DNA of 63,209 nucleotides from Oryzomonas sagensis (lineage in GTDB: Bacteria; Desulfobacterota; Desulfuromonadia; Geobacterales; Pseudopelobacteraceae), in the NCBI RefSeq assembly GCF_008802355.1, contig NZ_VZRA01000005.1:1-63209 (forward strand), written 5' to 3'. The notes under the pieces are model-generated. The model made no database searches, was not told where the DNA came from, and was given only the letters and a program-made list of their open reading frames with translations. Below, piece by piece: positions 1 through 63,209 of the stretch; positions within the stretch are counted from its first letter, which is position 1; every line of letters begins with the position of its first letter. A program made the translations under genes and the position numbers.

Positions 1-49
1 CCAGATGATAGAGCGCCTTGAGCGCGTATTTGGTCTTTTTCGATATCAT
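1..49 (-). CDS. Rrf2-family transcriptional regulator, N-terminal fragment (left copy)
   Basis: Only the first 16 codons are inside the window; the gene reads leftwards out of it. They encode MISKKTKYALKALYHL, the typical opening of Rrf2/IscR-type winged-helix regulators. Family members repress or activate iron-sulfur, cysteine or nitrosative-stress genes, but which one this is cannot be told from 16 residues. No clear ribosome binding site precedes the ATG. An identical start is present at the other end of the window on the opposite strand. Confidence 0.7.
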   Translation of the reverse strand, partial: MISKKTKYALKALYHL

Positions 50-63
50 ATCTAGTTGAACTA

Positions 64-92
64 TAGATAAAATAAATATACCCCGACGTCAA
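64..92 (-). promoter_or_regulatory. Promoter of left rrf2 gene
   Basis: Read on the minus strand there is TTGACG, a 17-base spacer and TATCTA, a good sigma-70 spacing. Just downstream ATCTA and TAGAT form a 19-base interrupted dyad (ATCTA-N9-TAGAT) that could be an autoregulatory operator. The same promoter occurs at the right end of the window. Confidence 0.55.
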
Positions 93-196
93 GGACTTTT
101 TTTACCTCATCTCTACCCGATATGGGAAAAATGCCATGGGGCGCGACCGTATATCAGCCGGCCGGCACGGAGAGAGTCCCAGCTCTGGTCAAGCAC

Positions 197-232
197 AAAG
201 CCCCCTTCCCGTTTGATCGGGAAAGGGGCTTT
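197..232. terminator. Hairpin between toxin gene and rrf2
   Basis: An AAAGCCCCCTTCCCG arm pairs with CGGGAAAGGGGCTTT across a six-base loop, with one bulge. It follows the toxin gene on the minus strand and probably ends its transcription; the flanking A and T runs would let it work in both directions. Confidence 0.65.
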
Positions 233-238
233 CGATTT

Positions 239-574
239 TCATTTTGCCACCCCCAAGAACACAGCCAGGCAGCGCTCAATCTCCACCATTGTGTCTGCGT
301 CAATGCTCCCGAAGGCTGGCCCCATCTTGTCGCGCTTGACGGTCATGGCCTTGTCCACCATTACCTGCGAAGGCTTCTGCAAGCCGTTCTCGCTGCTTGG
401 CTGGACGGTGATGCGCAGTAACGGGGCCTCCACCAGCGTGCTTGTCACCGGCAATACGGTGACGCTGGTATGTTCGTTGAACCGGTCGGACTGGATCACC
501 AGGGCGGGCCTTGGCTTGCCAAAGTCCCCCTGCATGGCAATGGTGACGAACTCCCCGCGCCTCACTCTGTCCAC
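239..574 (-). CDS. MazF/PemK-family endoribonuclease toxin
   Basis: The 111-residue protein matches the MazF/PemK toxin family in length and layout: an RRGEFVTIA opening, GDFGKPRPALVIQSD, a SVTVLPVTS strand, then SQVMVDKAMTV and a C-terminal ERCLAVFLG. Such toxins are mRNA interferases neutralised by a partner antitoxin. It starts at GTG 574 and overlaps the end of the upstream antitoxin gene by 13 bases, as expected for a translationally coupled pair. An in-frame GTG three codons later is an alternative start. Identification as a MazF-type toxin is firm; its cleavage sequence cannot be read from this. Confidence 0.88.
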   Translation of the reverse strand: MDRVRRGEFVTIAMQGDFGKPRPALVIQSDRFNEHTSVTVLPVTSTLVEAPLLRITVQPSSENGLQKPSQVMVDKAMTVKRDKMGPAFGSIDADTMVEIERCLAVFLGVAK

Positions 575-786
575 CCGTCCACGTCCGCAAGGGCTTCATC
601 CATGAACCGCTGCATATCGGTGTCGGCCTTGTCAGCTTGAGCCGCAAGCCGGGATTGGCGACGGCATTCTTCGGCAAAACCCGGCCGCCGGGTGTCCGGC
701 ACCCAAATCTGCACAGGGCGCAGACCTGCGGCACGCAGGCGATCTCTGTGGCTCTGTACACGTTGCCTAACCGGTTGAGTTCGCAT
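562..786 (-). CDS. MazE-type antitoxin (DUF3018-like)
   Basis: A 74-residue basic protein beginning MRTQPVRQRVQSHRDRLRA, followed by RPVQIWVPDTRRPGF, the pattern of DUF3018-type antitoxins that pair with MazF toxins. The N-terminal half should bind DNA and the acidic C-terminus (FMDEALADVDGW) should mask the toxin. ATG 786 is chosen over upstream starts because AGGAGATATTCTT lies directly before it. It is the first gene of the pair, and a 12-bp palindrome upstream suggests autorepression. Confidence 0.85.
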   Translation of the reverse strand: MRTQPVRQRVQSHRDRLRAAGLRPVQIWVPDTRRPGFAEECRRQSRLAAQADKADTDMQRFMDEALADVDGWTE

Positions 787-805
787 AAGAATATCTCCTC
801 CTTTT

Positions 806-839
806 GTTACATGTAACACCGGGCCAAAGAAAATGTCAA
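806..839 (-). promoter_or_regulatory. Toxin-antitoxin promoter with palindromic operator
   Basis: The perfect palindrome GTTACATGTAAC lies at 806-817. On the minus strand TTGACA (839-834) is followed after 17 bases by TTACAT, which falls inside the palindrome. A repressor bound there would block RNA polymerase, as is usual for antitoxin autoregulation. The -10 match is weak, so the promoter assignment is less sure than the operator. Confidence 0.5.
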
Positions 840-997
840 GGGGCATTGTTCGGCATTGACCGTATGTCAATGGGGCGCTAGTCTGCCGGAAGTGTGCGGA
901 CAATCGCTAGAGCAGATTTTGCCGGTCAATTTGATAAAAATGGTTGAACATAAGCAAAGAGGATCGCCTGCGATGCTGTAGCAGCCAAGCGACCAGC

Positions 998-1035
998 AAA
1001 AAAAAGCCCACTCAAACACAATGGTTTGAGCGGGC
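998..1035 (-). terminator. Rho-independent terminator after hpnH
   Basis: On the minus strand a GCCCGCTCAAAC/GTTTGAGTGGGC stem with a short loop is followed by a run of eight T residues. It stands 24 bases past the hpnH stop codon and closes the hopanoid transcription unit. Confidence 0.85.
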
Positions 1036-1058
1036 TTGACCGATGTGGTCCCGGCTGA

Positions 1059-2057
1059 TTACGTAAAATTCCAGATCATCATTTCGAGAATATCCTTGAA
1101 GCTCTTGCCGATCTCTCCGACGACCGTCGGCTCGAAGCCGCAATGCATCATGCACTGGGCGCAGCGGGGGTCTTTGCCGACGCCGTACTTGTTCCAATCG
1201 GTCTTTTCCATCATCTCCTTGAAGGTCGGATAATGGGCATCGGTAATCAGGTAGCAGGGGGCCTTCCAACCGCGCGGGTTGCGGGTGGGGTTGCCCCAGG
1301 GGGTGCACTCCAGCTTCTTTTCTCCCTTGAGGAAACGGAGGTACATGGGGGTTGAGAAGAAGCGATGCTTTTTGCTCATCTCATAGACCTCGGCGAATTT
1401 CTTTTCAATCTCGCGCCGCTCCAGGAACAGCTTTTCCCCCACCGCCTCGTAGCCGAAACCGGGTGCCACCAGCAGGCCGTCCACCCCGATCTCCTCCAGG
1501 TGGGTAAAGAGCATCTCGATCTCCAACAGGTTGGTTTCCTTGAGGATGGTCGTGTTGGTGCAGACGCGGAACCCCAGTTTCTTGGCCTTCTTGATCCCTT
1601 CCATGGCGATCTTGAAAGCGCCCTTGCGCTCCAGGATACGGTCGTGGGTCTCCTCAAGGCCGTCCATGTGGACATTGAGGGTGAAATTAGGGTGGGGCTT
1701 CATGTTGTCCAGCGCCTTTTCCAAAAGTATGCCGTTGGTGCAGAGGTAGATGTGCTTGCCCCGGTCGAGCACGCCACGGATCAGGTCGTAGACGGGTGGG
1801 TAGAGGAACGGCTCGCCGCCGGTGATGGTGACGACCGGCGCGGGGCACTCGTCCACCGATTTCAGGCAATCCTCCAGGCTCATCATCTCCTGGATGGTGT
1901 CGGCGTATTCCCGGATGCGGCCGCAGCCGGAACAGGCCAGGTTACAGAGATGGGTCGGCTCAAGCATGAGGACGAGGGGGTATTTTCCCACCTTGTTGAG
2001 CTTGTTGCTGACGATATACTTGGTCAGGTCGTAGTTGAGGCGCATCGGAAAACGCAT
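1059..2057 (-). CDS. hpnH: Adenosyl-hopene transferase HpnH (radical SAM)
   Basis: The 332-residue protein carries the radical SAM cluster motif CNLACSGCGR near residue 38, followed by TITGGEPFLYP, which helps bind S-adenosylmethionine. A C-terminal Cys-rich segment (PCYLITD, CAQCMMHCGFEP) matches the SPASM-like tail of HpnH. HpnH attaches adenosine to diploptene, the first step towards extended C35 hopanoids in the inner membrane. It is the last gene of a minus-strand group with dxs, hpnA and shc, 72 bases after dxs. GAAAGGATTGAAAA precedes the chosen ATG. Confidence 0.93.
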   Translation of the reverse strand: MRFPMRLNYDLTKYIVSNKLNKVGKYPLVLMLEPTHLCNLACSGCGRIREYADTIQEMMSLEDCLKSVDECPAPVVTITGGEPFLYPPVYDLIRGVLDRGKHIYLCTNGILLEKALDNMKPHPNFTLNVHMDGLEETHDRILERKGAFKIAMEGIKKAKKLGFRVCTNTTILKETNLLEIEMLFTHLEEIGVDGLLVAPGFGYEAVGEKLFLERREIEKKFAEVYEMSKKHRFFSTPMYLRFLKGEKKLECTPWGNPTRNPRGWKAPCYLITDAHYPTFKEMMEKTDWNKYGVGKDPRCAQCMMHCGFEPTVVGEIGKSFKDILEMMIWNFT

Positions 2058-2129
2058 TTTTCAATCCTTTCAATTTGTTACTACAAAAATCTGCCACAGA
2101 GACTGATGTGTACGAATCTTTCAGGTGTC

Positions 2130-4004
2130 CTACGATTTCACAAAACCTTCCACGGCAGCGGCAATCCCTTCGGCGTCGATGCCCAGATCCTTGCGCAGTT
2201 GGGCCTGACTGCCATGCTCCACATAGTGGTCCGGGATGCCGAGCCGTTTGATCTTAACATCCTGCCGGCCATTATCAAAGAGCAACTCCAGTACGGCGCT
2301 GCCGAAGCCGCCTTGCAGAGCGTTCTCTTCGACGGTGACGATGCGGCCGGTCTGTCCGGCCGCCGACAGGATCAGGTTCGCATCCAGCGGCTTGACGAAA
2401 CGGGCGTTGATCACGCCTGCAGCTATGCCCCGACCCTTCAGGGTCTCGGCGGCCTGCAGGGCCGGATAGACGGTGGAACCGATGGCGACGATACATACGT
2501 CGTTCCCCTCCACAAGCAGTTCGCCCTTGCCGATCTCCAGGGACGTCAGTTCGCGGTCCATCTCCACGCCGTAACCCGCCCCGCGCGGATAGCGCATGGC
2601 CATGGGTGCGCCGGAGTAGACGGCGGTCTTGAGCATATGACGCAACTCGTTCTCGTCCTTGGGGGCCATCAGCGTCATGCCGGGCAGATGGCGCAGATAG
2701 GAGAGGTCGAAGACGCCGTGGTGGGTCGGGCCGTCGTCGCCCACCAGGCCGGCCCGGTCCATGGCGATGGTCACCGGCAGATTCTGCAGGCAGATGTCGT
2801 GAAAAACCTGGTCATAGGCGCGCTGCACAAAGGTTGAATAGATGGCGGCCACCGGACGGAAACCGTCGGCGGCAAGGCCGGCGGCAAAGGCCATGCCGTG
2901 CTGTTCGGCGATCCCCACATCGAAGAACCGTTTTGGAAAGCGCTCGGCGAAACGGTTGAGCCCGGTGCCGTCCGGCATGGCCGCCGTGATGGCCACGATC
3001 TTGGGATCCTGCTCGGCCAAGTGCACGATGGTTTCGCCAAACACCTCGGTGTACGACTTGCTGCCCGCCTTGGGGGCGCCTTTGCCGGTGGCCACGTCGA
3101 AAACGCCCACACCGTGGTACTTGGAGGGGGTGTCCTCAGCCGGCTTGTACCCCTTCCCCTTGGTGGTCATGACATGCACCAAGAGCGGGCCGTCCAGTTG
3201 GTTGATATTATTGAACACTTCGACCAGTTGCGGCAGATCGTGGCCGTCCAGGGGGCCCAGATAGTCGAACCCCAGGGCTTCGAAGAGCGAACCGGGGGTG
3301 AGAAAGCCTTTCAGAGAGTTTTCCGCCCGCCGGGCAAAGTGGAGGATATCCGTGCCGATGGCGGGGATGTTCCGCAGCAGCCCCTGCATCTCTTTTTTCA
3401 GGTCGCGGAAGTACCGGCCGGTCATCTTGCGGGAGATGAACGACGAAAAGGCGCCCACATTCTTGGAAATCGACATCTCGTTGTCGTTCAGCACCACCAC
3501 GAGATTTTTCTTGAGGTGCCCGGCCTGGTTGAGTGCTTCAAAGGCCATGCCGCCGGTCAGGGAACCGTCGCCGATAACGGCGATAGCATGATTCTTGGTG
3601 CCTTCCAGGTCACAGGCCACCGCCATGCCCAGGCCGGCCGAGATGGAGGTGGACGAGTGCCCCACGCCAAAAGCGTCGTGCTCCGATTCACAGCGTTTGG
3701 GAAACCCGGAAAGCCCCTTGTACTGACGCTGGGTGGGGAAACGTTCACGCCGCCCGGTGAGGATCTTGTGGGTATAGGCCTGGTGCCCCACATCCCAGAC
3801 GATTTTATCCTGGGGGGAGTCGAAGCAGTAGTGCAGGGCGATGGTCAACTCCACCGCCCCCAGATTCGAGCCCAGGTGGCCGCCGGTGGTCGAGACCGTT
3901 TCCAGCAGGAAACGGCGCACCTCCTCGGCCAGGGCCGGCAGCTGTTCGGGCTTGAGCTTTTTCAGATCAGCCGGAGAGTTTATCTTGTCGAGGTATGTGT
4001 ACAT
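2130..4004 (-). CDS. dxs: 1-deoxy-D-xylulose-5-phosphate synthase
   Basis: At 624 residues it has the normal DXS length. The N-terminal thiamine-diphosphate domain shows [13 protein letters not shown] and the GDGSLTGG-N metal-binding motif; the pyrimidine-binding domain shows [15 protein letters not shown] and the C-terminal transketolase-like domain follows. DXS condenses pyruvate and glyceraldehyde 3-phosphate in the first step of the MEP isoprenoid pathway. Placement between hpnA and hpnH suggests it feeds precursors to hopanoids. GGAGAAACGATC precedes the ATG. Whether a second dxs exists elsewhere in the genome cannot be seen. Confidence 0.97.
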
Positions 4005-4047
4005 GATCGTTTCTCCATCGAAAAATCACTGTGCAGGGCAGCGGCGG

Positions 4048-5040
4048 CTACTTGTTTTCCACATAACCGTTGCCCTTAAACCACGCTACGGCGCGTTGCA
4101 GCGCATCATTTACCGGTGTCTGGGGCAACCCCAGCTCCCGTACCGCCTTGCCTGAATCGAAAAACATGAACTTCGCCGCCATCTGGACGCCCGCCAGAGG
4201 TATCAGCGGTTCTCTGCCGGTGATGCGGGCAATGGCTTCGTTGGCGTAGGCCGCCAGCAGGATCGGCGTGTAGGGCAGTCGCACCCGGGGTGCCGCCAGG
4301 CCGGTGATCTCCTCCAGCAGGCCAAAGATGTCACGCAGGGTCAGGTTGGCGTTGCCCAGGATGTACTTCTCGCCCACACGCCCCTTCTGCTCCGCCAGGA
4401 TGTGGCCACGGGCACAATCTTCGACGGCGATGATGTTGAGCCCCGTGTCCAGATAGGCCGGCATCTTGCGGTTGAGAAAATCGACGATGATCTTGCCCGT
4501 GGGGGTCGGCTTGATATCGAGGGGCCCGACCGGCGTCGACGGGTTGACGATGACCAGGTGCAGGCCGCGGCTGGCGAACCGCTCCGCCTCCCGTTCCGCC
4601 AGGAATTTGCTCTTTTTATAATGCCCCACCATGTCGGCCAGGGTCACCGGCGTATCTTCGGCGCCCGGCGTGCCGTTGCCTGGATTGCCGAGCGTCCCCA
4701 CGCTGCTGGTATAGACCACCCGCGCGAGGCCGTTTTCCAAGGCAGCCTCCAGTACGGCTTTCGTGCCTTCGACGTTGATGCGGTACATCTGCCGGGGGTC
4801 GCGGGTCCAGAGACGGTAATCGGCGGCGGCGTGATAGAGCGTATCACATCCCTTCAATCCTTGCCGCAGGCTTTCGGGGTCCTGCAGGTCCCCCCGCCAC
4901 AACTCGATGTCCAGCCCCGCCAGGTTGGAGGTATCCGACCCGGCCCTCACAAGGGCGCGCACCTCGCGGCCGTCTTTCAGCAACTCCCTGGCAATGCTTG
5001 CGCCGATAAAACCGGTCGCGCCGGTGATAAATGTCTTCAT
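4048..5040 (-). CDS. hpnA: Hopanoid-associated sugar epimerase HpnA
   Basis: An extended short-chain dehydrogenase/reductase of about 330 residues. It opens with the Rossmann motif GATGFIGASIARELL and has the YKKSKFLAE catalytic Tyr-x-x-x-Lys segment, like the hopanoid-associated HpnA family of NAD-dependent epimerases. The substrate is presumed to be a nucleotide sugar or a hopanoid head-group sugar; it is not visible from sequence. It sits between shc and dxs. ATG 5040 is taken as the start, but GTG 5046 has an equally good upstream GGAAAATGA. Confidence 0.85.
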   Translation of the reverse strand: MKTFITGATGFIGASIARELLKDGREVRALVRAGSDTSNLAGLDIELWRGDLQDPESLRQGLKGCDTLYHAAADYRLWTRDPRQMYRINVEGTKAVLEAALENGLARVVYTSSVGTLGNPGNGTPGAEDTPVTLADMVGHYKKSKFLAEREAERFASRGLHLVIVNPSTPVGPLDIKPTPTGKIIVDFLNRKMPAYLDTGLNIIAVEDCARGHILAEQKGRVGEKYILGNANLTLRDIFGLLEEITGLAAPRVRLPYTPILLAAYANEAIARITGREPLIPLAGVQMAAKFMFFDSGKAVRELGLPQTPVNDALQRAVAWFKGNGYVENK

Positions 5041-5113
5041 AGCCACTCATTTTCCACTGATGCCGTGCCGAAACAGCCAGTTACAGCAGGTTACGACCGC
5101 CGCTTCATAAATG

Positions 5114-5150
5114 GGGAAAGCCCCGGAATATGGCAAACTCGGGGCTTCCC
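5114..5150 (-). terminator. Hairpin between shc and hpnA
   Basis: GGGAAAGCCCCG pairs with CGGGGCTTCCC around a 14-base loop with one bulged A. There is no long T run on the minus strand, so it may attenuate or stabilise the upstream shc message instead of terminating fully, leaving hpnA-dxs-hpnH partly uncoupled from shc. Confidence 0.5.
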
Positions 5151-5184
5151 AGCGAAACGAAATGTCATTGCCGCCTGGACGGCG

Positions 5185-7242
5185 CTATTTTTTTTCTCCG
5201 CTTTCCGCGAGCAGGCGGCGGTACTTGCCCAGCGCTGTCAGCGGGAAACAGTTGCGGTAGATGTGGTACTTGATCATGAAAAACTTGGGAAACCCGGTGC
5301 CGGTGAAGGCATCCTCATCCCAGGTTCCGTCCTGTTTTTGGCTGTTCAGCAGGTAGTCGATGCCGCGGGCCACGGTCTTGGAGTGCACCTCGCCGGCCGC
5401 CATGAGCGCCAGCAGCGCCCACCCGGTCTGAGACGGGGTGCTCGGCCCGCTGCCCATCAACGAGCGGTCGAAGTAGGACTCGCAGACCTCTCCCCAACCG
5501 CCGTCCATATTCTGCTTGGATTTAAACCAGTTGACCGCCTTTTTGACGTAGGGCCGGGACATGTCCTCGCCGATGGCCTGCAAGCCGCACAAGACCGACC
5601 AGGTGCCGTAGATATAGTTGACCCCCCAACGGCCCCACCACGGGCCTTCCGGCTCCTGTTCCTTCTGCAGGAATTCAAGGGCGTGCTCGGCCGCCGGATG
5701 GCTTTTGGAATAATTGAAGTTGCCCATCAACTCCAGCATGCGGCCGGTCAGGTCGGCCGTCGGCGGATCGATCAGGGCTTCCAGGTCGGCAAAGGGGAGC
5801 TTGTTCAACAGGTATTTGGTATTGTCCTTGTCGAAAGCGCCCCAGCCGCCGTTTTGGCTCTGCATCCCCATGCACCAGGAGATACCGCGTTTGATGGCCT
5901 GTTCCTTGTGTTTGCGGTCCCGTACCTTGATATCCTTGATGGACAGCATGACGAAACCGGAGTCGTCCACATCGGGGTACCAGTCGTTGAGGAACTCGAA
6001 GGCCCACCCGCCCGGCTCCAGCTCCGGGGCCTTGATCTGCCAATCCCCTTTGCGCCGCACCTCCAGGTCCAGCAGCCATTGGGCCGCTTTGACCAGCGCC
6101 GGATGGTCGGCGGGAACCCCGGCCTCCTGCATGGCGACGAGCGCCAGGGCGGTGTCCCATACCGGCGATATGCACGATTGCAACACCAAGCCTTCTTCAT
6201 CCTCGATACAGAAATTGGCCAGCGCCTCCAGCCCCTTGACGACGGCAGGATGGTCGTTTGCATAGCCGAGACAATGCAGGGCCAGGATCGAGTTGAGCAT
6301 GGCCGGCTGGATGCCGCCCCAATCGCCGGTCGGCTCCTGGTGGTCAAGTATCCACTGTTCGGCAACGGACGTGGCCTTCTTCTTGAACGGCCGGATGGGG
6401 CTGGACTCGTACACCTTGCACAAATGGTCCACGCCGATGAAGAAGTTTTTCCAGGTGAGGATGCCGTCTTCCTTGGTAAAGGTATAGTCGGTCGGCCTGA
6501 GCGGGCGGACGTAAAGCTCCTTCACCCGCGCCCAGGGGGGAAGCTTGCGCACCGGGCGTTCGGCCATCACCACCGAAAGCGGGATGATGGTCCCCCGGGC
6601 CCAGCTGGAGAGCTCATAGACGTTGAAATAGGCCCAGTTGGGCAAAAGCATCAGTTCAATCGGCATGGACGGGACGCCGAGCCAGGAAAACTCGCCGAAC
6701 AGGGCCAGGAATATCTTGGTAAAAACGCGCGCCTTGATGATGCCGCCGTTGGCCAGGATGAATTCCCGCGCCTTGCGCATGGCCGGATGGTCCGCCGGGT
6801 AGCCTGCCAGCTTGAGGGCGAAATAGGCCTCGATGGTGGTCGAGAGGTCGCCGGGGCCGGTATGCCAGATGGCCCAATAGCCCTCCTCGGTCTGTTTGCC
6901 GAGGATGTAGCGGGCCATTTTCCGCTCGCGCACCTTGTCCACCATCCCGAGAAAGTGGAACAGCATGACGTATTCCGACGTGATGGTGACGTTGGACTCC
7001 AGCTCTGCCCACCAATAGCCGTCCGGCAATTGCTCCCGGAAAAAGAAATCGCGGGTCCGCTCGATGGCCTTGTCCAGCGGACTTTTTGCGTCGCCCACCA
7101 TCTTCTTCCAGATGGAGGGTGGCAGGTGGTGTACCTTGGCAACCGTTTTTTTAGGGGGATCTATAGCTGGTGCAGTTGGTGCAGCCGTTTCCAAATTGAA
7201 CGATGTCAGCGCCGTTGAAATCGGATATTTGCTTGAATTCAT
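5185..7242 (-). CDS. shc: Squalene-hopene cyclase
   Basis: The 685-residue length and repeated QW motifs (QLPDGYWWAE, QEPTGDWGGIQ, QSQNGGWGAFDKD, QNMDGGWGE, QKQDGTWDE) identify a prenyltransferase-type triterpene cyclase. The protonating Asp motif is WYPDVDDSGF at about residue 420; most bacterial enzymes have DVDDTA, so Ser-Gly after DVDD is a mild variation. The enzyme folds squalene into hopene at the inner membrane. AGGAGCTTTGTGA precedes the ATG. It is the promoter-proximal gene of the hopanoid locus and is divergent from yhbY. Confidence 0.96.
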   Translation of the reverse strand: MNSSKYPISTALTSFNLETAAPTAPAIDPPKKTVAKVHHLPPSIWKKMVGDAKSPLDKAIERTRDFFFREQLPDGYWWAELESNVTITSEYVMLFHFLGMVDKVRERKMARYILGKQTEEGYWAIWHTGPGDLSTTIEAYFALKLAGYPADHPAMRKAREFILANGGIIKARVFTKIFLALFGEFSWLGVPSMPIELMLLPNWAYFNVYELSSWARGTIIPLSVVMAERPVRKLPPWARVKELYVRPLRPTDYTFTKEDGILTWKNFFIGVDHLCKVYESSPIRPFKKKATSVAEQWILDHQEPTGDWGGIQPAMLNSILALHCLGYANDHPAVVKGLEALANFCIEDEEGLVLQSCISPVWDTALALVAMQEAGVPADHPALVKAAQWLLDLEVRRKGDWQIKAPELEPGGWAFEFLNDWYPDVDDSGFVMLSIKDIKVRDRKHKEQAIKRGISWCMGMQSQNGGWGAFDKDNTKYLLNKLPFADLEALIDPPTADLTGRMLELMGNFNYSKSHPAAEHALEFLQKEQEPEGPWWGRWGVNYIYGTWSVLCGLQAIGEDMSRPYVKKAVNWFKSKQNMDGGWGEVCESYFDRSLMGSGPSTPSQTGWALLALMAAGEVHSKTVARGIDYLLNSQKQDGTWDEDAFTGTGFPKFFMIKYHIYRNCFPLTALGKYRRLLAESGEKK

Positions 7243-7487
7243 TCACAAAGCTCCTGGTGATCGCAATAAAGGCAATGCCGAGGGCATTTGTCAGTTAAAT
7301 TGTGCTTTAATATCACAGAAACCGAAAGATGTATATTTTTTTTCATATTACCGATACACGACCGTGACACCCGCCCCTGATCTCCCGGCGGAATACCGGC
7401 CCCAGATTGAAGTTTGCCAGCATCGGGGTGGTTATGTTATACACGATATATCAGCCATGAATTCGGCAAAAATGAAGGAGATCATGC

Positions 7488-7808
7488 ATGTTGTCGGGAA
7501 AACAGAAACGCCACCTGCGCGCCCTCGGGCACAGCCTCAAACCGGTCATCCACATCGGCAAAAAAGAGATCGAAGAGGCCTTGATCAAGGAGGCCAATGC
7601 CGCTTTGGACTGCCATGAACTGATCAAGGTCAAACTCCTGGAAAGTTGCCTGCTGGACAAGAACGAGGCTGCCGAAACCCTGGCCGGGTCATGCGATGCC
7701 GACATCGCCCAGATATTGGGCAAGACGTTCCTGCTTTACCGCCCGGCGACGCCACCGGTAATCGTCCTGCCAAGTGCGGAAAAACCTGCCAAGGCAAAAA
7801 AGGCATGA
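7488..7808 (+). CDS. yhbY: YhbY-family ribosome-associated RNA-binding protein
   Basis: A 106-residue CRM-domain protein starting LSGKQKRHLRALGHSLKPV with the family signature HIGKKEIEE and the KVKLLESC strand. CRM proteins bind pre-50S ribosomal RNA. The C-terminus adds a short Lys/Ala tail. AAGGAGATCATGC precedes the ATG. The stop codon overlaps the next gene by four bases (ATGA), so the two are likely co-translated. Confidence 0.9.
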   Translation: MLSGKQKRHLRALGHSLKPVIHIGKKEIEEALIKEANAALDCHELIKVKLLESCLLDKNEAAETLAGSCDADIAQILGKTFLLYRPATPPVIVLPSAEKPAKAKKA

Positions 7809-8467
7809 CCGTACGCGCTGCCCTCTTTGACCTGGACGGCACCCTGGTGGATTCGCTGGGCGACATAACCGATGCCGTCAACCATATGCTGGCCGGCTTC
7901 GGCTCCCCCTCCCTGACGGCCCCCTCGGTACGCAAGCTGGTGGGCAAAGGAGCCCGGAATCTTGTCCGGCGGGCACTCGGCACCGAATCACAGGACGATA
8001 TTACGCGGGCGCTCGATCTGTTCGTAGCCTACAACAGCAGCCATATCGCGGATAAAAGCTCGCTCTATCCCGGCGTTCGGGAGGCGCTGCAGCAACTGGC
8101 CGAAAGCGGTATCCGCATGGCGGTCATTTCCAACAAGCACGAGGCCCTCTGCCGTCTGGTCATGGAGGCGCTCGGCATCGCCCGGCAGTTTGAAATCATC
8201 TGCGGCGGGGATACCTTCTCCGAGATGAAACCTTCCCCCCTCCCCCTGCTGCGGGTGGTGGAACGCCTCGGCGTGCCCCCCTATGAAGCGGTTATGATAG
8301 GGGACAGCATCAACGACGTACAAGCCGGCCAACAGGCCGGCGTCACCACCATCGGTTGCGCCTGGGGCTATGGCGGTGAGGAAGAGTTGACGGGGGCGGA
8401 CCACCGTGCCGCATCCTTCAGGGATGTGACGGCCATCCTCTTGAACGGGACATTAGCGGGCTGTTGA
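7805..8467 (+). CDS. HAD-superfamily phosphatase, phosphoglycolate phosphatase-like
   Basis: A 220-residue HAD hydrolase. Motif I is FDLDGTLVDS at the N-terminus, motif II is the SNK of AVISNKHE, and motifs III/IV are the KPSP Lys and GDSINDVQAG. The helical cap between residues 16 and 80 is like that of Gph. Gph removes 2-phosphoglycolate made during DNA repair; specificity for that substrate is likely but not proven by motifs. The start at 7805 gives the correct N-terminus and the ATGA overlap with yhbY; a longer upstream frame does not resemble the family. Confidence 0.85.
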   Translation: MTVRAALFDLDGTLVDSLGDITDAVNHMLAGFGSPSLTAPSVRKLVGKGARNLVRRALGTESQDDITRALDLFVAYNSSHIADKSSLYPGVREALQQLAESGIRMAVISNKHEALCRLVMEALGIARQFEIICGGDTFSEMKPSPLPLLRVVERLGVPPYEAVMIGDSINDVQAGQQAGVTTIGCAWGYGGEEELTGADHRAASFRDVTAILLNGTLAGC

Positions 8468-8474
8468 AAAACTC

Positions 8475-8595
8475 AGGTTGTTCAAAAATAGTCAGATCGT
8501 CGCCCCCGCAGAATGTCCTGCGGAGGCGTAGCAGCGCTACGCCGCACGAAGGGGCATTCGAGGACGAAGGCCTGATGACTGTTTTCCAACAACCT
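8475..8595. repeat. Intergenic imperfect palindrome, about 121 bp (REP/MITE-like)
   Basis: The ends read AGGTTGTTCAAAAATAGTCA and, in reverse complement, AGGTTGTTGGAAAACAGTCA. The centre is the near-perfect palindrome GGCGTAGCAGCGCTACGCC. The whole unit would fold into one long hairpin between the phosphatase and AOR genes. Its form is that of a dispersed non-coding repeat; a genome-wide copy count would confirm this. Confidence 0.7.
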
Positions 8596-8606
8596 CTTAG
8601 GAGACC

Positions 8607-10346
8607 ATGAACGGCTGGACCGGAACCATACTCAGGGTCGACCTGAGCGCCGGAACGGCGCAGCGCGAGACCATACCCCGGCAATTATTGGAGGAGTACC
8701 TCGGGGGCCGCGGACTGGGGGTGCGCCTGATGCGCGACCGCTTTCGGCTTCCCCCGCTCGATCCGGCCATGCCGTTGATCTTTGCCGTCGGGCCGCTGTG
8801 CGGCACCCCTGCCCCGACAGCCGCGCGGCTCTCGGTGATCTCCCGGTCTCCCTTGACCGGCACCGTCTGCGATTGCTCCGTAGGCGGCCGTTTCGCCTGG
8901 CATCTGAAAGCGGCCGGACTGGACGCCCTTATGGTGACCGGCAGGAGCCTTGAGCCGGCCGTTCTGGCAATTCGGCCCAACGAGGTGGCAATTCTGCGGG
9001 CCGGCCAGCTGTGGGGCAGGGATATCCCCGCAACGGTGGACGCCCTGAAAGAACAGGGGAGTGTGGCGGCCATCGGTCCGGCCGGTGAAAACGGCGTCCC
9101 CTTTGCCAGCATCGTGATGGACGGGGGGAGTTCGGCCGACCGGGGCGGCCTGGGCGCCGTGATGGGAGCAAAAAACCTCAAGGCGGTGGTTGTCGACGGC
9201 GACCGCGTGACGACGAGCGCCGATCCCGTCCTGCTGGACAAGGCCCGCAGTGATGTGCTGCGGCTCTTCAACGCCTCTCCGGTGATTTTCGGCCCCCTGG
9301 GGATCGCCGAGTTCGGCACCCCCGTACTGGTGGACCTCATGGCCCAACGCCGCATGACCCCCACCGGAAACTTCCGCACGACCTTCTTCGAGCGCTCGGC
9401 CGCCTACTCCGGACCGGCGATCCGGGAGGCCTTCGCCCCCCGGAAAAACGGTTGTTACGACTGCCCGATCCAGTGTCGGAAAGCGACGGCACAGGGCATT
9501 TCCCTGCCGGAATACGAGACCGCTTCCCACTTCGGAGCTCTCCTCGGGGTTGACGACCTGCAGGCCATCGTTGCGGCGAACCGCGTCTGCAACGACCTGG
9601 GGTTGGACGGAATCTCGGCGGCCGCCACCCTTGCCGCGTGGGGCGAGATCAAGGGGAAATTCCCCACGGCAGGACAGATCCCCGCCCTGGTGGAGGATAT
9701 GGCCCTGCGCCGCGGCGAGGGCGAGCTTCTGGCGCTCGGTTCGCGCCGCCTTGCGGAGCACATGGGCAGGCCGGAACTTTCCATGAGCGTCAAATCCCTG
9801 GAACTGCCGGCCTACGATCCACGGGGGGCCTACGGCATGGCGCTGGCGTACTGCACCAGTACCCGCGGCGGCTGCCACCTGCAGGCTTATCCCATCGCCC
9901 ATGAAATCCTGCGCAAACCGGTGCCCACCGACCGCTTTTCGTTTTCCGGCAAGGCCCGCATCATCACCATTGCCGAGGATACCAACGCCGCCATGGACTC
10001 CCTGGCGGCCTGCAAGTTCGCTCTCTTCGGCGCCAGCCTGGAGGAGTACGCCGAACTGCTGACCGCCGCCACCGGCATCGGGTATTCCCCCCAGCGGCTG
10101 CGGGAGATCGGCCGCCGTATCTGCCTGACCGAGCGTTTCTACAACTGCGCCAACGGCTTCTCCCGCAAGGACGATCGCCTGCCGGAGCGTTTTTTCAACG
10201 AGCCGGGGACGAGCGGCGACGGCATTCATATCCCCCCCATCGACCGACGCCGTTTTGCAGAGGAGTTGGACAAGTACTACCGCATCAGGGGGTTGAATGC
10301 CGACGGCTGTTTCGATGATGCCGACTTCCTGGAAAAACTGCCGTGA
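8607..10346 (+). CDS. Aldehyde:ferredoxin oxidoreductase family protein
   Basis: The 579-residue protein begins GWTGTILRVDLSAGTAQRE and has YLGGRGLGVRLM and GPLCGTPAPTA, hallmarks of tungsten-pterin AOR enzymes. The 4Fe-4S ligands are CYDCPIQCR plus a distal Cys in the TRGGCHLQAYP region. AORs interconvert aldehydes and acids using ferredoxin in the cytoplasm. Its length is that of the catalytic subunit alone; no ferredoxin-like small subunit is next to it. The stop overlaps yraN by four bases. Confidence 0.92.
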   Translation: MNGWTGTILRVDLSAGTAQRETIPRQLLEEYLGGRGLGVRLMRDRFRLPPLDPAMPLIFAVGPLCGTPAPTAARLSVISRSPLTGTVCDCSVGGRFAWHLKAAGLDALMVTGRSLEPAVLAIRPNEVAILRAGQLWGRDIPATVDALKEQGSVAAIGPAGENGVPFASIVMDGGSSADRGGLGAVMGAKNLKAVVVDGDRVTTSADPVLLDKARSDVLRLFNASPVIFGPLGIAEFGTPVLVDLMAQRRMTPTGNFRTTFFERSAAYSGPAIREAFAPRKNGCYDCPIQCRKATAQGISLPEYETASHFGALLGVDDLQAIVAANRVCNDLGLDGISAAATLAAWGEIKGKFPTAGQIPALVEDMALRRGEGELLALGSRRLAEHMGRPELSMSVKSLELPAYDPRGAYGMALAYCTSTRGGCHLQAYPIAHEILRKPVPTDRFSFSGKARIITIAEDTNAAMDSLAACKFALFGASLEEYAELLTAATGIGYSPQRLREIGRRICLTERFYNCANGFSRKDDRLPERFFNEPGTSGDGIHIPPIDRRRFAEELDKYYRIRGLNADGCFDDADFLEKLP

Positions 10347-10765
10347 AATGGTTCGGCAAAGCCCCCTCCCCCGGGCCCACCGGGCCGCTGCCCACGGACA
10401 ACAGGGGTATCGGCGATCTGGGGGAGGCTCTGGCCACCGTATTCCTCGAAGGTCACAACTACCGCATCCTGGAACGCAACTACCGCTGCAAGGGGGGCGA
10501 GGTGGATATCGTGGCCCGGGACCCGCGGGACAAAAGTCTGGTCTTCGTGGAGGTCAAGACCCGCCGCGACCTTTCCTACGGCGTGCCCCAACTGGCGGTG
10601 ACCCCGTTCAAACAGCGCCAGATATCAAAGGCCGCCCTGACCTGGCTGGCCCGGAACCGGCAACAGGACGCCAATGCCCGCTTTGACGTGATCGCCATCC
10701 TTCTGGCGGAGAGCGGCCCCCACAAGATCGAGCATATCGAGAATGCATTTGAGTTGGCATATTGA
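10343..10765 (+). CDS. yraN: YraN-family (UPF0102) putative endonuclease
   Basis: The 140-residue protein has the YraN pattern GDLGEALATVFLEGHNYRILERNYRC, GGEVDIVARD and LVFVEVKTRRD, which is the Asp/Glu/Lys arrangement of a Holliday-resolvase-like nuclease fold. Cellular role in the family is poorly known. It begins in an ATGA overlap with the AOR gene and is followed closely by the amidase gene. Confidence 0.9.
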   Translation: MKWFGKAPSPGPTGPLPTDNRGIGDLGEALATVFLEGHNYRILERNYRCKGGEVDIVARDPRDKSLVFVEVKTRRDLSYGVPQLAVTPFKQRQISKAALTWLARNRQQDANARFDVIAILLAESGPHKIEHIENAFELAY

Positions 10766-10778
10766 AGAGGAGGTTTGC

Positions 10779-11627
10779 ATGGATTTCACCGCCGTACTGG
10801 CCCAGATAAAACCGAAGCTCGGTTGCGTCGCCGATAACCTGGCGCTCATCGAGGAGCGCATCGAAGAGGCGAAAGCGGCCAAGGCCGACCTGGTGATCTT
10901 CCCCGAATTGGCCCTGACCGGCTATTTTCTCAAGGATCTGGTGCCGGAGGTGGCCCGGCGGCTGGATTCACCCGAGATCGCCCGGCTGCTGGAACTTTCC
11001 CGCGGCATCTCCATTGCCGTGGGCTTCGTGGAAGAAACCTCGGACTATAGATTCTTCAACTCGGCCCTCTACCTGGAAGACGGGGTGATCAAGCACCTCC
11101 ATCGCAAGGTCTACCTCCCCACCTACGGCCTGTTCGACGAGCAGCGCTACCTGGCCCGGGGGGAACGTTTCCGAGCCTTCGACACCAAGTTCGGCCGCAT
11201 GGGCCTCCTGATCTGCGAGGATATGTGGCACCTTTCAAGCTCCTACATCCTGGCCATGGACGGGGCTGCCACGCTGCTCTGCCTCTCCAGCAGCCCCGGC
11301 CGCGGCGTGGAGGGAGAGTCTCTCGCTTCAGCCGCGTCCTGGCAGAAATTGACCGCCACCACGGCGCTGTTCCTCAACTGCCGGGTGCTGTACTGCAACC
11401 GGGTGGGGTACGAAGACGGCGTCAATTTCTGGGGCGGTTCGGAATATATCGCTCCGTCGGGCGAGTCGATCATACGGGCCCGGCTGCTGGAGGAAGACAG
11501 CGTCAGCGCACGGTTGGAGGAAGGCGCCCTGAGGCGGGAGCGGATTTTCTCTCCCATGCTGCGGGACGAGAATCTGTTCGTGACCCTGCAGGAGCTCAGG
11601 CGCATCGAACGGGAAAGGGGGCTGTGA
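10779..11627 (+). CDS. Nitrilase-superfamily glutaminase partner of NAD synthetase
   Basis: The 282-residue carbon-nitrogen hydrolase shows the catalytic triad context: [10 protein letters not shown] (Glu), [16 protein letters not shown] (Lys) and LLICEDMWH (Cys). In many bacteria this domain is fused in front of NadE and supplies ammonia from glutamine. Here it is a separate gene that abuts nadE (stop and start share one base, TGATG), implying a two-subunit glutamine-dependent NAD synthetase. ATG 10779, preceded by GAGGAGGTTTGC, is chosen over an in-frame ATG 12 codons upstream. Confidence 0.88.
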
Positions 11628-12448
11628 TGGCGGGGCTGTCAGCCAATACGGAACTGTTGCGAAAAATCCTGGTCGGCTTCGTACAAGACGAGGTGCACAA
11701 GGTCGGGGTCAAAAAGGCCGTGCTGGGGTTGTCGGGGGGGATCGACTCGGCCCTGGTGGCGTTCATCGCCGCCGAGGCGCTGGGGGCCGAAAACGTCCAC
11801 GCCATCTGCATGCCCTACAAGACCAGCAACCCCGAGAGCGAGGCCCATGCCCGCCTGGTGGCCCAGGCATGCGGCGTGGACTTCACCCTGGTGCCGATCA
11901 CCCCCATGGTGGACGCCTATTTCGGGATGTTCCCGGATGCGAACAATATGCGGCGCGGCAACAAGATGGCCCGCGAACGCATGACCATCCTCTTCGACCA
12001 TTCCGCCCATTATTCCGCCCTGGTGCTGGGAACCAGCAATAAAACCGAACTGCTGCTCGGCTATGGGACCCTCTACGGCGACATGGCCAGCGCCCTCAAT
12101 CCCATCGGCGATCTCTACAAAACCCAGATTTGGCAACTGTCCGAGGCCATGGGAGTACCGAACGAGGTGATCGAGAAAAAACCTTCCGCCGATCTGTGGG
12201 CCGGCCAGACCGACGAGGAGGAGTTGGGCTTTTCCTACCGCCAGGTGGACGAACTGCTCTACCGCATGGTGGACCTGCGCCTGACCAGGGAGGAACTGAT
12301 CGGCGCAGGCTTTGGCCCGGAGTTCGTCGACACCATCTACAAGAAGGTTCAGAACTCCCACTTCAAGCGGCGCCTGCCGGTGATCGCCAAGGTATCCAAC
12401 CGCACCATCGACCGGGATTTCAGGTACTCCCGGGATTGGGGCAAGTGA
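11627..12448 (+). CDS. nadE: NAD+ synthetase (ammonia-channel subunit)
   Basis: The 273-residue protein has the PP-loop [16 protein letters not shown], then [30 protein letters not shown] and [21 protein letters not shown], all standard for NadE. It adenylates and amidates nicotinic acid adenine dinucleotide to NAD+. It is translationally coupled to the preceding glutaminase-type gene, so glutamine is the likely nitrogen donor. A long upstream extension of this frame is only a shadow of the previous gene. Confidence 0.95.
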
Positions 12449-12468
12449 TGGCTTGAGCGGGAATGGTA

Positions 12469-12499
12469 TTGGCGCTTTATCGGCGACTTCTGATACAAT
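12469..12499 (+). promoter_or_regulatory. Possible promoter before yciH
   Basis: TTGGCG and TACAAT are separated by 19 bases, and the -10 box is preceded by TGA, an extended -10 arrangement. It lies about 150 bases upstream of the YciH-like gene. The long spacer lowers confidence. Confidence 0.35.
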
Positions 12500-12649
12500 G
12501 GGGGTATCGGGAGGTGGCGCGGTGATAATCATGACGTATCGTTACGCCGCCCATGAGGATATTGAAAACGATCTCACATGGATGCAGAGCTTCAGGACCG
12601 GGGTACCGGCACGATGATGGCCATTTCCGGGAAGGACAGGGAAACACGA

Positions 12650-13009
12650 ATGAAGCGAGGTGAGGAAACAACACTTGTCTACTCCAGCGAAACCGGTCGT
12701 GTCAGCCGGGGCGCCGCAAAACCGCAGGGGATGCAGCCGTCGAAGCGGGTACCGGCGCAGCCGCCGGCCGACGGGACGGTCCGTCTGCGCCGCGAGGTCA
12801 AGGGGCGCGGTGGGGGAACCGTTATCGTCATCACCGGCGTACCGCTCACGGGAGAGGCGTTGAAGGAATTGGCCGGGGCGCTGAAAAAACGCTGCGGCTG
12901 CGGAGGCACGGTCAAGGAAGGGGTCATCGAGATTCAGGGGGACCATCGCGACACGCTGCTCAAGGAATTGGAGTCGCGTGGATACCGGGTCAAACTGGCG
13001 GGAGGATGA
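12650..13009 (+). CDS. yciH: YciH/SUI1-family translation factor-like protein
   Basis: About 119 residues, opening MKRGEETTLVYSSETGRVSR, as YciH proteins do, and continuing into the eIF1/SUI1 fold with GTVIVITGVPL, KKRCGCGGTVKEGVIEIQGDH. SUI1-type proteins act on start-codon fidelity; the bacterial role is modest and partly unknown. ATG 12650 matches the family start; ATGs at 12578 and 12614 are possible but add unrelated residues. Confidence 0.88.
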   Translation: MKRGEETTLVYSSETGRVSRGAAKPQGMQPSKRVPAQPPADGTVRLRREVKGRGGGTVIVITGVPLTGEALKELAGALKKRCGCGGTVKEGVIEIQGDHRDTLLKELESRGYRVKLAGG

Positions 13010-13105
13010 GAATGCAATTAATTCCTTGACCGTAATGATTTTTTCAAATATTTTTTTATATTCGATTTATTTTGTCGAGCTTGAAAACGCGGGCGAGGCG
13101 CTCGT

Positions 13106-13190
13106 GCGAGAGTGGCGGAATTGGCAGACGCACCAGACTTAGGATCTGGCACCGAAAGGTATAGGAGTTCAAGTCTCCTCTCTCGCACCA
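13106..13190 (+). tRNA. tRNA-Leu (anticodon TAG)
   Basis: An acceptor stem GCGAGAG/CTCTCGC, a long variable arm and the anticodon loop ACTTAGGAT (TAG) identify a class II leucine tRNA. The 3' CCA is encoded. Confidence 0.95.
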
Positions 13191-13254
13191 TGTAATAACC
13201 GCGCACGGCGTGGGCGGGCACGAAACAAATTTCAACCAGGAGAGGTTATCCGAA

Positions 13255-14571
13255 ATGCAGGTTCACGTAGAAGAAATAAGCCCGGTCAAGAAGAGAGTCA
13301 ATATCGAGGTTCCGGCCGAGCAGGTCGATGCCGAGATCGAGAAGGTCTATGCGGGCATCCAGAAAAAGGCCAAACTCCAGGGTTTCCGTCCCGGCAAGGC
13401 CCCCATGCAGCTCATCAAACGCACCTACAGCGACACCATGCGCGACGAGGTCATGCGCCGTATCTACGAGCAGACCATCTTCAAGGCCTTGGGTGAGCAC
13501 AAGATCGAGCCGGTGGATTCCCCGACCGTTGAAAGCGACATCCTCCAGCAGGGTGCACCGTTCAAGTTCAGCGCCCTGGTAGAGGTCCTGCCGGAAATAC
13601 TTCTCACGGGGTATACGGGGCTGGCGGTCAAAAAGGAAACCTACGTTCCCAACCAGGAGAGCATCGAAGCCGAACTCAAGCGGATGCAGGAGAATATGGC
13701 CCAGCTCGTGCCCATGGGCGATGATGCCGTCGTTGAGAACGGCGATGTCGTTACCGCCGACTACACCTTTACCGTGGAAGGGTTTCCCAATGAAACCAGC
13801 ACTGCCGAGGATGCCCAGATCGAAGTTGGCGCAAACCAGCTCATCCCCGGCTTCGAGGAAGGTTTGGTCGGCATGAAAAGCGGCGAGACGAAGGAGATTC
13901 ACGTCACCCTGCCCGAAGGCTACCGCCTTCCCGAGGCGGTCGGCAAAGCGGGGGTCTTCACGGTCACCCTGAAGGAAGGCAAACACAAGGAGTTGCCCGA
14001 GCTTGACGACGAATTTGCCCGGCAGTTCGGGGAGTACGAAACCATGGAACAGCTGCGGGCCAAGATGGTCGAGTTCCGTGAAAAACACGAGACCGACCGT
14101 ATCCAGGGCGAGCTGAAGGATCGCATCGTCCAGGCGTTGATCGACAAGAACCCGCTTGAGGTTCCCGATTCCCTGGTCAGACGTCAACTCGACGCCATGC
14201 TGGAAAACCTCAAAAATCGCTTGCAGAGCCAGCACATGTCCATCGAGATGATGGGCCTGGACGACAACGGCTTTCGCGAGCGTTTCCGCGATGCCGCTGC
14301 CGACAAGGTCCGGGGCGGGATGCTCCTCATGGCCCTGGTGACGAAGGAGAATATCGCTGTTGCCGACGAGGACCTGGCGAAACGCTACGAACTGATCGCC
14401 GCCGGCAATCCGGATATGCTCGACCGCGTCAAGGAATATTACGAATCGAACCATAATGCCAAAAACTCCCTCCTCGCCGAGATCAAGGAAGACAAGGCCA
14501 TCGAGTTTCTGCTGAGCAGTGCTGTCATTACCGAAGTTGACGCCTCCGAGTTGAAGCAAGCCGAGGCGTAA
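13255..14571 (+). CDS. tig: Trigger factor
   Basis: The 438-residue protein has the ribosome-binding tail signature GFRPGKAPMQLIKR (the GFRxGKxP motif), a central FKBP-like PPIase domain (GDVVTADYTF, LIPGFEEGLVGM) and a helical C-terminal chaperone domain. It chaperones nascent chains at the ribosome exit tunnel. The start at 13255 follows AGGAGAGG and gives the canonical MQVHVEE opening. It is followed after 9 bases by clpP, the classic tig-clpP-clpX order. Confidence 0.96.
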   Translation: MQVHVEEISPVKKRVNIEVPAEQVDAEIEKVYAGIQKKAKLQGFRPGKAPMQLIKRTYSDTMRDEVMRRIYEQTIFKALGEHKIEPVDSPTVESDILQQGAPFKFSALVEVLPEILLTGYTGLAVKKETYVPNQESIEAELKRMQENMAQLVPMGDDAVVENGDVVTADYTFTVEGFPNETSTAEDAQIEVGANQLIPGFEEGLVGMKSGETKEIHVTLPEGYRLPEAVGKAGVFTVTLKEGKHKELPELDDEFARQFGEYETMEQLRAKMVEFREKHETDRIQGELKDRIVQALIDKNPLEVPDSLVRRQLDAMLENLKNRLQSQHMSIEMMGLDDNGFRERFRDAAADKVRGGMLLMALVTKENIAVADEDLAKRYELIAAGNPDMLDRVKEYYESNHNAKNSLLAEIKEDKAIEFLLSSAVITEVDASELKQAEA

Positions 14572-14580
14572 GGAGAACCA

Positions 14581-15180
14581 ATGTACATCCCGATAGTGGT
14601 TGAACAAAGCGGCCGCGGCGAGCGCTCGTACGATATCTATTCACGCCTCCTCAAGGAGAGGATCATCTTCTTGGGGGGAAGCATCGACGACCAGGTGGCC
14701 AATCTGGTGATCGCCCAGCTGCTCTTTCTGGAGGCCGAAGATCCGGACAAGGACATCCACCTCTATATCAACTCTCCCGGCGGCGTGGTAACGGCCGGCA
14801 TGGCGATCTTCGACACCATGCGCTACATCAAGGCCCCGGTCTCCACCATCTGCGTCGGTCAGGCCGCGTCCATGGGCGCAGTCCTTCTGGCGGCAGGGGA
14901 AAAAGGAAAGCGTTACAGCCTGGTCCACTCACGGATCATGATCCATCAGCCGTTGGGCGGATTCCAGGGGCAGGCCACCGACATCAACATCCACGCCAAA
15001 GAGATCCTGCGTATGAAGGACGAGTTGAACGGCCTCCTCGCGGAGATGACCGGCCAACCGCTTGAAAAAGTGGAAGCCGATACCGAGCGTGATTTTTTCA
15101 TGTCCGCCGAAGAAGCCAGGGAGTACGGCCTGATTGACTCGACGTTCATTAGGAAGCCTGATACGGGAGGTGCAGCATGA
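14581..15180 (+). CDS. clpP: ATP-dependent Clp protease proteolytic subunit
   Basis: The 199-residue protein shows the catalytic Ser in [16 protein letters not shown] and His in [12 protein letters not shown], with the Asp in the C-terminal third, all as in ClpP1-type peptidases. It forms the tetradecameric chamber that degrades proteins unfolded by ClpX. AAGGAGAACC precedes the ATG; the stop overlaps clpX by four bases. Confidence 0.97.
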
Positions 15181-16433
15181 GCCGACGCGACACCAATCAG
15201 GAAAATCTTACCTGCTCTTTCTGCGGCAAAAGCCAGGAAGAGGTGAAAAAGCTGATTGCAGGGCCGGCGGTGTATATCTGCGACGAATGCATCGAACTCT
15301 GCAACGACATCATTGCCGAAGAGATGAAGATGGAAGAGACCTTGGGGCCGGATATGAAAAAGCTCCCCAAGCCTCGAGAAATCAAGGAAATTCTCGACGA
15401 GTACGTTATCGGCCAGGACAAGGCGAAGAAAGTGCTCTCGGTCGCGGTGTACAACCACTACAAGCGCATCGAGTCGGGAAGCAAGCCGGGCGATGTGGAA
15501 ATGCAGAAGAGCAACATACTCCTCCTGGGGCCCACCGGCTCGGGCAAGACGCTTTTGGCTCAAACCCTGGCCCGTATCCTGAAAGTGCCCTTTGCCATGG
15601 CCGATGCCACCAACCTGACCGAGGCCGGTTATGTGGGCGAGGACGTGGAGAACATCATCCTGAGCCTGCTCCAGGCGGCCGATTACGACGTGGAACGCGC
15701 CCAAAAGGGGATCGTCTATATCGATGAAATCGACAAGATCGCCCGCAAGACCGATTCCCCCTCCATCACCCGCGACGTGTCGGGCGAAGGGGTTCAGCAG
15801 GCCCTGCTCAAGATCATCGAGGGAACGGTCGCCAGCATCCCGCCCAAGGGGGGCCGCAAGCATCCCCAGCAGGAATTCATGAAGGTCGATACCACCAATA
15901 TCCTCTTCATCTGCGGCGGTGCCTTTGCCGGCCTGGAGAGCGTCATCCAGCAGCGCATCGGCATGAAGAGCTTAGGCTTCGGCGCCGACGTCAAAAAGCG
16001 CGAAGAGAAAAAACTCGGGGAACTGCTCAACAACGTGACCCCCGAGGACCTGCTCAAATTCGGCTACATTCCCGAATTCATCGGCAGGCTCCCCGTCCTG
16101 GCGCCGCTCACCGAACTGGATGAGGATGCCATGGTGCAGATTCTGAAGGAACCCAAGAACGCCCTGGTAAAGCAATACCAGAAACTCTTCGACCTGGAGA
16201 GCGTTCGCCTGCGTTTCACCGACGGTTCCCTGGTTGCCATCGCCAAAGAGGCGCTCAAGAGAAACACCGGCGCCCGGGGTTTGCGTTCCATCCTGGAAAA
16301 CTCCATGCTGGAGATCATGTATGAGATCCCCTCGCAGCAGAACGTCAAAGAGGTGGTTATCAGCGAGGATGTCATCTATCGCAAGGAAAAACCGATCGTC
16401 GTTTATGAACAACAGGTGAATGACGCCGCCTAG
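15177..16433 (+). CDS. clpX: ATP-dependent Clp protease ATPase subunit ClpX
   Basis: The 418-residue AAA+ unfoldase has an N-terminal zinc domain (CSFCGKSQ ... CDECIELC), Walker [12 protein letters not shown], Walker [11 protein letters not shown] and a sensor-2 NTGARGLRS. It recognises tagged substrates and feeds ClpP. It overlaps clpP by four bases, so the two are made together. Confidence 0.97.
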
Positions 16434-16574
16434 CCCCTCGGGCCCGGCCAGTTATTTTAAGTAATTACGATATGTTGCATGTAGTTTGATAGGTGAAAGC
16501 GTTATTTTATCGTGCTTTGCGGCATACAAGATGCCCCAATAGCCCTTAAAATGGAGCTTTGCGCGAAAATTTCC

Positions 16575-16604
16575 TTGACAGTCTTCGCGGGAATCTGATA
16601 AACA
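16575..16604 (+). promoter_or_regulatory. Promoter of the HU gene
   Basis: A perfect TTGACA is followed after 18 bases by TAAACA, about 40 bases before the HU start codon. A GGAGGTG ribosome site follows it directly upstream of the coding region. Confidence 0.6.
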
Positions 16605-16646
16605 CTGACTCGCTTTGTATTCCCATAACAAAATAGGAGGTGTAAC

Positions 16647-16928
16647 GTGACAAAATCTGAATTGATTAGCGCAGTAGCTGAGAAGGCTGGGCTTAAAAAG
16701 GTTGAAGCTGAAAAAGCCGTTGCTGCTTTCATCACCACCGTAACTGGCGCCCTCAAAAAAGGCGACAAGCTGAGCTTGGTCGGTTTTGGCACATTCTCCA
16801 CCGCAAAAAGGGCGGCCCGCAAAGGTCAGAACCCCCAGACCGGCAAGAAGATCAATATTCCGGCTGCTGTCGTACCCAAGTTCAAACCGGGCAAGACCCT
16901 CAAGGAAACCGTCAACAGCAAGAAGTAA
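16647..16928 (+). CDS. hup: HU-family DNA-binding protein
   Basis: The 93-residue protein has the complete HU fold: MTKSELISAVAEKAGLKK, the dimer helices, LSLVGFGTFS, the beta-arm RKGQNPQTGKKINIPA and the KFKPGKTLKE end. It bends and compacts DNA as a dimer. AGGAGGTGTAAC precedes an ATG-equivalent GTG start. It is a single gene, followed by two tRNAs. Confidence 0.95.
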   Translation: MTKSELISAVAEKAGLKKVEAEKAVAAFITTVTGALKKGDKLSLVGFGTFSTAKRAARKGQNPQTGKKINIPAAVVPKFKPGKTLKETVNSKK

Positions 16929-16958
16929 TTTCGTACTGCAGAGTACGTCGAAGTTTGC

Positions 16959-17035
16959 GGGGTTGTAGCTCAGCTGGTTAGAGTGCCAGCCTGTCACGCT
17001 GGAAGTCGCGGGTTCGAGCCCCGTCAACCCCGCCA
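16959..17035 (+). tRNA. tRNA-Asp (anticodon GTC), copy 1
   Basis: A GGGGTTG/CAACCCC acceptor stem, CTGTCAC anticodon loop (GTC) and encoded CCA. An identical 77-base copy lies at 18616. Confidence 0.96.
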
Positions 17036-17044
17036 TAAAAATTA

Positions 17045-17120
17045 GGGCGAATAGCTCAGCTGGGAGAGCGCCAGCCTTACAAGCTGGATGTCACAGGTTC
17101 GATCCCTGTTTCGCCCACCA
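17045..17120 (+). tRNA. tRNA-Val (anticodon TAC)
   Basis: A GGGCGAA/TTCGCCC acceptor stem, anticodon loop CTTACAA (TAC) and encoded CCA. It follows tRNA-Asp by nine bases and is probably co-transcribed. Confidence 0.96.
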
Positions 17121-17128
17121 ATTAGAAC

Positions 17129-17165
17129 AAGGACTTAGGCATAATCGCTTTGGTCCTTTTTCTTT
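17129..17165 (+). terminator. Terminator after tRNA-Val
   Basis: AAGGAC pairs with GTCCTT across an 18-base interval that can form extra pairs, and a run of T follows. It is the likely end of the hup/tRNA transcript region. Confidence 0.5.
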
Positions 17166-17498
17166 TCATGCCCCCTTCCTGTCCCCTCAGGTAATCTTCA
17201 CTCGTGGTAGTTCCACCAGCAATCCACTCCCCAGTTGGCCGCCATCGTCCAGAAGAAGTTTTCTGCAGCCGCACAGGTATCATGCTCGGTCCCAAGCTTG
17301 CCGGCTTATGTTTATAGCCGGCAGTTTCCCCCCTGTCCCTGTCGTCATGCCTGTTTCAATACTCCCTTCGACGACCCCCATTTTTCGATGCACTATATAG
17401 TTCATTTTTTCTGATACATTCTATAAATATTATTCATTTTTTATTATATTCTGATTTGACTATAGTAGCAGCAACCAACCAGATAAAAGGAGTTTGCC
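17166..17498. other. Intergenic region before yeiH-like gene
   Basis: About 330 bases with no convincing open reading frame on either strand. The last 110 bases are AT-rich and should hold the promoter of the exporter gene; no consensus promoter stands out. Confidence 0.5.
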
Positions 17499-18431
17499 GT
17501 GAAAAGCAACAATGGCTTAAAAGCAGTGTTCTGGATACTGGTGCTGGGGTGCTGCTGGCCCGGGATCAGCGCCCCCATGGCGCTGGTGGCCGGGATCGCG
17601 TTTGGCATCCTGGTCGGAAATCCCTGGGGCTCAGTCACATCAACCTGGAGCAGACGGCTCCTGCAAGCCTCGGTGATTGGCTTGGGATTCGGCATGAACC
17701 TGCCCGAGCTGCTTAAAACCGGCAAGGATGCCTTTCTCTACACCGCCATCAGTATCGGCTTTACCATGGCAGCCGGGTATCTGCTGGGCAAGCTTTTCAG
17801 GACGCCTCAACGCACATCGACCCTGATCTCTTTTGGAACCGCCATCTGCGGCGGGAGCGCCATAGCCGCCATGGCGCCGGTAATCAAGGCAGAAGCCGAA
17901 GAGACCGGTGTTGCCCTGGCCACGGTATTTACTCTCAACTCCATCGCCCTGGTTCTCTTTCCTCCAGTGGGGCACCTTTTGGGGATGGGACAGCGGCAAT
18001 TCGGGCTCTGGTCCGCCTTGGCCATCCACGACACGAGCAGCGTGGTGGGGGCAGCAGCAGCTTATGGCGGGCTGGCCTTGGCCATCGGCACGACGGTGAA
18101 GCTGACCAGGGCATTGTGGATCATGCCTTCCGCCCTGCTTGCCGCCTGGTTCACCAAGTCGGGAGGAAAGGTGCAATTCCCTCTTTTCATCATCGGCTTT
18201 ATTGCTGCCGCTACCATCACAACAGCGCTGCCGCAACTTGACCACGTTTGGCACCCGCTGAACAACATCGCAAAACAGAGCCTGGTAGTGACCCTGTTCC
18301 TGATCGGCAGTGGCCTGACAAGAGAAGTGCTGGGGGGGACCGGCATCAGGCCGCTGGCCCAGGGGGTAGCGCTCTGGATACTCGTTTCGGTGACAAGCGG
18401 TACCGCCATAATGTGCGGTTGGCTTGACTGA
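17499..18431 (+). CDS. YeiH-family putative sulfate/sulfite exporter
   Basis: A 310-residue, strongly hydrophobic protein with about ten membrane segments. It matches the YeiH/UPF0324 family: IGLGFGMNLPELLK, GTAICGGSAIAAMAPVIKA and AIHDTSSVVGAAAAYG are the conserved signatures. Relatives are annotated as sulfate exporters, with weak experimental support for the substrate. It is a single gene between two identical tRNA-Asp genes. AAAAGGAGTTTGCC precedes the start. Confidence 0.85.
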   Translation: MKSNNGLKAVFWILVLGCCWPGISAPMALVAGIAFGILVGNPWGSVTSTWSRRLLQASVIGLGFGMNLPELLKTGKDAFLYTAISIGFTMAAGYLLGKLFRTPQRTSTLISFGTAICGGSAIAAMAPVIKAEAEETGVALATVFTLNSIALVLFPPVGHLLGMGQRQFGLWSALAIHDTSSVVGAAAAYGGLALAIGTTVKLTRALWIMPSALLAAWFTKSGGKVQFPLFIIGFIAAATITTALPQLDHVWHPLNNIAKQSLVVTLFLIGSGLTREVLGGTGIRPLAQGVALWILVSVTSGTAIMCGWLD

Positions 18432-18615
18432 AGGCAGCCTGGAAAGGTGTAGCCGGAGACTTCAAGAGCATTGCCGTCCCGGCTCGAACCACCAGTGAAA
18501 CGGGTCGCAACAAAATTCGGGGCGAACTCTATTTTTATTGACAACGAAAAGGCAATTTGCTAAAAATAGCGTTCTTGATTTGACCCACCGCCCACCTCCA
18601 TCGGCTATTCATATT

Positions 18616-18692
18616 GGGGTTGTAGCTCAGCTGGTTAGAGTGCCAGCCTGTCACGCTGGAAGTCGCGGGTTCGAGCCCCGTCAACCCCGCCA
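18616..18692 (+). tRNA. tRNA-Asp (anticodon GTC), copy 2
   Basis: Identical over all 77 bases to the tRNA-Asp at 16959; flanking sequence differs immediately on both sides. Encoded CCA present. Confidence 0.96.
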
Positions 18693-18696
18693 TTCA

Positions 18697-18731
18697 AAAA
18701 AAGAGTACCCGCATCCGGGTACTCTTTTTTC
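18697..18731. terminator. Strong bidirectional terminator after tRNA-Asp copy 2
   Basis: A perfect nine-pair stem GAGTACCCG/CGGGTACTC with a four-base loop is flanked by A and T runs on both sides. Confidence 0.85.
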
Positions 18732-18750
18732 CATAAAGAGCCCGTATCCC

Positions 18751-19221
18751 ATGCACGAAGAGCCCTCCTATTCGTCGTCCGTTGTCAAAAACGCTCCCCT
18801 CCCCTTTCACATGCCGGACTGGATTGCCTTGGCCCCCTTTGAAACGCACCTCGGGATGAACATCGATGAAGCCGGCAACGGCAGAGCGGTGCTTTCCATG
18901 CCGTTCCGCGTGGCCCATTGCCAAGGTGCGGGGCTCATGCACGGCGGAGCAATAACCTCACTGGCCGATACGGCCCTCGCCATTGCCATCAAGACCCTCC
19001 TTCCCGAGGGGACCATCTTTGCAACCATCGACATGTCCATGACCTTCAAACATCCGATCCGCTGGGGCACGATACGGGGGATTGCCGAGGTGATCGACAG
19101 GACCGAACGGGACATTACCGGCACGGTGGCCATCGTGGACGAGGAGGGGGTTACGGCCGCCACCTGTAGAGCCCATTTCCGTGTCAAACGGCATCAGACC
19201 ACCTCTGTTTCCCAAGGCTGA
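18751..19221 (+). CDS. PaaI-type hotdog-fold thioesterase
   Basis: About 156 residues. The segment GLMHGGAITSLADTALAIA contains the HGG-x-D pattern of PaaI/HGG-motif acyl-CoA thioesterases, and ATIDMSMTFKHPIRWGTI is the second conserved strand pair. It would hydrolyse acyl- or aryl-CoA esters in the cytoplasm; the substrate is unknown. The ATG at 18751 is the best family start. The first 25 residues are a non-conserved extension. Confidence 0.82.
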   Translation: MHEEPSYSSSVVKNAPLPFHMPDWIALAPFETHLGMNIDEAGNGRAVLSMPFRVAHCQGAGLMHGGAITSLADTALAIAIKTLLPEGTIFATIDMSMTFKHPIRWGTIRGIAEVIDRTERDITGTVAIVDEEGVTAATCRAHFRVKRHQTTSVSQG

Positions 19222-19600
19222 TACGCGGCATCATCCCCACTAAAACCAAAAATAGCTTTGAGTTCCGAACACAAACGCCACCCACGCTCCATGTTTGCTG
19301 TTGGTGTGGATTTCCCTGGATGGGTCGAGTGGGAACACGGGGCGTGGCAGGACGCTGCCGTGGATGTGCGACAGGAGGGCAGGAGTGCATGGGTGACTGT
19401 CCCGCACTTTTGACAAGGTGAACTGTGCAGGTTTAACACCCATGCATTTTGGGGAGTACGACGGACAAACCAGCAACGCATTCCGTTGCTGGTTTTCGCC
19501 GATGATGCTGTGCTTTTCTCTGGGTATCCCTGCGTCTTGTGCCTCCGGGGCACATGCTTTTTCTCAGGTTCTTGTCATCCTGCGTGCCAATGCCGTACCG
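19222..19600. other. Intergenic region with hairpin
   Basis: No convincing gene. A 12-pair hairpin (AAACCAGCAACG/CGTTGCTGGTTT, 19467-19496) is followed by T residues on the plus strand and could be a terminator. Several short frames here have no recognisable protein features. Confidence 0.45.
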
Positions 19601-20572
19601 TTATTTGAAGCTGACCCTGAGCCCCTTTTCCGTAGGCTTGACCTCATACTTCGGAAACGGAGAACTGCCGGCGTCGAGGACAATACGCACATGGTTGGGA
19701 TAACGTCCGACCCTGATCTGGTCGAGGCCGAATCGGCGGACCGGAATACTCTTTACGCTCAATGAGGCGGTCGCTCCGGGCACGTCGATGGCCAGGCGAT
19801 TCGGTTGGGCCAGCTTTAGCTGCTCAAAAGACTCCAGGCTGCCGTTGGCTTCAACGTCAATAGAGGTCGTTCCCACCTTTATTGCCGTAATCACCGTCTG
19901 TCTGCGGGGCGCAGCCAAAACAGGCACCACCGGTTCGAGCTTGGCGGAAGCGCCGGGGGCGGTGACGGGTGCGACGGCAAGGAGGGCGGGCTTGTCCGGT
20001 TCTTTAACCGCTGGCTGGTCCTTCACGGGGGCCGCAGGAGGTTCATCGAGCCCAAGCGGGTCCGCTTCCTTCTCCAGCGCCGCCGGAACCGCAGAAGCAG
20101 CCCCGGCAGACGGCGATGGCGCAGCAGGAGCGGATTCGACGGCAAGGTTGGCCGGCTTTACGGCATTCCTGTCAGCCGGCTTGCCGCCGCTGAAAACGAC
20201 ACTCAACTTCTTCCGATCTGCCGTAGCCGTGACGGCAATATCGGCCTCGGCCACGAGGTTGAAAATCAGCCGGCTGACCACCATCCCGGCAATCTGCGCT
20301 TTATCAACGCTGATACTGGAAACGGCCCCCTTGTTGACGACGATCAGAGGTTCCACCTTTTCCGGGTCGGCATCGGCGATGTCCACCACCGCCCGGGCCT
20401 GTCCCGGTATCTTGTAATAGGTGTAGGTCAGAGGGATGTCGGCCAGGATTTCCACCATCAGATCACTTCCCGCAACCACCGGTTTGACGTCCAGAAGTTC
20501 CGCCGCAACAGCAGAAACCGCAGACACGGCGATGACCAACATGGACAGAACAATGACGACCCGACGTTTCAT
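19601..20572 (-). CDS. AMIN-domain exported protein
   Basis: About 323 residues: a signal peptide (MKRRVVIVLSMLVIAVSAVSAVAA), an N-terminal AMIN-like strand repeat (LLDVKPVVAGSDLMVEI ... VVDIADAD), a Pro/Ala-rich linker and a second AMIN domain at the C-terminus (ITAIKVGTTSIDVEANGS ... NHVRIVLDAG). AMIN domains localise periplasmic machines, such as type IV pilus secretins, to the envelope. The specific partner is unknown. GGAGGGGTAGC precedes ATG 20572. Confidence 0.75.
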   Translation of the reverse strand: MKRRVVIVLSMLVIAVSAVSAVAAELLDVKPVVAGSDLMVEILADIPLTYTYYKIPGQARAVVDIADADPEKVEPLIVVNKGAVSSISVDKAQIAGMVVSRLIFNLVAEADIAVTATADRKKLSVVFSGGKPADRNAVKPANLAVESAPAAPSPSAGAASAVPAALEKEADPLGLDEPPAAPVKDQPAVKEPDKPALLAVAPVTAPGASAKLEPVVPVLAAPRRQTVITAIKVGTTSIDVEANGSLESFEQLKLAQPNRLAIDVPGATASLSVKSIPVRRFGLDQIRVGRYPNHVRIVLDAGSSPFPKYEVKPTEKGLRVSFK

Positions 20573-20680
20573 GCTACCCCTCCTCCAAAAGTAGTAGTAA
20601 CACCTTCCCACTGCGCCACAGATATGATAATGTGATTGTATATCATACTTTTTCGGAACTTTCCCAGACCTTATCACGCT

Positions 20681-21415
20681 ATGGCACATTCATACATACC
20701 CGACACCCCCGAGCCGGAAACGGCTTGCGCCCCCCACAAGCCGTGGATGGGGTATGCATTGGCAACTTCGCTCATGCTGCACCTGCTGGCCGTTGTCTTC
20801 ATCTTTGCCGCCGGGGGTGCAGTCCGAAGCATTCCGGCCGTAAGCGGCATACTGGTCGAAAACGTCACGTTTGCTCCGACAATCAGTCCGGCCAAACAGG
20901 CGGAGCCCGTGCCAGCCCCTGCGCCATCCGAGCCCCCCCGGCAACCGGATGCCTCACAAGACGTCCCTCCCCTTCAGGCTTCCTCTGCTGCGCAGACAGC
21001 GGCCCCGGAAAAGGCTTCCGAGGGAATGAAGGAGTTGATGGCCACCCCTCTCGGGCTTGGTATGACCTATGGATATATCAGCAGTTTGGCGGAAGGCCGC
21101 TCGCTTCGCGAGGATATCCGGGGATATTATTTCGAAGTGGTGGAGAAGATTAATCGCGAATGGTGGAAACGGGCCGATGGCCTGAAAGAGCCGATCCGCC
21201 GGGATGGGATCATCGAACTGTACGTACAGCCCGACGGCTCCATCATCTCCCAAAGGATCTATCAGGGAACCGGATCGCGGGAGGCCGATCAGGTACTCCA
21301 GGATGTCATCAAGGCGGTGGCTCCCCTACCGCCCCTGCCGGCCAGCTTTGATCAGAAGGTGTTCCTGGCGCCCCTTAAAATAAAGGCGCCCTCCACTCTT
21401 TTCAGCATTAAATAA
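20681..21415 (+). CDS. TonB-family C-terminal domain protein
   Basis: About 244 residues with one N-terminal membrane anchor (YALATSLMLHLLAVVFIFAAG), a Pro-rich periplasmic stretch and a C-terminal TonB-like domain (IIELYVQPDGSIISQRIYQGTG ... VAPLPPLPASF). Such proteins transmit proton-motive force to outer-membrane transporters, or are stand-alone TonB/TolA relatives. No exbB/exbD lies nearby. The start is uncertain; 20681 and an ATG 15 codons upstream are both possible. Confidence 0.72.
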   Translation: MAHSYIPDTPEPETACAPHKPWMGYALATSLMLHLLAVVFIFAAGGAVRSIPAVSGILVENVTFAPTISPAKQAEPVPAPAPSEPPRQPDASQDVPPLQASSAAQTAAPEKASEGMKELMATPLGLGMTYGYISSLAEGRSLREDIRGYYFEVVEKINREWWKRADGLKEPIRRDGIIELYVQPDGSIISQRIYQGTGSREADQVLQDVIKAVAPLPPLPASFDQKVFLAPLKIKAPSTLFSIK

Positions 21416-21425
21416 GTAAGCGCGG

Positions 21426-23237
21426 TTATTTCAGCTCAAAGCCCTGCAACTCCTCATCGGAAAACTCAAGAGAGCCGCCGGCATTCTTGAGACGGGCATG
21501 GACGTCCCGAAAATCGGCATTCACCGCGTCAATTTCCGCCATCAGCCCGGCGGCCCCCTCATCGTCCCCCTGCGCCTCCAAAACCAATGCCAGTTCGTAC
21601 TTCACGGCGCAGACATCCTCAAGGTTCAACTCAGGCGTCATCAGGGCATTCAGAATCCCCTGGGCAGCGGCCAATTCCCCCCGTTCGCGCAGACAGGTGG
21701 CTTGCAGCAGGCCGCATGCAATCTTGCGGGCGGGGTCGCCGGCAGCTTGACGAAACTCGTTGAGAGCCTCGTCATACAGTCCCATTTCTTTAAAGGCAAC
21801 CCCCAGATCATAATGGGACTGGGCATCTGAACCGTCCAGGCTGCTGCCGAACCTGACGCTGCGCGGCGTGGGGGAGGTCATCGCCCCATCGTCGAATGGC
21901 TCGGCCCACCCATCGGGGGCACCGGTTTCCTCCTTTTCGGTTGCGGTGTCCTCAAACGGGAAATCGTCGATGTCCACCTCTATTTCTATTTCGCTCTCGT
22001 CGGGCAGCGTTTCACCACCACCGGCACCACTTGAATCGTCGACGGCAGATTCAGCAACGAGCTCGTTCTCATCCGGCATGGAGACGCCGGCATCCCCCCC
22101 CTCAATACCGCTTTCCCAATCCCCTTCTGCGGGGACGTCAACCGGCGCCGGGGGAGCAACGGCATGTGATGAGAGCTTTTGCAACGTCTCGATCTTGGAC
22201 GCCAGGTGGGCCGCTTCGTCAAGCATGCCGACGGCCTCGCAGGCCCTTCGGAGCCCTTCGAGGATGCGGGGGTTTATGGGATCGAGTTCGGCAAGTTTCC
22301 GATAAAGAGCCACCAGTTCGTCAAGCGCACCGGACGAGGCGACCTCCTGCTCATACCGGTCAAGCAGACCGAGGGCTCCTTTGATGTCTTTTTGCTCGGC
22401 ATGACACGCTATCAAACCGGTTTTGGCCGAAACCTCGTCGGGGAAATAGTGCAAAAAATGCTGATAAACCGGCATGAGTCTGTGGGGCTGGTCGAGGCGG
22501 CGGTACGCCCGGACGATCAATTCCCATACCCTCTTATCCCTGGGATTGTTTTTCAGCAACGTTTGAAGCCCGCCAAGCGCTTTTGCGGCGTTCCCCTCTT
22601 CCAGTTGGTTGGCCAGCACCTCGACGATGAATTCCGTCTTCCCGGGGAAAAGCTGCTGAATACGCGTATTCAGATTGGCAAAAGGCCCGCTATCGCCCCG
22701 TTCGTGCAGGAGCAGGGCAAGCTGCTTGAAGAGGGCATAGGATTCCTCCGTTTTACCGGCACGGAAATATGCCTCGGCCAGCTTGAGTTTGATGTTGGCA
22801 TTCTGCTGATCGACATGCTGCATCTTTTCGAGAACCTTGAGCGATTCCGCCGAGTTGGATTCCCGTTCGTAATAATCGTACGCCAGTTTGTATTCGGCCA
22901 GGGCATTGCCGACCAAGCCGTGTTTTTCGTTCAGGCCGGCCAGGGTCAATGTCGTGGTGATGTCGCTGGGGAAAAGTTTCTGCACCTGCTTGTGGACAGC
23001 GATCGCTTTCAGGTAAAAACCGTTCGAGGCGTAATGCTTGCCGATGGTTTCATATTCGGTACGCGCGGCATCGGGCTGGCCGACCTTGACCAAGAGTTCG
23101 GCCAGTTTCTGACGCAGATTGATGGCGGAGGGTTCAAGGGACAAGACCTGCACATAGGCCTTGACGGCTTTATCCAACTGGCCGCGCTGGGTGTATTTTT
23201 GAGCATCTCCTATCAGTTTGTCCTTTGGTGAACTCAC
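21426..23237 (-). CDS. Tetratricopeptide-repeat protein
   Basis: A 603-residue soluble protein with TPR units in the first 350 residues (for example AVKAYVQVLSLEPSAINLRQKLAELL), an acidic low-complexity linker (residues about 370-460, rich in Asp/Glu) and further TPRs at the C-terminus (HYDLGVAFKEMGLYDEALNEF). No signal peptide, so it is cytoplasmic and probably a scaffold. GTG 23237 is preceded by AAAGGAATT. Function is unknown. Confidence 0.75.
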   Translation of the reverse strand: MSSPKDKLIGDAQKYTQRGQLDKAVKAYVQVLSLEPSAINLRQKLAELLVKVGQPDAARTEYETIGKHYASNGFYLKAIAVHKQVQKLFPSDITTTLTLAGLNEKHGLVGNALAEYKLAYDYYERESNSAESLKVLEKMQHVDQQNANIKLKLAEAYFRAGKTEESYALFKQLALLLHERGDSGPFANLNTRIQQLFPGKTEFIVEVLANQLEEGNAAKALGGLQTLLKNNPRDKRVWELIVRAYRRLDQPHRLMPVYQHFLHYFPDEVSAKTGLIACHAEQKDIKGALGLLDRYEQEVASSGALDELVALYRKLAELDPINPRILEGLRRACEAVGMLDEAAHLASKIETLQKLSSHAVAPPAPVDVPAEGDWESGIEGGDAGVSMPDENELVAESAVDDSSGAGGGETLPDESEIEIEVDIDDFPFEDTATEKEETGAPDGWAEPFDDGAMTSPTPRSVRFGSSLDGSDAQSHYDLGVAFKEMGLYDEALNEFRQAAGDPARKIACGLLQATCLRERGELAAAQGILNALMTPELNLEDVCAVKYELALVLEAQGDDEGAAGLMAEIDAVNADFRDVHARLKNAGGSLEFSDEELQGFELK

Positions 23238-23499
23238 CGCTGAGAATTCCTTTCGGCCCCTGCTACCGGCAGGGGGCGGAAATCTTTCATAAACATACGC
23301 AAATAGTTAATCAAACGCCCATGACATGTCAAGCATATTAAAGCCACGACGCCCGGCGTTTTGCCGCATCATCCCGCTCAATTACATTTTGACATGGCCA
23401 GAGAAATACAGTAGGCTGAAACACTTTAAATGAGTGGACGTTAGGGGCGGTCAGCCGTCGTATTCATCTGCATATTCTGGAATATTCCGGAGACAAACA

Positions 23500-24462
23500 A
23501 TGCGTTTCTTACCCAAAGCGAACCCACTGTATGAAAAGATACCCGCCCGCAAGGTCGTGCCTTCCGAGGTGCTGAACAAGCTGGCCAAGGGCGGCTTTTC
23601 CGGTTATCTCAGGTATACTGATACGGATTTCGAGGCGGATTGCATCTTTATCAAGGGGGCACTGATCTGTGTCAGCTCCAGTGATGGGGAGAAGGAGCGA
23701 ACCGGCTTCGAAGCGTTTACACTGCTGTTTGACAAAATTCTCTCTTCCGGCGGCGAGATCAACATCTATCGTATGACGGCCGATTTGGCCGTATGCGCCC
23801 ACGCGCTGCTTCTGGGCGGCAAACTGTTGCACGGCAGTGAGGTGCGCCAAATAGACATGAAAGAAACACTGGCCCAGCTCAGGAGCCAGGGGCTCAACGG
23901 CGTGGTCCGTTTCTACACGGCAGAACGCTCCGCCATGATCTTCTACAAGGACGGCCAGCCGATCGGTTATTACCACGACGAGGCAAGAACCGTCGAGGCG
24001 TCTCCCGAAGAATCGCGCACTGTTGCGGCGCTTCCGGGGGCGCTGGTGGATGTCTGCTCCACCAAACCGATGGAGGAGTTGCTGCGGTACAATCTGCTGA
24101 AGATGGTCAACCTCGATAAGCTGTGGGAAGCAGCCAAGGCCCGCCAGACGATCCTCCCAAAAGAGACACATTTTGAGCAGCAGGGGGCGGGCGCGAAGGC
24201 CGGGCTGGATGACGGGCGGCTCCAGGCGCTGGTGGAGGATCTCAAGGAAATCGCCGCGGCGTACCTCTCCAAGGAGGGGCGCGTCGCCGTCGAAAGGGGC
24301 CTGCAAAAGGCCGGTGGCAACCGAATCCTCTCCGACGACGAAAAAAGCGAGGCCTTCATCACCCTGTTTGAAGGCGAAGCCAGACGCATTGACAGCAATA
24401 CCCGCATTGACGAGATGATCGATCTGATGAGATCGGAAATAGCAGGGCGCCTGGCAGTATAA
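23500..24462 (+). CDS. Uncharacterised DUF4388-like signalling protein
   Basis: About 320 residues and no membrane segment. Two successive modules in the first 200 residues (GGFSGYLRYTDTDFEADCIFIKGALICV and QGLNGVVRFYTAERSAMIFYKDGQPIGYY) look like the small beta modules of DUF4388 or PATAN-type proteins, which are linked to response regulators. The C-terminus is helical. I cannot assign a function. CCGGAGACAAACA precedes ATG 23500. Confidence 0.6.
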   Translation: MRFLPKANPLYEKIPARKVVPSEVLNKLAKGGFSGYLRYTDTDFEADCIFIKGALICVSSSDGEKERTGFEAFTLLFDKILSSGGEINIYRMTADLAVCAHALLLGGKLLHGSEVRQIDMKETLAQLRSQGLNGVVRFYTAERSAMIFYKDGQPIGYYHDEARTVEASPEESRTVAALPGALVDVCSTKPMEELLRYNLLKMVNLDKLWEAAKARQTILPKETHFEQQGAGAKAGLDDGRLQALVEDLKEIAAAYLSKEGRVAVERGLQKAGGNRILSDDEKSEAFITLFEGEARRIDSNTRIDEMIDLMRSEIAGRLAV

Positions 24463-24490
24463 CCGGTGGACCGCGTGCTGACGGGAGCAG

Positions 24491-25129
24491 ATGGTGCACT
24501 TCCAGCAACTACTCAAAGAGTATCTCCAACTCCACGGTTATTGGGTCCTGTTCGTCGGCACCTTTCTCGAGGGGGAGGCGATCCTGATCATGGCGGGATT
24601 TTTGGCGTTCCAGGGGTATCTGAATGTGGCCGGCGTCATTCTCACCTCATGGGCCGGCTCTTTCCTCGGTGATCAGTGTTACTTCTACCTCGGCCGGTTC
24701 AGAGGCAAGAGTCTGCTGCGACGGTTTCACCCGGTTGCCCGTAAATTTCGCGAAGCGCTCCGCCTGATCGAACAGTACGGATCGTTCGTGGCCTTCATCT
24801 CACGTTACACCTACGGATTTCGCATCGTGCTCCCCATCATCCTCGGCATCACGAGCCTGACGCCCCGGACATTCCTCTGGATCAACCTGTTGAGCGCCCT
24901 CTCCTGGGCGGCCGTCTTCTCGCTGGCCGGCTACCTGTTCGGCAAAAGCGCCGCGCTGGTGCTGGACGATGTGGGCAAATACGAGCAGTACCTGATGCTG
25001 GCGCTGGTGGGATTCATCATTATGACCTGGTGCTTTCACGCCTACCACGGCTTCAAACTGAAAGGGCCGGTCCGGCAGCGACTTGCCAGGATGCGCGCTC
25101 TGCAGAAAGCAAGGAAAACGACCTTATGA
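24491..25129 (+). CDS. DedA-family membrane protein
   Basis: 212 residues with five or so hydrophobic segments. The family signature appears as FVGTFLEGEAILIMAGFLA, GSFLGDQCYFYLGRFRG and FISRYTYGFRIVLPIILG. DedA proteins are linked to lipid (undecaprenyl phosphate or phosphatidylethanolamine) flipping. The stop overlaps trmJ by four bases. Confidence 0.85.
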   Translation: MVHFQQLLKEYLQLHGYWVLFVGTFLEGEAILIMAGFLAFQGYLNVAGVILTSWAGSFLGDQCYFYLGRFRGKSLLRRFHPVARKFREALRLIEQYGSFVAFISRYTYGFRIVLPIILGITSLTPRTFLWINLLSALSWAAVFSLAGYLFGKSAALVLDDVGKYEQYLMLALVGFIIMTWCFHAYHGFKLKGPVRQRLARMRALQKARKTTL

Positions 25130-25869
25130 AATCCATTTTGGACAGTATTTCCATCGTGCTGGTGGAACCGCAGTCGCCCGGCAACGTCGGCATGGCCTGC
25201 CGCGCCATGAAAAACATGGGGCTTTCCCGGCTGCGGCTGGTCAAGGGGTGCGACCGGTTCCACCCCGAATCCCTCAAATTCGCCGTTGCGGCCAAAGACC
25301 TGCTGGAACAGGCGGTGGTATTCCCCGACCTTGCCTCCGCCCTGGCCGACTGCACCCTGACCGTCGGCACCACCCGCCGTCACGGCAAGTATCGCCAGGA
25401 GATCCTCTCGCCGACGGAGGTGGCCGCCAACCTCAAGGAGCAGGCCGGCCCGGATTGCCGGGCGGCAATCGTCTTTGGCCGGGAAGACAGCGGGCTGACC
25501 ACCGAAGAGTTGTCGCTCTGCCGTTGGCATGCCACCATCCCTTCAGCCGATGATTACGGTTCCCTCAACCTGGCTCAGGCGGTCCTGGTGTTCTGCTACG
25601 AACTGGGCAAGGCCGGTTCGCCTCCCGGTGGGGGCCGCACGGCACCGCTGGCGACGTCGGAGGAGATGGAGTCTTTTTTTGGCCAACTGAGTTCCTGCCT
25701 GCTGAAGATCGGCTTTCTCAACGAGCAAAACCCGGAGCATATCATGCGCTCCATGAGGAGGATATTTTTCCGGGCCGAACTCGACAGCCGCGAGGTTTCC
25801 ATTCTGCGGGGCGCCGTCTCCCAGATCGACTGGGCCAGCAGTGATTTCGACGGCAGGAAACGGCCGTGA
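25126..25869 (+). CDS. trmJ: tRNA/rRNA 2'-O-methyltransferase, TrmJ-like (SpoU family)
   Basis: A 247-residue SPOUT methyltransferase: IVLVEPQSPGNVGMACRAMKN (motif 1), AAIVFGREDSGLTTEEL (motif 2) and IPSADDYGSLNLAQAVLV (motif 3), the exact TrmJ layout. TrmJ modifies position 32 of tRNAs. The C-terminal helical region after residue 180 is the usual extension. It starts in an ATGA overlap with dedA and shares bases with the SemiSWEET start. Confidence 0.9.
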   Translation: MKSILDSISIVLVEPQSPGNVGMACRAMKNMGLSRLRLVKGCDRFHPESLKFAVAAKDLLEQAVVFPDLASALADCTLTVGTTRRHGKYRQEILSPTEVAANLKEQAGPDCRAAIVFGREDSGLTTEELSLCRWHATIPSADDYGSLNLAQAVLVFCYELGKAGSPPGGGRTAPLATSEEMESFFGQLSSCLLKIGFLNEQNPEHIMRSMRRIFFRAELDSREVSILRGAVSQIDWASSDFDGRKRP

Positions 25870-26135
25870 ACCTGGACCCGACGCTCCTCGGACTGGTTGC
25901 CGGCACCATGACCAGTATAGCGGCCGTCCCCCAGGTTATAAAAACCCTGCGCACCCGTCATGCCCGGGACATCTCCGTCTGGCAACCGCTCTTGCTCTCC
26001 ATCGGCGTTGCCCTCTGGATCGTTTACGGTATGCTTATCCATAATCTGCCGCTGATCGTGGCCAATATTGTTCCGTTGGCGTGCAACGCCCTGCTCATCG
26101 GCCTGAAGCTCCACTATGGCAACGACGCCGCTTGA
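25866..26135 (+). CDS. SemiSWEET half-transporter (PQ-loop/MtN3)
   Basis: An 89-residue membrane protein with three helices, LLGLVAGTMTSIAAVPQVIK carrying the PQ motif and ISVWQPLLLSIGVALWIVYG carrying the second conserved helix. SemiSWEETs work as homodimers moving sugars across the inner membrane. The start is GTG in a GTGA overlap with trmJ. Substrate unknown. Confidence 0.85.
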   Translation: MNLDPTLLGLVAGTMTSIAAVPQVIKTLRTRHARDISVWQPLLLSIGVALWIVYGMLIHNLPLIVANIVPLACNALLIGLKLHYGNDAA

Positions 26136-26177
26136 CGGGGCCCACATTTCATCACCTAGCATAAATGGAGGAACACC

Positions 26178-26762
26178 ATGAAGAGAATCGTCGCGAAGCT
26201 GCCCATCCTGCTGCTGTTGACGCTTTTGTCCGGCTGCGGCTACAACACCATGCAGGCCAACGAGGAAGCGGTCGTGGCCGCCTGGGGCAACGTGGAATCG
26301 TCCTATCAACGCCGGGCCGACCTGATCCCCAACCTGGTGGAAGTGGTCAAGGGATACGCCAAACATGAAGCCGATACGCTCAAGGCGGTCACCGAGGCCC
26401 GTGCCAAGGTCGGCTCCATGCAGGTCAGCAAGGATGTCCTCAACAATCCCGAGAGCCTGAACAAGTTTCAAAAGGCCCAGGGCGAACTCTCCGGCGCCCT
26501 CTCCCGCCTGATGGTCGTGGTGGAGAAATACCCGGACCTGAAGGCGAACCAGAACTTCATGGACCTGCAGAAGCAACTCGAAGGGACCGAGAATCGCATC
26601 AACGTGGCCCGTGAGCGCTACAACACGAGCGTGCAGGTCTTCAACACCAGCATCCGCACCTTTCCCAATTCGCTTACCAACTCGCTGTTGCTGCACTTGA
26701 ACCGCAAAGAGGCGTTCAAGGCGGAAGAAGGGGCAAAAACGGCGCCAAAGATCAAGTTTTAG
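26178..26762 (+). CDS. LemA-family lipoprotein
   Basis: 194 residues beginning with a lipobox (LLLLTLLSGCGYN). It has the LemA signature NEEAVVAAWGNVESSYQRRADLIPNLVEVVKGYAKHE (N-terminal helix) and ENRINVARERYN. Role in the family is unknown. The downstream TPM-domain gene is its usual partner. GGAGGAACACC precedes the ATG. Confidence 0.9.
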   Translation: MKRIVAKLPILLLLTLLSGCGYNTMQANEEAVVAAWGNVESSYQRRADLIPNLVEVVKGYAKHEADTLKAVTEARAKVGSMQVSKDVLNNPESLNKFQKAQGELSGALSRLMVVVEKYPDLKANQNFMDLQKQLEGTENRINVARERYNTSVQVFNTSIRTFPNSLTNSLLLHLNRKEAFKAEEGAKTAPKIKF

Positions 26763-26840
26763 TCCAAACCGTGTCCCGTGCGGCCAGTTCGCCGGAATAA
26801 ACGCACCGCACGGGACAGGGGTGGCAACGGGGGCATTACC

Positions 26841-27728
26841 ATGAGGTTACGCAACATCTTCATACTGGCGCTTCTGGTTCTTCTGCCGCTCCCGTTGCCG
26901 GCCCTCGATGTCCCGCAGCTCAACGGACGGGTCAACGATTATGCCCGGATGCTGTCGCCCGAAACCGTGCGGCAACTGGATCAAAAACTGGCCGCCTTCG
27001 AGCGTGACTCATCCACCCAGATAGCCGTGCTGACCGTCCCCACGCTCCAGGGGGACGACCTGGAACAATTTTCCATCCATGTGGCCGAACAGTGGAAGCT
27101 CGGCCAGAAGGGCAAGGACAACGGTGTGCTGCTGATCCTGGCCCAGGCCGAGCGCAAGGTGCGCATCGAGGTCGGCATGGGGCTCCAGGGGGTGCTGCCG
27201 GACATAACCGCCAGCCATATCATCCGTGACGTCATGCGCCCCTATCTCAAAGCCGACAACTTCGACCAGGGCGTCACCGCCGGCATCGACGCCATCATCT
27301 CCGCGACCAGGGGGGAGTTCACGGCTTCCCCCCAGGATGCGGGCAAACGTGCCCATAAGAAGAGTTCTGCTTCGTTCCCCGTACTTCTGCTGCTGATCGC
27401 TGTCGTGGCCGTCCTGCTCGGCGCGTTTTCCCGCTACCTGAGCGGCCTGGCCGGGGCGGTCGGCCTGCCGTTGGCGGCCTTCCTGGCCTTTCCCGGCCTG
27501 GGCGTGACGATGCTGTTGATCCTGGCCGGCGTCGGCCTCGTGGTGGGATTTCTGCTCAGCCTGCTGTTCTCCGGCATGTTCGGTGGAGGCGGGGGCGGCG
27601 GCTTCTACGGAGGCGGTTGGGGAGGCGGCGGTTTCTATGGCGGGGGGGGAGGCTCATCCGGCGGCGACGACGGTTTTTCCGGCGGGGGCGGCGGCTTCGA
27701 TGGCGGCGGGTCGTCGGATGACTACTGA
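26841..27728 (+). CDS. TPM-domain (YgcG-like) membrane protein
   Basis: About 295 residues: signal peptide, a TPM domain (VNDYARMLSPETVRQLDQKLAAFERDSSTQIAVLTV ... GVLLILAQAERKVRIEVGMGLQGVL), two or three membrane helices near residues 180-250 and a Gly-rich tail ending GGGSSDDY. TPM domains are periplasmic and of uncertain activity. It follows LemA, as in many genomes. ATG 26841 starts the signal peptide. Confidence 0.85.
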   Translation: MRLRNIFILALLVLLPLPLPALDVPQLNGRVNDYARMLSPETVRQLDQKLAAFERDSSTQIAVLTVPTLQGDDLEQFSIHVAEQWKLGQKGKDNGVLLILAQAERKVRIEVGMGLQGVLPDITASHIIRDVMRPYLKADNFDQGVTAGIDAIISATRGEFTASPQDAGKRAHKKSSASFPVLLLLIAVVAVLLGAFSRYLSGLAGAVGLPLAAFLAFPGLGVTMLLILAGVGLVVGFLLSLLFSGMFGGGGGGGFYGGGWGGGGFYGGGGGSSGGDDGFSGGGGGFDGGGSSDDY

Positions 27729-27746
27729 TTCATCCTCGAAAAGTAG

Positions 27747-27875
27747 TTCACCACAAAGACACAAAGGGTGATTTCATTGAGTCATATGACAATTTCGTAA
27801 TTGGCTGGACTCGCGTAGTGAGCGAACGGTTTTCCGCCACTCCCCCTGTGCATCCTTTGTGCTCTTTGTGGTGAA
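27747..27875. repeat. Intergenic inverted repeat (CACAAAG type)
   Basis: TTCACCACAAAGACACAAAGG (27747-27767) faces its near-complement CCTTTGTGCTCTTTGTGGTGAA (27854-27875), enclosing about 86 bases. This looks like a dispersed non-coding repeat with terminal inverted repeats, lying between the TPM gene and ruvA. Confidence 0.6.
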
Positions 27876-27893
27876 TAACTGCCGTCTTTTGGT

Positions 27894-28493
27894 TCATTTC
27901 ATCAGTATCTTCAAAGCCTGCTTGAGCAACTCTTCCACCGTGCCCCCACCTGTGGCGTCAAGTCCCCCCAGGGCCTTGCGCACCTGCGGTTCCTTGTACC
28001 CCAGATTGAGCAGCGCCGAGACGACATCGTCCATGACATCCTCCGCCGGTATCTCCCGTGCCTCGAAGGCCGGGGCTGAAGCCAGATCCAGCTTGCCGGC
28101 TTTGTCCTTCAATTCCAGGGCCAGGCGCTCGGCGGTCTTCTTGCCGATGCCCGGAATTGCGGAGAGTTTGTGGACATCCCCCTGGACGAGGGCCTGGGCA
28201 AGCGGGCCGGGCTGGATGTTGGAGAGGATGTCGCGGGCCATCTTGGGGCCGACGCCCGAGACCGAGATCAGCAGTTGGAAAAAGGATTTTTCCAGGCGGG
28301 TGCGAAAGCCGTAGAGTTGAATGGCGTCCTCACGCACGCTGGTATGGATGTGGAGCGAGGCGGTCCCCCCCTCCTCGGGCAGTTCGTAGTAGGTGGAAAA
28401 GGGGATCAACACCCGATAGCCGACGCCGTGTACGTCGAGGATGATGTGATCCGGCGATTTATAGGCGATAACCCCGGTCAGCAGCGCGATCAT
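27894..28493 (-). CDS. ruvA: Holliday junction branch-migration subunit RuvA
   Basis: 199 residues. The N-terminal OB domain ([28 protein letters not shown]), the two HhH motifs ([40 protein letters not shown]) and the C-terminal RuvB-binding domain are all intact. It holds the four-way junction for RuvB. ATG 28493 overlaps the ruvC stop; GGAGGGAC lies just upstream. ruvB is not in the window. Confidence 0.96.
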
Positions 28494-29026
28494 AGCTTCA
28501 TGTCCCTCCAGGAGGTGGGTTTCCGTGACGCCGGCTTGGCACTCCCGGTCATCTGTTTCAAGGCGGAGGAATTGATATGGCAGACCGCAACCGCCAAGGC
28601 ATCGGAGGCGTCGGCCTGGGCGATCTCGGGCAGGCCCAGGAGCGCTTTGAGCATCTTCTGCACCTGGCTTTTTTCTGCCCGGCCCTGCCCCACCACCGCC
28701 TGCTTGACCTGGAGCGCCGTATATTCGGCCACCGGCAGGCCGGCATGCACCGCCGCCACGATGGCCGCGCCCCGCGCCTGGCCCAACTTGAGGGCGCTCT
28801 GCGCGTTGGTCGCAAAGAAGATGTTTTCCACCGCCACCCCATCGGGCCGGTACTGGGCGATGACGGAGCAAAGGCCGTCGAAGATCCGTTTCAGGCGTCC
28901 GGGAAAATCAGCGGCGCTGTCGGTGAAGATAGCGCCGTTGTCAACGTGAACGAGACGATTTCCCTGTTGTTCCACGATACCGTAACCGGTGATGCGCGAA
29001 CCGGGATCGATGCCCAATACCCTCAT
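28490..29026 (-). CDS. ruvC: Holliday junction resolvase RuvC
   Basis: 178 residues with the RNase-H-like core and all acidic residues of the family: [13 protein letters not shown] (first Asp), [23 protein letters not shown] (Glu) and [13 protein letters not shown] (Asp-x-x-Asp). It cuts Holliday junctions together with RuvAB. It leads into ruvA with a four-base overlap. Confidence 0.96.
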
Positions 29027-29068
29027 GGCTGCACCGCCTGATACCGATACCGATGCCCAATCGTGGTA

Positions 29069-29251
29069 TCAGGCATTCAGCAGTCCGGCGATCCACACGG
29101 CGTAGAAGACGGCCAGGACGCCCCCCCACACCATGGCGGGCCGTTTTTCGAAGCGTCCCCGTTCGGGAAACGATGTAAAAAGAAAGGTCAAAGACGCCGT
29201 CAGCCAGCCGGCAAACCCGACTATGGTAACAATACCCCACGCTTCACCCAT
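29069..29251 (-). CDS. Small two-helix membrane protein
   Basis: A 60-residue protein with two hydrophobic segments (IVTIVGFAGWLTASLTFLFTS and AMVWGGVLAVFYAVWIAGLL) separated by a charged loop. It lies between the glycosyltransferase and ruvC on the same strand. AAAGGATAGTGACATA precedes the ATG. Function unknown. Confidence 0.6.
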   Translation of the reverse strand: MGEAWGIVTIVGFAGWLTASLTFLFTSFPERGRFEKRPAMVWGGVLAVFYAVWIAGLLNA

Positions 29252-29258
29252 TATGTCA

Positions 29259-29984
29259 CTATCCTTTCCCGACCAAACGCCGGAAGAGCGTCCCCAAACG
29301 AAGCTTCCAGACCATGGTGACCGCCTCCCGGACGATCTTGCCGGACATCTTTGAGGTGCCGGCATGCCGGTCGATGAAGATGATCGGCACTTCGACGATC
29401 CTGAAGCCTTTTTCCATGCAGCGGTAGTTCATCTCTATCTGAAACGAGTAGCCGTCCGATTTGACGCTATCCAGATCAAATGCCTCGATCACGGAGCGGC
29501 GAAAACATTTGAACCCGCTCGTGCAGTCCTTGACCCGAAGGCCGGTCACAAAACGGGTATAGACACTGGCGAAGAAACTGAGCATCAGACGGCGAATGGG
29601 CCAGTTGACGACGCTGACGCCGTTGAGATAGCGTGACCCGACGACCAGATCGGCGTTCCGGATGGCTTCGAGGAAGAGCGGCAGCACCGTTGGGGAATGG
29701 GAAAAATCGGCATCCATCTCGATCAGGTAATCTGCCCCCATGGCAAGGGCCGCCTTGAAGCCGGTCCGGTAGGCAGACCCCAGGCCAAGTTTGCCGGAAC
29801 GGTGGATCACGCTGATCCGCCCGTTTCCGGCGGCCAGCTCGTCGGCAAGCGTTCCGGTGCCGTCGGGCGAGTTGTCATCCACAAACAATATCTGCAGATC
29901 GGGGTGCTGGGCGAGGACCTCTCCGGCAAGCCGGACGATATTGTCCCGCTCGTTGTAGGTGGGAATGACGACGATAGCTTTCAA
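29259..29984 (-). CDS. Polyprenol-phosphate glycosyltransferase (GT2)
   Basis: A 241-residue GT-A enzyme: AIVVIPTYNERDNI, LFVDDNSPDGTG and IEMDADFSHSP (DxD) match dolichyl-phosphate mannosyltransferase-like proteins without C-terminal helices. It would load a sugar onto polyprenyl phosphate at the cytoplasmic face. The likely start is TTG at 29984, preceded by CTGGAG; an upstream ATG would add unrelated residues. Confidence 0.8.
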   Translation of the reverse strand: MKAIVVIPTYNERDNIVRLAGEVLAQHPDLQILFVDDNSPDGTGTLADELAAGNGRISVIHRSGKLGLGSAYRTGFKAALAMGADYLIEMDADFSHSPTVLPLFLEAIRNADLVVGSRYLNGVSVVNWPIRRLMLSFFASVYTRFVTGLRVKDCTSGFKCFRRSVIEAFDLDSVKSDGYSFQIEMNYRCMEKGFRIVEVPIIFIDRHAGTSKMSGKIVREAVTMVWKLRLGTLFRRLVGKG

Positions 29985-30122
29985 GTTCCGAGTTCTCCAG
30001 GTCGCGTGGGATGGGTATCGCCAGCATCTTTCACAGCTGACGAATGTACGGCATGACCTGCGCAAAAGTCAAGGCGGATAACCCCGGCCATCTGCCGCAA
30101 AGCTCCAGGCGCGGGGGCATGA

Positions 30123-30376
30123 TCAGAGAGGCAACCAAGCAATGACAAAATGCCCCCCGCTTACCTGCCTTTTTCTGGGTTTTCGCGGCAAAAACAGGTC
30201 ACGCGAATATGCCAGCAAGTTCCGTACCGCACCGAGGCAAGCGTTCCCTGCTGGCCTGTTATCGAGGACTTGGAACTCTTCGCGCCTGACGACCGTGGTC
30301 TTGCATACCGGGCAGTCCGTGTTTTCGCGGCCTCCGGCCAGATTTCCCACAGAGAGAAACCGCAGACCGGCCCGGC
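30123..30376 (-). pseudogene. C-terminal remnant of an AmmeMemoRadiSam-type radical SAM enzyme
   Basis: The frame contains GLRFLSVGNLAGGRENTDCPVCKTTVV and FQVLDNRPAGNACLGAV, like the C-terminal end (GNxxGxxxENTxCPxCG...) of AmmeMemoRadiSam radical SAM proteins. The second Cys of the last CxxC is missing and the N-terminal 300 residues are absent. It probably is a decayed fragment. A short true protein cannot be ruled out. Confidence 0.5.
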
Positions 30377-30397
30377 GGCCGACAGCGCCCGAACCGT

Positions 30398-31645
30398 TCA
30401 GGGAGAGCGGCGGGCGGAAGCGGTAATCAGCCGGACCTGGCGTTCATGGAACCAATAGTAGTAGGCCCAGTTCATCAGCACCAGCAAACGATTGCGGAAT
30501 CCGATCAGGTAGTAGAGATGCAGCAGCAGCCAGACCAGCCACGCCGGATAGCCCGAAAAACTCACGCCGTGGGTCGTGGCCACCGCGGCGTTTCTGCCGA
30601 TGGTGGCCATGGTCCCCTTGTCCCGATAGCGGAATGGGGGCAATTTCGCCCCCTGCTCCCTGGCACGGATGGCGCGGGCGACGTACTGCCCCTGCTGGCT
30701 GGCCACCGGCGCCAACATGGGAAGGGGGGCGCCGTCCTGTTCCCGGCAGGCCATGTCGCCGATGGTAAAAACCTCCGGGTGCCCTTCAATGCTCAGGTCG
30801 GGGGCCACGACGATCCTGCCCGCCCCAGCCTGGGCCAGACCGAGTTTTCCCGCCAGTTCGACGGCCGCCACGCCTGCCGACCAGAACAGGGTATGGGTCG
30901 GGATGACCTCCCCACCGTTGAGATAAACATGCTCCCCATCCGCGCCGCTCACCCGGGTCTCCAGCATGACCTCGACCCCCATGGAGCGCAGCCTCTCCAG
31001 GGCATATCCCTGCAATCGCCGGGGCATGACAGACAAGAGGGACGATGACGCTTCCATCAGGATAATACGGGTTTCCTCCGGCCGCACCTCGGGATAGTCC
31101 CGGGAGAGCACATGGACGGCCAGTTCGCGCAGGGCTCCGGCGAATTCAACGCCGGTCGGCCCGCCCCCAACGATGACAAAGGTCAAGAGCGCCTTCCGGC
31201 GCTCCCGGTCGGGCTCGCGGGAGGCGCGTTCAAAGGCCAGCAGCACATGGTTGCGCAGATTCTCGGCCTGATCGAGACGCTTGAGATCGAAGGCGTGCCG
31301 CTCGATATCGGCCTGGCCGAAAAAGTTGGTACGGCTGCCGGCCGCCAGAATCAGGTAGTCGTAGGGGATTTCCCCGTCTTCGAGCATGAGCCTTTTGCCG
31401 TTGAAATCGACGCCGGTAACCTCCCCGAGCCTGAAATGCGCGCCCCGCCAGCGCCGGGCCAAAGCCCGGATCGGGTAGGCAATCGACTCCTGTTCCAACC
31501 CGGCCGTGGCCACCTGGTACAGCAATGGCTGAAAAAGATGGTAGTTGTGGCGATCGACCATCACGACCTCCAGCCCGCTTCCCGCAAGGCTTTTAGCCGC
31601 GCTCAAACCGCCGAACCCCATTCCTGCTATCACTACTCGCTTCAT
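30398..31645 (-). CDS. ndh: Type II NADH dehydrogenase (NDH-2)
   Basis: About 415 residues. Two Rossmann nucleotide motifs are present (VVIAGMGFGGLSAAKSLAGSG for FAD and TFVIVGGGPTGVEFAGALRE for NAD), then FTIGDMACREQDG, and a C-terminal membrane-associated stretch with hydrophobic helices (YPAWLVWLLLHLYYLIGF). It oxidises NADH to the quinone pool without pumping protons. The start at 31645 (MKRVVIAG) follows a GGGGGAGCACT site. Confidence 0.9.
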   Translation of the reverse strand: MKRVVIAGMGFGGLSAAKSLAGSGLEVVMVDRHNYHLFQPLLYQVATAGLEQESIAYPIRALARRWRGAHFRLGEVTGVDFNGKRLMLEDGEIPYDYLILAAGSRTNFFGQADIERHAFDLKRLDQAENLRNHVLLAFERASREPDRERRKALLTFVIVGGGPTGVEFAGALRELAVHVLSRDYPEVRPEETRIILMEASSSLLSVMPRRLQGYALERLRSMGVEVMLETRVSGADGEHVYLNGGEVIPTHTLFWSAGVAAVELAGKLGLAQAGAGRIVVAPDLSIEGHPEVFTIGDMACREQDGAPLPMLAPVASQQGQYVARAIRAREQGAKLPPFRYRDKGTMATIGRNAAVATTHGVSFSGYPAWLVWLLLHLYYLIGFRNRLLVLMNWAYYYWFHERQVRLITASARRSP

Positions 31646-31819
31646 AGTGCTCCCGCCCCCGCTTAAGTAGACTCTGTATCGGGCTCTTTCCAAAGAGCGG
31701 CCATAGTTTTATTGCAGACATGTCCAAAATTTGTCATCATTATATTTATTCTTTATGATCTCAAAAACTTATAAGGCAAAGAATTCAGGTCGCAGTTCGG
31801 TGCCGTCGGAGGACTACAC

Positions 31820-32140
31820 ATGACAGTTGACAAACTCGCGGTGCTTGAGCGGCTAAATAACGATCAGGAACTGTTTGCCGAAATCTGCACCATCTTCAAG
31901 CAAGATGGGCCGAAACTCCTACGCAAGCTGCGGGATGCCGTTGATGCCGGCCAGCTAATTGTGGCAATCCGTCACGCCCACTCCCTCAAATCCTCATCGG
32001 CCACCATCGGGGCATATGAGCTCAGCGAACTCGCCCGCCAGGCGGAGTTGGCGGGAAACCAGGGCGACGTCAGTATTATCAGCGCTCTTCTCCCCGTGAT
32101 CGATGCCAAGCTGCATGAGGTGATTGCCGAACTGTCCTGA
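31820..32140 (+). CDS. Histidine phosphotransfer (HPt) domain protein
   Basis: 106 residues forming one HPt domain: IRHAHSLKSSSATIGAYELSELARQAEL carries the phosphorylatable His (HxxK). It would relay phosphate between a hybrid kinase and a response regulator. No partner kinase is adjacent. GGAGGACTACAC precedes the ATG. Confidence 0.88.
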   Translation: MTVDKLAVLERLNNDQELFAEICTIFKQDGPKLLRKLRDAVDAGQLIVAIRHAHSLKSSSATIGAYELSELARQAELAGNQGDVSIISALLPVIDAKLHEVIAELS

Positions 32141-32257
32141 CCTGCCGCCGAAACCGGCCCCCACACCCCACCCTTACTATTTTTGTAACACGTGCTGTTT
32201 TTTTTGCAAAGAGTTGGTATGCTGTGCTTCATCTCTCTATGATCATGGAGTGCCCCC

Positions 32258-32749
32258 ATGGGCCGTACCTATATCGTCCCGCCTGTTTTGGCACCATCGC
32301 CCGCCAGGGACCGGGCGGTCTACGCCGTCAGTCTTATTATGCTGCTGCTCATAGGTTGGCTTGACTATGCCACCGGCTACGAGTTCGGTTTTTTCATCTT
32401 TTACTTCATCCCGGTTTCGGTTTCGGCCTGGTTGGGCGGCAAACGTCCCGGCCTCTTCATGGCAGGCGCCTCGGCTATATGCTGGTATTTCTCGGACAAG
32501 TATACCAACCATCCTTACTCCCGCGCCTACTTCATCTACTGGGAGATGTTCATGCGCCTGATCTCATTTCTTACCACGGCGCTCACCATCGCCAAGATCA
32601 GACAGATGCTGCTCAACGAAATGCAGCTCAATCAGAGATTGGAAGAAGCGCTCCACGAACTGGGCAAACTGAGGGAAAGCGTCCAGGGAAATGAGCCCTC
32701 TCCCCCGGCGGGGCACGGAGGAACGCCCGAAGGCATTAAAGGGGATTGA
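32258..32749 (+). CDS. Integral membrane protein with C-terminal coiled coil
   Basis: 163 residues with three or four hydrophobic helices in the first 115 residues (AVSLIMLLLIGWLDYATGYEFGFFIFYFIPVSVSAW) followed by a helical, probably coiled-coil, stretch and a disordered tail. This looks like the sensor half of a signalling protein lacking an output domain. It faces the diguanylate cyclase gene on the opposite strand. Function unknown. Confidence 0.65.
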   Translation: MGRTYIVPPVLAPSPARDRAVYAVSLIMLLLIGWLDYATGYEFGFFIFYFIPVSVSAWLGGKRPGLFMAGASAICWYFSDKYTNHPYSRAYFIYWEMFMRLISFLTTALTIAKIRQMLLNEMQLNQRLEEALHELGKLRESVQGNEPSPPAGHGGTPEGIKGD

Positions 32750-32761
32750 CAGGGGTTACGG

Positions 32762-33463
32762 TTACGGCTCGGCAATATAACGGTTTTTCCCGCTTTTCTT
32801 GGCCTGGCGCAGGGCATGGTCGGCCCGACTGATGCACTCGAACAGCGCCTGACCGGGCTTGTACTCGCTGAGTCCTATGCTGATGGTGGTCCGGATGCCC
32901 GGCTTGTTGGCCTTGAATTCCGTCATGGCAATCGACTCGTGGATTTTCTGGGCCACCGCCAGAGCCCCCTCAATCGTCGTCTCGGGAAGAAGGATAAGAA
33001 ACTCCTCGCCCCCCCAACGGGCACAGACATCCTCTTGGCGAACACAGCTCATGAAAACGCGCGATATTTCCACCAGAATATCGTCCCCGGCATTATAGCC
33101 GTAAGTGTCGTTGATCTTCGTGAAGTTGTCGATGTCGGCCAGAATGATGGAAAAAATGCGATTGTGACGCTGGGCGCGGCTATATTCCTGTTCAACCTTT
33201 TCCTTGATGTGGCGGCGGTTCGCCAGACCGGTCATGGGGTCTACCCTGGTTGCCAGGTCCAGGGAGCGGTTAAGCTCCACAAGCTGGGTACCGAGAAGCT
33301 CATTCTCGTAGGCCAAGCCCTCTGCGTGGTGGGCAAGCTTTTTATAGCTCTCCAGCAGCAGCTTGAACTTGGGGTACAGGGGGTTGCCCTCGGCGATAAT
33401 ATTCTCGAACTGACCGATGTCGTCAGGCACTGCCGCTCCGGATATCTTTCTGTCCAAGGCCAT
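32762..33463 (-). CDS. Diguanylate cyclase (GGEEF)
   Basis: About 233 residues: an N-terminal helical region (residues 1-75) and a complete GGDEF domain: DPMTGLANRRHIKE, ILADIDNFTKIND, and the active-site ARWGGEEFLI. An RQED allosteric I-site lies just before it. It makes cyclic di-GMP in the cytoplasm. ATG 33463 has GGAGGGCGGACC upstream. Confidence 0.9.
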   Translation of the reverse strand: MALDRKISGAAVPDDIGQFENIIAEGNPLYPKFKLLLESYKKLAHHAEGLAYENELLGTQLVELNRSLDLATRVDPMTGLANRRHIKEKVEQEYSRAQRHNRIFSIILADIDNFTKINDTYGYNAGDDILVEISRVFMSCVRQEDVCARWGGEEFLILLPETTIEGALAVAQKIHESIAMTEFKANKPGIRTTISIGLSEYKPGQALFECISRADHALRQAKKSGKNRYIAEP

Positions 33464-33524
33464 GGTCCGCCCTCCACATGGTGCCGCGAAGATCACCGCC
33501 GGGGAAATTGCCGGCATATGGCTG

Positions 33525-33539
33525 TAATGTGTTACATTA
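33525..33539. promoter_or_regulatory. Possible operator palindrome
   Basis: TAATG-N5-CATTA (TAATGTGTTACATTA) lies in the divergent region between the diguanylate cyclase and the heme-protein gene. It could bind a dimeric regulator of either gene. Confidence 0.35.
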
Positions 33540-33739
33540 TCCGATTATATCTGTTTTGTCACGCTTCATCGCAGGTAGCCCCAATCATCCGGCCGGCATG
33601 CCGGAAGCCTTGCGTCGGGCGATGAAATAACGTAAGAATTGACCTTCACGGGAAACTCGTAATGAGCGGCAGACAGAGTGGGCGATTCAGACGGTCTGCG
33701 TTCCGCCCTGTGGAGTGGTATCAGACAATGGAGGGCCGC

Positions 33740-34690
33740 ATGAAAATTGCATTATATACATTAACAATCGTCTTGATCGTATTTTCAAATATTTCAGCCA
33801 ACGCCCTGGAAGAGTATGCGCAGCAGACCGGCAAGGAATGCGGTTACTGCCACCTGAGCCAGACCGGCGGCGGTGAACTGACCGCGGCAGGCAAGCGGTT
33901 TGAGCTGCACCACTCCTTGGCCGACGTCACGCCGAAGGCCGCCGAAGCGCCCCCCCGGGAGCGCAGCACCGGTGATGCCCTCTCCCGCGTCGTCCGGCTG
34001 GTGAGCGGTTATCTCCATCTGCTGGTGGGCATATTCTGGTTCGGCACGATCCTCTATGTGCATCTGGTGCTCAAACCGGCCTACGCCTCGCAGGGGTTGC
34101 CCCGGGGCGAGGTGCGGGTCGGGCTGGCCTCCATGGCTGCCATGGCCCTGACCGGCGCCATCCTGGCCCACTACCGGATCACCTCCGCCGAGATGCTCTT
34201 TCACACCCGTTTCGGTATCCTGTTGATGATCAAGATCGGCCTGTTCGCCATTATGGTGATCTCCGCCCTGGTGGTGGTATTCGTGATCGGCCCCCGCTTG
34301 CGGGCACGGAGGGAAGAAGCGGCCATCCCGGCCCCATCGGGCACATCCGTTTTCACGCCGGAAGAATTGGCCTTTTACGACGGGTCCCTTGGGCGACCGG
34401 CCTACTTCGCCCACAACGGCACCGTGTACGACGCCAGCGCCAGCGTCCTCTGGAAAGGGGGCAAACACGCCGGGCGCCACCCTGCCGGCCAGGACCTGAC
34501 CATGTTTCTCGGTCAAGCTCCCCACGGCGAGGACCGGCTACTGGCCTTGCCCCGCGTCGGGACCATCGCCCAAACCCCGGGCACGCCGACGCGGCCGCTC
34601 CATGAGCGGGTATTCTTCTTCATGGCATACATGAACCTGGTCATGGTGTTTGCAATCACCCTGATCGTTGCCCTTTGGCGCTGGTGGTGA
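33740..34690 (+). CDS. Membrane heme protein: CXXCH + CopD-like helices + cytochrome b5-like domain
   Basis: About 316 residues in three parts. A signal peptide leads to one c-type heme site (ECGYCHLSQTGGGELTAAGKRFE). A middle part of four or so helices (VRLVSGYLHLLVGIFWFGTILYVHLVLKP ...) resembles CopD. The part after residue 215 (FTPEELAFYDGSLGRPAYFAHNGTVYDASAS ... HPAGQDLTMFLGQAPHG) is like a cytochrome b5/steroid-binding domain and is followed by a last helix. It is likely an electron-transfer protein of the inner membrane. ATG 33740 has GGAGGGCCGC upstream. Precise role unknown. Confidence 0.7.
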   Translation: MKIALYTLTIVLIVFSNISANALEEYAQQTGKECGYCHLSQTGGGELTAAGKRFELHHSLADVTPKAAEAPPRERSTGDALSRVVRLVSGYLHLLVGIFWFGTILYVHLVLKPAYASQGLPRGEVRVGLASMAAMALTGAILAHYRITSAEMLFHTRFGILLMIKIGLFAIMVISALVVVFVIGPRLRARREEAAIPAPSGTSVFTPEELAFYDGSLGRPAYFAHNGTVYDASASVLWKGGKHAGRHPAGQDLTMFLGQAPHGEDRLLALPRVGTIAQTPGTPTRPLHERVFFFMAYMNLVMVFAITLIVALWRWW

Positions 34691-34697
34691 GACGACC

Positions 34698-35027
34698 ATG
34701 ACGGAATCCGGCAACATGTTCAGCCAGATCCCCCCCGATCTGCCCGCGGAACTGTTCGAAACCCTGGCCCACAGGGGGACCGTACGCATCGAGCGCATCC
34801 TGTCCCACGGCCAAGCCACGCCGGAGGGGGAATGGTACGACCAGGACCGGGACGAATGGGTGCTGCTGCTGGCGGGTAGCGCCGGGCTCCTTTTCGACGG
34901 GGAACCGGAGTTGCGTCGCCTGACCGCGGGCGATTATCTCATGATCCCGGCCCGAAGGCGCCACCGTGTGGCCTGGACCGCTCCGAACGAAACGACGATC
35001 TGGCTGGCGGTGCATATTGGCGGATAA
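34698..35027 (+). CDS. Small cupin protein
   Basis: A 109-residue cupin: EWVLLLAGSAGLLFDGE and LTAGDYLMIPARRRHRV are the two beta-barrel motifs, with a metal-binding His partly kept. Function is unknown. It follows the heme protein by seven bases and overlaps the next gene, so the three may be one transcript. Confidence 0.78.
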   Translation: MTESGNMFSQIPPDLPAELFETLAHRGTVRIERILSHGQATPEGEWYDQDRDEWVLLLAGSAGLLFDGEPELRRLTAGDYLMIPARRRHRVAWTAPNETTIWLAVHIGG

Positions 35028-35640
35028 CGGCACCAGATACGCCGCCCCCATCGCGGCCCGTTCCCACTGGGTTTTCGACCTGGACGGCACCCTGACCGTG
35101 GCGGTGCATGATTTCGCCGCCATCCGGCAGGAGTTGTCCATACCCGATGGTTGCGACATCCTCGGCCACCTGGCCTCCCTGCCGGAGCACCGGGCGCATC
35201 CGCTGCATGTCCGTTTGCAGGAGATCGAACTGGAGCTGGCCCGCATCACGGAGGCCGCCCCGGGGGCGCAGGAGTTGCTGGACCGTCTCTACAGCGCCGG
35301 CGCTTCCCTGGGGGTGCTGACCCGCAATACCCGCGATAACGCCCTGCGCACCCTGGGGATGATCGGCCTCGGCGGGTATTTTGCCGCGGACGATGTGCTG
35401 GGGCGGGACGAAGCCCTCCCCAAACCGGACCCGGACGGCATTCACCGCCTGATGGCGCTCTGGGGCGCGGAGGCGGCAACCACCGTCATGGTGGGGGACT
35501 ATCTCTACGATCTGCAGGCCGGGCGTCTCGCCGGAGCGCTGACCGTGCATGTGGACACCACCCGTTGCTTCCGCTGGCCGGAACTGGCCGACATATGCGT
35601 CGGAACCCTGGAAGAGTTGGCTCTGCGGCTCGACCGGTAA
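35017..35640 (+). CDS. HAD-superfamily hydrolase
   Basis: About 207 residues. FDLDGTLTVAVHDF (motif I), LGVLTRNTRDN (motif II), KPDPDG (motif III Lys) and VGDYLYDLQAG (motif IV) are all present, like phosphoglycolate phosphatase relatives. Start is uncertain: TTG 35017 overlaps the cupin by 11 bases and gives a family-like N-terminus; ATG 34966 would be longer. Substrate unknown. Confidence 0.75.
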   Translation: MADNGTRYAAPIAARSHWVFDLDGTLTVAVHDFAAIRQELSIPDGCDILGHLASLPEHRAHPLHVRLQEIELELARITEAAPGAQELLDRLYSAGASLGVLTRNTRDNALRTLGMIGLGGYFAADDVLGRDEALPKPDPDGIHRLMALWGAEAATTVMVGDYLYDLQAGRLAGALTVHVDTTRCFRWPELADICVGTLEELALRLDR

Positions 35641-35691
35641 GGCTCCGCCGCCACACTATTTCAATTTTGCTTTGGGAGGATTTTTCAGATA

Positions 35692-36558
35692 ATGCGCCGG
35701 ACTCTCTCCAAAAAAACGATCCTGCGGGAATCCCTGAATACGGTCCTGATTGTGTTGGGTATCTTTTCTGCCGGCCTGGGGCTGAAAGGTTTTCTGCTCT
35801 CCAGCCACTTCATCGATGGCGGCGTGACCGGCATCTCGATGCTGCTCTCCCACGTATTGGGCATCCCCCTGGCGCTCCTGATCCTGCTCATCAACCTTCC
35901 CTTTATTGCCCTCGCCTACCGCCAGATAGGCCTCATGTTCGCCATCAAGAGCACCCTGACCATCGCCGGCCTCTCCCTCTGTCTGACCTTCGTCCACTAC
36001 CCGGACGTCACACCGGACAAGCTCCTGACAGCGGTTTTCGGGGGATTTTTCATCGGTGCCGGGATCGGGCTGGCCATCCGGGGCGGAGCGGTCCTGGACG
36101 GCACCGACATCGTGGCGCTCTTGATCAGCAAAAACAGTAATCTGCTGAAGGTCGGCGATGTCATCCTGCTCATGAATCTCTTGATCTTCGCCGCCGCGGC
36201 CTTCTTCCTCGGCATCGAATCGGCTCTGTACTCGATCCTCACCTACCTGGCGGCGTCAAAGACGGTTGACTTCCTGATCCACGGCATCGAGGAATACACG
36301 GCGGTGATCATCGTCTCGGAGAAGAGCGACGAGATCCGGGAGTCGATCGTGCGGGTCCTGAACCGGGGCGTAACCGTGTATAAAGGCCGGGGAGGAAAAA
36401 CCGGCAAGGATATGCACATCCTCTACTGCGTCGTCACCCGCCTGGAGATCGGCAATGTCAAGAATGCCGCGACGGAAATCGATGAATCGTCCTTCATCCT
36501 GGTCCACCCGCTGGCGGATGTTGTCGGCGGCATCATCAAAAAACCGGCCTTGCATTAG
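35692..36558 (+). CDS. YitT-family membrane protein
   Basis: 288 residues: five or six membrane helices, then a C-terminal DUF2179 domain (AVIIVSEKSDEIRESIVRVLNRGVTVYKGRG). The family signature GGVTGISMLLSHVLGIPL is present. Family function is uncertain; some members are linked to amino-acid or nucleotide transport. TTGGGAGGATTTTTCAGATA precedes the ATG. Confidence 0.85.
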   Translation: MRRTLSKKTILRESLNTVLIVLGIFSAGLGLKGFLLSSHFIDGGVTGISMLLSHVLGIPLALLILLINLPFIALAYRQIGLMFAIKSTLTIAGLSLCLTFVHYPDVTPDKLLTAVFGGFFIGAGIGLAIRGGAVLDGTDIVALLISKNSNLLKVGDVILLMNLLIFAAAAFFLGIESALYSILTYLAASKTVDFLIHGIEEYTAVIIVSEKSDEIRESIVRVLNRGVTVYKGRGGKTGKDMHILYCVVTRLEIGNVKNAATEIDESSFILVHPLADVVGGIIKKPALH

Positions 36559-36606
36559 GCGCAATAACTGAATGGCGGCCGCAACCGCGCACCTCAAGAA
36601 CACTGA

Positions 36607-37044
36607 ATGAAAGCGAATCCTGTGAAACCTCATATCCACGTAGCCTGCGCCATTATCGAACATGATGGGAGGACCCTGGCCGCCCAACGCAGCGAAACCA
36701 TGAAGATGCCCCTCAAATGGGAATTCCCCGGCGGGAAACTGGAGTCGGGCGAAACGCCCGAGGCCTGCCTTGTCCGGGAGGTGCGGGAGGAGTTGGCCAT
36801 CGGCATCAACGTCGGCCGGGCGCTCCCGGTCGCCACCCATGCCTATGAAGCCTTCACGGTCACGCTCTATCCCTTTGTCTGCACCCCCGGAGACGGCACC
36901 TTGACCCTGATCGAACACCGAGCCGTGGCCTGGCTGAAACCGGAGCAGATGCTCGTCCTGGATTGGGCCGAGGCCGATCTGCCGATCATCGCCGGCTATC
37001 TGGCAACCCGGTCCCTCGGGGCTGGAGAGGGGGCGCATCCGTGA
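36607..37044 (+). CDS. MutT/NUDIX (deoxy)nucleoside triphosphate pyrophosphohydrolase
   Basis: 145 residues with the complete NUDIX box (GGKLESGETPEACLVREVREEL) preceded by LKWEFP. It resembles MutT-type 8-oxo-dGTP pyrophosphohydrolases that clean the nucleotide pool. It ends in a GTGA overlap with the next gene. Confidence 0.88.
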   Translation: MKANPVKPHIHVACAIIEHDGRTLAAQRSETMKMPLKWEFPGGKLESGETPEACLVREVREELAIGINVGRALPVATHAYEAFTVTLYPFVCTPGDGTLTLIEHRAVAWLKPEQMLVLDWAEADLPIIAGYLATRSLGAGEGAHP

Positions 37045-37970
37045 CCTCCCCGCCCAAGCCCGCCATGGGACAGGTCTATTTCATCCTGATCCTGACCACC
37101 TTCTTCTGGGGGGGCAGCTTCCTCTTCACCAAGATCGGCCTGAGAGAGATCCCGCCCCAGCTCTTCGTCCTGATGCGTTTCAGCCTGGCAGCCATGATCA
37201 TGCTGTTCGTCTCCGGCCGGCGGCTCAAAAATTTCAACCGGCAGATCCTGTGGCGCGGCGCCGCGGTCGGTGTCACCCTGGGGCTGACCAACATCAGCTT
37301 TGTCTTCGGCGTCCAGGGGACCAGCATCTCCCGGGCCGGAATCCTCAACAACCTGTTTGTTCTATTCATTCCGTTCATAGTAAAGATCGCCTGGGGCGAG
37401 AGAATCGGCCGTATCAACCTGGCCGGCATCATCCTGGCTTCAGGCGGCATCTGGCTCTTGGCCACCGGCGGCAGCGAGGGGTTCAACCGGGGCGACCTGC
37501 TCTCCACCTTCTGCGCCCTCATGATCGCCTGCCAGGTCGTGGCCGTTTCCAAACTGCTGAGGGACGACGATGTTTACCTGGTCTCGCTGGTGCAGTTTGC
37601 CACGGCATCCCTGATGGCGGGATGCATCACCCTGCTGCTCCCGTTGCCGCATGTGACGCTGCACCGCTCCGCCCTCCTGTCGGTGGCCTACTGCGCCCTG
37701 TTCCCCACCGTATTCTGTTTCACCCTCCAGAACGCCTACCAGCGTTACGTCACCGCAACCCGGGCCGGGCTCATCTACACCCTCGACCCGGTCTGGAGCC
37801 TGGTCGCCGGCTTCTTTGTCCTGGGTGAACGCCTCTCCGCCCGCGAATGGCTCGGCTGTGGGATCATCTTCATCGCTGTTGTCATTCCCCTGGGGGTACG
37901 CTACTTTATGGAGCGGAGGTTGGTGAAAAGGTATGTGGAGGCAGAGGGCGGGGTCCCCGGAGTGACATGA
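37041..37970 (+). CDS. EamA/DMT-family transporter
   Basis: 309 residues with ten membrane helices in two EamA repeats (YFILILTTFFWGGSFLFTKIGL and, in the second half, TRAGLIYTLDPVWSLVAGFFVLGERL). It belongs to drug/metabolite transporters; substrate unknown. Start is GTG 37041, overlapping the NUDIX stop. Confidence 0.88.
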   Translation: MTSPPKPAMGQVYFILILTTFFWGGSFLFTKIGLREIPPQLFVLMRFSLAAMIMLFVSGRRLKNFNRQILWRGAAVGVTLGLTNISFVFGVQGTSISRAGILNNLFVLFIPFIVKIAWGERIGRINLAGIILASGGIWLLATGGSEGFNRGDLLSTFCALMIACQVVAVSKLLRDDDVYLVSLVQFATASLMAGCITLLLPLPHVTLHRSALLSVAYCALFPTVFCFTLQNAYQRYVTATRAGLIYTLDPVWSLVAGFFVLGERLSAREWLGCGIIFIAVVIPLGVRYFMERRLVKRYVEAEGGVPGVT

Positions 37971-38007
37971 TACAGCGCCGGGCCCCCTTATGAGGTGTTG
38001 AACAGCC

Positions 38008-39132
38008 ATGGTCAACGGCAACCATCGTCTTCCATTCCGCTATTGCGAGCCGGCCTGCTTCGGCGGCCTGCTGGATGATCCGCTCATCTTCCTGCGCATC
38101 CGGCCCCTGGGACGTGCTCTGCTCTTCGACTGCGGGCAGATCGCCCATTTGGCCAAGCGGGTCGTCAAACCCATCGCGGCGGTCTTCATCACCCACGCCC
38201 ACATGGATCACATCATGGGACTTCCCACCCTGGTGCGCCACCACCACGCATCCCCCCGCCCTCTGGACGTCTTCGGTCCACCCGGCATCGCCGAACGGGT
38301 CCAACATCTATTGGGGGGATACGACTGGAATCTGGCCGAACCGACCTGGTTTACCCTGCGACTCCACGAGGTCCATGCCGACCGTATCATCCACTACCGT
38401 TTTCCCGGACCCGACCGGTTCATAGGCACCTGTGAGGGCGAAGAACCCCGCATCGGCCGGGAGATCTGGGCATGCCGCTACCTATCCGTCGAGGCCGAGA
38501 TACTGGATCACAAGCTGCCGGTGCTCGCTTTCCGGGCCAACGAACAACCCCACTTCACCATTGACCCCACCAAGCTGGAGGCCCACGGGCTGGTAGCCGG
38601 CGAGTGGCTGCGGGACCTGAAGACCAGGGTGTGGAAAGGTTACGGGCAGCATGAGGTGCTGGTCACCCGGCGGGACGGAGAAGGATCGAGGGAAGAGCCG
38701 GCCGGCGATCCAACAGCCCTGTACGAGGCCATCCGCGCCCAGGAGACGACCGCCTCCCTGGGCTATGTCACAGACGTCGGCTGGACCAGGGAAAACGTGG
38801 CCGTCATGGAGCGTTTCATGGGAGGCTTGACGCTACTCTGTGCCGAGTGCACCTTTCTGGAGGCGGATGTGCACAAGGCCCGGGCTTCCTACCATCTCAC
38901 CACCGGCGACCTGAACCGTCTGGCGGGACGCCTGGTGCCACGTTACCTGCTCCCCCTGCACCTCTCCAAGAGCTACCTGCGCCGCACCGTGGATCTGTAC
39001 CACGAACTGCAACCACCCCAGGGAACCGAGATCCTACGACTCCCCAAGCACATCGTTCCCGCGCCGGTCGGCGTTGCCGACGTGGCTGCCTGGCTGCGGC
39101 CCGGTGGAGGGAACGGGAGAGAAACCGGATGA
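38008..39132 (+). CDS. Metallo-beta-lactamase-fold protein (RNase Z-like)
   Basis: 374 residues. The metal site is FITHAHMDHIMGLPTLV (HxHxDH), with a further His in LPLHLSKSYL and the Asp in YVTDVGWT. The layout resembles tRNase Z/ElaC-like proteins, but about 60 residues longer. It might process RNA or act on small phosphoesters; this is not decided by sequence. Confidence 0.78.
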   Translation: MVNGNHRLPFRYCEPACFGGLLDDPLIFLRIRPLGRALLFDCGQIAHLAKRVVKPIAAVFITHAHMDHIMGLPTLVRHHHASPRPLDVFGPPGIAERVQHLLGGYDWNLAEPTWFTLRLHEVHADRIIHYRFPGPDRFIGTCEGEEPRIGREIWACRYLSVEAEILDHKLPVLAFRANEQPHFTIDPTKLEAHGLVAGEWLRDLKTRVWKGYGQHEVLVTRRDGEGSREEPAGDPTALYEAIRAQETTASLGYVTDVGWTRENVAVMERFMGGLTLLCAECTFLEADVHKARASYHLTTGDLNRLAGRLVPRYLLPLHLSKSYLRRTVDLYHELQPPQGTEILRLPKHIVPAPVGVADVAAWLRPGGGNGRETG

Positions 39133-39295
39133 CGCCGCGGCAACCGATAGGAGTGCGGGCACGTGAGCAACAACGGCCGAACCAGCAGTCAAGACCAGGG
39201 TAATCCATGCCGGACGAGCCAAGATAAGGCGTGGAGGAAACGGTAATGCGTCTGAATCCGTCGGCACACTCGATACGAAAGGAAGGTTGGAAGGC

Positions 39296-39550
39296 TTAGC
39301 GGGGCTTCGCCCGTGGGGTTGCATCTTTGGTCTGGGCATCCTTGCCGCTGCCGTTCCGGGCGTCGGCCTCTGCCGCCTTTGCCATGGCTTCACGCGAAAT
39401 GGTCACTGAATCGCTCTTTGCCTTTTGCGTGTTCTTCTGGGCGATGGTGCCGACGACCGCCGCCGTAGCGCTGTTGTTCGCCTGGGCCAGTGGATTGAGG
39501 TTCGTCGGGGTTCCCACAATGACAGCGGGTGAAAGTTGAGCCAGTGGCAT
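39296..39550 (-). CDS. Small hypothetical protein
   Basis: 84 residues, Ala-rich, with low complexity at the C-terminus and the motif SDSVTISREAMAKAAE, which occurs in short uncharacterised proteins of related bacteria (recollection, not a search). No signal peptide or membrane segment. Function unknown. Confidence 0.5.
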   Translation of the reverse strand: MPLAQLSPAVIVGTPTNLNPLAQANNSATAAVVGTIAQKNTQKAKSDSVTISREAMAKAAEADARNGSGKDAQTKDATPRAKPR

Positions 39551-39835
39551 TGATAGCCTCCATGTGATCGATATAGTAACATTATCGGCAACGTAGGAAC
39601 TATTTCAAGCGTTGCCTTCCGGTGGCGGCCGAGGCCGGTCCCCTTTCTCCTGCTCTTTTCTATGCAAGAGGAGACGTTTGGGTGGGCTCGGGATCGATTG
39701 CCATTAATCCTGATACCCATCTTACGATCTGTCAATTTTTTAATATGACAAATAACGTGCAAGGCTTCCCGGCGCCAGTCGCCATCTAGGGCTTGAGTTT
39801 TGACCAAAATTAGGATAAGGTACGCACTCATTTTT

Positions 39836-39925
39836 GGAGAAGTGGCCGAGTGGTCGAAGGCGCTTGACTCGAAATCAAGTGTGGGGGTGACTCCACCTAG
39901 GGTTCGAATCCCTACTTCTCCGCCA
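39836..39925 (+). tRNA. tRNA-Ser (anticodon CGA)
   Basis: A class II tRNA with a long variable arm, acceptor GGAGAAG/CTTCTCC, anticodon loop CTCGAAA (CGA) and encoded CCA. The AT-rich region with accessory genes begins beyond it, so it is a candidate integration point. Confidence 0.95.
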
Positions 39926-39932
39926 TAAAAAC

Positions 39933-39970
39933 AAAGGGTTACAGCAATCGTGCTGCAACCCTTTCTTTTT
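39933..39970 (+). terminator. Terminator after tRNA-Ser
   Basis: An AAAGGGTT-ACAGCA arm pairs with TGCTG-CAACCCTTT and is followed by CTTTTT. Close downstream the near-repeat GGTAGCAATTT/AGTAGCAAAAATT resembles sequences often seen next to tRNA-integrated elements, but no integrase is here. Confidence 0.75.
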
Positions 39971-40043
39971 AAAACTTGGTCTTTTGGTAGCAATTTAGTA
40001 GCAAAAATTGTTTTTTAGATCAGCCTGTAACAAAATACCCCTC

Positions 40044-41471
40044 TCAAAAATCACTCGAGACATAATGTTTTTGACCCGCGCTATCATTCCAACGAACGTG
40101 CAAACTCAATTCCCCTTCGTATCCCCATAAACACGTAACGAGAAAAGAATTAACACCCGGCTGATGAACATAATGGATAGGGTCGGATATCCATGTAATA
40201 TCCGTATTGCCGTAAAAAGCTCGTAGCGCTTGTTGGATAAAGGCGCGCCCGGCAGGGGGCTCTTCAATAAAAATGTTAGTTTTTGGGGGGAGGACGGGAA
40301 TTATTTTCTTTATTGCCACCAGAAACCGGGCGGTTTGTTCGTTTCCGTTTTGCCACTCCACTCCTCGAGCCTGAACCAGCCCGTAGTTCAGCGGGATGAA
40401 CAATGAGAAAAAAATGACCACTCCGCACAGGAATACCGTTCGGGAGAATTTCTCCCGCAGGCGCACCATGACCGCCCCCAGGACAAGGGACGAGCCGATG
40501 GAGGTGATATACATGTACCGGCTGATTGAATTGGCAATATATATCGGTTCAAGATGGCCAAGGCTCGTAAAGCTCTGCGGCAGGAACGCCAAAAATATCC
40601 AGCCATAGCCGAAATAGAGGAGCTTTCTGTTTTTCACCCAGAAAAAGCTGGCGACAATCCCGATAATGGTCGCAGGGATCGCCGGGTTGTCAGGTTTCAG
40701 GAACCCCTCGGGGCGTAGAAAAAATACGCTCCATGGGGTTAGAAGGGAATGAAGCGGCCTTATTTTGAAAAATTGAATATGTTCGGCGCTGGTGTTGAGC
40801 AGAACGTTAAAGACCAGATGATTGGTTAAGGCATACGCGACGATTACGGCCGCATACGGCACAGTCCTCATGATGGTCTCTTTAACGGACCGCAACCCGT
40901 CAAAGAAGGTCAATTCCAGCAAGAGAATGATAAATGGCATCGAGGCGGCGTCTTCCTTGCTGAACATGGCCACGAGATATGAAGCGATCGAAAGGAGGAG
41001 ATGCTTCCGGGAACCCTCCTGGCGGTAAACGACATAAAGGTACAACGTGATCAGGTAAAAAAAGACATTTATCAGCGTATTGCTCGCCGCCTTCCAGAAG
41101 AGCGCATCACAGCCGACGGAGTTCAGGACGAAGATCCCCCCGCAGATGGCGGCAAGAATCTTGTCCCCTGTCAGCCGCATGAGAAAAATACAGAGCAGGA
41201 CGGAATCGACGGCGTGCATGACTACGCCGAACAGATTGTACCCGAAGGGATCGAGGCCCGACAGAGCATAGAGCGGCCACCAGACGGTGTTGGATACTAC
41301 CCGTATGGTGCCGTAGCCCAACAAAACCGCCAGCGGCCCGTGGAACATATTCTCCAGGTATTTGAAATCATCATCCACAAAAAAATTATTCAGGAATTTG
41401 TAGTAGTACAAAAAAGAAGCGGCCACAGCCGCCAAAGCAAAAACGCCAACATATTTCCAATCGATTTTCAC
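40044..41471 (-). CDS. GT-C-type membrane glycosyltransferase-like protein
   Basis: 475 residues with about ten membrane helices. The first extracytoplasmic loop has FLNNFFVDDDFKYLENM, an acidic DDD patch as in lipid-linked sugar-using GT-C transferases, and SKEDAAS occurs later. It would transfer a sugar from a polyprenyl carrier outside the inner membrane. It starts at GTG 41471 in a GTGA overlap with the GT2 gene, consistent with a donor-synthase/transferase pair. Confidence 0.72.
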   Translation of the reverse strand: MKIDWKYVGVFALAAVAASFLYYYKFLNNFFVDDDFKYLENMFHGPLAVLLGYGTIRVVSNTVWWPLYALSGLDPFGYNLFGVVMHAVDSVLLCIFLMRLTGDKILAAICGGIFVLNSVGCDALFWKAASNTLINVFFYLITLYLYVVYRQEGSRKHLLLSIASYLVAMFSKEDAASMPFIILLLELTFFDGLRSVKETIMRTVPYAAVIVAYALTNHLVFNVLLNTSAEHIQFFKIRPLHSLLTPWSVFFLRPEGFLKPDNPAIPATIIGIVASFFWVKNRKLLYFGYGWIFLAFLPQSFTSLGHLEPIYIANSISRYMYITSIGSSLVLGAVMVRLREKFSRTVFLCGVVIFFSLFIPLNYGLVQARGVEWQNGNEQTARFLVAIKKIIPVLPPKTNIFIEEPPAGRAFIQQALRAFYGNTDITWISDPIHYVHQPGVNSFLVTCLWGYEGELSLHVRWNDSAGQKHYVSSDF

Positions 41472-42223
41472 TTGCGGGGTTCTCCTTGTAATGTGCCCAT
41501 GCGCTCAATGGCATATTTATTTCGCAACTCGTTGATCCGTATTCTGATCACGTCGAAGAGCATGCTGACGGAATCACGAATCAGCCGGATCTTTCCGCCT
41601 TTGACGTCCCGCCAATTTATCGGTATCTCGGAAATGTACAACCCGTTTCGCTTTGCGATACAAAGGATCTCGACATCAAATCCGAAGCCGTCCAACTGCT
41701 GAAGGGAGAAAATCCGGGCAGCCGCTCCGGCCGTAAAAAGCTTAAAGCCGCACTGGGTATCACGGATACCCCTTACGGCCATTGTTCGTACGATAGTGTT
41801 GAATACCGCGCCAATTAACTTACGATGCATCCGTGCTTTCACCGAACACGCATCGCTCAGCAACGCGCGGGAGCCTATCGCCACATCCGCCCCGGCCTCG
41901 ATGGACCGTTCAAGCCGTTCGAGCTCTTCAATCGGCGTGGCGCCGTCGGCATCGGCAAACAGGCGCAACCTGCCGACGGCCTGCCGCATCCCCGTCTTTA
42001 CCGCAAATCCCTTCCCACGGTTGCGGGGAAGCCGGATAAGCTTCACGTTTGCATTCAACGCCATGAAGCGTTTGACGACCGCCGCGGTGGCGTCGGTGCT
42101 GCCGTCATCCACCACCAGGATTTCATAGATGCGCTTTTTTTGTTCGAGGTACTGCAGGATGCTGTCAAGATAGTATGGGAGCCGGTTTTCTTCATTATAA
42201 GCGGGGATTATAATCGAGATCAT
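41468..42223 (-). CDS. Dolichyl-phosphate glucose-type glycosyltransferase (GT2)
   Basis: About 251 residues. SIIIPAYNEENRLPYYLDSIL, ILVVDDGSTDATAA and LFADADGATPIEEL (DxD) match dolichyl-phosphate beta-glucosyltransferase-like enzymes. It makes the lipid-linked sugar for the next gene. ATG 42223 has GGAGCTTACGGA upstream; the first 24 residues of the longer frame are not family-like. Confidence 0.82.
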   Translation of the reverse strand: MISIIIPAYNEENRLPYYLDSILQYLEQKKRIYEILVVDDGSTDATAAVVKRFMALNANVKLIRLPRNRGKGFAVKTGMRQAVGRLRLFADADGATPIEELERLERSIEAGADVAIGSRALLSDACSVKARMHRKLIGAVFNTIVRTMAVRGIRDTQCGFKLFTAGAAARIFSLQQLDGFGFDVEILCIAKRNGLYISEIPINWRDVKGGKIRLIRDSVSMLFDVIRIRINELRNKYAIERMGTLQGEPRK

Positions 42224-42521
42224 TCCGTAAGCTCCAGGCGGCAAAGGAGGAAATGCTTTAATGAGTATGCAAGATATTGTCCAAAAGCATCTCATTTCCC
42301 GTGCCGGTTGAACTTCTCGATCACGGCCTGATTTGCCTCATCTTTACCAAGCGTAACGGTTCAATTCACACCAGCAGACTCTAGTCGGCAAAACTATGCC
42401 GGATGTGATAGGGCGCGCAACCTGATCATCAAGACGATAGCGGTTATGGCTCGCTTATATTTTGTCTGATGCCTGGTATCCTCTTCAGTAGCAATATGCG
42501 GGAAATGCTTCCCGTGCCAAA

Positions 42522-44432
42522 CTACCGTTTTCTTAACACCCGTGAATCTCCCAAACGGATGGTAACCTTTTCACTATCGAAGTATTCAAGCAGAGGGATC
42601 AGATACTTGCGTGACAGGCCGGTTATATTGCGGTATTCAGGGGGGGTTATTCCTCCTTTATCTTGGAGATAGGATACCAATTTGTCTCGTAAGCCACTCA
42701 AGACCGCCCCTGCGTAGAACAAATCATGAGAGACCCGCACCGCATCGCCGTTGCGAGTCAACATGGCCATGGTATCGCGAACGCACTTCTCATCACAGCG
42801 GAGGCGCTCCATGATCTCCTTGACCGTAGGGGCTTCGATTCCCCTCTCCTGAAGAAACAATATAATGGCATCGCCCAGGTTGGCAGTAGAGCGTGTCGGA
42901 CGCGAGATCTGCCCTGTCAGCTTCACAATATCCCGGTCGGGCAGCAGCTTGCCTTCATGCTCCAACGCAAGCAGAAGCGGGGTATAGAAGCGCTGGTCAC
43001 TCCTTTGCGGTAGGCGTGTTTTGAGTTCTTCCTTTCCTATCCCGTTTTTCAGCGGATTGGCCGTCACATAGGTGGCGACTTCGTCCAACAGCACCTTTTT
43101 GAGCGTTGCAAAGGCCTCCCGGCCCAGCAGGATTCGCGGCTCTCGCGCCATTTGAACGATATCGCCGGAGGACAGCAGCGCCGCGAGTGCTGCTTCAGCC
43201 GGTTTCCGGGGGATACCGGAGCGCAACAGGAGATCTTCGAACGAGATTCCGGATAATAGGCTTTGCCCAACGATCAGCGAGATGATGCACCGGTCTTCCC
43301 GGCCATCCAGGGAGGCGAGCAGTTGTATGGCTTCCTCGTTCCGCCGCCGGCGTCGTGGCGGGAAGGGGTCGAGCACCACGCCTCCTCCCACGGTAGTGGC
43401 AGGTGAGGCGGTGCGCAGGATATAGCTGTCCCCTGAAATCAGCAGCACCGGCTCATTAAGGCGCAATTGCACATAGGCGCTGTCTCCGGGCCGGAGGGCG
43501 TCACGGTCCAGCAGGATTACCTGGGCCTGCACATCGTATGTGGCCGAATGGAGACGTACGCCGGCACGGTGTTTCAACTCACGGGTCGCCGTGTGCAGAT
43601 AATCGAGGCGGGCGTCCACAACTCGAGTTGGCTGGAACACGCCACGTGGCGTGACCACGTCTCCGCGGCGCACCTCATCCAGATCCACACCTTGCAGGTT
43701 GACCGCCAGGCGCTGGCCTGCCGCCCCTTTATCGACCTTGCACCCATGGGCCTGTATGCTGCGGACTCGCCCTTCTCTGCCCGTGGGAAGCAATGCCAAC
43801 TCGTTTCCTACGGCAATCTCCCCTGACAGCAGTGTCCCGGTCACCACGGTGCCGAAACCGGCCACGGTAAAGACCCGGTCCACAGGCAGCCGGAAATGGC
43901 CTTCACGCCGTTTCTCGGAAGCAACGTCCGCCAGCAGCGCCAACTTTTTCTTCAACACGTCGAGGCCTGCGCCGGTGCGCGCCGATACCGGTACGATCGG
44001 GGTGTTTTCCAAGAAGCTGCCGGCCACGAACTCCCGCGTTTCTTCGGTGACAAGTTCCAGCCATTCTTTGTCCACCATGTCGCTTTTGGTCAGGGCTACC
44101 AAGCCGCTTTTGACTCCCAGAAGTCGCAGGATATCCAGGTGCTCTCGCGTCTGTGGCATGATCCCTTCGTCAGCGGCAATCACCAGCATGACCACGTCCA
44201 TACCGCCAACGCCAGCCACCATGGCCCGTACGAATTTTTCATGCCCCGGCACGTCGACTATCCCGAACGTAATGTCTCGGGAAAGCTCCAAGTGGGCAAA
44301 TCCCAGTTCAATGGTGATGCCGCGAGCCTTTTCCTCCTTGAGGCGGTCGGTGTCAATACCGGTCAGTGCCCGTACCAGCGAGGTCTTGCCGTGGTCAATA
44401 TGGCCTGCCGTGCCGAGTATAAGGTGTTTCAT
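42522..44432 (-). CDS. selB: Selenocysteine-specific elongation factor SelB
   Basis: About 636 residues. The GTPase domain has [17 protein letters not shown] (G1), [12 protein letters not shown] (G3) and TKSDMVD (G4), with the GITIELGFA switch typical of SelB. EF-Tu-like domains II/III and winged-helix domains at the C-terminus follow; the last ones should bind SECIS hairpins. SelB delivers Sec-tRNA to UGA. It is close to tRNA-Sec and about 8-12 kb from two UGA-containing genes. selA is not adjacent. ATG 44432 is preferred over the upstream 44465. Confidence 0.95.
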
Positions 44433-44557
44433 TGCGACATCCCCCAAGAAAAAAACGGAATACATGCAAGACGGATTTATCCAATAATTACGAACAACTA
44501 TCGAAACGGTCGCATGGCCGCCGGCCTGGCACCAGCGCGGTGCACCAACGTTTTCCC

Positions 44558-44583
44558 GACCAAAGCATCATGATGCTTTGGTC
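44558..44583. repeat. Perfect 26-bp palindrome between selB and hemerythrin gene
   Basis: GACCAAAGCATCA is followed directly by its exact reverse complement TGATGCTTTGGTC with no spacer. It is a candidate operator upstream of selB or a terminator for the upstream gene; there is no T run on either side. The rest of the 44433-44779 interval shows no gene. Confidence 0.6.
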
Positions 44584-44779
44584 CGTTGACGATATACGGC
44601 GCATGATTCGAAATCATCCCCGCAATAGGTTATTATGTTGGCAATATTTCTGCTGGACATCGCGTAACAGTAACATTCTGGGAAAGGGTTTCTCACGAAA
44701 CTGCACACATTTTGATACGTTGGAGTGCAGCCGTTTTTTGGAGGGTGTGCGTTTTCCATGTCCGGAGGGGCGTCATCTT

Positions 44780-45208
44780 TTACGAGGCGAGGAAATCTTC
44801 GAAATCATGGTCATACGTCTCAATATGCTTAAGCCAGAGTTGGCGAACCTGTCCCAATTCTTCCGTTGTTACCTGCTGCCCCGCCCTGATACGGTGACGC
44901 AGTTCGGCAGTTTTGAGACAGACGAACTGGTGATTGAGACCGTGCTGAATGGCCTGAGGGAAGCCCACAATCCCCATAGAGATATTTTCACTGCCGACAT
45001 GTTCCAACACGGTATCCAGCAGGTGATCGAAGTCTGCCCCCAAGTCTTTATCGGGCTGCAGCAGGAGCTGCCCAAACATGGCGTCCAATTGGTCTATGAT
45101 GCTCCGGTAACGACTGTCGCAGCAGAGTTCCCTTTCGGCTAGCCGCTTGGTAGCGACCAGCATGCAGGGAAAGGGTGGATCGCATTGCCTATAAGTGTCC
45201 ATTTCCAT
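44780..45208 (-). CDS. Hemerythrin-like protein
   Basis: About 142 residues. A diiron-type His pattern is seen: FDHLLDTVLEHVGSENISM, HGLNHQFVCLKTAEL and WLKHIETYDHDFEDFL, as in bacteriohemerythrins. The family senses or carries oxygen. It lies between selB and the small frame next to tRNA-Sec. ATG 45208 or 45226 could be used. Confidence 0.75.
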   Translation of the reverse strand: MEMDTYRQCDPPFPCMLVATKRLAERELCCDSRYRSIIDQLDAMFGQLLLQPDKDLGADFDHLLDTVLEHVGSENISMGIVGFPQAIQHGLNHQFVCLKTAELRHRIRAGQQVTTEELGQVRQLWLKHIETYDHDFEDFLAS

Positions 45209-45261
45209 AATTCGCTCTCTTCGCATTTTACCGGCCCGCTGGACAACAGGCCCTCCGTTTA

Positions 45262-45405
45262 TTACGCATGTTCCAACATCACGCGGAGCCGGCCTGGCAT
45301 GACATGATCAGACGGCGGGGCGCAGTCGGAGTGCCCGCAGACGAAAGCACCTTCGGCCAACGCCTTCAGAAAGCCCACCAGGATATGCAAATCGTGAGCA
45401 GCCAT
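45262..45405 (-). CDS. Possible 47-residue protein near tRNA-Sec
   Basis: An ATG-to-TAA frame encodes a short protein with a CGHSDCAPPSDH Cys/His patch. There is no ribosome site before the ATG and no family I recognise. It is listed because it fills a gap between the hemerythrin gene and tRNA-Sec. Confidence 0.25.
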   Translation of the reverse strand: MAAHDLHILVGFLKALAEGAFVCGHSDCAPPSDHVMPGRLRVMLEHA

Positions 45406-45568
45406 GTGGGCAGGTCTACGGTGCATTTATGCTGATATCTGTAGTAATCATCCATAAGAATTGAGCGCAGGTGCAAGAGCCGAGCTGAAACCGCTTTATG
45501 TATTTTATGTCGCAAACCTCTGTCACCGAGATCGCCCTCAATATGTCGTGAGGCGGTAACTGTAAATT

Positions 45569-45666
45569 TGGCGGAAGCACATGGGAATCGAACCCACCAA
45601 GGAAATTTCTCATCTCCCTCACCGGTTTTGAAGACCGGGCCACCCACCAGCGATGGTTGTGCTTCC
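45569..45666 (-). tRNA. selC: tRNA-Sec (anticodon TCA)
   Basis: On the minus strand: an eight-pair acceptor stem GGAAGCAC/GTGCTTCC, a very long variable arm, anticodon loop CTTCAAA reading UGA (TCA at 45629-45631) and encoded CCA. These are the features of selenocysteine tRNA. It stands 1.1 kb from selB. Confidence 0.96.
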
Positions 45667-45703
45667 GTTGTAAGGTTGCCATGCCGCTCCACGTCCCCCC
45701 AGG

Positions 45704-45806
45704 CTAACCTGAATTGTCCGACGAGCTCTCCTAGTTCATCCGCCACATTCGCCAGCTTATCGACGCCCCTGGCAGGTCCATGGGCCGATTGCGCTGCCGT
45801 TTGCAT
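45704..45806 (-). pseudogene. C-terminal remnant of a methyl-accepting chemotaxis protein
   Basis: The frame reads VDKLANVADELGELVGQFRL near its end, like the last residues of Geobacter-type chemoreceptors (AEELQxLVGQFKL). Nothing before or after it fits, so this is a fragment about 35 codons long. Low certainty. Confidence 0.35.
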
Positions 45807-45838
45807 GATCTATGTGCGGCCATCTATAATTTCAATTT

Positions 45839-46615
45839 TCAACATGATCTGAGTCGCCCCGATATCTCAGCGGCTCCGCATTTGACCAAAGGCGCCAATT
45901 TTTCATCGATAATATGCTTGGTAAAGCGAGAAACCGGCCCTGATATATTCAGTGTCCCAACGATACTGCCGATTGAGTCGCGAAGAGGCGCGCTGATACA
46001 CATAACCCCCACATATAATTCTTCATTATCAATAGCAAATCCCTGCTCAGCCACCTCCTGCAAGTGTCGCAACAGATGATCCCGGTCCGTAATGGTATTT
46101 GATGTATAACGCTGCAATTTGCCAACGGGGAGATGCCGTAACAACTCTTTCTTTTTCATGAATGCCAGATGTGCCTTGCCCCCGGCCGTACAGTAGGTTG
46201 GAAGACAAGCTCCCAGCCGTGGGACAACACGAACCGGCTGGCTTGACTCAACCGCGTCGAGGCAGATACTGAAGGAATCTCTGAGAACCGCTATGTAGGT
46301 TGTTTCGTTATGCTGATGAACTTGCGACTCCAATACCGGCCTTGCATGGCGCAACAGGCCCATATGCCTGATAGCGGATTGTCCTAATCTTAAGGCCTGC
46401 AGCCCCAAGCGGCAGCGGCCTGTCGTCATATCTTTCTCTATATAGTTGCGTTTTTCCAGGGTGGTCAGCAAGCGAAGCACCTTATCCTCGGAGAGGTGCA
46501 TAGAGTCAACCAAATGGTTGAAGCTAAGCTCCCCCCCCCCACTCTGGAACTGCTCCAGGAGATCGAGAGCGTTGGTGACAGACTGTATGCAATAACGCTG
46601 TTTATCCAGGTTCAT
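45839..46615 (-). CDS. IclR-family transcriptional regulator
   Basis: 258 residues. The N-terminal winged helix-turn-helix is SVTNALDLLEQFQSGGGELSFNHLVDSMHLSEDKVLRLLTTLEKRNYI, and the effector domain carries LPTYCTAGGKAHLAFM and GFAIDNEELYVGVMCISAPLRD. IclR proteins respond to aromatic or small organic acids. It probably controls the neighbouring porin gene; ligand unknown. Confidence 0.88.
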   Translation of the reverse strand: MNLDKQRYCIQSVTNALDLLEQFQSGGGELSFNHLVDSMHLSEDKVLRLLTTLEKRNYIEKDMTTGRCRLGLQALRLGQSAIRHMGLLRHARPVLESQVHQHNETTYIAVLRDSFSICLDAVESSQPVRVVPRLGACLPTYCTAGGKAHLAFMKKKELLRHLPVGKLQRYTSNTITDRDHLLRHLQEVAEQGFAIDNEELYVGVMCISAPLRDSIGSIVGTLNISGPVSRFTKHIIDEKLAPLVKCGAAEISGRLRSC

Positions 46616-46689
46616 TTATTCGCTCCGCAAATATCAAAGCGTAGCTTTCCCTTTACTGCATTCTCTAGTTTATATAATTGATCATTCGT

Positions 46690-46717
46690 GGGTGGCGCCA
46701 TTGTAAAGGCGCCACCC
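46690..46717 (-). terminator. Hairpin after porin gene
   Basis: A GGGTGGCGCC/GGCGCCACCC ten-pair stem with an eight-base loop lies just past the porin stop. No T run follows, so it could be a transcript-end or mRNA-stability hairpin. Confidence 0.55.
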
Positions 46718-46733
46718 TTAATTAGCATATTAG

Positions 46734-48296
46734 CTAAAATGAATATTGCAGAACCACGCGTGCCGTATAGGGAGATTCAGGATCGGCGACAGCATTTTTG
46801 CCATTCAGTACGGAATTTTTGTAGAACCCACCAAGGAAAACATATGCTGCCTGTATTTTTGCCTCAAGGTTATCGTACAATTTATAGTTCGTTACTATAT
46901 TCAACTCAGTACCCATATAGTTCGAGGCATTCTGGATATTGTTATGCTTATCCGTCGGCTTAAGCGCATTTGTATGGGCCGCCCATGCAGCTCCCGCATT
47001 GAGCGATGCTGACAGCTTTGGGGTGATATTCGCGTCGTATCCGATGGTATAGAGATACAAACCTTGTTGATTTATTGGCGTTGTACCATTGCCCATATTG
47101 TAGACCATCATGTTTTCAGTCGTCGGGCCAGACGTCAGATTGTTTCTGTTGAGGAGGATCATGCCGCTCTCATTGTAGCTGCTGACGGAGGAAACGCCCC
47201 AGATGGCATCGGGCGACTGGTTTACGGTAACCCACCCGGTCAGGTGCTTGCTTTTGAGAGTTGAGGCGTTGTTGTCATTCCCGGAGGTAAAGAGAAGGGC
47301 TGTTTTGAGCGTACCGGGGCCAACATCCATTTTACCGGCCACGTTATAGGCGAAGGCATTGAGAAAAGCGCTATCACCATTGCTGTTGACGTTTCTCAGT
47401 ATACCTCCCTGGTAAGCGGCAAAACCACTGAGGGCCACCGGCCCCACCTTTGCATCTCCCGTCAGGCCAAAGGCATGAACTTGAGTCGACGTGTCGACGG
47501 GGGTGGTTGCCGTCGCAGAGAGATAAAGCGGCCGGCCGTCGCCATAGATGTAGTAGGCTGCCCCGACATTCGCGGATTTATTGAGGGCATACTTAAGCTC
47601 GACCACGCCGATGTCAAGATTCTGGTTGCCACGCACATTTGCCTGGTTCATGGGTGAGCCTACGCTGAAATAAGATTGGTCATACCCACGAATGTATGCA
47701 GTGTTGAAGGTAGCGGCATTCACCTGCGTGGAAGCAGATATTCCCGCTGCGTCAAAATCAAACATGACTCCCTTGATGGAATCCTTGAACGGCTGAATAC
47801 CGGCTCTTACCCGGGTTGGGGTCGCTGGGATTTTAAAGTCGAGATATACCCACTTGGTTTCGAGGTTTACGGCATCAGATTCCAAGGCACCACCGGAATT
47901 TCTGAAGGCGGCGGTTGTTGTTGAAGCGGTTGCGTTTGAGTTGGCTGCCGTCAAGGCCCCTTGAGCCTTGTCGCCCCAAACGGAGTCCATTTCAAAGCCG
48001 GTTACCAGCTTCAGGTCATCGCTGGCTTTTGCGGTATAAAAAAGGCGTGCACGCTGTTCAAAATAATTGTTTATACGGAGATTACTGGTTGTATTGCCTG
48101 ATGGGAACGCAGGGGTGGGGCCGGATAAAATGGCTCCCGCCCCACCCTGTTCGTAGTTGGAGATAAAATACTTCAACATATACGAGCCGTGAAATTCATT
48201 TTCAAACGCCGACGCCTGCACTGCTGTCGCCATCGTCAAGACGCAAGCCCCCAAAAGAGCTACCTTCATTTTGTTCCTGCTGCTTAAACGCTCCAT
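46734..48296 (-). CDS. Outer-membrane porin-like protein
   Basis: 520 residues with an N-terminal signal peptide (cleavage near VQASAFENEF), alternating beta-strand pattern throughout and a C-terminal ending ARVVLQYSF, with the terminal Phe of outer-membrane barrels. It resembles uncharacterised Geobacter porin families. Transcription is probably sigma-54 dependent (see 48566). AAGGAGGAATTGA precedes ATG 48296. Confidence 0.8.
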   Translation of the reverse strand: MERLSSRNKMKVALLGACVLTMATAVQASAFENEFHGSYMLKYFISNYEQGGAGAILSGPTPAFPSGNTTSNLRINNYFEQRARLFYTAKASDDLKLVTGFEMDSVWGDKAQGALTAANSNATASTTTAAFRNSGGALESDAVNLETKWVYLDFKIPATPTRVRAGIQPFKDSIKGVMFDFDAAGISASTQVNAATFNTAYIRGYDQSYFSVGSPMNQANVRGNQNLDIGVVELKYALNKSANVGAAYYIYGDGRPLYLSATATTPVDTSTQVHAFGLTGDAKVGPVALSGFAAYQGGILRNVNSNGDSAFLNAFAYNVAGKMDVGPGTLKTALLFTSGNDNNASTLKSKHLTGWVTVNQSPDAIWGVSSVSSYNESGMILLNRNNLTSGPTTENMMVYNMGNGTTPINQQGLYLYTIGYDANITPKLSASLNAGAAWAAHTNALKPTDKHNNIQNASNYMGTELNIVTNYKLYDNLEAKIQAAYVFLGGFYKNSVLNGKNAVADPESPYTARVVLQYSF

Positions 48297-48423
48297 TCAA
48301 TTCCTCCTTAGTGAATTGTATCCAACCAGCAAGGGGTGGATTGTGCGGCCTCTTCTCGCATCAAATCAAAAGGATATTATCCATTTAAAATAGTATGTTA
48401 TGCACAACTAGTCTCAAAAACGT

Positions 48424-48443
48424 GGGGGTAGCTATTTACCCCC
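48424..48443. promoter_or_regulatory. Hairpin in the porin leader
   Basis: GGGGGTA and TACCCCC pair across a six-base loop, about 130 bases upstream of the porin start and within its predicted 5' leader. Purpose unknown; it could mask or stabilise the leader. Confidence 0.4.
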
Positions 48444-48565
48444 CATCACATGAAGGAGACACAAACCTTTAAAAGTCGAGGCACCACTGAAGCCAAGCGG
48501 CTCTGTTTCAGCTAGAGCCAGAATCGATACAAACGACCCGGTGTTGTTGCTTTTTTTAATACTTT

Positions 48566-48581
48566 AGCAACTCTAATGCCA
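48566..48581 (-). promoter_or_regulatory. Sigma-54 promoter of the porin gene
   Basis: On the minus strand it reads TGGCAT-N5-TTGCT with the invariant GG and GC ten bases apart. The predicted start is about 260 bases before the porin ATG, so a long leader is implied. Confidence 0.7.
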
Positions 48582-48877
48582 GATCGCACAAACTCATATC
48601 ACTATGATTTTATTATTATTTTAAAACAGGGAGGGTGTGTACAGCGAGGAGCAACAATAACTATTGGAATGGTATTTAAGCTAATAAATGGTTTTTTTAT
48701 TTATTTGATAGCTAGTTACAGCGATAATAACCAGAGCAATAAATGATAGCTAATATTATAGCAGTAAATTATTTTTAATTTGTTAAATAAATAGTTGTAA
48801 ATTTATATTTATTCACATCTTATATAATATTGTTTACCGCATAAATATTTATACAAATAGTCATTATATAATAGCGA
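48582..48877. other. AT-rich intergenic region upstream of porin promoter
   Basis: About 300 bases, very AT-rich, without a gene. It lies between the porin promoter and the response-regulator stop. It has loose direct and inverted repeats (GATAGCTA repeated, ATAACTATT) and may hold activator sites. Confidence 0.5.
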
Positions 48878-50317
48878 TTATTTGTTTATACGATTTTTAC
48901 AAGAGCTTATACGTTTACTCAGACCTGGCTGTGAGATGCCGAGCATTCTGGCTGCAAGCGTCTGGTTTCCACCTGCCTTATCTAAAGCAGCCTCAGTCAA
49001 GATGTCTTCAACCTCGGAATAAGTAGGTAATCGTTGTGCGTTGAGAAAAACCTGTAAAATTGCAGCATCTCCCAATATACAGGCATCAGGGTTAGATTCT
49101 ATTTCTTGCCGATAATTAATTACATCTTTAAAGCCATCGGCGGACAGCATTATTTTATTCCGGCACACTTCATCATATACTATGGATCGCAGTTCGCGGA
49201 TGTTTCCGGGGAATGCGTAGCGTGACAATAATGCAGGGATTGGCTTCGGGATATTCGGGGGGCATTTCAAACCAAGCTCATGTGCTGCCGCTTTAACAAA
49301 ATGTTCAAGCAACAAGGGAATGTCTTCTTTGCGTTCCCTGAGCGGAGGTATATGGATATGATGAGTTTGCAGCCGATAGAAGAGATCTTTGCGAAATTCA
49401 CCACATTGTTGCTTGCTTAACAAATCATGGTTAGTAGCCAAGACAAATCTGGATTTTGTACGCTTTAACTGGTCGCCCCCAACGGAATAATATTCTCCAT
49501 CCTGTAAAAGCCGCAGTAGCTTAACCTGCGACGACTGGCTTAAATCTCCAATCTCATCGAGAAACAGTATCGTTTCTTCCGCTTGTTCTACAAGCCCGCT
49601 GCGGGAATCATCCGCACCGGTGAATGCGCCCCGCTTGTGGCCAAACAAGGTGTCGGAGAACATCGCATCGTCAAGTCCAGCTATGTTTACAGAGACCATA
49701 GGTTTGTCATAGGCGCATGCTTTGTATAAAGCCCTGGCGATCAACTCTTTCCCGACGCCGCTTTCACCGGTTATTAAGACCGGCTGCTTACTTAAAGCTA
49801 TTGATTCTATATACTGGAAAATGGCAAACATTTTCTTGCTTGTGGTTACAATATCACTAAAGGCTTCCGGGTTCTCCAAACGATCGGTCAGCAGCCTACT
49901 GCGTACATCTCTGCTTTCTCTTTGTAGTTCAATTATGCGAATGGCATGTAATATTCCTGTGATTATGCGATTTACATCATTTGTCTTTACATAGTAATCG
50001 AATGCCCCGACTTTCATGCAGCGAACAGCATAATCAACCTGGTTCATGCCAGTAATAACAATGACAAATACAGATGGAAACGTTTCTGAAATCGTAGTAA
50101 GAAGTTGTTCTCCAGAAACATGCGGCATCGTAAGGTCGAGAAGAACGAGCCCGACGTTCTGTTCATTTATGATGTCCAGCACCTGCCGGCTATCCTGGCA
50201 TTGGATAATGTTATTAATGCCTCCCTCTCCATTGAGTGCCATGGTTAAAGAACGCAACCACGGCAATTCATCATCGACAAGTAGGACTGAAAACGCTGGG
50301 TATAGATTTTTTTTCAT
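48878..50317 (-). CDS. NtrC-family sigma-54-dependent response regulator
   Basis: 479 residues: receiver domain with the phosphoacceptor Asp in VLLDLTMP, AAA+ domain with GESGVGKELIARALY (Walker A), the sigma-54-contacting GAFTGA (FGHKRGAFTGADDS) and DEIGDLSQSSQVKLLR, and a C-terminal Fis-type helix-turn-helix (ARMLGISQPGLSKRI). It activates sigma-54 promoters, several of which are nearby. It overlaps the sensor kinase by four bases. Confidence 0.95.
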   Translation of the reverse strand: MKKNLYPAFSVLLVDDELPWLRSLTMALNGEGGINNIIQCQDSRQVLDIINEQNVGLVLLDLTMPHVSGEQLLTTISETFPSVFVIVITGMNQVDYAVRCMKVGAFDYYVKTNDVNRIITGILHAIRIIELQRESRDVRSRLLTDRLENPEAFSDIVTTSKKMFAIFQYIESIALSKQPVLITGESGVGKELIARALYKACAYDKPMVSVNIAGLDDAMFSDTLFGHKRGAFTGADDSRSGLVEQAEETILFLDEIGDLSQSSQVKLLRLLQDGEYYSVGGDQLKRTKSRFVLATNHDLLSKQQCGEFRKDLFYRLQTHHIHIPPLRERKEDIPLLLEHFVKAAAHELGLKCPPNIPKPIPALLSRYAFPGNIRELRSIVYDEVCRNKIMLSADGFKDVINYRQEIESNPDACILGDAAILQVFLNAQRLPTYSEVEDILTEAALDKAGGNQTLAARMLGISQPGLSKRISSCKNRINK

Positions 50318-52131
50318 GCAAGAGCTCCATTCGCGGCAGCCGGTAGTACGAGAGTAACAGTTGTCCCCTTGCCCAACGTTGAATCTATGGTAAGCACTCC
50401 CCCATGTTCTTTGGCGATTGTGGAACTCACCGAAAGCCCGAGCCCGGTACCGCCCAGTTCACGTTTAGTCGTGTAAAAAGGATCCGTAATATACTGAAGT
50501 TGCTCCGGAGCGATGCCAACGCCCGCGTCGGAAACCTGGAGCTCGACCACCCGTTCGCTCTCATTGTAACCGGTTCTCAGAACGATACTTTCATCCTGAC
50601 TGGAGAGAGCTTGGCAGGCATTCATGATCAGGTTGACAATGACTTGCTCGATACGTTGCGAATTGCCGCGAATTTTCGGTAAATCTTCGGCGTAGTGGGC
50701 GACAAATGAATCCGTCGCTTGTTTTATGGAAGTATCGACGAGCCTTATTGCTGTTTTTGCAACGGAATTCAAGTCTACGACTTCATCCTGCTGAGGAATG
50801 GTGCTTCTGCTGAAATTCTTCAAGTCATTGACAATGCGGCCAATACGTTTTGAAGCTTCGAGCGTTTCAGCCGGCAGATACCAAAGATTTTCCCTTATCT
50901 GCGAGTACTGCCACTTCCCGATGGCAAAATCCCCATTTTTTTTGTACCACTCCTCAGTGATGTGTCTGATAGTCTCGTTCATTTCCGACAGCATTGTCAC
51001 ATTCAAAAGAACCAGCCCATTAGGGTTGTTAATCTCATGGGCTACGCCAGACACAAGCGTGCCTATGGCAGCCATCTTGCTCGTCTGTATCAATTGTTCC
51101 TGGTTGCGACGCAACTCATCCTCGGCGCGCTGGCGCTCTTTAACCTCTTGCGCAAGTGCGGCAGTACGTTGTGCAACCTTACTTTTCAGGGTGCGGGACC
51201 ATATAAAGACAACACTGAGTATTACCAGATATAAAGCTGTTAAGGATCCAGCAATTTTAATGGTCTGTAACCACGCTTCCCTGTGTGGCTTAAGGCCATC
51301 TCCCAGCCATTTGTCATGAATTTTTTTGTACTGGCCTGTCTTGTGCAGAATAGCAAGTCCCTGGGTAAACTGCTGAAGTAATTCTTGATTTCCCTTCCTG
51401 ACGGCAAAACTATAGTTGAAAGCATTCTGGGTTTCTGCAATATACACAACATTTTTTAGTCCCAGCTTTTTTATCAGGTAGGCGGCCACATCTTTGGGCA
51501 AAATTGCATACTCATGCATCCCGGAGTCAAGTAGCCGCAGTATTTGCTCATCAGTATCAAAAAGAGTCAGAGAATCGTTCCACCCCTGTTCTATTGCAAG
51601 GTCTGAAATCACATTGCCCTTCAACGCCATGATATCCTTGCCTTTCAATGTCTCAGAAGGGCTTATCGGAAGCGCTCCCTTTCTGCCGAATATTGAAAAA
51701 ACGACTATCGTATGGGGGGAAAAATCGAAATATTTTGCACGCGATTCCGAATATGCAATGTCCATTAAAACATCTATTTTTCCGTTATAGAGCGATCTCC
51801 GAATAGAGCCAAAAGGTTCAATGGTAAACTGGAGGTTCATCCCCATCGTCTTGGCAATAGCGCGGGTGAGCTCCACACCATAACCGGTGAATTTGCCTTC
51901 TTGGTCAAGAAATTCAAACGGTGGGTGACTGATGATTCCCCCGACAATGATAGGGCGGTTCTCTGTCAGTGGTTCAGCCATGGCAGGGAAAACACACAAT
52001 ACGTGCCAGCAACAAAGCACCATTATTGCCGGAATACGGTGAATGGTTAAGTTTGCTTTTATACCCAGAAATAGTTGCCGCAAATTTTGAGTTACTTTGG
52101 AATTCACATACAATTGCAGAGCTTGATGCAT
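50314..52131 (-). CDS. Sensor histidine kinase with solute-binding domain
   Basis: About 605 residues. After a signal sequence comes a periplasmic SBP_bac_3-like domain (residues 40-280; FTGYGVELTRAIAKTMGMNLQF, LFDTDEQILRLLDSG), one membrane helix near residue 295, a coiled-coil linker and HisKA (SGVAHEINNPNG) with HATPase_c (EQVIVNLIMNACQA, DAGVGIAP, GGTGLGLSVSSTI). It senses a small solute and phosphorylates the adjacent regulator. ATG 52131 has GAGGCGTGTAGGC upstream. The ligand may be a selenium or sulfur compound, by context only. Confidence 0.92.
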   Translation of the reverse strand: MHQALQLYVNSKVTQNLRQLFLGIKANLTIHRIPAIMVLCCWHVLCVFPAMAEPLTENRPIIVGGIISHPPFEFLDQEGKFTGYGVELTRAIAKTMGMNLQFTIEPFGSIRRSLYNGKIDVLMDIAYSESRAKYFDFSPHTIVVFSIFGRKGALPISPSETLKGKDIMALKGNVISDLAIEQGWNDSLTLFDTDEQILRLLDSGMHEYAILPKDVAAYLIKKLGLKNVVYIAETQNAFNYSFAVRKGNQELLQQFTQGLAILHKTGQYKKIHDKWLGDGLKPHREAWLQTIKIAGSLTALYLVILSVVFIWSRTLKSKVAQRTAALAQEVKERQRAEDELRRNQEQLIQTSKMAAIGTLVSGVAHEINNPNGLVLLNVTMLSEMNETIRHITEEWYKKNGDFAIGKWQYSQIRENLWYLPAETLEASKRIGRIVNDLKNFSRSTIPQQDEVVDLNSVAKTAIRLVDTSIKQATDSFVAHYAEDLPKIRGNSQRIEQVIVNLIMNACQALSSQDESIVLRTGYNESERVVELQVSDAGVGIAPEQLQYITDPFYTTKRELGGTGLGLSVSSTIAKEHGGVLTIDSTLGKGTTVTLVLPAAANGALA

Positions 52132-52567
52132 GCCTACACGCCTCAAAATAAAAAATATTTATTTAATATTATTAATTATATCGCACCCACCTCATTGAAC
52201 ACAAGAGAAGAAATGTTAGGGAAATTTCAACTGTGAAATCGGCTTCGATTCGACGCAAAATGACACCTCAGTTCATTTTTTCTAACAACGGACATCACCC
52301 CCCCCATGGCGCCGGAAGGGCAAAATTCACCCATTGTGTGAACAGATCTGCTGGGATATTGAGCGGAATATCCTGATATGAAACGTCCTAACCATTTTCA
52401 ACCTTATTGCCAACAACCAAGAGGGCAGATGATTCAAGATCCATCTGCCCACAAATTGCCGGCGGCCCAGCCAAGCAAATAGCGCATGAAACGTATTCAA
52501 GGTAAGTTCCATCAAGTCCTAAAAGTTTTGCCGAATTCTTTCTCGCCATAAGATCGATCGGGGCCTT
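52132..52567. other. Region with an interrupted reading frame
   Basis: On the minus strand 52295-52549 starts ATG (MARKNSAKLLGLDG), runs 53 codons, meets a TAG at 52388-52390 and continues 30 codons to TGA. The second part (DVSYQDIPLNIPADLFTQWV) looks protein-like, so this may be a decayed gene. I do not recognise the family. Confidence 0.25.
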
Positions 52568-52845
52568 TTAAATTACACTTTTCAACCGTTCGATGAAATC
52601 GGCCATTCCAACCGCAGGTACAGGGTTCTGAGCCTGCCCGAGGGCGGCTGAGATCACACAATTTTCGCGACCAAAAGCAGAACGCGCCTTTGCCTATCGA
52701 TCAGACCAGAAAGCACGTTGCTCGTCTGCGTATTTCCACGCAGCGCGAGCACTTCCCCCGTCAACATGGCGGCGCCAAGCACACCTGCCGTTTTAAGAAC
52801 ATCGACTCCTCGTAGCTCCCTTTGGGAATGAGAGCCTTGCGCTCC
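52568..52845 (-). pseudogene. Decayed Tat-type exported protein
   Basis: One frame carries VDVLKTAGVLGAAMLTGEVLAL, like the hydrophobic core of a Tat signal peptide, and ends at a TGA (52654). Another frame ends in NPVPAVGMADFIERLKSVI and stops at 52568. Two parts in different frames suggest a frameshifted remnant. Low certainty. Confidence 0.35.
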
Positions 52846-52856
52846 TTCCTTTTAAA

Positions 52857-54137
52857 CTATTTTTTTAAGGCTTCCCGTTTTTGCAGCAGGTCTTCCCAAA
52901 AGGATGGTAATCTGATTTCTTTACTCATTATTTCAGTGTCATACCAGCCGGGGATCAGTATACTTTTTTCTCCCGTCCCCCCGGAAACAAGTATCAGCAG
53001 CTTCCCAATCTCGGGACTCGGAACCATTGTTTGCGGATCCTTAATCCGGTAAACCCACTCGGGAACCCCCTTGCGTATTGCGCCTCTCAGATAGCGCTCT
53101 CTATATTCCTTAAACGGAATCTTGGCGTGTTCTTTGATGTAGGCGGTCATTGTTTCCCGCGTCCACCCCTTGTCTGCCAACATTTTTGCTGTATCCTGAG
53201 CAATGATCAGCAGCATCGTTGCACGGTACGGTCTCTCGAGCCCGGCCAAGTGTGCTGCAACAAGGTTCAGGAACCCTGTATCCGACTGCCCTATACCAAG
53301 GATACTGTGCGTTCCTTCAGCGGCCAAAAGCATCACCACGTTTGCATCCGCCGGCACCCCCAATTCAGTTTGCAAAGGAGGCCACGGACTTGCTTCGCGG
53401 TTTTCAGCGAGCATCATGGCAAAATCACCCGGAAAACCGATAGTTGACATGTCCGTCACCCCGGGCCAACTCCCACCGACATTTTGAATGATCAAGTGGA
53501 GAGCCCTACTGATAGACGCGTTGGCCCGCCAACCTCGCCCCAGGCTGTTGGCTCCTGAGTTTATGGCCAGTTGCTTGGAGATGGGACCGCTTACTATTAT
53601 CATCGGTACGTCGGGATTCGTGGTTGTGGCCAGCCCCTTCAGATCGAACTCCGGTGCGGCAACCAGTTCAACCGCCGACAGCAATAGGGGCAAATATTCG
53701 GGTTTGCAGCCGGCCATCACCGCATTAACAGCAATTTTTTCTACGGTTGCAACCCCACCCATCGGTTCCAGGGGAGCGATAACCATGTCGGGCGACAGGT
53801 CGGTTGCTGCCAGCATTTCTCTGACCTTCTCAGGTGTGGGCGGTATGATCGGAAGACCGTCCGTCCATCCCCGGTCATAGAAATATTCATTAACCTCTGC
53901 GACTGCATCGGAGCTGATCGCTACTTTTTCAATCTTGGCACCTGAGAACATGCCAGCTTTAGCTGGTTTTTTTACGCCTGCCTGGATCATAAGTTTTTTC
54001 AAAAGATGGTCTACATATCCACCGTCCTCTCGCTGCCCGGCGGGGTTATAGACAAGGACCTGTTGCGAAGCCGGTACACCGGTCTCCATGAAAAACAGGC
54101 ACAGCAGCACTACAAGGGATATTGTCGCATTACGCAT
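52857..54137 (-). CDS. Exported UGSC-partner domain protein (paralogue of UGSC C-terminal region)
   Basis: About 426 residues with a signal peptide (MRNATISLVVLLCLFFMETG). It shares DGLPIIPPTPEKVREML, GCKPEYLPLLLSAVE and TTTNPDVPMIIVSGPISKQLAINSG with the C-terminal part of the UGSC protein 190 bases upstream, but has no U/C-GSC motif. It is likely a second subunit of the same complex in the periplasm. AAAGGTGATCGTA precedes ATG 54137. Activity unknown. Confidence 0.7.
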   Translation of the reverse strand: MRNATISLVVLLCLFFMETGVPASQQVLVYNPAGQREDGGYVDHLLKKLMIQAGVKKPAKAGMFSGAKIEKVAISSDAVAEVNEYFYDRGWTDGLPIIPPTPEKVREMLAATDLSPDMVIAPLEPMGGVATVEKIAVNAVMAGCKPEYLPLLLSAVELVAAPEFDLKGLATTTNPDVPMIIVSGPISKQLAINSGANSLGRGWRANASISRALHLIIQNVGGSWPGVTDMSTIGFPGDFAMMLAENREASPWPPLQTELGVPADANVVMLLAAEGTHSILGIGQSDTGFLNLVAAHLAGLERPYRATMLLIIAQDTAKMLADKGWTRETMTAYIKEHAKIPFKEYRERYLRGAIRKGVPEWVYRIKDPQTMVPSPEIGKLLILVSGGTGEKSILIPGWYDTEIMSKEIRLPSFWEDLLQKREALKK

Positions 54138-54283
54138 TACGATCACCTTTATCAAGCTCTGCATAGAGGCAAAGTCTCCGTTACAGTACCAGCTTTGCGC
54201 ATCAATAATACATTCGGCTGATACTCACCCAATTACCTTGTGTGCGTTAAAGCCGCTCCCACTATTTATGTGATCAAAAGAAT

Positions 54284-54310
54284 GTGGGGAGAAATACTAT
54301 TTCTCCCCAC
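54284..54310 (-). terminator. Strong hairpin after UGSC gene
   Basis: A perfect 12-pair stem GTGGGGAGAAAT/ATTTCTCCCCAC with a three-base loop sits 17 bases past the UGSC stop. Its T run is short, so it may only partly terminate or may set the relative amount of the downstream gene. Confidence 0.65.
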
Positions 54311-54326
54311 AAGTCAGTAGAAGCTC

Positions 54327-56081
54327 TTAATCTTCAACCACAACGTGGACTGGTTTCATGTCGGTCACGAATGCAGGCCAGACCTGGGACTGCTTGCCAG
54401 GACCACCTGTCACCACAACATGGATCTGCTCGGGCGTTGTGAACCTCTGCACCATGGTGTTTTCGTCCCAAGGACCAAACCCCGCAGGAAGTGCACACTG
54501 GGTAGGCGCGTACCCCCACATCGGAAGCTTGGTTTGCTTGACTAGGTATTCTTCTGCAGCCCGTTTGGTCGGGAAATCACGGGCGATGGTCTGCGCGTGT
54601 TCGGGCCCGAGGAAGAAGAAAGTGAACTTGACTGCATTCTGCCAGTTAAACGGCTGGTCGTACTTAGTGAGACACGAACTGATGCCGGCCGAGGTACCAG
54701 CCGAAGCGGCGGCCAAGGTATTGAGGAGGTCTTTGCCCTTGACACTGGTGTGGTCGGTATTGTTGGTGCCCAAGTAGGCACCATAAGCGGTGACCACGTT
54801 GTCGGTCGACTTGAAGCCATGTTCTACTGCGTACGACTCTTTCCACGGATTCTCTGCTTCATTTTCTCCAAGCACCAAGGCGACCAAGTCGCCGCGGCTA
54901 CCTTGGGTGCTCTTATCCACATCAGGGGGAGCAGCACCGCCGACGACATAGGCAAGCAGGTCAACGAAATACCCGAGAGCGATATTAACCGGTTGACGCT
55001 GTCCAAGGAGCGCGGTTGAATGCGAGATGCCGAGTTTTTTCACGATCGGGCCGTTAATGACGATGACCGGGCTGGTTGGGGCTGTAGTGGTGATATTCCC
55101 TCTGAAATCGTAATCGGGCTGGCTGAGGGCCTTCACCATGGCAAGCAGAAGTGGCATGTGGGAAGGCTTACACCCAGACATGGCGCCAAGCGTAGCAACC
55201 AATTCGACGGTCAACTGCGCCTGGCGCGGGGGAACGACCCAGACAACCTCGCCGGGGTTATGCTTGGTTCCCTTGAGCATGGCTGCTACAGCCTCGGGAG
55301 TGGGGGGGATGACGGGGAGGCCAAGTGACATCTTCTTATCGTATAACATCTTGTTGAGGGCCGAGTAGGTTCCCTTGAACTTGATGTGCTCCGCAGGGTA
55401 TGGCCGTTTTAACTCGACCTTGGCGGATTGTGCCGGCTGCCATTTTGTCGCCATACGCAGGATGTCGGGGAAGATCAGGTCCGCTTTTGCTCTGATCTCG
55501 TTGAGCGGGATCATGCCGAGTGGATGCGGACACTCCACAAAGGCCATTTCCGGCAAGCCGGTACTGGCAACGGTGCCTTTTGCCAAGGCGACGAATTGGT
55601 TGGATGCAATAGTAACTGTGGGGATACCTTCTTTTTCAACTTCGGACTGGTCGACCACCAGCCATGAGGTGCAGGACCCTCAATCGGCTTGGGAGGCGAT
55701 GACCAAATCGGCTCCCAAATCCTTGATTACTTTTGCAATGCGGGCACTTTCCTTCTGGGAGCCGCTGATCTTGATTGTGGACTTATCAACTTCGTAGAGC
55801 TTGATCACCTTTGCTGATGGGACCTGCTCTTTCAACAGTTCTGCGACTCTGTCCAACATATTGTTGCCGTTGTGCTTGTCGTTCCATCTGAGGACAATCG
55901 TCTTCCCTTCCAGCGTAGTGAGACGAGGAGCGGGTTTGACAGGCTTGATGTCGACAATACCCGTCGGGTTCAGCACTTCCCATTGCTGAACATCTTCCTT
56001 GGCCGCTGCCATCGATGGCAATATCGAGCTCATGCCGATAGCCAGCGTCGTCAGAAATGATACTACTGTTCGTTGTCGCAT
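54327..56081 (-). CDS. Exported UGSC-family selenoprotein (Sec134, in-frame UGA)
   Basis: Two reading frames in the same phase flank one UGA (55680-55682). Read as Sec the protein has 584 residues: a signal peptide (MRQRTVVSFLTTLAIGMSSI), a UGSC domain (residues 40-240) with ASQAD-U-GSCTSWLV, and a C-terminal domain (GLPVIPPTPEAV, GCKPSHMPLLLAMV). The U-G-S-C redox motif defines a (seleno)protein family known from metagenome surveys. A SECIS-like hairpin follows the UGA. Export, fusion to the second domain and company of rhodanese and cytochrome are unusual. GGAGGAAAGAGT precedes the ATG. Function is unknown. Confidence 0.88.
55644..55663 (-). promoter_or_regulatory. SECIS-like hairpin for UGSC gene
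   Basis: Sixteen bases after the UGA the RNA can pair GG-CUGGU with ACCAG-(U)-CC around a GGUCG apical loop, with one bulged U. Distance, G-containing loop and the bulged U fit bacterial SECIS rules, which SelB uses. Confidence 0.7.
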
Positions 56082-56139
56082 ACTCTTTCCTCCTTTTTTT
56101 GTGATCCCTTAGCGGGATTCGTGGTGCTAACTCCAATAC

Positions 56140-56865
56140 TCACTCTTCGCTTTTGCCGGTCACCATGACAGCTATGCCTCCCTTGGGGGCATTCCGGGCA
56201 TTTGATTCAATCAGGATCACGTCTTTAAGCGTTCCTGGCTTGGAGGCTATGTACTCGATCTCGATGTTATGCGTTTTCCCTTCGCCAATCTTGATGTCGC
56301 CCTGCTTAACGCCATCAAAATACACAGTTGAACCGCCCTTCAAGAAGATCTTCCTGATTGTAAGCGGAAGGGTGCCGGTGTTCGTCACAGCAAGTTTCAG
56401 TCTCTTTGAAACACCTTGTTTTATGCTGCCAACGTCCATTTTACGCGGCGTGACCGTCAATTTGGCTCCCGGCGCTTCCTTGACCGTGCCGGTCATGACC
56501 GCCTCAACCTGTTGCTGTGCAGGGATATCGATATCGATGGTCACGATTTTTTCAAATGGGCCCGGCGCTCCTTTGGTTGCAAACGACACCTTCAGTTCCG
56601 TCTTTTCTCCTGCTTTGAGTGTGTGCTTTCCAAGCACACTTTCAGTACATGCTCAATTTGTTTTGACACTGCTGACGTGAACATCCTTGCCACTGACGTT
56701 CTCGACGACAGCCGTCATGGTTGCAGGCACCCCCTCATCAACTACGCCGCAATCATGTTGCTTCGGTTCGATACGCAACACATCCGCGGCAAACGCCGAG
56801 GCTGCCGTCATCAGCATTGACAAGGCAGACAGCAAACAGCACGTTTTCTTCAAATAACTACTCAT
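56140..56865 (-). CDS. DUF1573 (seleno)protein with in-frame UGA (Sec71)
   Basis: Two in-phase frames flank one UGA (56653-56655). Read through, the 241-residue protein has a signal peptide, a DUF1573 domain with VKTN-U-ACTES where relatives have a Cys-Gly-Cys-Thr motif, and a second beta-sandwich domain (MDVGSIKQGVSKRLKLAV, NTGTLPLTIRKIFLKGG). Downstream residues (HTLKAGEKTELKVSFATKG) continue the family pattern, which argues against a real stop. GGGGGAAGTAAAAAC precedes ATG 56865. It lies between the cytochrome and UGSC genes. I do not know a described Sec-DUF1573 family. Confidence 0.85.
56621..56639 (-). promoter_or_regulatory. SECIS-like hairpin for DUF1573 gene
   Basis: Thirteen bases after the UGA an eight-pair stem GUGUGCUU/AAGCACAC closes a GGA loop. 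A short stem with G in the loop at this distance fits bacterial SECIS elements. Confidence 0.75.
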
Positions 56866-56869
56866 GTTT

Positions 56870-57349
56870 TTACTTCCCCCCTTTCTTGACTGCTCCGTGT
56901 ACGAGCAGCTTCTTGTTTTGAAAATCAAACTTCGGATCCTGGCCCTTTGTGTGGCATTCTCGGCACGTACTTTCCCCCGGGCTTACAATAAGGCCTTTTT
57001 TGTTATCAGGATTTGCGGCGTGGGCTGCAGCAGCGCCGTGGCAGACCTCGCATTGGACCCCGGTAAACTGGGGTGTCAATTCTCCGTCCATAAAACCGCC
57101 CTCTTTTTCAAAACCGGTGACATGACATTTGAGACAGTGGGAAAGCGTCTCCTGATGTTTCTTTTGCAACGTCACGAAAGCCTTAGCGTGACGCGTTGTT
57201 TTCCAGCCTTTCACAAGATCTTCATGGCAACCGGCGCATGTTTCCGCTCCGGCATACTCGTCTGCAGCAGGCTGCGAATACCCCAGCGGCACATTGCCGA
57301 ATGACACCAACAAGGCAACCGCAAGCGGAAAAACTGATCTACGTATCAT
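56870..57349 (-). CDS. Periplasmic tetraheme c-type cytochrome
   Basis: About 159 residues with a signal peptide (MIRRSVFPLAVALLVSFG) and four CXXCH heme sites: CAGCH, CLKCH, CEVCH and CRECH, plus further His residues (TTRHAKAF, HGAAAAHA) as distal ligands. The order resembles cytochrome c554/NrfB-like multihemes. It would carry electrons to or from the neighbouring redox selenoproteins. AAGGAGCATAGAGTC precedes ATG 57349. It is the second gene of the operon. Confidence 0.92.
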   Translation of the reverse strand: MIRRSVFPLAVALLVSFGNVPLGYSQPAADEYAGAETCAGCHEDLVKGWKTTRHAKAFVTLQKKHQETLSHCLKCHVTGFEKEGGFMDGELTPQFTGVQCEVCHGAAAAHAANPDNKKGLIVSPGESTCRECHTKGQDPKFDFQNKKLLVHGAVKKGGK

Positions 57350-57362
57350 GACTCTATGCTCC

Positions 57363-57779
57363 TTATTCAAGTGGATAGCCGGACTTCTTCCAACCTCTGA
57401 TTGCCGGATTCAAAAGTATTTTCACATCGGTAAAGCCAAGACCAAGCAACTGAAAAGCCAAATCAGAACTATCAGTTTCACCAGGTCCACAATCGCAATA
57501 GGTCACAATAGGCTTATCCTTAGGTATTTCGGTAACGTCTGAATCGGTCAAATCTGCTTTCCAAGGAAAAGAAAGAGCTCCTTTTATATGACCGCTGTCA
57601 TAAATCGATTTAAGCTGGGCATCCAATATGACGATATCGGCTTTTTTATCGATCAACGCTTTCAATTCGTCGTTTGTTATCCTCGGTATATCTGGATGCC
57701 CCGCGTATGCGGCAGGCGCACCAAGCGCCCACAATAGCCCAAGAGCAATAAACAACACTTTCGCCAGTCCTCTTCTCAT
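57363..57779 (-). CDS. Exported single-domain rhodanese
   Basis: 138 residues: signal peptide (RRGLAKVLFIALGLLWALG) and one rhodanese domain with DAQLKSIYDSGHIKGALSFPW and active loop YCDCGPGETDSS (first Cys catalytic). Rhodaneses move sulfane sulfur or selenium. It is the first gene of the selenoprotein operon, 81 bases from a consensus sigma-54 promoter. Confidence 0.9.
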   Translation of the reverse strand: MRRGLAKVLFIALGLLWALGAPAAYAGHPDIPRITNDELKALIDKKADIVILDAQLKSIYDSGHIKGALSFPWKADLTDSDVTEIPKDKPIVTYCDCGPGETDSSDLAFQLLGLGFTDVKILLNPAIRGWKKSGYPLE

Positions 57780-57859
57780 CGATGAACCTCCATGAATTTA
57801 TTTATGGGGACATGAAAGCGGCGTGCTGCCACCCACAACCCACTTCTGAAACCCTTTAG

Positions 57860-57875
57860 AGCAATTCCGGTGCCA
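57860..57875 (-). promoter_or_regulatory. Sigma-54 promoter of the selenoprotein operon
   Basis: On the minus strand TGGCAC-N5-TTGCT, a full consensus match, 81 bases before the rhodanese start. An ATAAC-N4-GTTAT dyad lies about 90 bases upstream. Confidence 0.85.
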
Positions 57876-57959
57876 GCAGCGTTCAAACTGCAACCATATG
57901 TATTAATTAGCTTTTGTTTTTGGAGTTACTTCGTGGGACCATAGCTAGATTTATGAAAT

Positions 57960-57973
57960 ATAACTACGGTTAT
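57960..57973. promoter_or_regulatory. Predicted activator site (ATAAC-N4-GTTAT), selenoprotein operon
   Basis: ATAACTACGGTTAT is a dyad about 90 bases upstream of the sigma-54 promoter, a usual place for NtrC-type activator sites. The same motif (ATAACTACAGTTAT) precedes the rhodanese lipoprotein promoter. A plus-strand 54-codon frame overlapping it has no ribosome site and is not called. Confidence 0.6.
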
Positions 57974-58180
57974 GACGGCGGCAGGAATTCTGAATTTGAG
58001 TGATGAGTTTGCAGTGGAAGCAAACTTATGGGCAGGTGAGGTGCTGTTCGCAGCAATTCGCCTCGGTATTGGACTTCGTCTCAACGCATTTTTTGCGTAT
58101 GCCGATATTCAAGGGGGAATACATACCAATGCTTAGGACTAAGCTAGTGGCGCTCTAGTCGTCATCCTTTCGCACCTCTT

Positions 58181-58465
58181 TCATATAATGTGGGTATTGC
58201 GTGTTTCGTCAGCCCAAATCGTAATGAACACGCCTTCTCTATACTCGCTCACAAAGGCCGGCAGCAATCGCCCCCGCTCCAGGATTTCCATGATCTGCCC
58301 ACGGATATCCCCCCTGAAACGCAGGGCAAGTCCACAGTCGGTCTGCAATTGGCGGGGAGCAGGGATAAGCAGCACTGTCAGCCTGAGGGCCCTGAGAGTG
58401 TCCTCGGCCTTCATCACGCGGTGGCTGGAATTAAATACCGCCAACAAATCTCCTTCTTGCACCAT
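58181..58465 (-). CDS. DUF3343 putative Se/S carrier protein
   Basis: 94 residues: MVQEGDLLAVFNSSHRVMKAEDTLRAL, LLIPAPRQLQTDCGLALRF and ILERGRLLPAFVSEY match the DUF3343 (Se_S_carrier) family, which has a conserved Cys after TD and is thought to carry selenium or sulfur. It lies downstream of the outer-membrane protein on the same strand. GGAGAGTTGACTG precedes the ATG. Role in selenium use is inferred from family and neighbours. Confidence 0.85.
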   Translation of the reverse strand: MVQEGDLLAVFNSSHRVMKAEDTLRALRLTVLLIPAPRQLQTDCGLALRFRGDIRGQIMEILERGRLLPAFVSEYREGVFITIWADETRNTHII

Positions 58466-58618
58466 CAGTCAACTCTCCTTCTACAAAGTATCGCGCTATT
58501 GCACATGAGGCATCAATCACCTCGTGAGTCTTCATGGAGAAAGAGATGCCTTTGCTCAATGGAACACAAAACAGGGGCGTACTCGCGCCGGCGGCCATAC
58601 CGGTCGCATTCACCGCTC

Positions 58619-59455
58619 TCAGGGGGTCTTGTAGTACAGGGCAAACGAATAGTTCGCCCCGGCGGCCGTGTTCTGGCCGTAGATATCGGGGCGGTAGCTC
58701 ACCTCAACACCCCATGCGGGGGTCACCTTGTAGCCCACGGTCAGGTCCAGCTTCCCCAGGTCGAAATTATTGGTGGTCGTAGGGTTGCCGCTGCTGTCCT
58801 GTTTTTTGCCGTTATCGACGCTGAATGTACCGTCCAGCTTGGCCCTCGTGAAGATATTCTTGGTTATATCGAAACCGAATTCAATGAGGTAGCGGAGTTC
58901 ATCGGACGGACCGTCCGCACGCCAGCGGTAGCCGACCTCCACATTGCCGTAGCCGGGGATAAACGGGCAGAGGGAGCGGCCGTAGAGCAACCTGAGTTCC
59001 GTATCCACCTGGCCGTTGCCCAGGGGCAGGGGGTCGGTCTTGTCGTAGGCGCCCGGGATCTTGACGAGCAGTTGCGTCGAGACGATGCCCGCAGCGCTGT
59101 CCAGCAGCTTGTAGCGCAGCCCAAGGTCCACGTCTCCCAGGCCGTAAGCCTTCGAACGGCTCGTGTCATCCTCGTTTTCCAGCCACTTATAGGTCAAGGA
59201 GGTGAGCGCCGTCAGGTCGTTGGTCAGCCCGTACTCGAAATAGCTGCTGATATTGTTGTCCGTAAATTTCCCGTTATTGGCCGTGCCGCCGCGATTTCCC
59301 GACTGGTCGAAGGTCTCGTGGGCATAGTAGTAGCTGTACGACAGCTTTTCATACAAGGCGTTCTTCGGGGCGGTCCAGGCACCGGCGAAGGCCGTGCCGG
59401 CGGATGTGACGACGAGCAGCCCCGCCGCGATTATTTTTACGTGAAACGTATTCAC
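58619..59455 (-). CDS. Outer-membrane barrel protein, ExtI-like
   Basis: About 278 residues, signal peptide (cleavage near AFAGAW), alternating beta strands throughout (LYEKLSYSYYYAHETF, LGDVDLGLRYKLLDS) and an aromatic-rich end (YSFALYYKTP). Size and position next to a rhodanese lipoprotein resemble ExtI, a porin-like protein linked to selenite uptake in Geobacter sulfurreducens. Start is GTG 59455 with AGGAGACAGCGT upstream. Similarity to ExtI is by pattern and context, not alignment. Confidence 0.7.
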   Translation of the reverse strand: MNTFHVKIIAAGLLVVTSAGTAFAGAWTAPKNALYEKLSYSYYYAHETFDQSGNRGGTANNGKFTDNNISSYFEYGLTNDLTALTSLTYKWLENEDDTSRSKAYGLGDVDLGLRYKLLDSAAGIVSTQLLVKIPGAYDKTDPLPLGNGQVDTELRLLYGRSLCPFIPGYGNVEVGYRWRADGPSDELRYLIEFGFDITKNIFTRAKLDGTFSVDNGKKQDSSGNPTTTNNFDLGKLDLTVGYKVTPAWGVEVSYRPDIYGQNTAAGANYSFALYYKTP

Positions 59456-59548
59456 ACGCTGTCTCCTGAGATAAGGTGGTGCCGTCACCGCCGCCATCCC
59501 CCTGCCGGCGCCCCTTGCGGGCGGGCGGCGGGAGGAACGGCGCGGAAT

Positions 59549-59570
59549 GGCCGGAGCCCTGGCTCCGGCC
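59549..59570 (-). promoter_or_regulatory. Hairpin between rhodanese lipoprotein and barrel genes
   Basis: GGCCGGAGCC and GGCTCCGGCC form a ten-pair stem with a two-base loop. There is no T run; it may adjust the ratio of the two products. Confidence 0.5.
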
Positions 59571-59584
59571 CGGCGAATGCCATG

Positions 59585-61519
59585 CTACAGGGCTGTCAGC
59601 AGAGACCAGCCGGTATCTATCGGCATGTTGGGATCGTTGAACGGGGCATCGCGGTGAATGGTGCCGTTTGCCAGTTCATAGAAGGTGCTCCAGACATACC
59701 AGGAGTCATAGTTCTTGATGTTCGGCCACCCCATCAGATCGGCGTAGAGGAAGCCCAGGGTTGAACGCCAGCCGGTGCCGCAGTAGAAAATAACGGTTTT
59801 GTCGGACGTGATGCCCTTGGCGGCCCACATATCGCGCACTTCGGTGTAGCTGCGCAGGGTGGCGTCGCCGTCAACGTAGTAACTGCTGGAACTGTCGGCG
59901 TTATAGCCCCATACCGCGCCGGGGATGCGCCCCTTGCGCGTCAGAACGGGGTCGCTGTAGCCAAGGATTTCGCCGGTGTATTCCTGGATGCCGCGGACAT
60001 CGACGAGCACTTTTCCCGATGGCACGGTGCCGTTGGCGCGATAGTAGTCCGCATAGGTCTTGATCTCCGGCGTCAACGCCTTGAGCTGGTTTTGCGGATT
60101 GATGGTAAAGCTTGCAGCAGTGGCGCTGTGGGCCGTTGTCTCGACCGTACCGCCATTGGCCTTCCAGTAGCTCAAGCCGCCGTTCAGGAAGCGGACATCG
60201 ACACCTGCGTAGCGCAGGGCCCAGTAGACGCGTGTCGTGGCGATCGGGCTATCGCCGTAGACGATGACCGTTGTGCTGTTGCTGACTCCCATGGCGGCAA
60301 GCCGGGCCTCCAGCAGGCTGTCCGATACCAGATCCCAGACGATTTCGTTTGCGTCGGTCACGGGGAATGCGTTAGTGGGATTGAGGTAGTCCCTGGCCTC
60401 CACGTTGTTGGTATTGAAGTGGATCGCGCCGGGAATATGTCCTGTCGTGTACGTGCTGGATGTCGTTCCCCAACTGCATTCGAATATTTTGTAACTGTTG
60501 CCGGACGGGAAGGTTGCCGGCGTCCCTCCGTTGATAAGGGTTTGAACCCATCCGGGGTAGACGACCTGTTTGTAATTGGCCGCATACTCCATGGGGAGGT
60601 CGGGGGTGGTCGCGGCCCATTCCAGAATCGATCCATCGTAGTTGGCGCAGCGGGAATAGCCCATGAGCCGCATCAGGAAGTAGGCGTAGGCGCTTCTGAT
60701 GCCGGAGGTGCAATGCGCAACCACTTCCTTGTCGCTCGTCACCCCCCGGGATTCAAACAGGGCCTTGAGATTCTTGTAATCGAGGCTGGTCCCGTCGGAG
60801 TTATAGAACCACGTATAGGGGATATTGACCGAGCCCTTGATATGCCCCGGCCGCGCTTGGCCGTAAAGCGGCCACCCCATGTATTCCTCATCGGTCCGGG
60901 CGTCGAGAACCACAAAGTCGCTGTTACCCAAGCGATTCTCGATGTGCTCCTTTTGTGCGGAGATGTCGGTGCGCAGATTGGTTGCGGCGGTAAAGGTGGC
61001 CGCAGAGAGCGTGTTGGTACCGGTCTGGGCCGGGCGTTTATCGGCGGACCACTTGTCCCAGCCGCCGTTCAGGATGTGGATATCGTCACACCCCAGGTAG
61101 TCGAGCATCCAGAAGACGCGCCCTGCTGCGCCCCAGGAGTTGATGGTTTCGTCGTAGATGACGATGGTGGCGTCACGGGTGATGCCCGCCGCTCCCAACT
61201 GCTGTTGCAACGTTGCCAGCGGCTTCAGCGCCATGGCGGTCCCATCGCGGTAATCGGCCCAATGGAGGTTGATTGCCCCGGGAATGTGGGACGTAGCGTA
61301 CGTGGCAGCCGCCCTGGTATCGATAATGATCAGGTTCCTGGCTCCCAGGCTGTTCTGGAGCGAATCTGCCGATACGAGAAGCTTCCCATTGGGAAATTCG
61401 CTCATGGCGGCCGTCAGGGTAGACACGGCACTTACTTTGCTCTCCGTGGTACTGCCGCACCCCCCCAGGGGCACGCCAACAAACGCCAAGAACATCAGGA
61501 CGTACAAAATTCGTTTCAT
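59585..61519 (-). CDS. Four-module rhodanese lipoprotein, ExtH-like
   Basis: About 644 residues beginning with a lipoprotein signal (LMFLAFVGVPLGGCGS). Four rhodanese modules follow in two tandem pairs. The first of each pair lacks the catalytic Cys (VIYDETINSWGAAG, VIVYGDSPIATTR), the second has it (AHCTSGIRSAYA, FYCGTGWRSTLG). Tandem rhodaneses move sulfane sulfur, and selenium in some cases. It resembles ExtH of Geobacter in type. Start ATG 61519 has GGGGAGAAAAGAA upstream. A sigma-54 promoter lies 40 bases before it. Confidence 0.85.
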   Translation of the reverse strand: MKRILYVLMFLAFVGVPLGGCGSTTESKVSAVSTLTAAMSEFPNGKLLVSADSLQNSLGARNLIIIDTRAAATYATSHIPGAINLHWADYRDGTAMALKPLATLQQQLGAAGITRDATIVIYDETINSWGAAGRVFWMLDYLGCDDIHILNGGWDKWSADKRPAQTGTNTLSAATFTAATNLRTDISAQKEHIENRLGNSDFVVLDARTDEEYMGWPLYGQARPGHIKGSVNIPYTWFYNSDGTSLDYKNLKALFESRGVTSDKEVVAHCTSGIRSAYAYFLMRLMGYSRCANYDGSILEWAATTPDLPMEYAANYKQVVYPGWVQTLINGGTPATFPSGNSYKIFECSWGTTSSTYTTGHIPGAIHFNTNNVEARDYLNPTNAFPVTDANEIVWDLVSDSLLEARLAAMGVSNSTTVIVYGDSPIATTRVYWALRYAGVDVRFLNGGLSYWKANGGTVETTAHSATAASFTINPQNQLKALTPEIKTYADYYRANGTVPSGKVLVDVRGIQEYTGEILGYSDPVLTRKGRIPGAVWGYNADSSSSYYVDGDATLRSYTEVRDMWAAKGITSDKTVIFYCGTGWRSTLGFLYADLMGWPNIKNYDSWYVWSTFYELANGTIHRDAPFNDPNMPIDTGWSLLTAL

Positions 61520-61560
61520 TTCTTTTCTCCCCACATTTTATTTCTAAATGGCAGTTTTTG

Positions 61561-61576
61561 AGCAATTTGGATGCCA
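61561..61576 (-). promoter_or_regulatory. Sigma-54 promoter of rhodanese lipoprotein operon
   Basis: On the minus strand TGGCAT-N5-TTGCT with the GG/GC elements correctly spaced. It lies about 40 bases before the lipoprotein start. Confidence 0.8.
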
Positions 61577-61730
61577 AGCAGATTCAATGCAAAATAACCA
61601 GTTAAAATAGATAAGCTATTGTTAAAATAAATAACATATGAATGAACTATTTAATTTTTAAATACACCGACAAGCAGTTAATATATTTACAATTTATAAA
61701 GCGCCCTTCCCAATCAGGGCAATTATTAAT

Positions 61731-61744
61731 ATAACTACAGTTAT
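61731..61744. promoter_or_regulatory. Predicted activator site (ATAAC-N4-GTTAT), rhodanese lipoprotein operon
   Basis: ATAACTACAGTTAT differs from the 57960 site at one base; a half site ATAACTATAATC follows nine bases on. It lies about 155 bases upstream of the sigma-54 promoter. Confidence 0.6.
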
Positions 61745-62050
61745 GGCGATATAACTATAATCATTACGGCAAATAACATATAACAGTATACATTATCAAT
61801 ACATATTTCTGTTGAAATAAATTATTTGGCAACATAATTTTATATATATGATACGTAAATTACATTTCACTACATATTGATATTGCTGATACAATGTAAC
61901 AATATTTAATCACCATCGATATAAATATATTTTTTGTAAATAGCAATTTACACCAATATGATATGCTAGATACTTTAATAGACACTCTAGTTTTAGAGTA
62001 TTTGTGCATCAATAAGTGAGAACGGTGAGTCTATCTGAAACGAGCGCGCC
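61745..62050. other. AT-rich intergenic region
   Basis: About 300 bases, well below the window's average GC and without a gene on either strand. It holds further scattered ATAAC/GTTAT half sites. Confidence 0.5.
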
Positions 62051-62176
62051 ATGATCAAAATGACGCAGCTGATGGAAGCCGCCGGTTGAGCCGCAAAACT
62101 TGACCCTGCGGGCCTGGCGAAAACTCTGGGCGGACTTTGGGATTACCGTGACGAAAACATCCTTGAACGTTTATGA
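62051..62176 (+). pseudogene. selD: 5' fragment of selD (selenophosphate synthetase) with UGA
   Basis: The frame MIKMTQLMEAAG-U-AAKLDPAGLAKTLGGL (UGA at 62087-62089) matches the start of SelD, where the catalytic Cys or Sec sits in a GAGUAAK-like motif. It then runs DYRDENILERL and hits a TGA at 62174. The remaining 300 residues are absent, so this is a truncated copy; an intact selD should exist elsewhere. SelD makes selenophosphate for Sec synthesis. No clear ribosome site precedes it. Confidence 0.65.
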
Positions 62177-62504
62177 GTTATTTCATGTGGTGGCGAAAAT
62201 GCCGCAGAAAGGTGATTGATGGGGCGCGCGCCTATGAGGCTGATCAGCCAAAGTACGGCAAAAAAATACCCACGGTCGTGGAGGTTCGGGAGACATGCCG
62301 GGATTAAATAAAATTGTACCCATAATTGAGCATTGGTAATCGGAATTTTTCATATCCAAATGCACATTTTCCCCTGAAACAAATCAAATTATTCCGAGCC
62401 ATCATTGACTAATCGGTTTTAGGTGCTAATAGTTTAGAATATATACAATTATTGTATGATGCTAGAGGCCGCAATGAATCGATTCGACTGAGGGGGAGAC
62501 CATC
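62177..62504. other. Region between selD fragment and mscL
   Basis: A 44-codon plus-strand frame (62173-62307, IDGARAYEADQPKYGKKIP) begins in an ATGA overlap with the end of the selD fragment. I do not recognise it. The rest appears empty apart from the mscL ribosome site. Confidence 0.35.
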
Positions 62505-62900
62505 ATGAGCATGATGAAAGAGTTCAAGGAGTTCGCCGTAAAAGGGAATGTGGTCGATATGGCCGTAGGTATTGTCATAGGTGCCGCATTCGGCAAGATT
62601 GTATCATCCTTCGTGGGCGATATAATCATGCCCCCGATCGGTGTCCTGCTGGGCGGAGTCGATTTTTCCAGTCTGTCGATCATTGTCAGGGAAGCCGTGG
62701 AGAAAAAACCGGCAGTGCTTATCAACTACGGCAAGTTTTTCCAAACTATCATCGATTTCACGATAATTGCTTTTGCCATATTTATGGTGGTAAAAGCTAT
62801 TAATTCGCTGAGAAAAAAAGAAGCGGCGGCGCCTCCGGCACCATCCAAGGAAGAAATATTGCTCACCGAAATAAGGGACCTGCTCAAGGAAAAAAAATAG
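62505..62900 (+). CDS. mscL: Large-conductance mechanosensitive channel
   Basis: 131 residues: [42 protein letters not shown] (first helix) and [21 protein letters not shown] (second helix) with a charged C-terminal bundle are the standard MscL layout. It releases solutes under hypo-osmotic stress at the inner membrane. GGGGGAGACCATC precedes the ATG. Confidence 0.96.
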
Positions 62901-63079
62901 TTTGCTCCAGCGATTCAGCACCCCGGTCCGGCGAGGTTCCGGAATCTTGCTCGCGAAGGGGCGTTCATCTGCCTTGCCATCAGAGCAAGAAGATTTTTTC
63001 CGAAAAACGCGGCAACCAGCCCTTGTTATTCACACGTTAAAGGGTACTCCGGTTCAAGCGATTTTCCAACCGGACACTG

Positions 63080-63205
63080 CCCATATCGGGTAGAGATGAG
63101 GTAAAAAAAGTCCTTGACGTCGGGGTATATTTATTTTATCTATAGTTCAACTAGATATGATATCGAAAAAGACCAAATACGCGCTCAAGGCGCTCTATCA
63201 TCTGG
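63080..63205. repeat. 126-bp terminal inverted repeat, right copy
   Basis: Exact reverse complement of 1-126, ending four bases before the end of the window. It contains the promoter and first codons of an rrf2-type gene reading rightwards. Confidence 0.9.
63114..63142 (+). promoter_or_regulatory. Promoter of right rrf2 gene
   Basis: TTGACG, 17 bases, TATCTA, followed by an ATCTA-N9-TAGAT dyad just before the start codon; the mirror image of the left-end promoter. Confidence 0.55.
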
Positions 63206-63209
63206 CCGG
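63157..63209 (+). CDS. Rrf2-family transcriptional regulator, N-terminal fragment (right copy)
   Basis: The first 17 codons (MISKKTKYALKALYHLA) before the window ends. They are the same as the left-end copy, with one more codon visible here. The regulated pathway cannot be named from this. Confidence 0.7.
   Translation, partial: MISKKTKYALKALYHLA

Follow-up and report, generated by a model that had tools for sequence, protein, structure and literature searches.

Gene organization of the locus

The window, a stretch of 63,209 nucleotides from Oryzomonas sagensis, contains five consecutive minus-strand genes between positions 52857 and 57779. They encode a rhodanese, a tetraheme cytochrome, a DUF1573 selenoprotein, a UGSC-fusion selenoprotein and a paralogue of the C-terminal domain of the latter (Table 1). 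An earlier note on this DNA had described this order on a common strand, and reading of the open frames of the window gave the same arrangement. All five proteins are predicted to be exported, as had also been proposed, since their N-termini, judged by eye, look like signal peptides. The set reaches past the genes covered by that note, to a two-component system, selB, a tRNA-Sec and an island.

Table 1. Features of the operon and its surroundings in the window (export predicted by eye).
Feature	Position	Strand	Basis or remark
Genomic island, directly after tRNA-Ser(CGA)	39926..62323	.	about 22.4 kb, absent from sister genome G049
Second SelB	42522..44465	-	TIGR00475 over cut-off
Extra tRNA-Sec, third genome copy	45569..45666	-	ARAGORN; RF01852 77.7 bits
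Outer-membrane porin, DESULF_POR1-like	46734..48296	-	NF033939 1.2e-19, below cut-off
Response regulator, sigma-54 activator type	48878..50317	-	GAFTGA loop in translation; family by eye
Histidine kinase, periplasmic SBP_bac_3 (amino-acid-type) sensor	50314..52146	-	PF00497 7.4e-29, PF02518 7.8e-25
Decayed remnant of TAT-exported DUF6282 amidohydrolase gene	52511..52836	-	comparison with L080
Exported paralogue of UGSC C-terminal domain, without Sec domain	52857..54164	-	sequence comparison
Exported UGSC-fusion selenoprotein, Sec134, N-terminal GrdB-like Sec domain and C-terminal domain	54327..56081	-	PF24696, model, hhalign
SECIS-like hairpin 3' of UGSC UGA, GGCUGGUGGUCGACCAGUC	55645..55663	-	comparative
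UGA (Sec) codon of UGSC, codon 134	55680..55682	-	frame reading; sole internal TGA
Exported DUF1573 selenoprotein, motif NUACT, Sec71	56140..56865	-	PF07610, TGA conservation
SECIS-like hairpin 3' of DUF1573 UGA, GUGUGCUUGGAAAGCACAC	56621..56639	-	conservation and compensation
UGA (Sec) codon of DUF1573, codon 71	56653..56655	-	frame reading; sole internal TGA
Exported tetraheme c-type cytochrome, c554-like	56870..57349	-	PF13435 1.8e-18
Exported rhodanese, active-site loop YCDC (CxC)	57363..57779	-	PF00581 1.7e-11
Putative sigma-54 type promoter site, TGGCACCGGAATTGCT	57860..57875	-	81-96 nt upstream of rhodanese start
Se/S-carrier-like protein (DUF3343), just upstream of operon	58181..58465	-	PF11823 8.4e-16

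The rhodanese matches NF041203 (rhodanese-related (seleno)protein) with 60.1 bits (E 1.6e-16), under the cut-off of 115; it has CxC in place of the UGA-encoded CxU of that type. Each of the 17 rows read, which represent 15 distinct genes, has Cys-x-Cys at the active site; such a dithiol is no less compatible with a thiol relay than with sulfur transfer. The cytochrome has four CxxCH motifs, as do those of six operon relatives, and the C-terminal part of UshA_like_PCGU matches it below the cut-off (NF041198, 8.4e-37). The paralogue is 30% identical to the UGSC C-terminal domain over 339 residues (E 9e-40). It adjoins UGSC in five of the six other operons of this kind and was not found in that of genome G051. 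Directly downstream lies the DUF6282 remnant, the two ends of which are 53-54% identical to the intact gene of locus L080 (E 1e-15 and 1e-7; PF19799, 4.5e-64). These ends are in different frames, one contains stops, and the middle is missing; the remnant itself has no Pfam match.

The putative promoter site before the operon is the only perfect match in the window to TGGCACN5TTGCW, which we take to be the sigma-54 consensus. G051 likewise has a perfect site at -94, and L084 has one at -91 in which the spacer differs. The kinase is 47% identical to that of G051 in the sensor and 66% in the kinase part, and the response regulator is 80% identical.

Two selenoproteins

With TGA read as Sec, the DUF1573 gene is one open frame of 241 residues, starting with ATG at 56865, and the UGSC gene one of 584 residues. 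Both contain a single internal TGA that is spanned by a Pfam match, in keeping with the earlier claim of two selenoproteins, and both are indeed split by ordinary ORF calling as had been stated. PF07610 covers residues 31-126 of the DUF1573 protein (3.4e-26, 91.6 bits, cut-off 26.1). PF24696 covers residues 35-212 of the UGSC protein (7e-36, 124.4 bits, cut-off 25), which narrowly misses the NF041046 equivalog cut-off (121.6 against 125 bits). The terminal stop of the DUF1573 gene is likewise TGA.

Homologues had been proposed as a check on both UGA positions. Codon 71 of DUF1573 is TGA in 7/7 operons (the window and six relatives). Across the phylum, Cys occupies this position in 13 of the 20 loci read, the window's own among them; Sec replaces the first Cys of CxC, NUACT standing against CGCT in the 13 Cys relatives. 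The hairpin that follows is kept in all seven genomes, with a GC to AU compensation in L063, and has a z of -2.2; it is reached by 82 of 5000 synonymous shuffles. The protein resembles OS_HP2, a DUF1573 selenoprotein (PF07610, NF041425), in its domain, its UxC and the use of Sec for the usual Cys of CGC. It differs by the NUACT form and by recurring with a cytochrome and UGSC, and scores below the NF041425 cut-off (7.6e-12, 45.4 against 100 bits).

For UGSC, at least 84 family matches were found in 38 of 395 genomes, at most eight candidates being scored per genome; exactly one in-frame TGA is present in 76 of 84. Four genomes have at least eight matches each, a multiplication of paralogues. 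At the 99 places read, the codon is TGA in 56, TGY in 40 and GGG in two, and falls in an assembly gap in one; relatives thus carry Sec or Cys with one exception, as the two GGG rows are one gene fetched twice. In the clade of the window protein, all 34 rows have TGA. Both columns of the U/C pair in the motif QADUGSCTSW are invariant in 61 aligned sequences, Sec being written as Cys. A hairpin with at least six of seven pairs occupies the corresponding position in 49 of 64 UGA genes and in none of 37 Cys genes; in the window alone it is not significant (reached by 1047 of 5000 synonymous shuffles). Hairpins after both UGAs, of DUF1573 and of UGSC, recur across species. The Cys form occurs in haloarchaea, Sphingomonas and actinomycetes, names that suggest aerobes, and relatives of the window's cytochrome and DUF1573 were not found beside these genes.

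UGSC ranks among the most frequent selenoprotein families of aquatic samples (excerpts of PMC2398784 and PMC9402790), and a UGSC/Unknown_1 fusion reported from ocean samples (PMC2398784, same excerpts) is probably the one found here. The window protein shares family (PF24696/NF041046) and U-G-S-C motif with known UGSC; compared with those in the excerpts of PMC2398784, it is exported, by prediction, and stands in an operon with a tetraheme cytochrome, a Sec-DUF1573 and a rhodanese. The portions of the selenoprotein literature searched give no function for UGSC.

Homology with the selenocysteine domain of GrdB

The Sec domain of UGSC is homologous to that of GrdB; no earlier statement of this was found in the literature searched. 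Alignment by hhalign with UGA-bearing GrdB relatives gave a probability of 96% (E 2.2e-9) over about 100-120 columns. Sec falls on Sec, UGSCT aligns on UGTCT of GrdB, and EKxGIP and PHPLG are common to both. TIGR01918 (GrdB) scores 19.7 bits, under the curated cut-off of 65.45; UGSC works like GrdB at most, and is not classed as GrdB. GrdB-type Sec domains are known from reductive reactions. An alignment with this catalytic domain speaks for an organic substrate that is cleaved reductively.

In the AF2 model of the fusion (pLDDT 93), Sec134 lies just after strand 126-132, at the beginning of helix 135-150. Together with the GrdB match, this model speaks for a flavodoxin/Rossmann-like GrdB Sec domain, where excerpts of PMC2398784 suggest a Trx-like fold. 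No solved structure resembles the whole fusion, the best TM-score by query being 0.19.

The likeness to GrdB/GrdF/GrdH (TIGR01918) and PrdB lies in the homologous domain, the aligned Sec, the UGxCT of GrdB and the presence of several paralogues in one genome. UGSC differs by its predicted periplasmic location, its link to a cytochrome and a C-terminal domain without match; no pyruvoyl subunit (GrdE/PrdA) or GrdA relative was seen among the operon proteins with Pfam and NCBIfam.

Occurrence of the gene set

A search for the same gene order, as the earlier note had advised, found the rhodanese-cytochrome-DUF1573-UGSC set in six relatives; with the window, the four genes co-occur in seven genomes. 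In G121, a cytochrome-DUF1573 pair, with UAC in the latter, is accompanied by an SBP-type kinase and a similar regulator, with no UGSC in the 17 kb examined; a single-domain UGSC is located on another contig. Such a pair is as expected of a shared electron module. One Nitrospiraceae MAG has five UGSC fusions (L080, L083, L084, L103, L104), of which one adjoins a rhodanese-cytochrome-DUF1573 set in the stretches examined. This recalls the several substrate-specific protein B complexes that feed one reductase (PMC10838667, excerpts). Most gut Desulfovibrionaceae loci have UGSC and the paralogue, with no linked DUF1573 or cytochrome. Neighbours of UGSC elsewhere include organic-acid transporters, CoA-transferases, hydrolases and DUF6282 amidohydrolases, each family accounting for 2-5 of the 84 and 77 proteins scanned in a scan without control set.

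A genomic island with its own selB and tRNA-Sec

The operon sits on a movable island with its own selB and tRNA-Sec. In the sister genome, the end of tRNA-Ser and the position equivalent to 62324 are separated by just 98 bases. The GC content is mostly 0.45-0.55 (range 0.39-0.62) in the island and 0.51-0.67 before it. No word of 12 bases or more is shared as an att repeat between 39801-40300 and 61401-62700, and inspection of the listed ORFs by eye showed no integrase.

The genome has one selA, two selB and three tRNA-Sec, all over curated cut-offs. The island tRNA-Sec differs at 4 of 94 bases from that of the G051 cluster, and at 8 and 11 from the two others of its own genome. Likewise, the island SelB is 86% identical to that of the G051 cluster and 75% to the other copy of its genome. 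Elsewhere, tRNA-Sec and SelB stand beside UGSC in L146, and SelB near UGSC in L087. The porin is 74% identical in the G051 cluster, where the Se/S-carrier-like gene is syntenic (65% identical). An upstream four-rhodanese lipoprotein is ExtH-like (NF040901 4.5e-27, below cut-off). This gene is found without UGSC in G052, G025 and G031, beside an outer-membrane barrel in the first two, and is thus probably a separate unit.

Proposed function

The component families were already known; their combination into one system is new. We tentatively regard the set, at somewhat below even chances, as a counterpart of glycine reductase that works in the periplasm and is driven by a cytochrome. Its substrate enzyme would be the UGSC fusion, with the nucleophilic Sec of the UxxC pair at a helix start of the GrdB-like domain and the substrate held by the C-terminal domain, aided by the separate paralogue. 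In a small organic molecule, the selenolate would attack an activated carbon and break a C-N, C-O, C-S or C-halogen bond. The Cys partner would first resolve the resulting selenenylsulfide or selenoether, followed by the UxC of DUF1573. This second selenoprotein would in turn be reduced by the tetraheme cytochrome, and the CxC rhodanese would act as an additional thiol relay. The sigma-54 two-component system, with its amino-acid-type sensor, would switch the operon on when substrate is present, and the block would bring its own tRNA-Sec and SelB along when it moves to another genome. The selenoproteins, the homology of the Sec domains, the recurrent gene set and the island come out of the computation, whereas export and the sigma-54 control parts were read by eye or from motifs; we infer that the system works reductively, and likewise the cleavage chemistry, the sequence of electron carriers, the domain roles and the nature of the substrate.

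The periplasmic redox pathway of the earlier note is retained as to the adjacent set of predicted exported proteins, the two selenoproteins and the cytochrome; sulfane sulfur or selenium as substrate and electron flow to the cytochrome were not upheld. That direction would belong to a periplasmic oxidative catabolism in which the nucleophilic attack is the same and the substrate is the electron donor, with electrons leaving through DUF1573 and the cytochrome to the cell exterior. The tetraheme, predicted exported cytochrome and the catabolic genes often near UGSC elsewhere speak for it, and the sequence alone is compatible with oxidation, but GrdB-type Sec domains are known from reductive reactions (PMC10838667, excerpts), and we consider it rather unlikely. 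A transfer of sulfane sulfur from the rhodanese to the Sec proteins accords with the rhodanese fold and with rhodanese genes immediately adjoining single-domain UGSC in L085, L095, L146, L147 and L149, and, in L144, a UGSC truncated where the contig ends. It is quite improbable given the uniform CxC, a loop in the window protein without the Arg of the canonical rhodanese active-site motif, and an operon in which no sulfur-oxidation genes were seen.

A periplasmic thiol/selenol relay for detoxification or repair, with oxidised protein thiols, selenite, tellurite or metals as the species reduced, is suggested by the rhodanese and the Se/S-carrier-like and ExtH-like genes nearby, and predicted selenoproteins are for the most part considered redox proteins (PMC9312934, excerpts). 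We hold it unlikely: the four-rhodanese gene also occurs without UGSC, and the multiplication of UGSC and its frequent organic-acid neighbours suit substrate diversity better than general repair. Decay, with the UGAs as real stops, might be read from the decayed gene directly downstream and from the split ORFs, but is already contradicted and hardly credible: TGA is constant in DUF1573 and the window's UGSC clade, hairpins are kept after both UGAs, and the frames behind them are 60-90% identical between G000 and G051 in 60-residue blocks.

The reductive reading has a parallel in FarB of monofluoroacetate dehalorespiration in Synergistota, a GrdB-type Sec protein linked to C-F cleavage and proposed for respiratory C-X cleavage, with lateral transfer of its operon suggested, as for the window block (PMC10838667, excerpts). 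FarB differs in being of GrdB/GrdE type, and the word cytochrome is absent from the text of PMC10838667. The Tso and SAO operons also hold several selenoprotein genes each, but of other families (TsoA/B/C; organometallic), and the excerpts of PMC13188914 name no UGSC or DUF1573 with them.

More tentatively, the set could be a selenolate-based periplasmic respiratory reductase, in which a multiheme cytochrome supplies GrdB-type chemistry with electrons by way of a second selenoprotein, and an exchangeable enzyme part brings different substrates to one electron module on an island with its own tRNA-Sec and SelB. If true, this would add to flavin reductases and molybdenum enzymes a further means of using an organic electron acceptor outside the cytoplasm. 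The link to GrdB gives UGSC a testable chemistry, and the sensor kinase offers a direct route to the substrate. Through an island that carries selB and tRNA-Sec along with selenoproteins, the Sec trait or its dosage could pass from one genome to another. With this operon, Sec-dependent reductive cleavage would also take place in the periplasm and draw its electrons from a cytochrome, and the set may serve the breakdown or respiration of small organic molecules outside the cell membrane.

Organization and conservation of the operon

The earlier note had described five successive minus-strand genes encoding a rhodanese, a tetraheme cytochrome, a DUF1573 protein, a UGSC fusion and a further protein paralogous to the C-terminal domain of UGSC. 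This series was recovered. As the note had also claimed, the DUF1573 and UGSC genes contain an in-frame UGA. Each has a single internal one, which is spanned by the Pfam domain in both. The N-terminus of all five proteins resembles a signal peptide by eye. UGSC fusions from Chloroflexota and Syntrophomonadaceae metagenome-assembled genomes (MAGs) appear, again by eye, to carry a lipoprotein-like signal instead, so that an extracytoplasmic location seems conserved though the type of signal varies.

Positions of the island, the operon and associated features in the window
Feature	Position	Strand	Remark
Genomic island	39926-62323		follows tRNA-Ser(CGA)
Second SelB gene	42522-44465		on the island
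Third tRNA-Sec gene of the genome	45569-45666		on the island
Decayed DUF6282 piece	52511-52836
Five-gene operon	57779-52857	minus	rhodanese first
Four-rhodanese lipoprotein gene	58619-61534		ExtH-like, below cut-off

The search for the same gene order elsewhere, proposed in the note, found seven genomes in which the rhodanese, cytochrome, DUF1573 and UGSC genes occur together. Besides the window, these are G051 from the same genus, G394 from another family of the same phylum, the Deltaproteobacteria MAGs L081 and L082, L084 (a Nitrospiraceae MAG) and L106, a Syntrophaceae MAG where UGSC and the paralogue come first. The paralogue is present in six of the seven, and was not found in G051. All seven cytochromes have four CxxCH motifs. 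The active site of the rhodanese is C-x-C in the 17 rows read, which represent 15 distinct genes.

Parts of the set also occur separately. In G121, the cytochrome adjoins a DUF1573 gene of the same UAC form as in the window, alongside a kinase of the SBP type and a response regulator that resembles the one in the window; no UGSC gene was found in the 17 kb covered, and a single-domain UGSC sits on another contig. Most loci of gut Desulfovibrio, Mailhella and Bilophila have UGSC and the paralogue without linked DUF1573. A rhodanese adjoins a single-domain UGSC in five loci; in L144 it adjoins a UGSC truncated by the end of the contig.

Selenocysteine codons

The DUF1573 codon is TGA in all six other operons, always within the motif TNUACT, in proteins 47-81% identical to that of the window, which upholds the proposed selenocysteine at residue 71. 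A hairpin 3' of this UGA is kept in 7/7 operons, including one compensated base pair. There are 31 DUF1573 matches in the phylum, and the codon was read in 20 of these: three have the UAC form (window, G394, G121), 13 have CGCT and four have another Sec form. The latter, found in other genomes of the phylum, show KPCUG (L182, L185, L187) or GUGC (L186). The selenoprotein forms of DUF1573 are thus more varied than UAC alone. A sequence search of DUF1573 against solved structures returned one match, at chance level.

The UGSC family has at least 84 matches in 38 of the 395 genomes of the phylum. Among the matches listed, 76 have exactly one TGA, seven have none, and one has a TGA and two other stops. 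At least eight matches each were found in G107, G270, G279 and G322, mostly with one TGA. The codon corresponding to Sec134 was read at 99 places, giving 56 TGA, 40 TGC or TGT, two GGG (one gene read twice) and one assembly gap. Upon removal of seven duplicate places (contig pairs L059/L143, L060/L095, L064/L098 and L066/L099), the 92 remaining comprise 50 TGA, 40 TGC or TGT, one GGG and one gap; the ratio of TGA to Cys codons is not a frequency, since the probe used for most loci, DCG[SA]CT[SA]W, favours Cys forms. Across 61 sequences, the motif shows no variation in its Sec/Cys column or its Cys column. A single-domain UGSC with Gly at the Sec position (DGDRC) lies among Sec paralogues at 8001-8513 of L095, the same contig as L060.

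In UGSC, a hairpin score attained by 65/65 UGA genes was attained by 41% of 37 Cys genes. A hairpin of the window type (offset 19) with at least six of seven pairs was found in 49 of 64 UGA genes and in none of 37 Cys genes. Taken alone, the window hairpin is no better than shuffled or synonymously recoded sequences, so the case for it lies in how UGA genes compare with Cys genes; because these sequences are related, the p-value is not strict. Over the cut-offs, the genome of the window contains one selA, two selB and three tRNA-Sec genes.

A genomic island with its own SelB and tRNA-Sec

In the sister genome G049, which is about 95% identical over the flank, the end of the tRNA-Ser gene is joined to the equivalent of window position 62324 with 98 bases between. 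As both flanks are so close there, the stretch of about 22.4 kb is an insertion. No repeat of the tRNA end that would account for the island was found when 39801-40300 was compared with 61401-62700. The G051 cluster lies at about 3.34-3.36 Mb, and the tRNA-Ser flank of that genome at 2.69 Mb.

Of the 76 genomes of the family, two have UGSC, and each of these also has a second SelB; a second SelB occurs in two of the 74 remaining genomes. Between the island tRNA-Sec and its counterpart in the G051 cluster, 4 of 94 bases differ. The other two copies in the window genome differ from the island copy at 8 and 11 positions, and 3 of 94 bases separate them from one another. Farther afield, L146 (a Chloroflexota MAG) has tRNA-Sec and SelB genes after UGSC, and L087 (a Desulfovibrio MAG) has a SelB gene near it. 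G052, which is of the same genus as the window and lacks UGSC, also has two SelB genes (C1:467271 and C1:514549; L173, L174), some 47 kb from each other. SelB matches with one in-frame TGA in G006, G009, G055 and G004 may be assembly errors, read-through ends or real.

In a tree of 61 UGSC sequences, the window copy falls within one group of 34 rows (support 100/100), all with Sec; the exported-looking fusions of L067, L144 and L147 fall outside. L080, a Nitrospiraceae gene, pairs with the window copy (97/75); other Nitrospiraceae genes form a group with the G051 copy (100/99). UGSC therefore seems to have been swapped inside an otherwise syntenic block.

The four-rhodanese lipoprotein gene occurs without UGSC in G052, G025 and G031, and is adjoined by a barrel gene in G052 and G025. 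It looks like a separate unit that was joined to the island.

Regulation

The window has a single perfect sigma-54 site, 81-96 nucleotides before the rhodanese gene; in G051 and L084, perfect sites are found at a near-equal distance. A site ahead of every cluster was ruled out, as 18 of the 21 cluster starts tested are without a perfect one: three sites are perfect, four have two mismatches, and 14 have at least three mismatches or are missing. Downstream of the operon, a sigma-54-type regulator is encoded together with a kinase (50314-52146) whose residues 66-282 form an SBP_bac_3 sensor. Between the window genome and G051, identity is 47% for the sensor and 66% for the kinase part.

Relationship of UGSC to GrdB and predicted fold

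A profile of 61 UGSC fusions was aligned by hhalign to a profile of six UGA-bearing GrdB-type proteins with a probability of 96% and an E-value of 2.2e-9 over about 100 columns, placing Sec on Sec and UGSCT on UGTCT, and including an EKxGIP stretch and PHPLG. The same alignment was obtained with a profile of eight exported forms. Weak single-sequence matches are in agreement (PrdB, 2.8e-6; GrdH, 2.1e-4), and TIGR01917 was matched at 0.001 by six of the 61 fusions. UGSC scores below the curated GrdB cut-offs and so is not filed as GrdB.

The AlphaFold2 model built with 61 sequences (pLDDT 93; 72 with eight sequences) has an α/β N-terminal domain, with Sec134 predicted between strand 126-132 and helix 135-150. 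When solved structures were searched with the full-length fusion, neither sequence nor fold comparison found anything that covers the whole protein. Foldseek gave 17 matches at E-values of 0.001 or better, all partial, with query TM-scores of at most 0.19; these are flavodoxin-, FtsZ- or Rossmann-like. A thioredoxin-like fold was suggested for UGSC in 2008 (PMC2398784); it is unsupported by the present model and its matches. In L050, L053 and L062, the C-terminal domain adjoins the Sec domain in a different reading frame, before it in the first two and behind it in the third. The two domains thus behave as partners.

Genomic neighbours of UGSC

Pfam scans covered 84 of 115 and 77 of 110 neighbouring ORFs. 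The commonest families near cytosolic-looking fusions were TctA/TctC, TRAP transporters, FAD oxidoreductases, CoA-transferase III, MmgE/PrpD and SDR, each representing 2-5 of the 84 and 77 proteins, tallied without a control set. Labels such as MscL, IclR and glycosyltransferase, and HEMER for a 148-aa ORF, were assigned by eye. The closest relative of the window UGSC, L080 (72% identical), is surrounded by genes for a D-2-hydroxyacid dehydrogenase, an FAA hydrolase, a creatininase, a DcuC-type carrier and a TAT-exported DUF6282 amidohydrolase. DUF6282 recurs next to UGSC genes of exported, cytosolic and haloarchaeal type, and the decayed piece at 52511-52836 is what the window retains of one. 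Plasmids, haloarchaeal ones among them, also carry UGSC-like fusions (24 matching records); on the Natrinema plasmid L125, the fusion is a Cys form with DUF6282 adjoining.

Discussion

Every component family is already known and curated. In one literature library, the passages found that name UGSC with selenoproteins assign it no function, and searches for the GrdB link, the operon and the island gave no published description.

Glycine reductase pairs a substrate enzyme that bears Sec with a second, small selenoprotein. By analogy, UGSC would be the Sec-bearing substrate enzyme and DUF1573 the second selenoprotein, with the tetraheme cytochrome as a putative electron source replacing thioredoxin. 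PMC10838667 offers two precedents: a single reductase system is fed by several protein B complexes, and C-F cleavage in respiration has been proposed for a GrdB-like protein. The same components could instead perform an oxidation, with electrons exiting through the cytochrome, or serve in detoxification or sulfur transfer. UGSC may work like GrdB. Its neighbours point to a step in the breakdown of small organic molecules, with different paralogues perhaps acting on different substrates.
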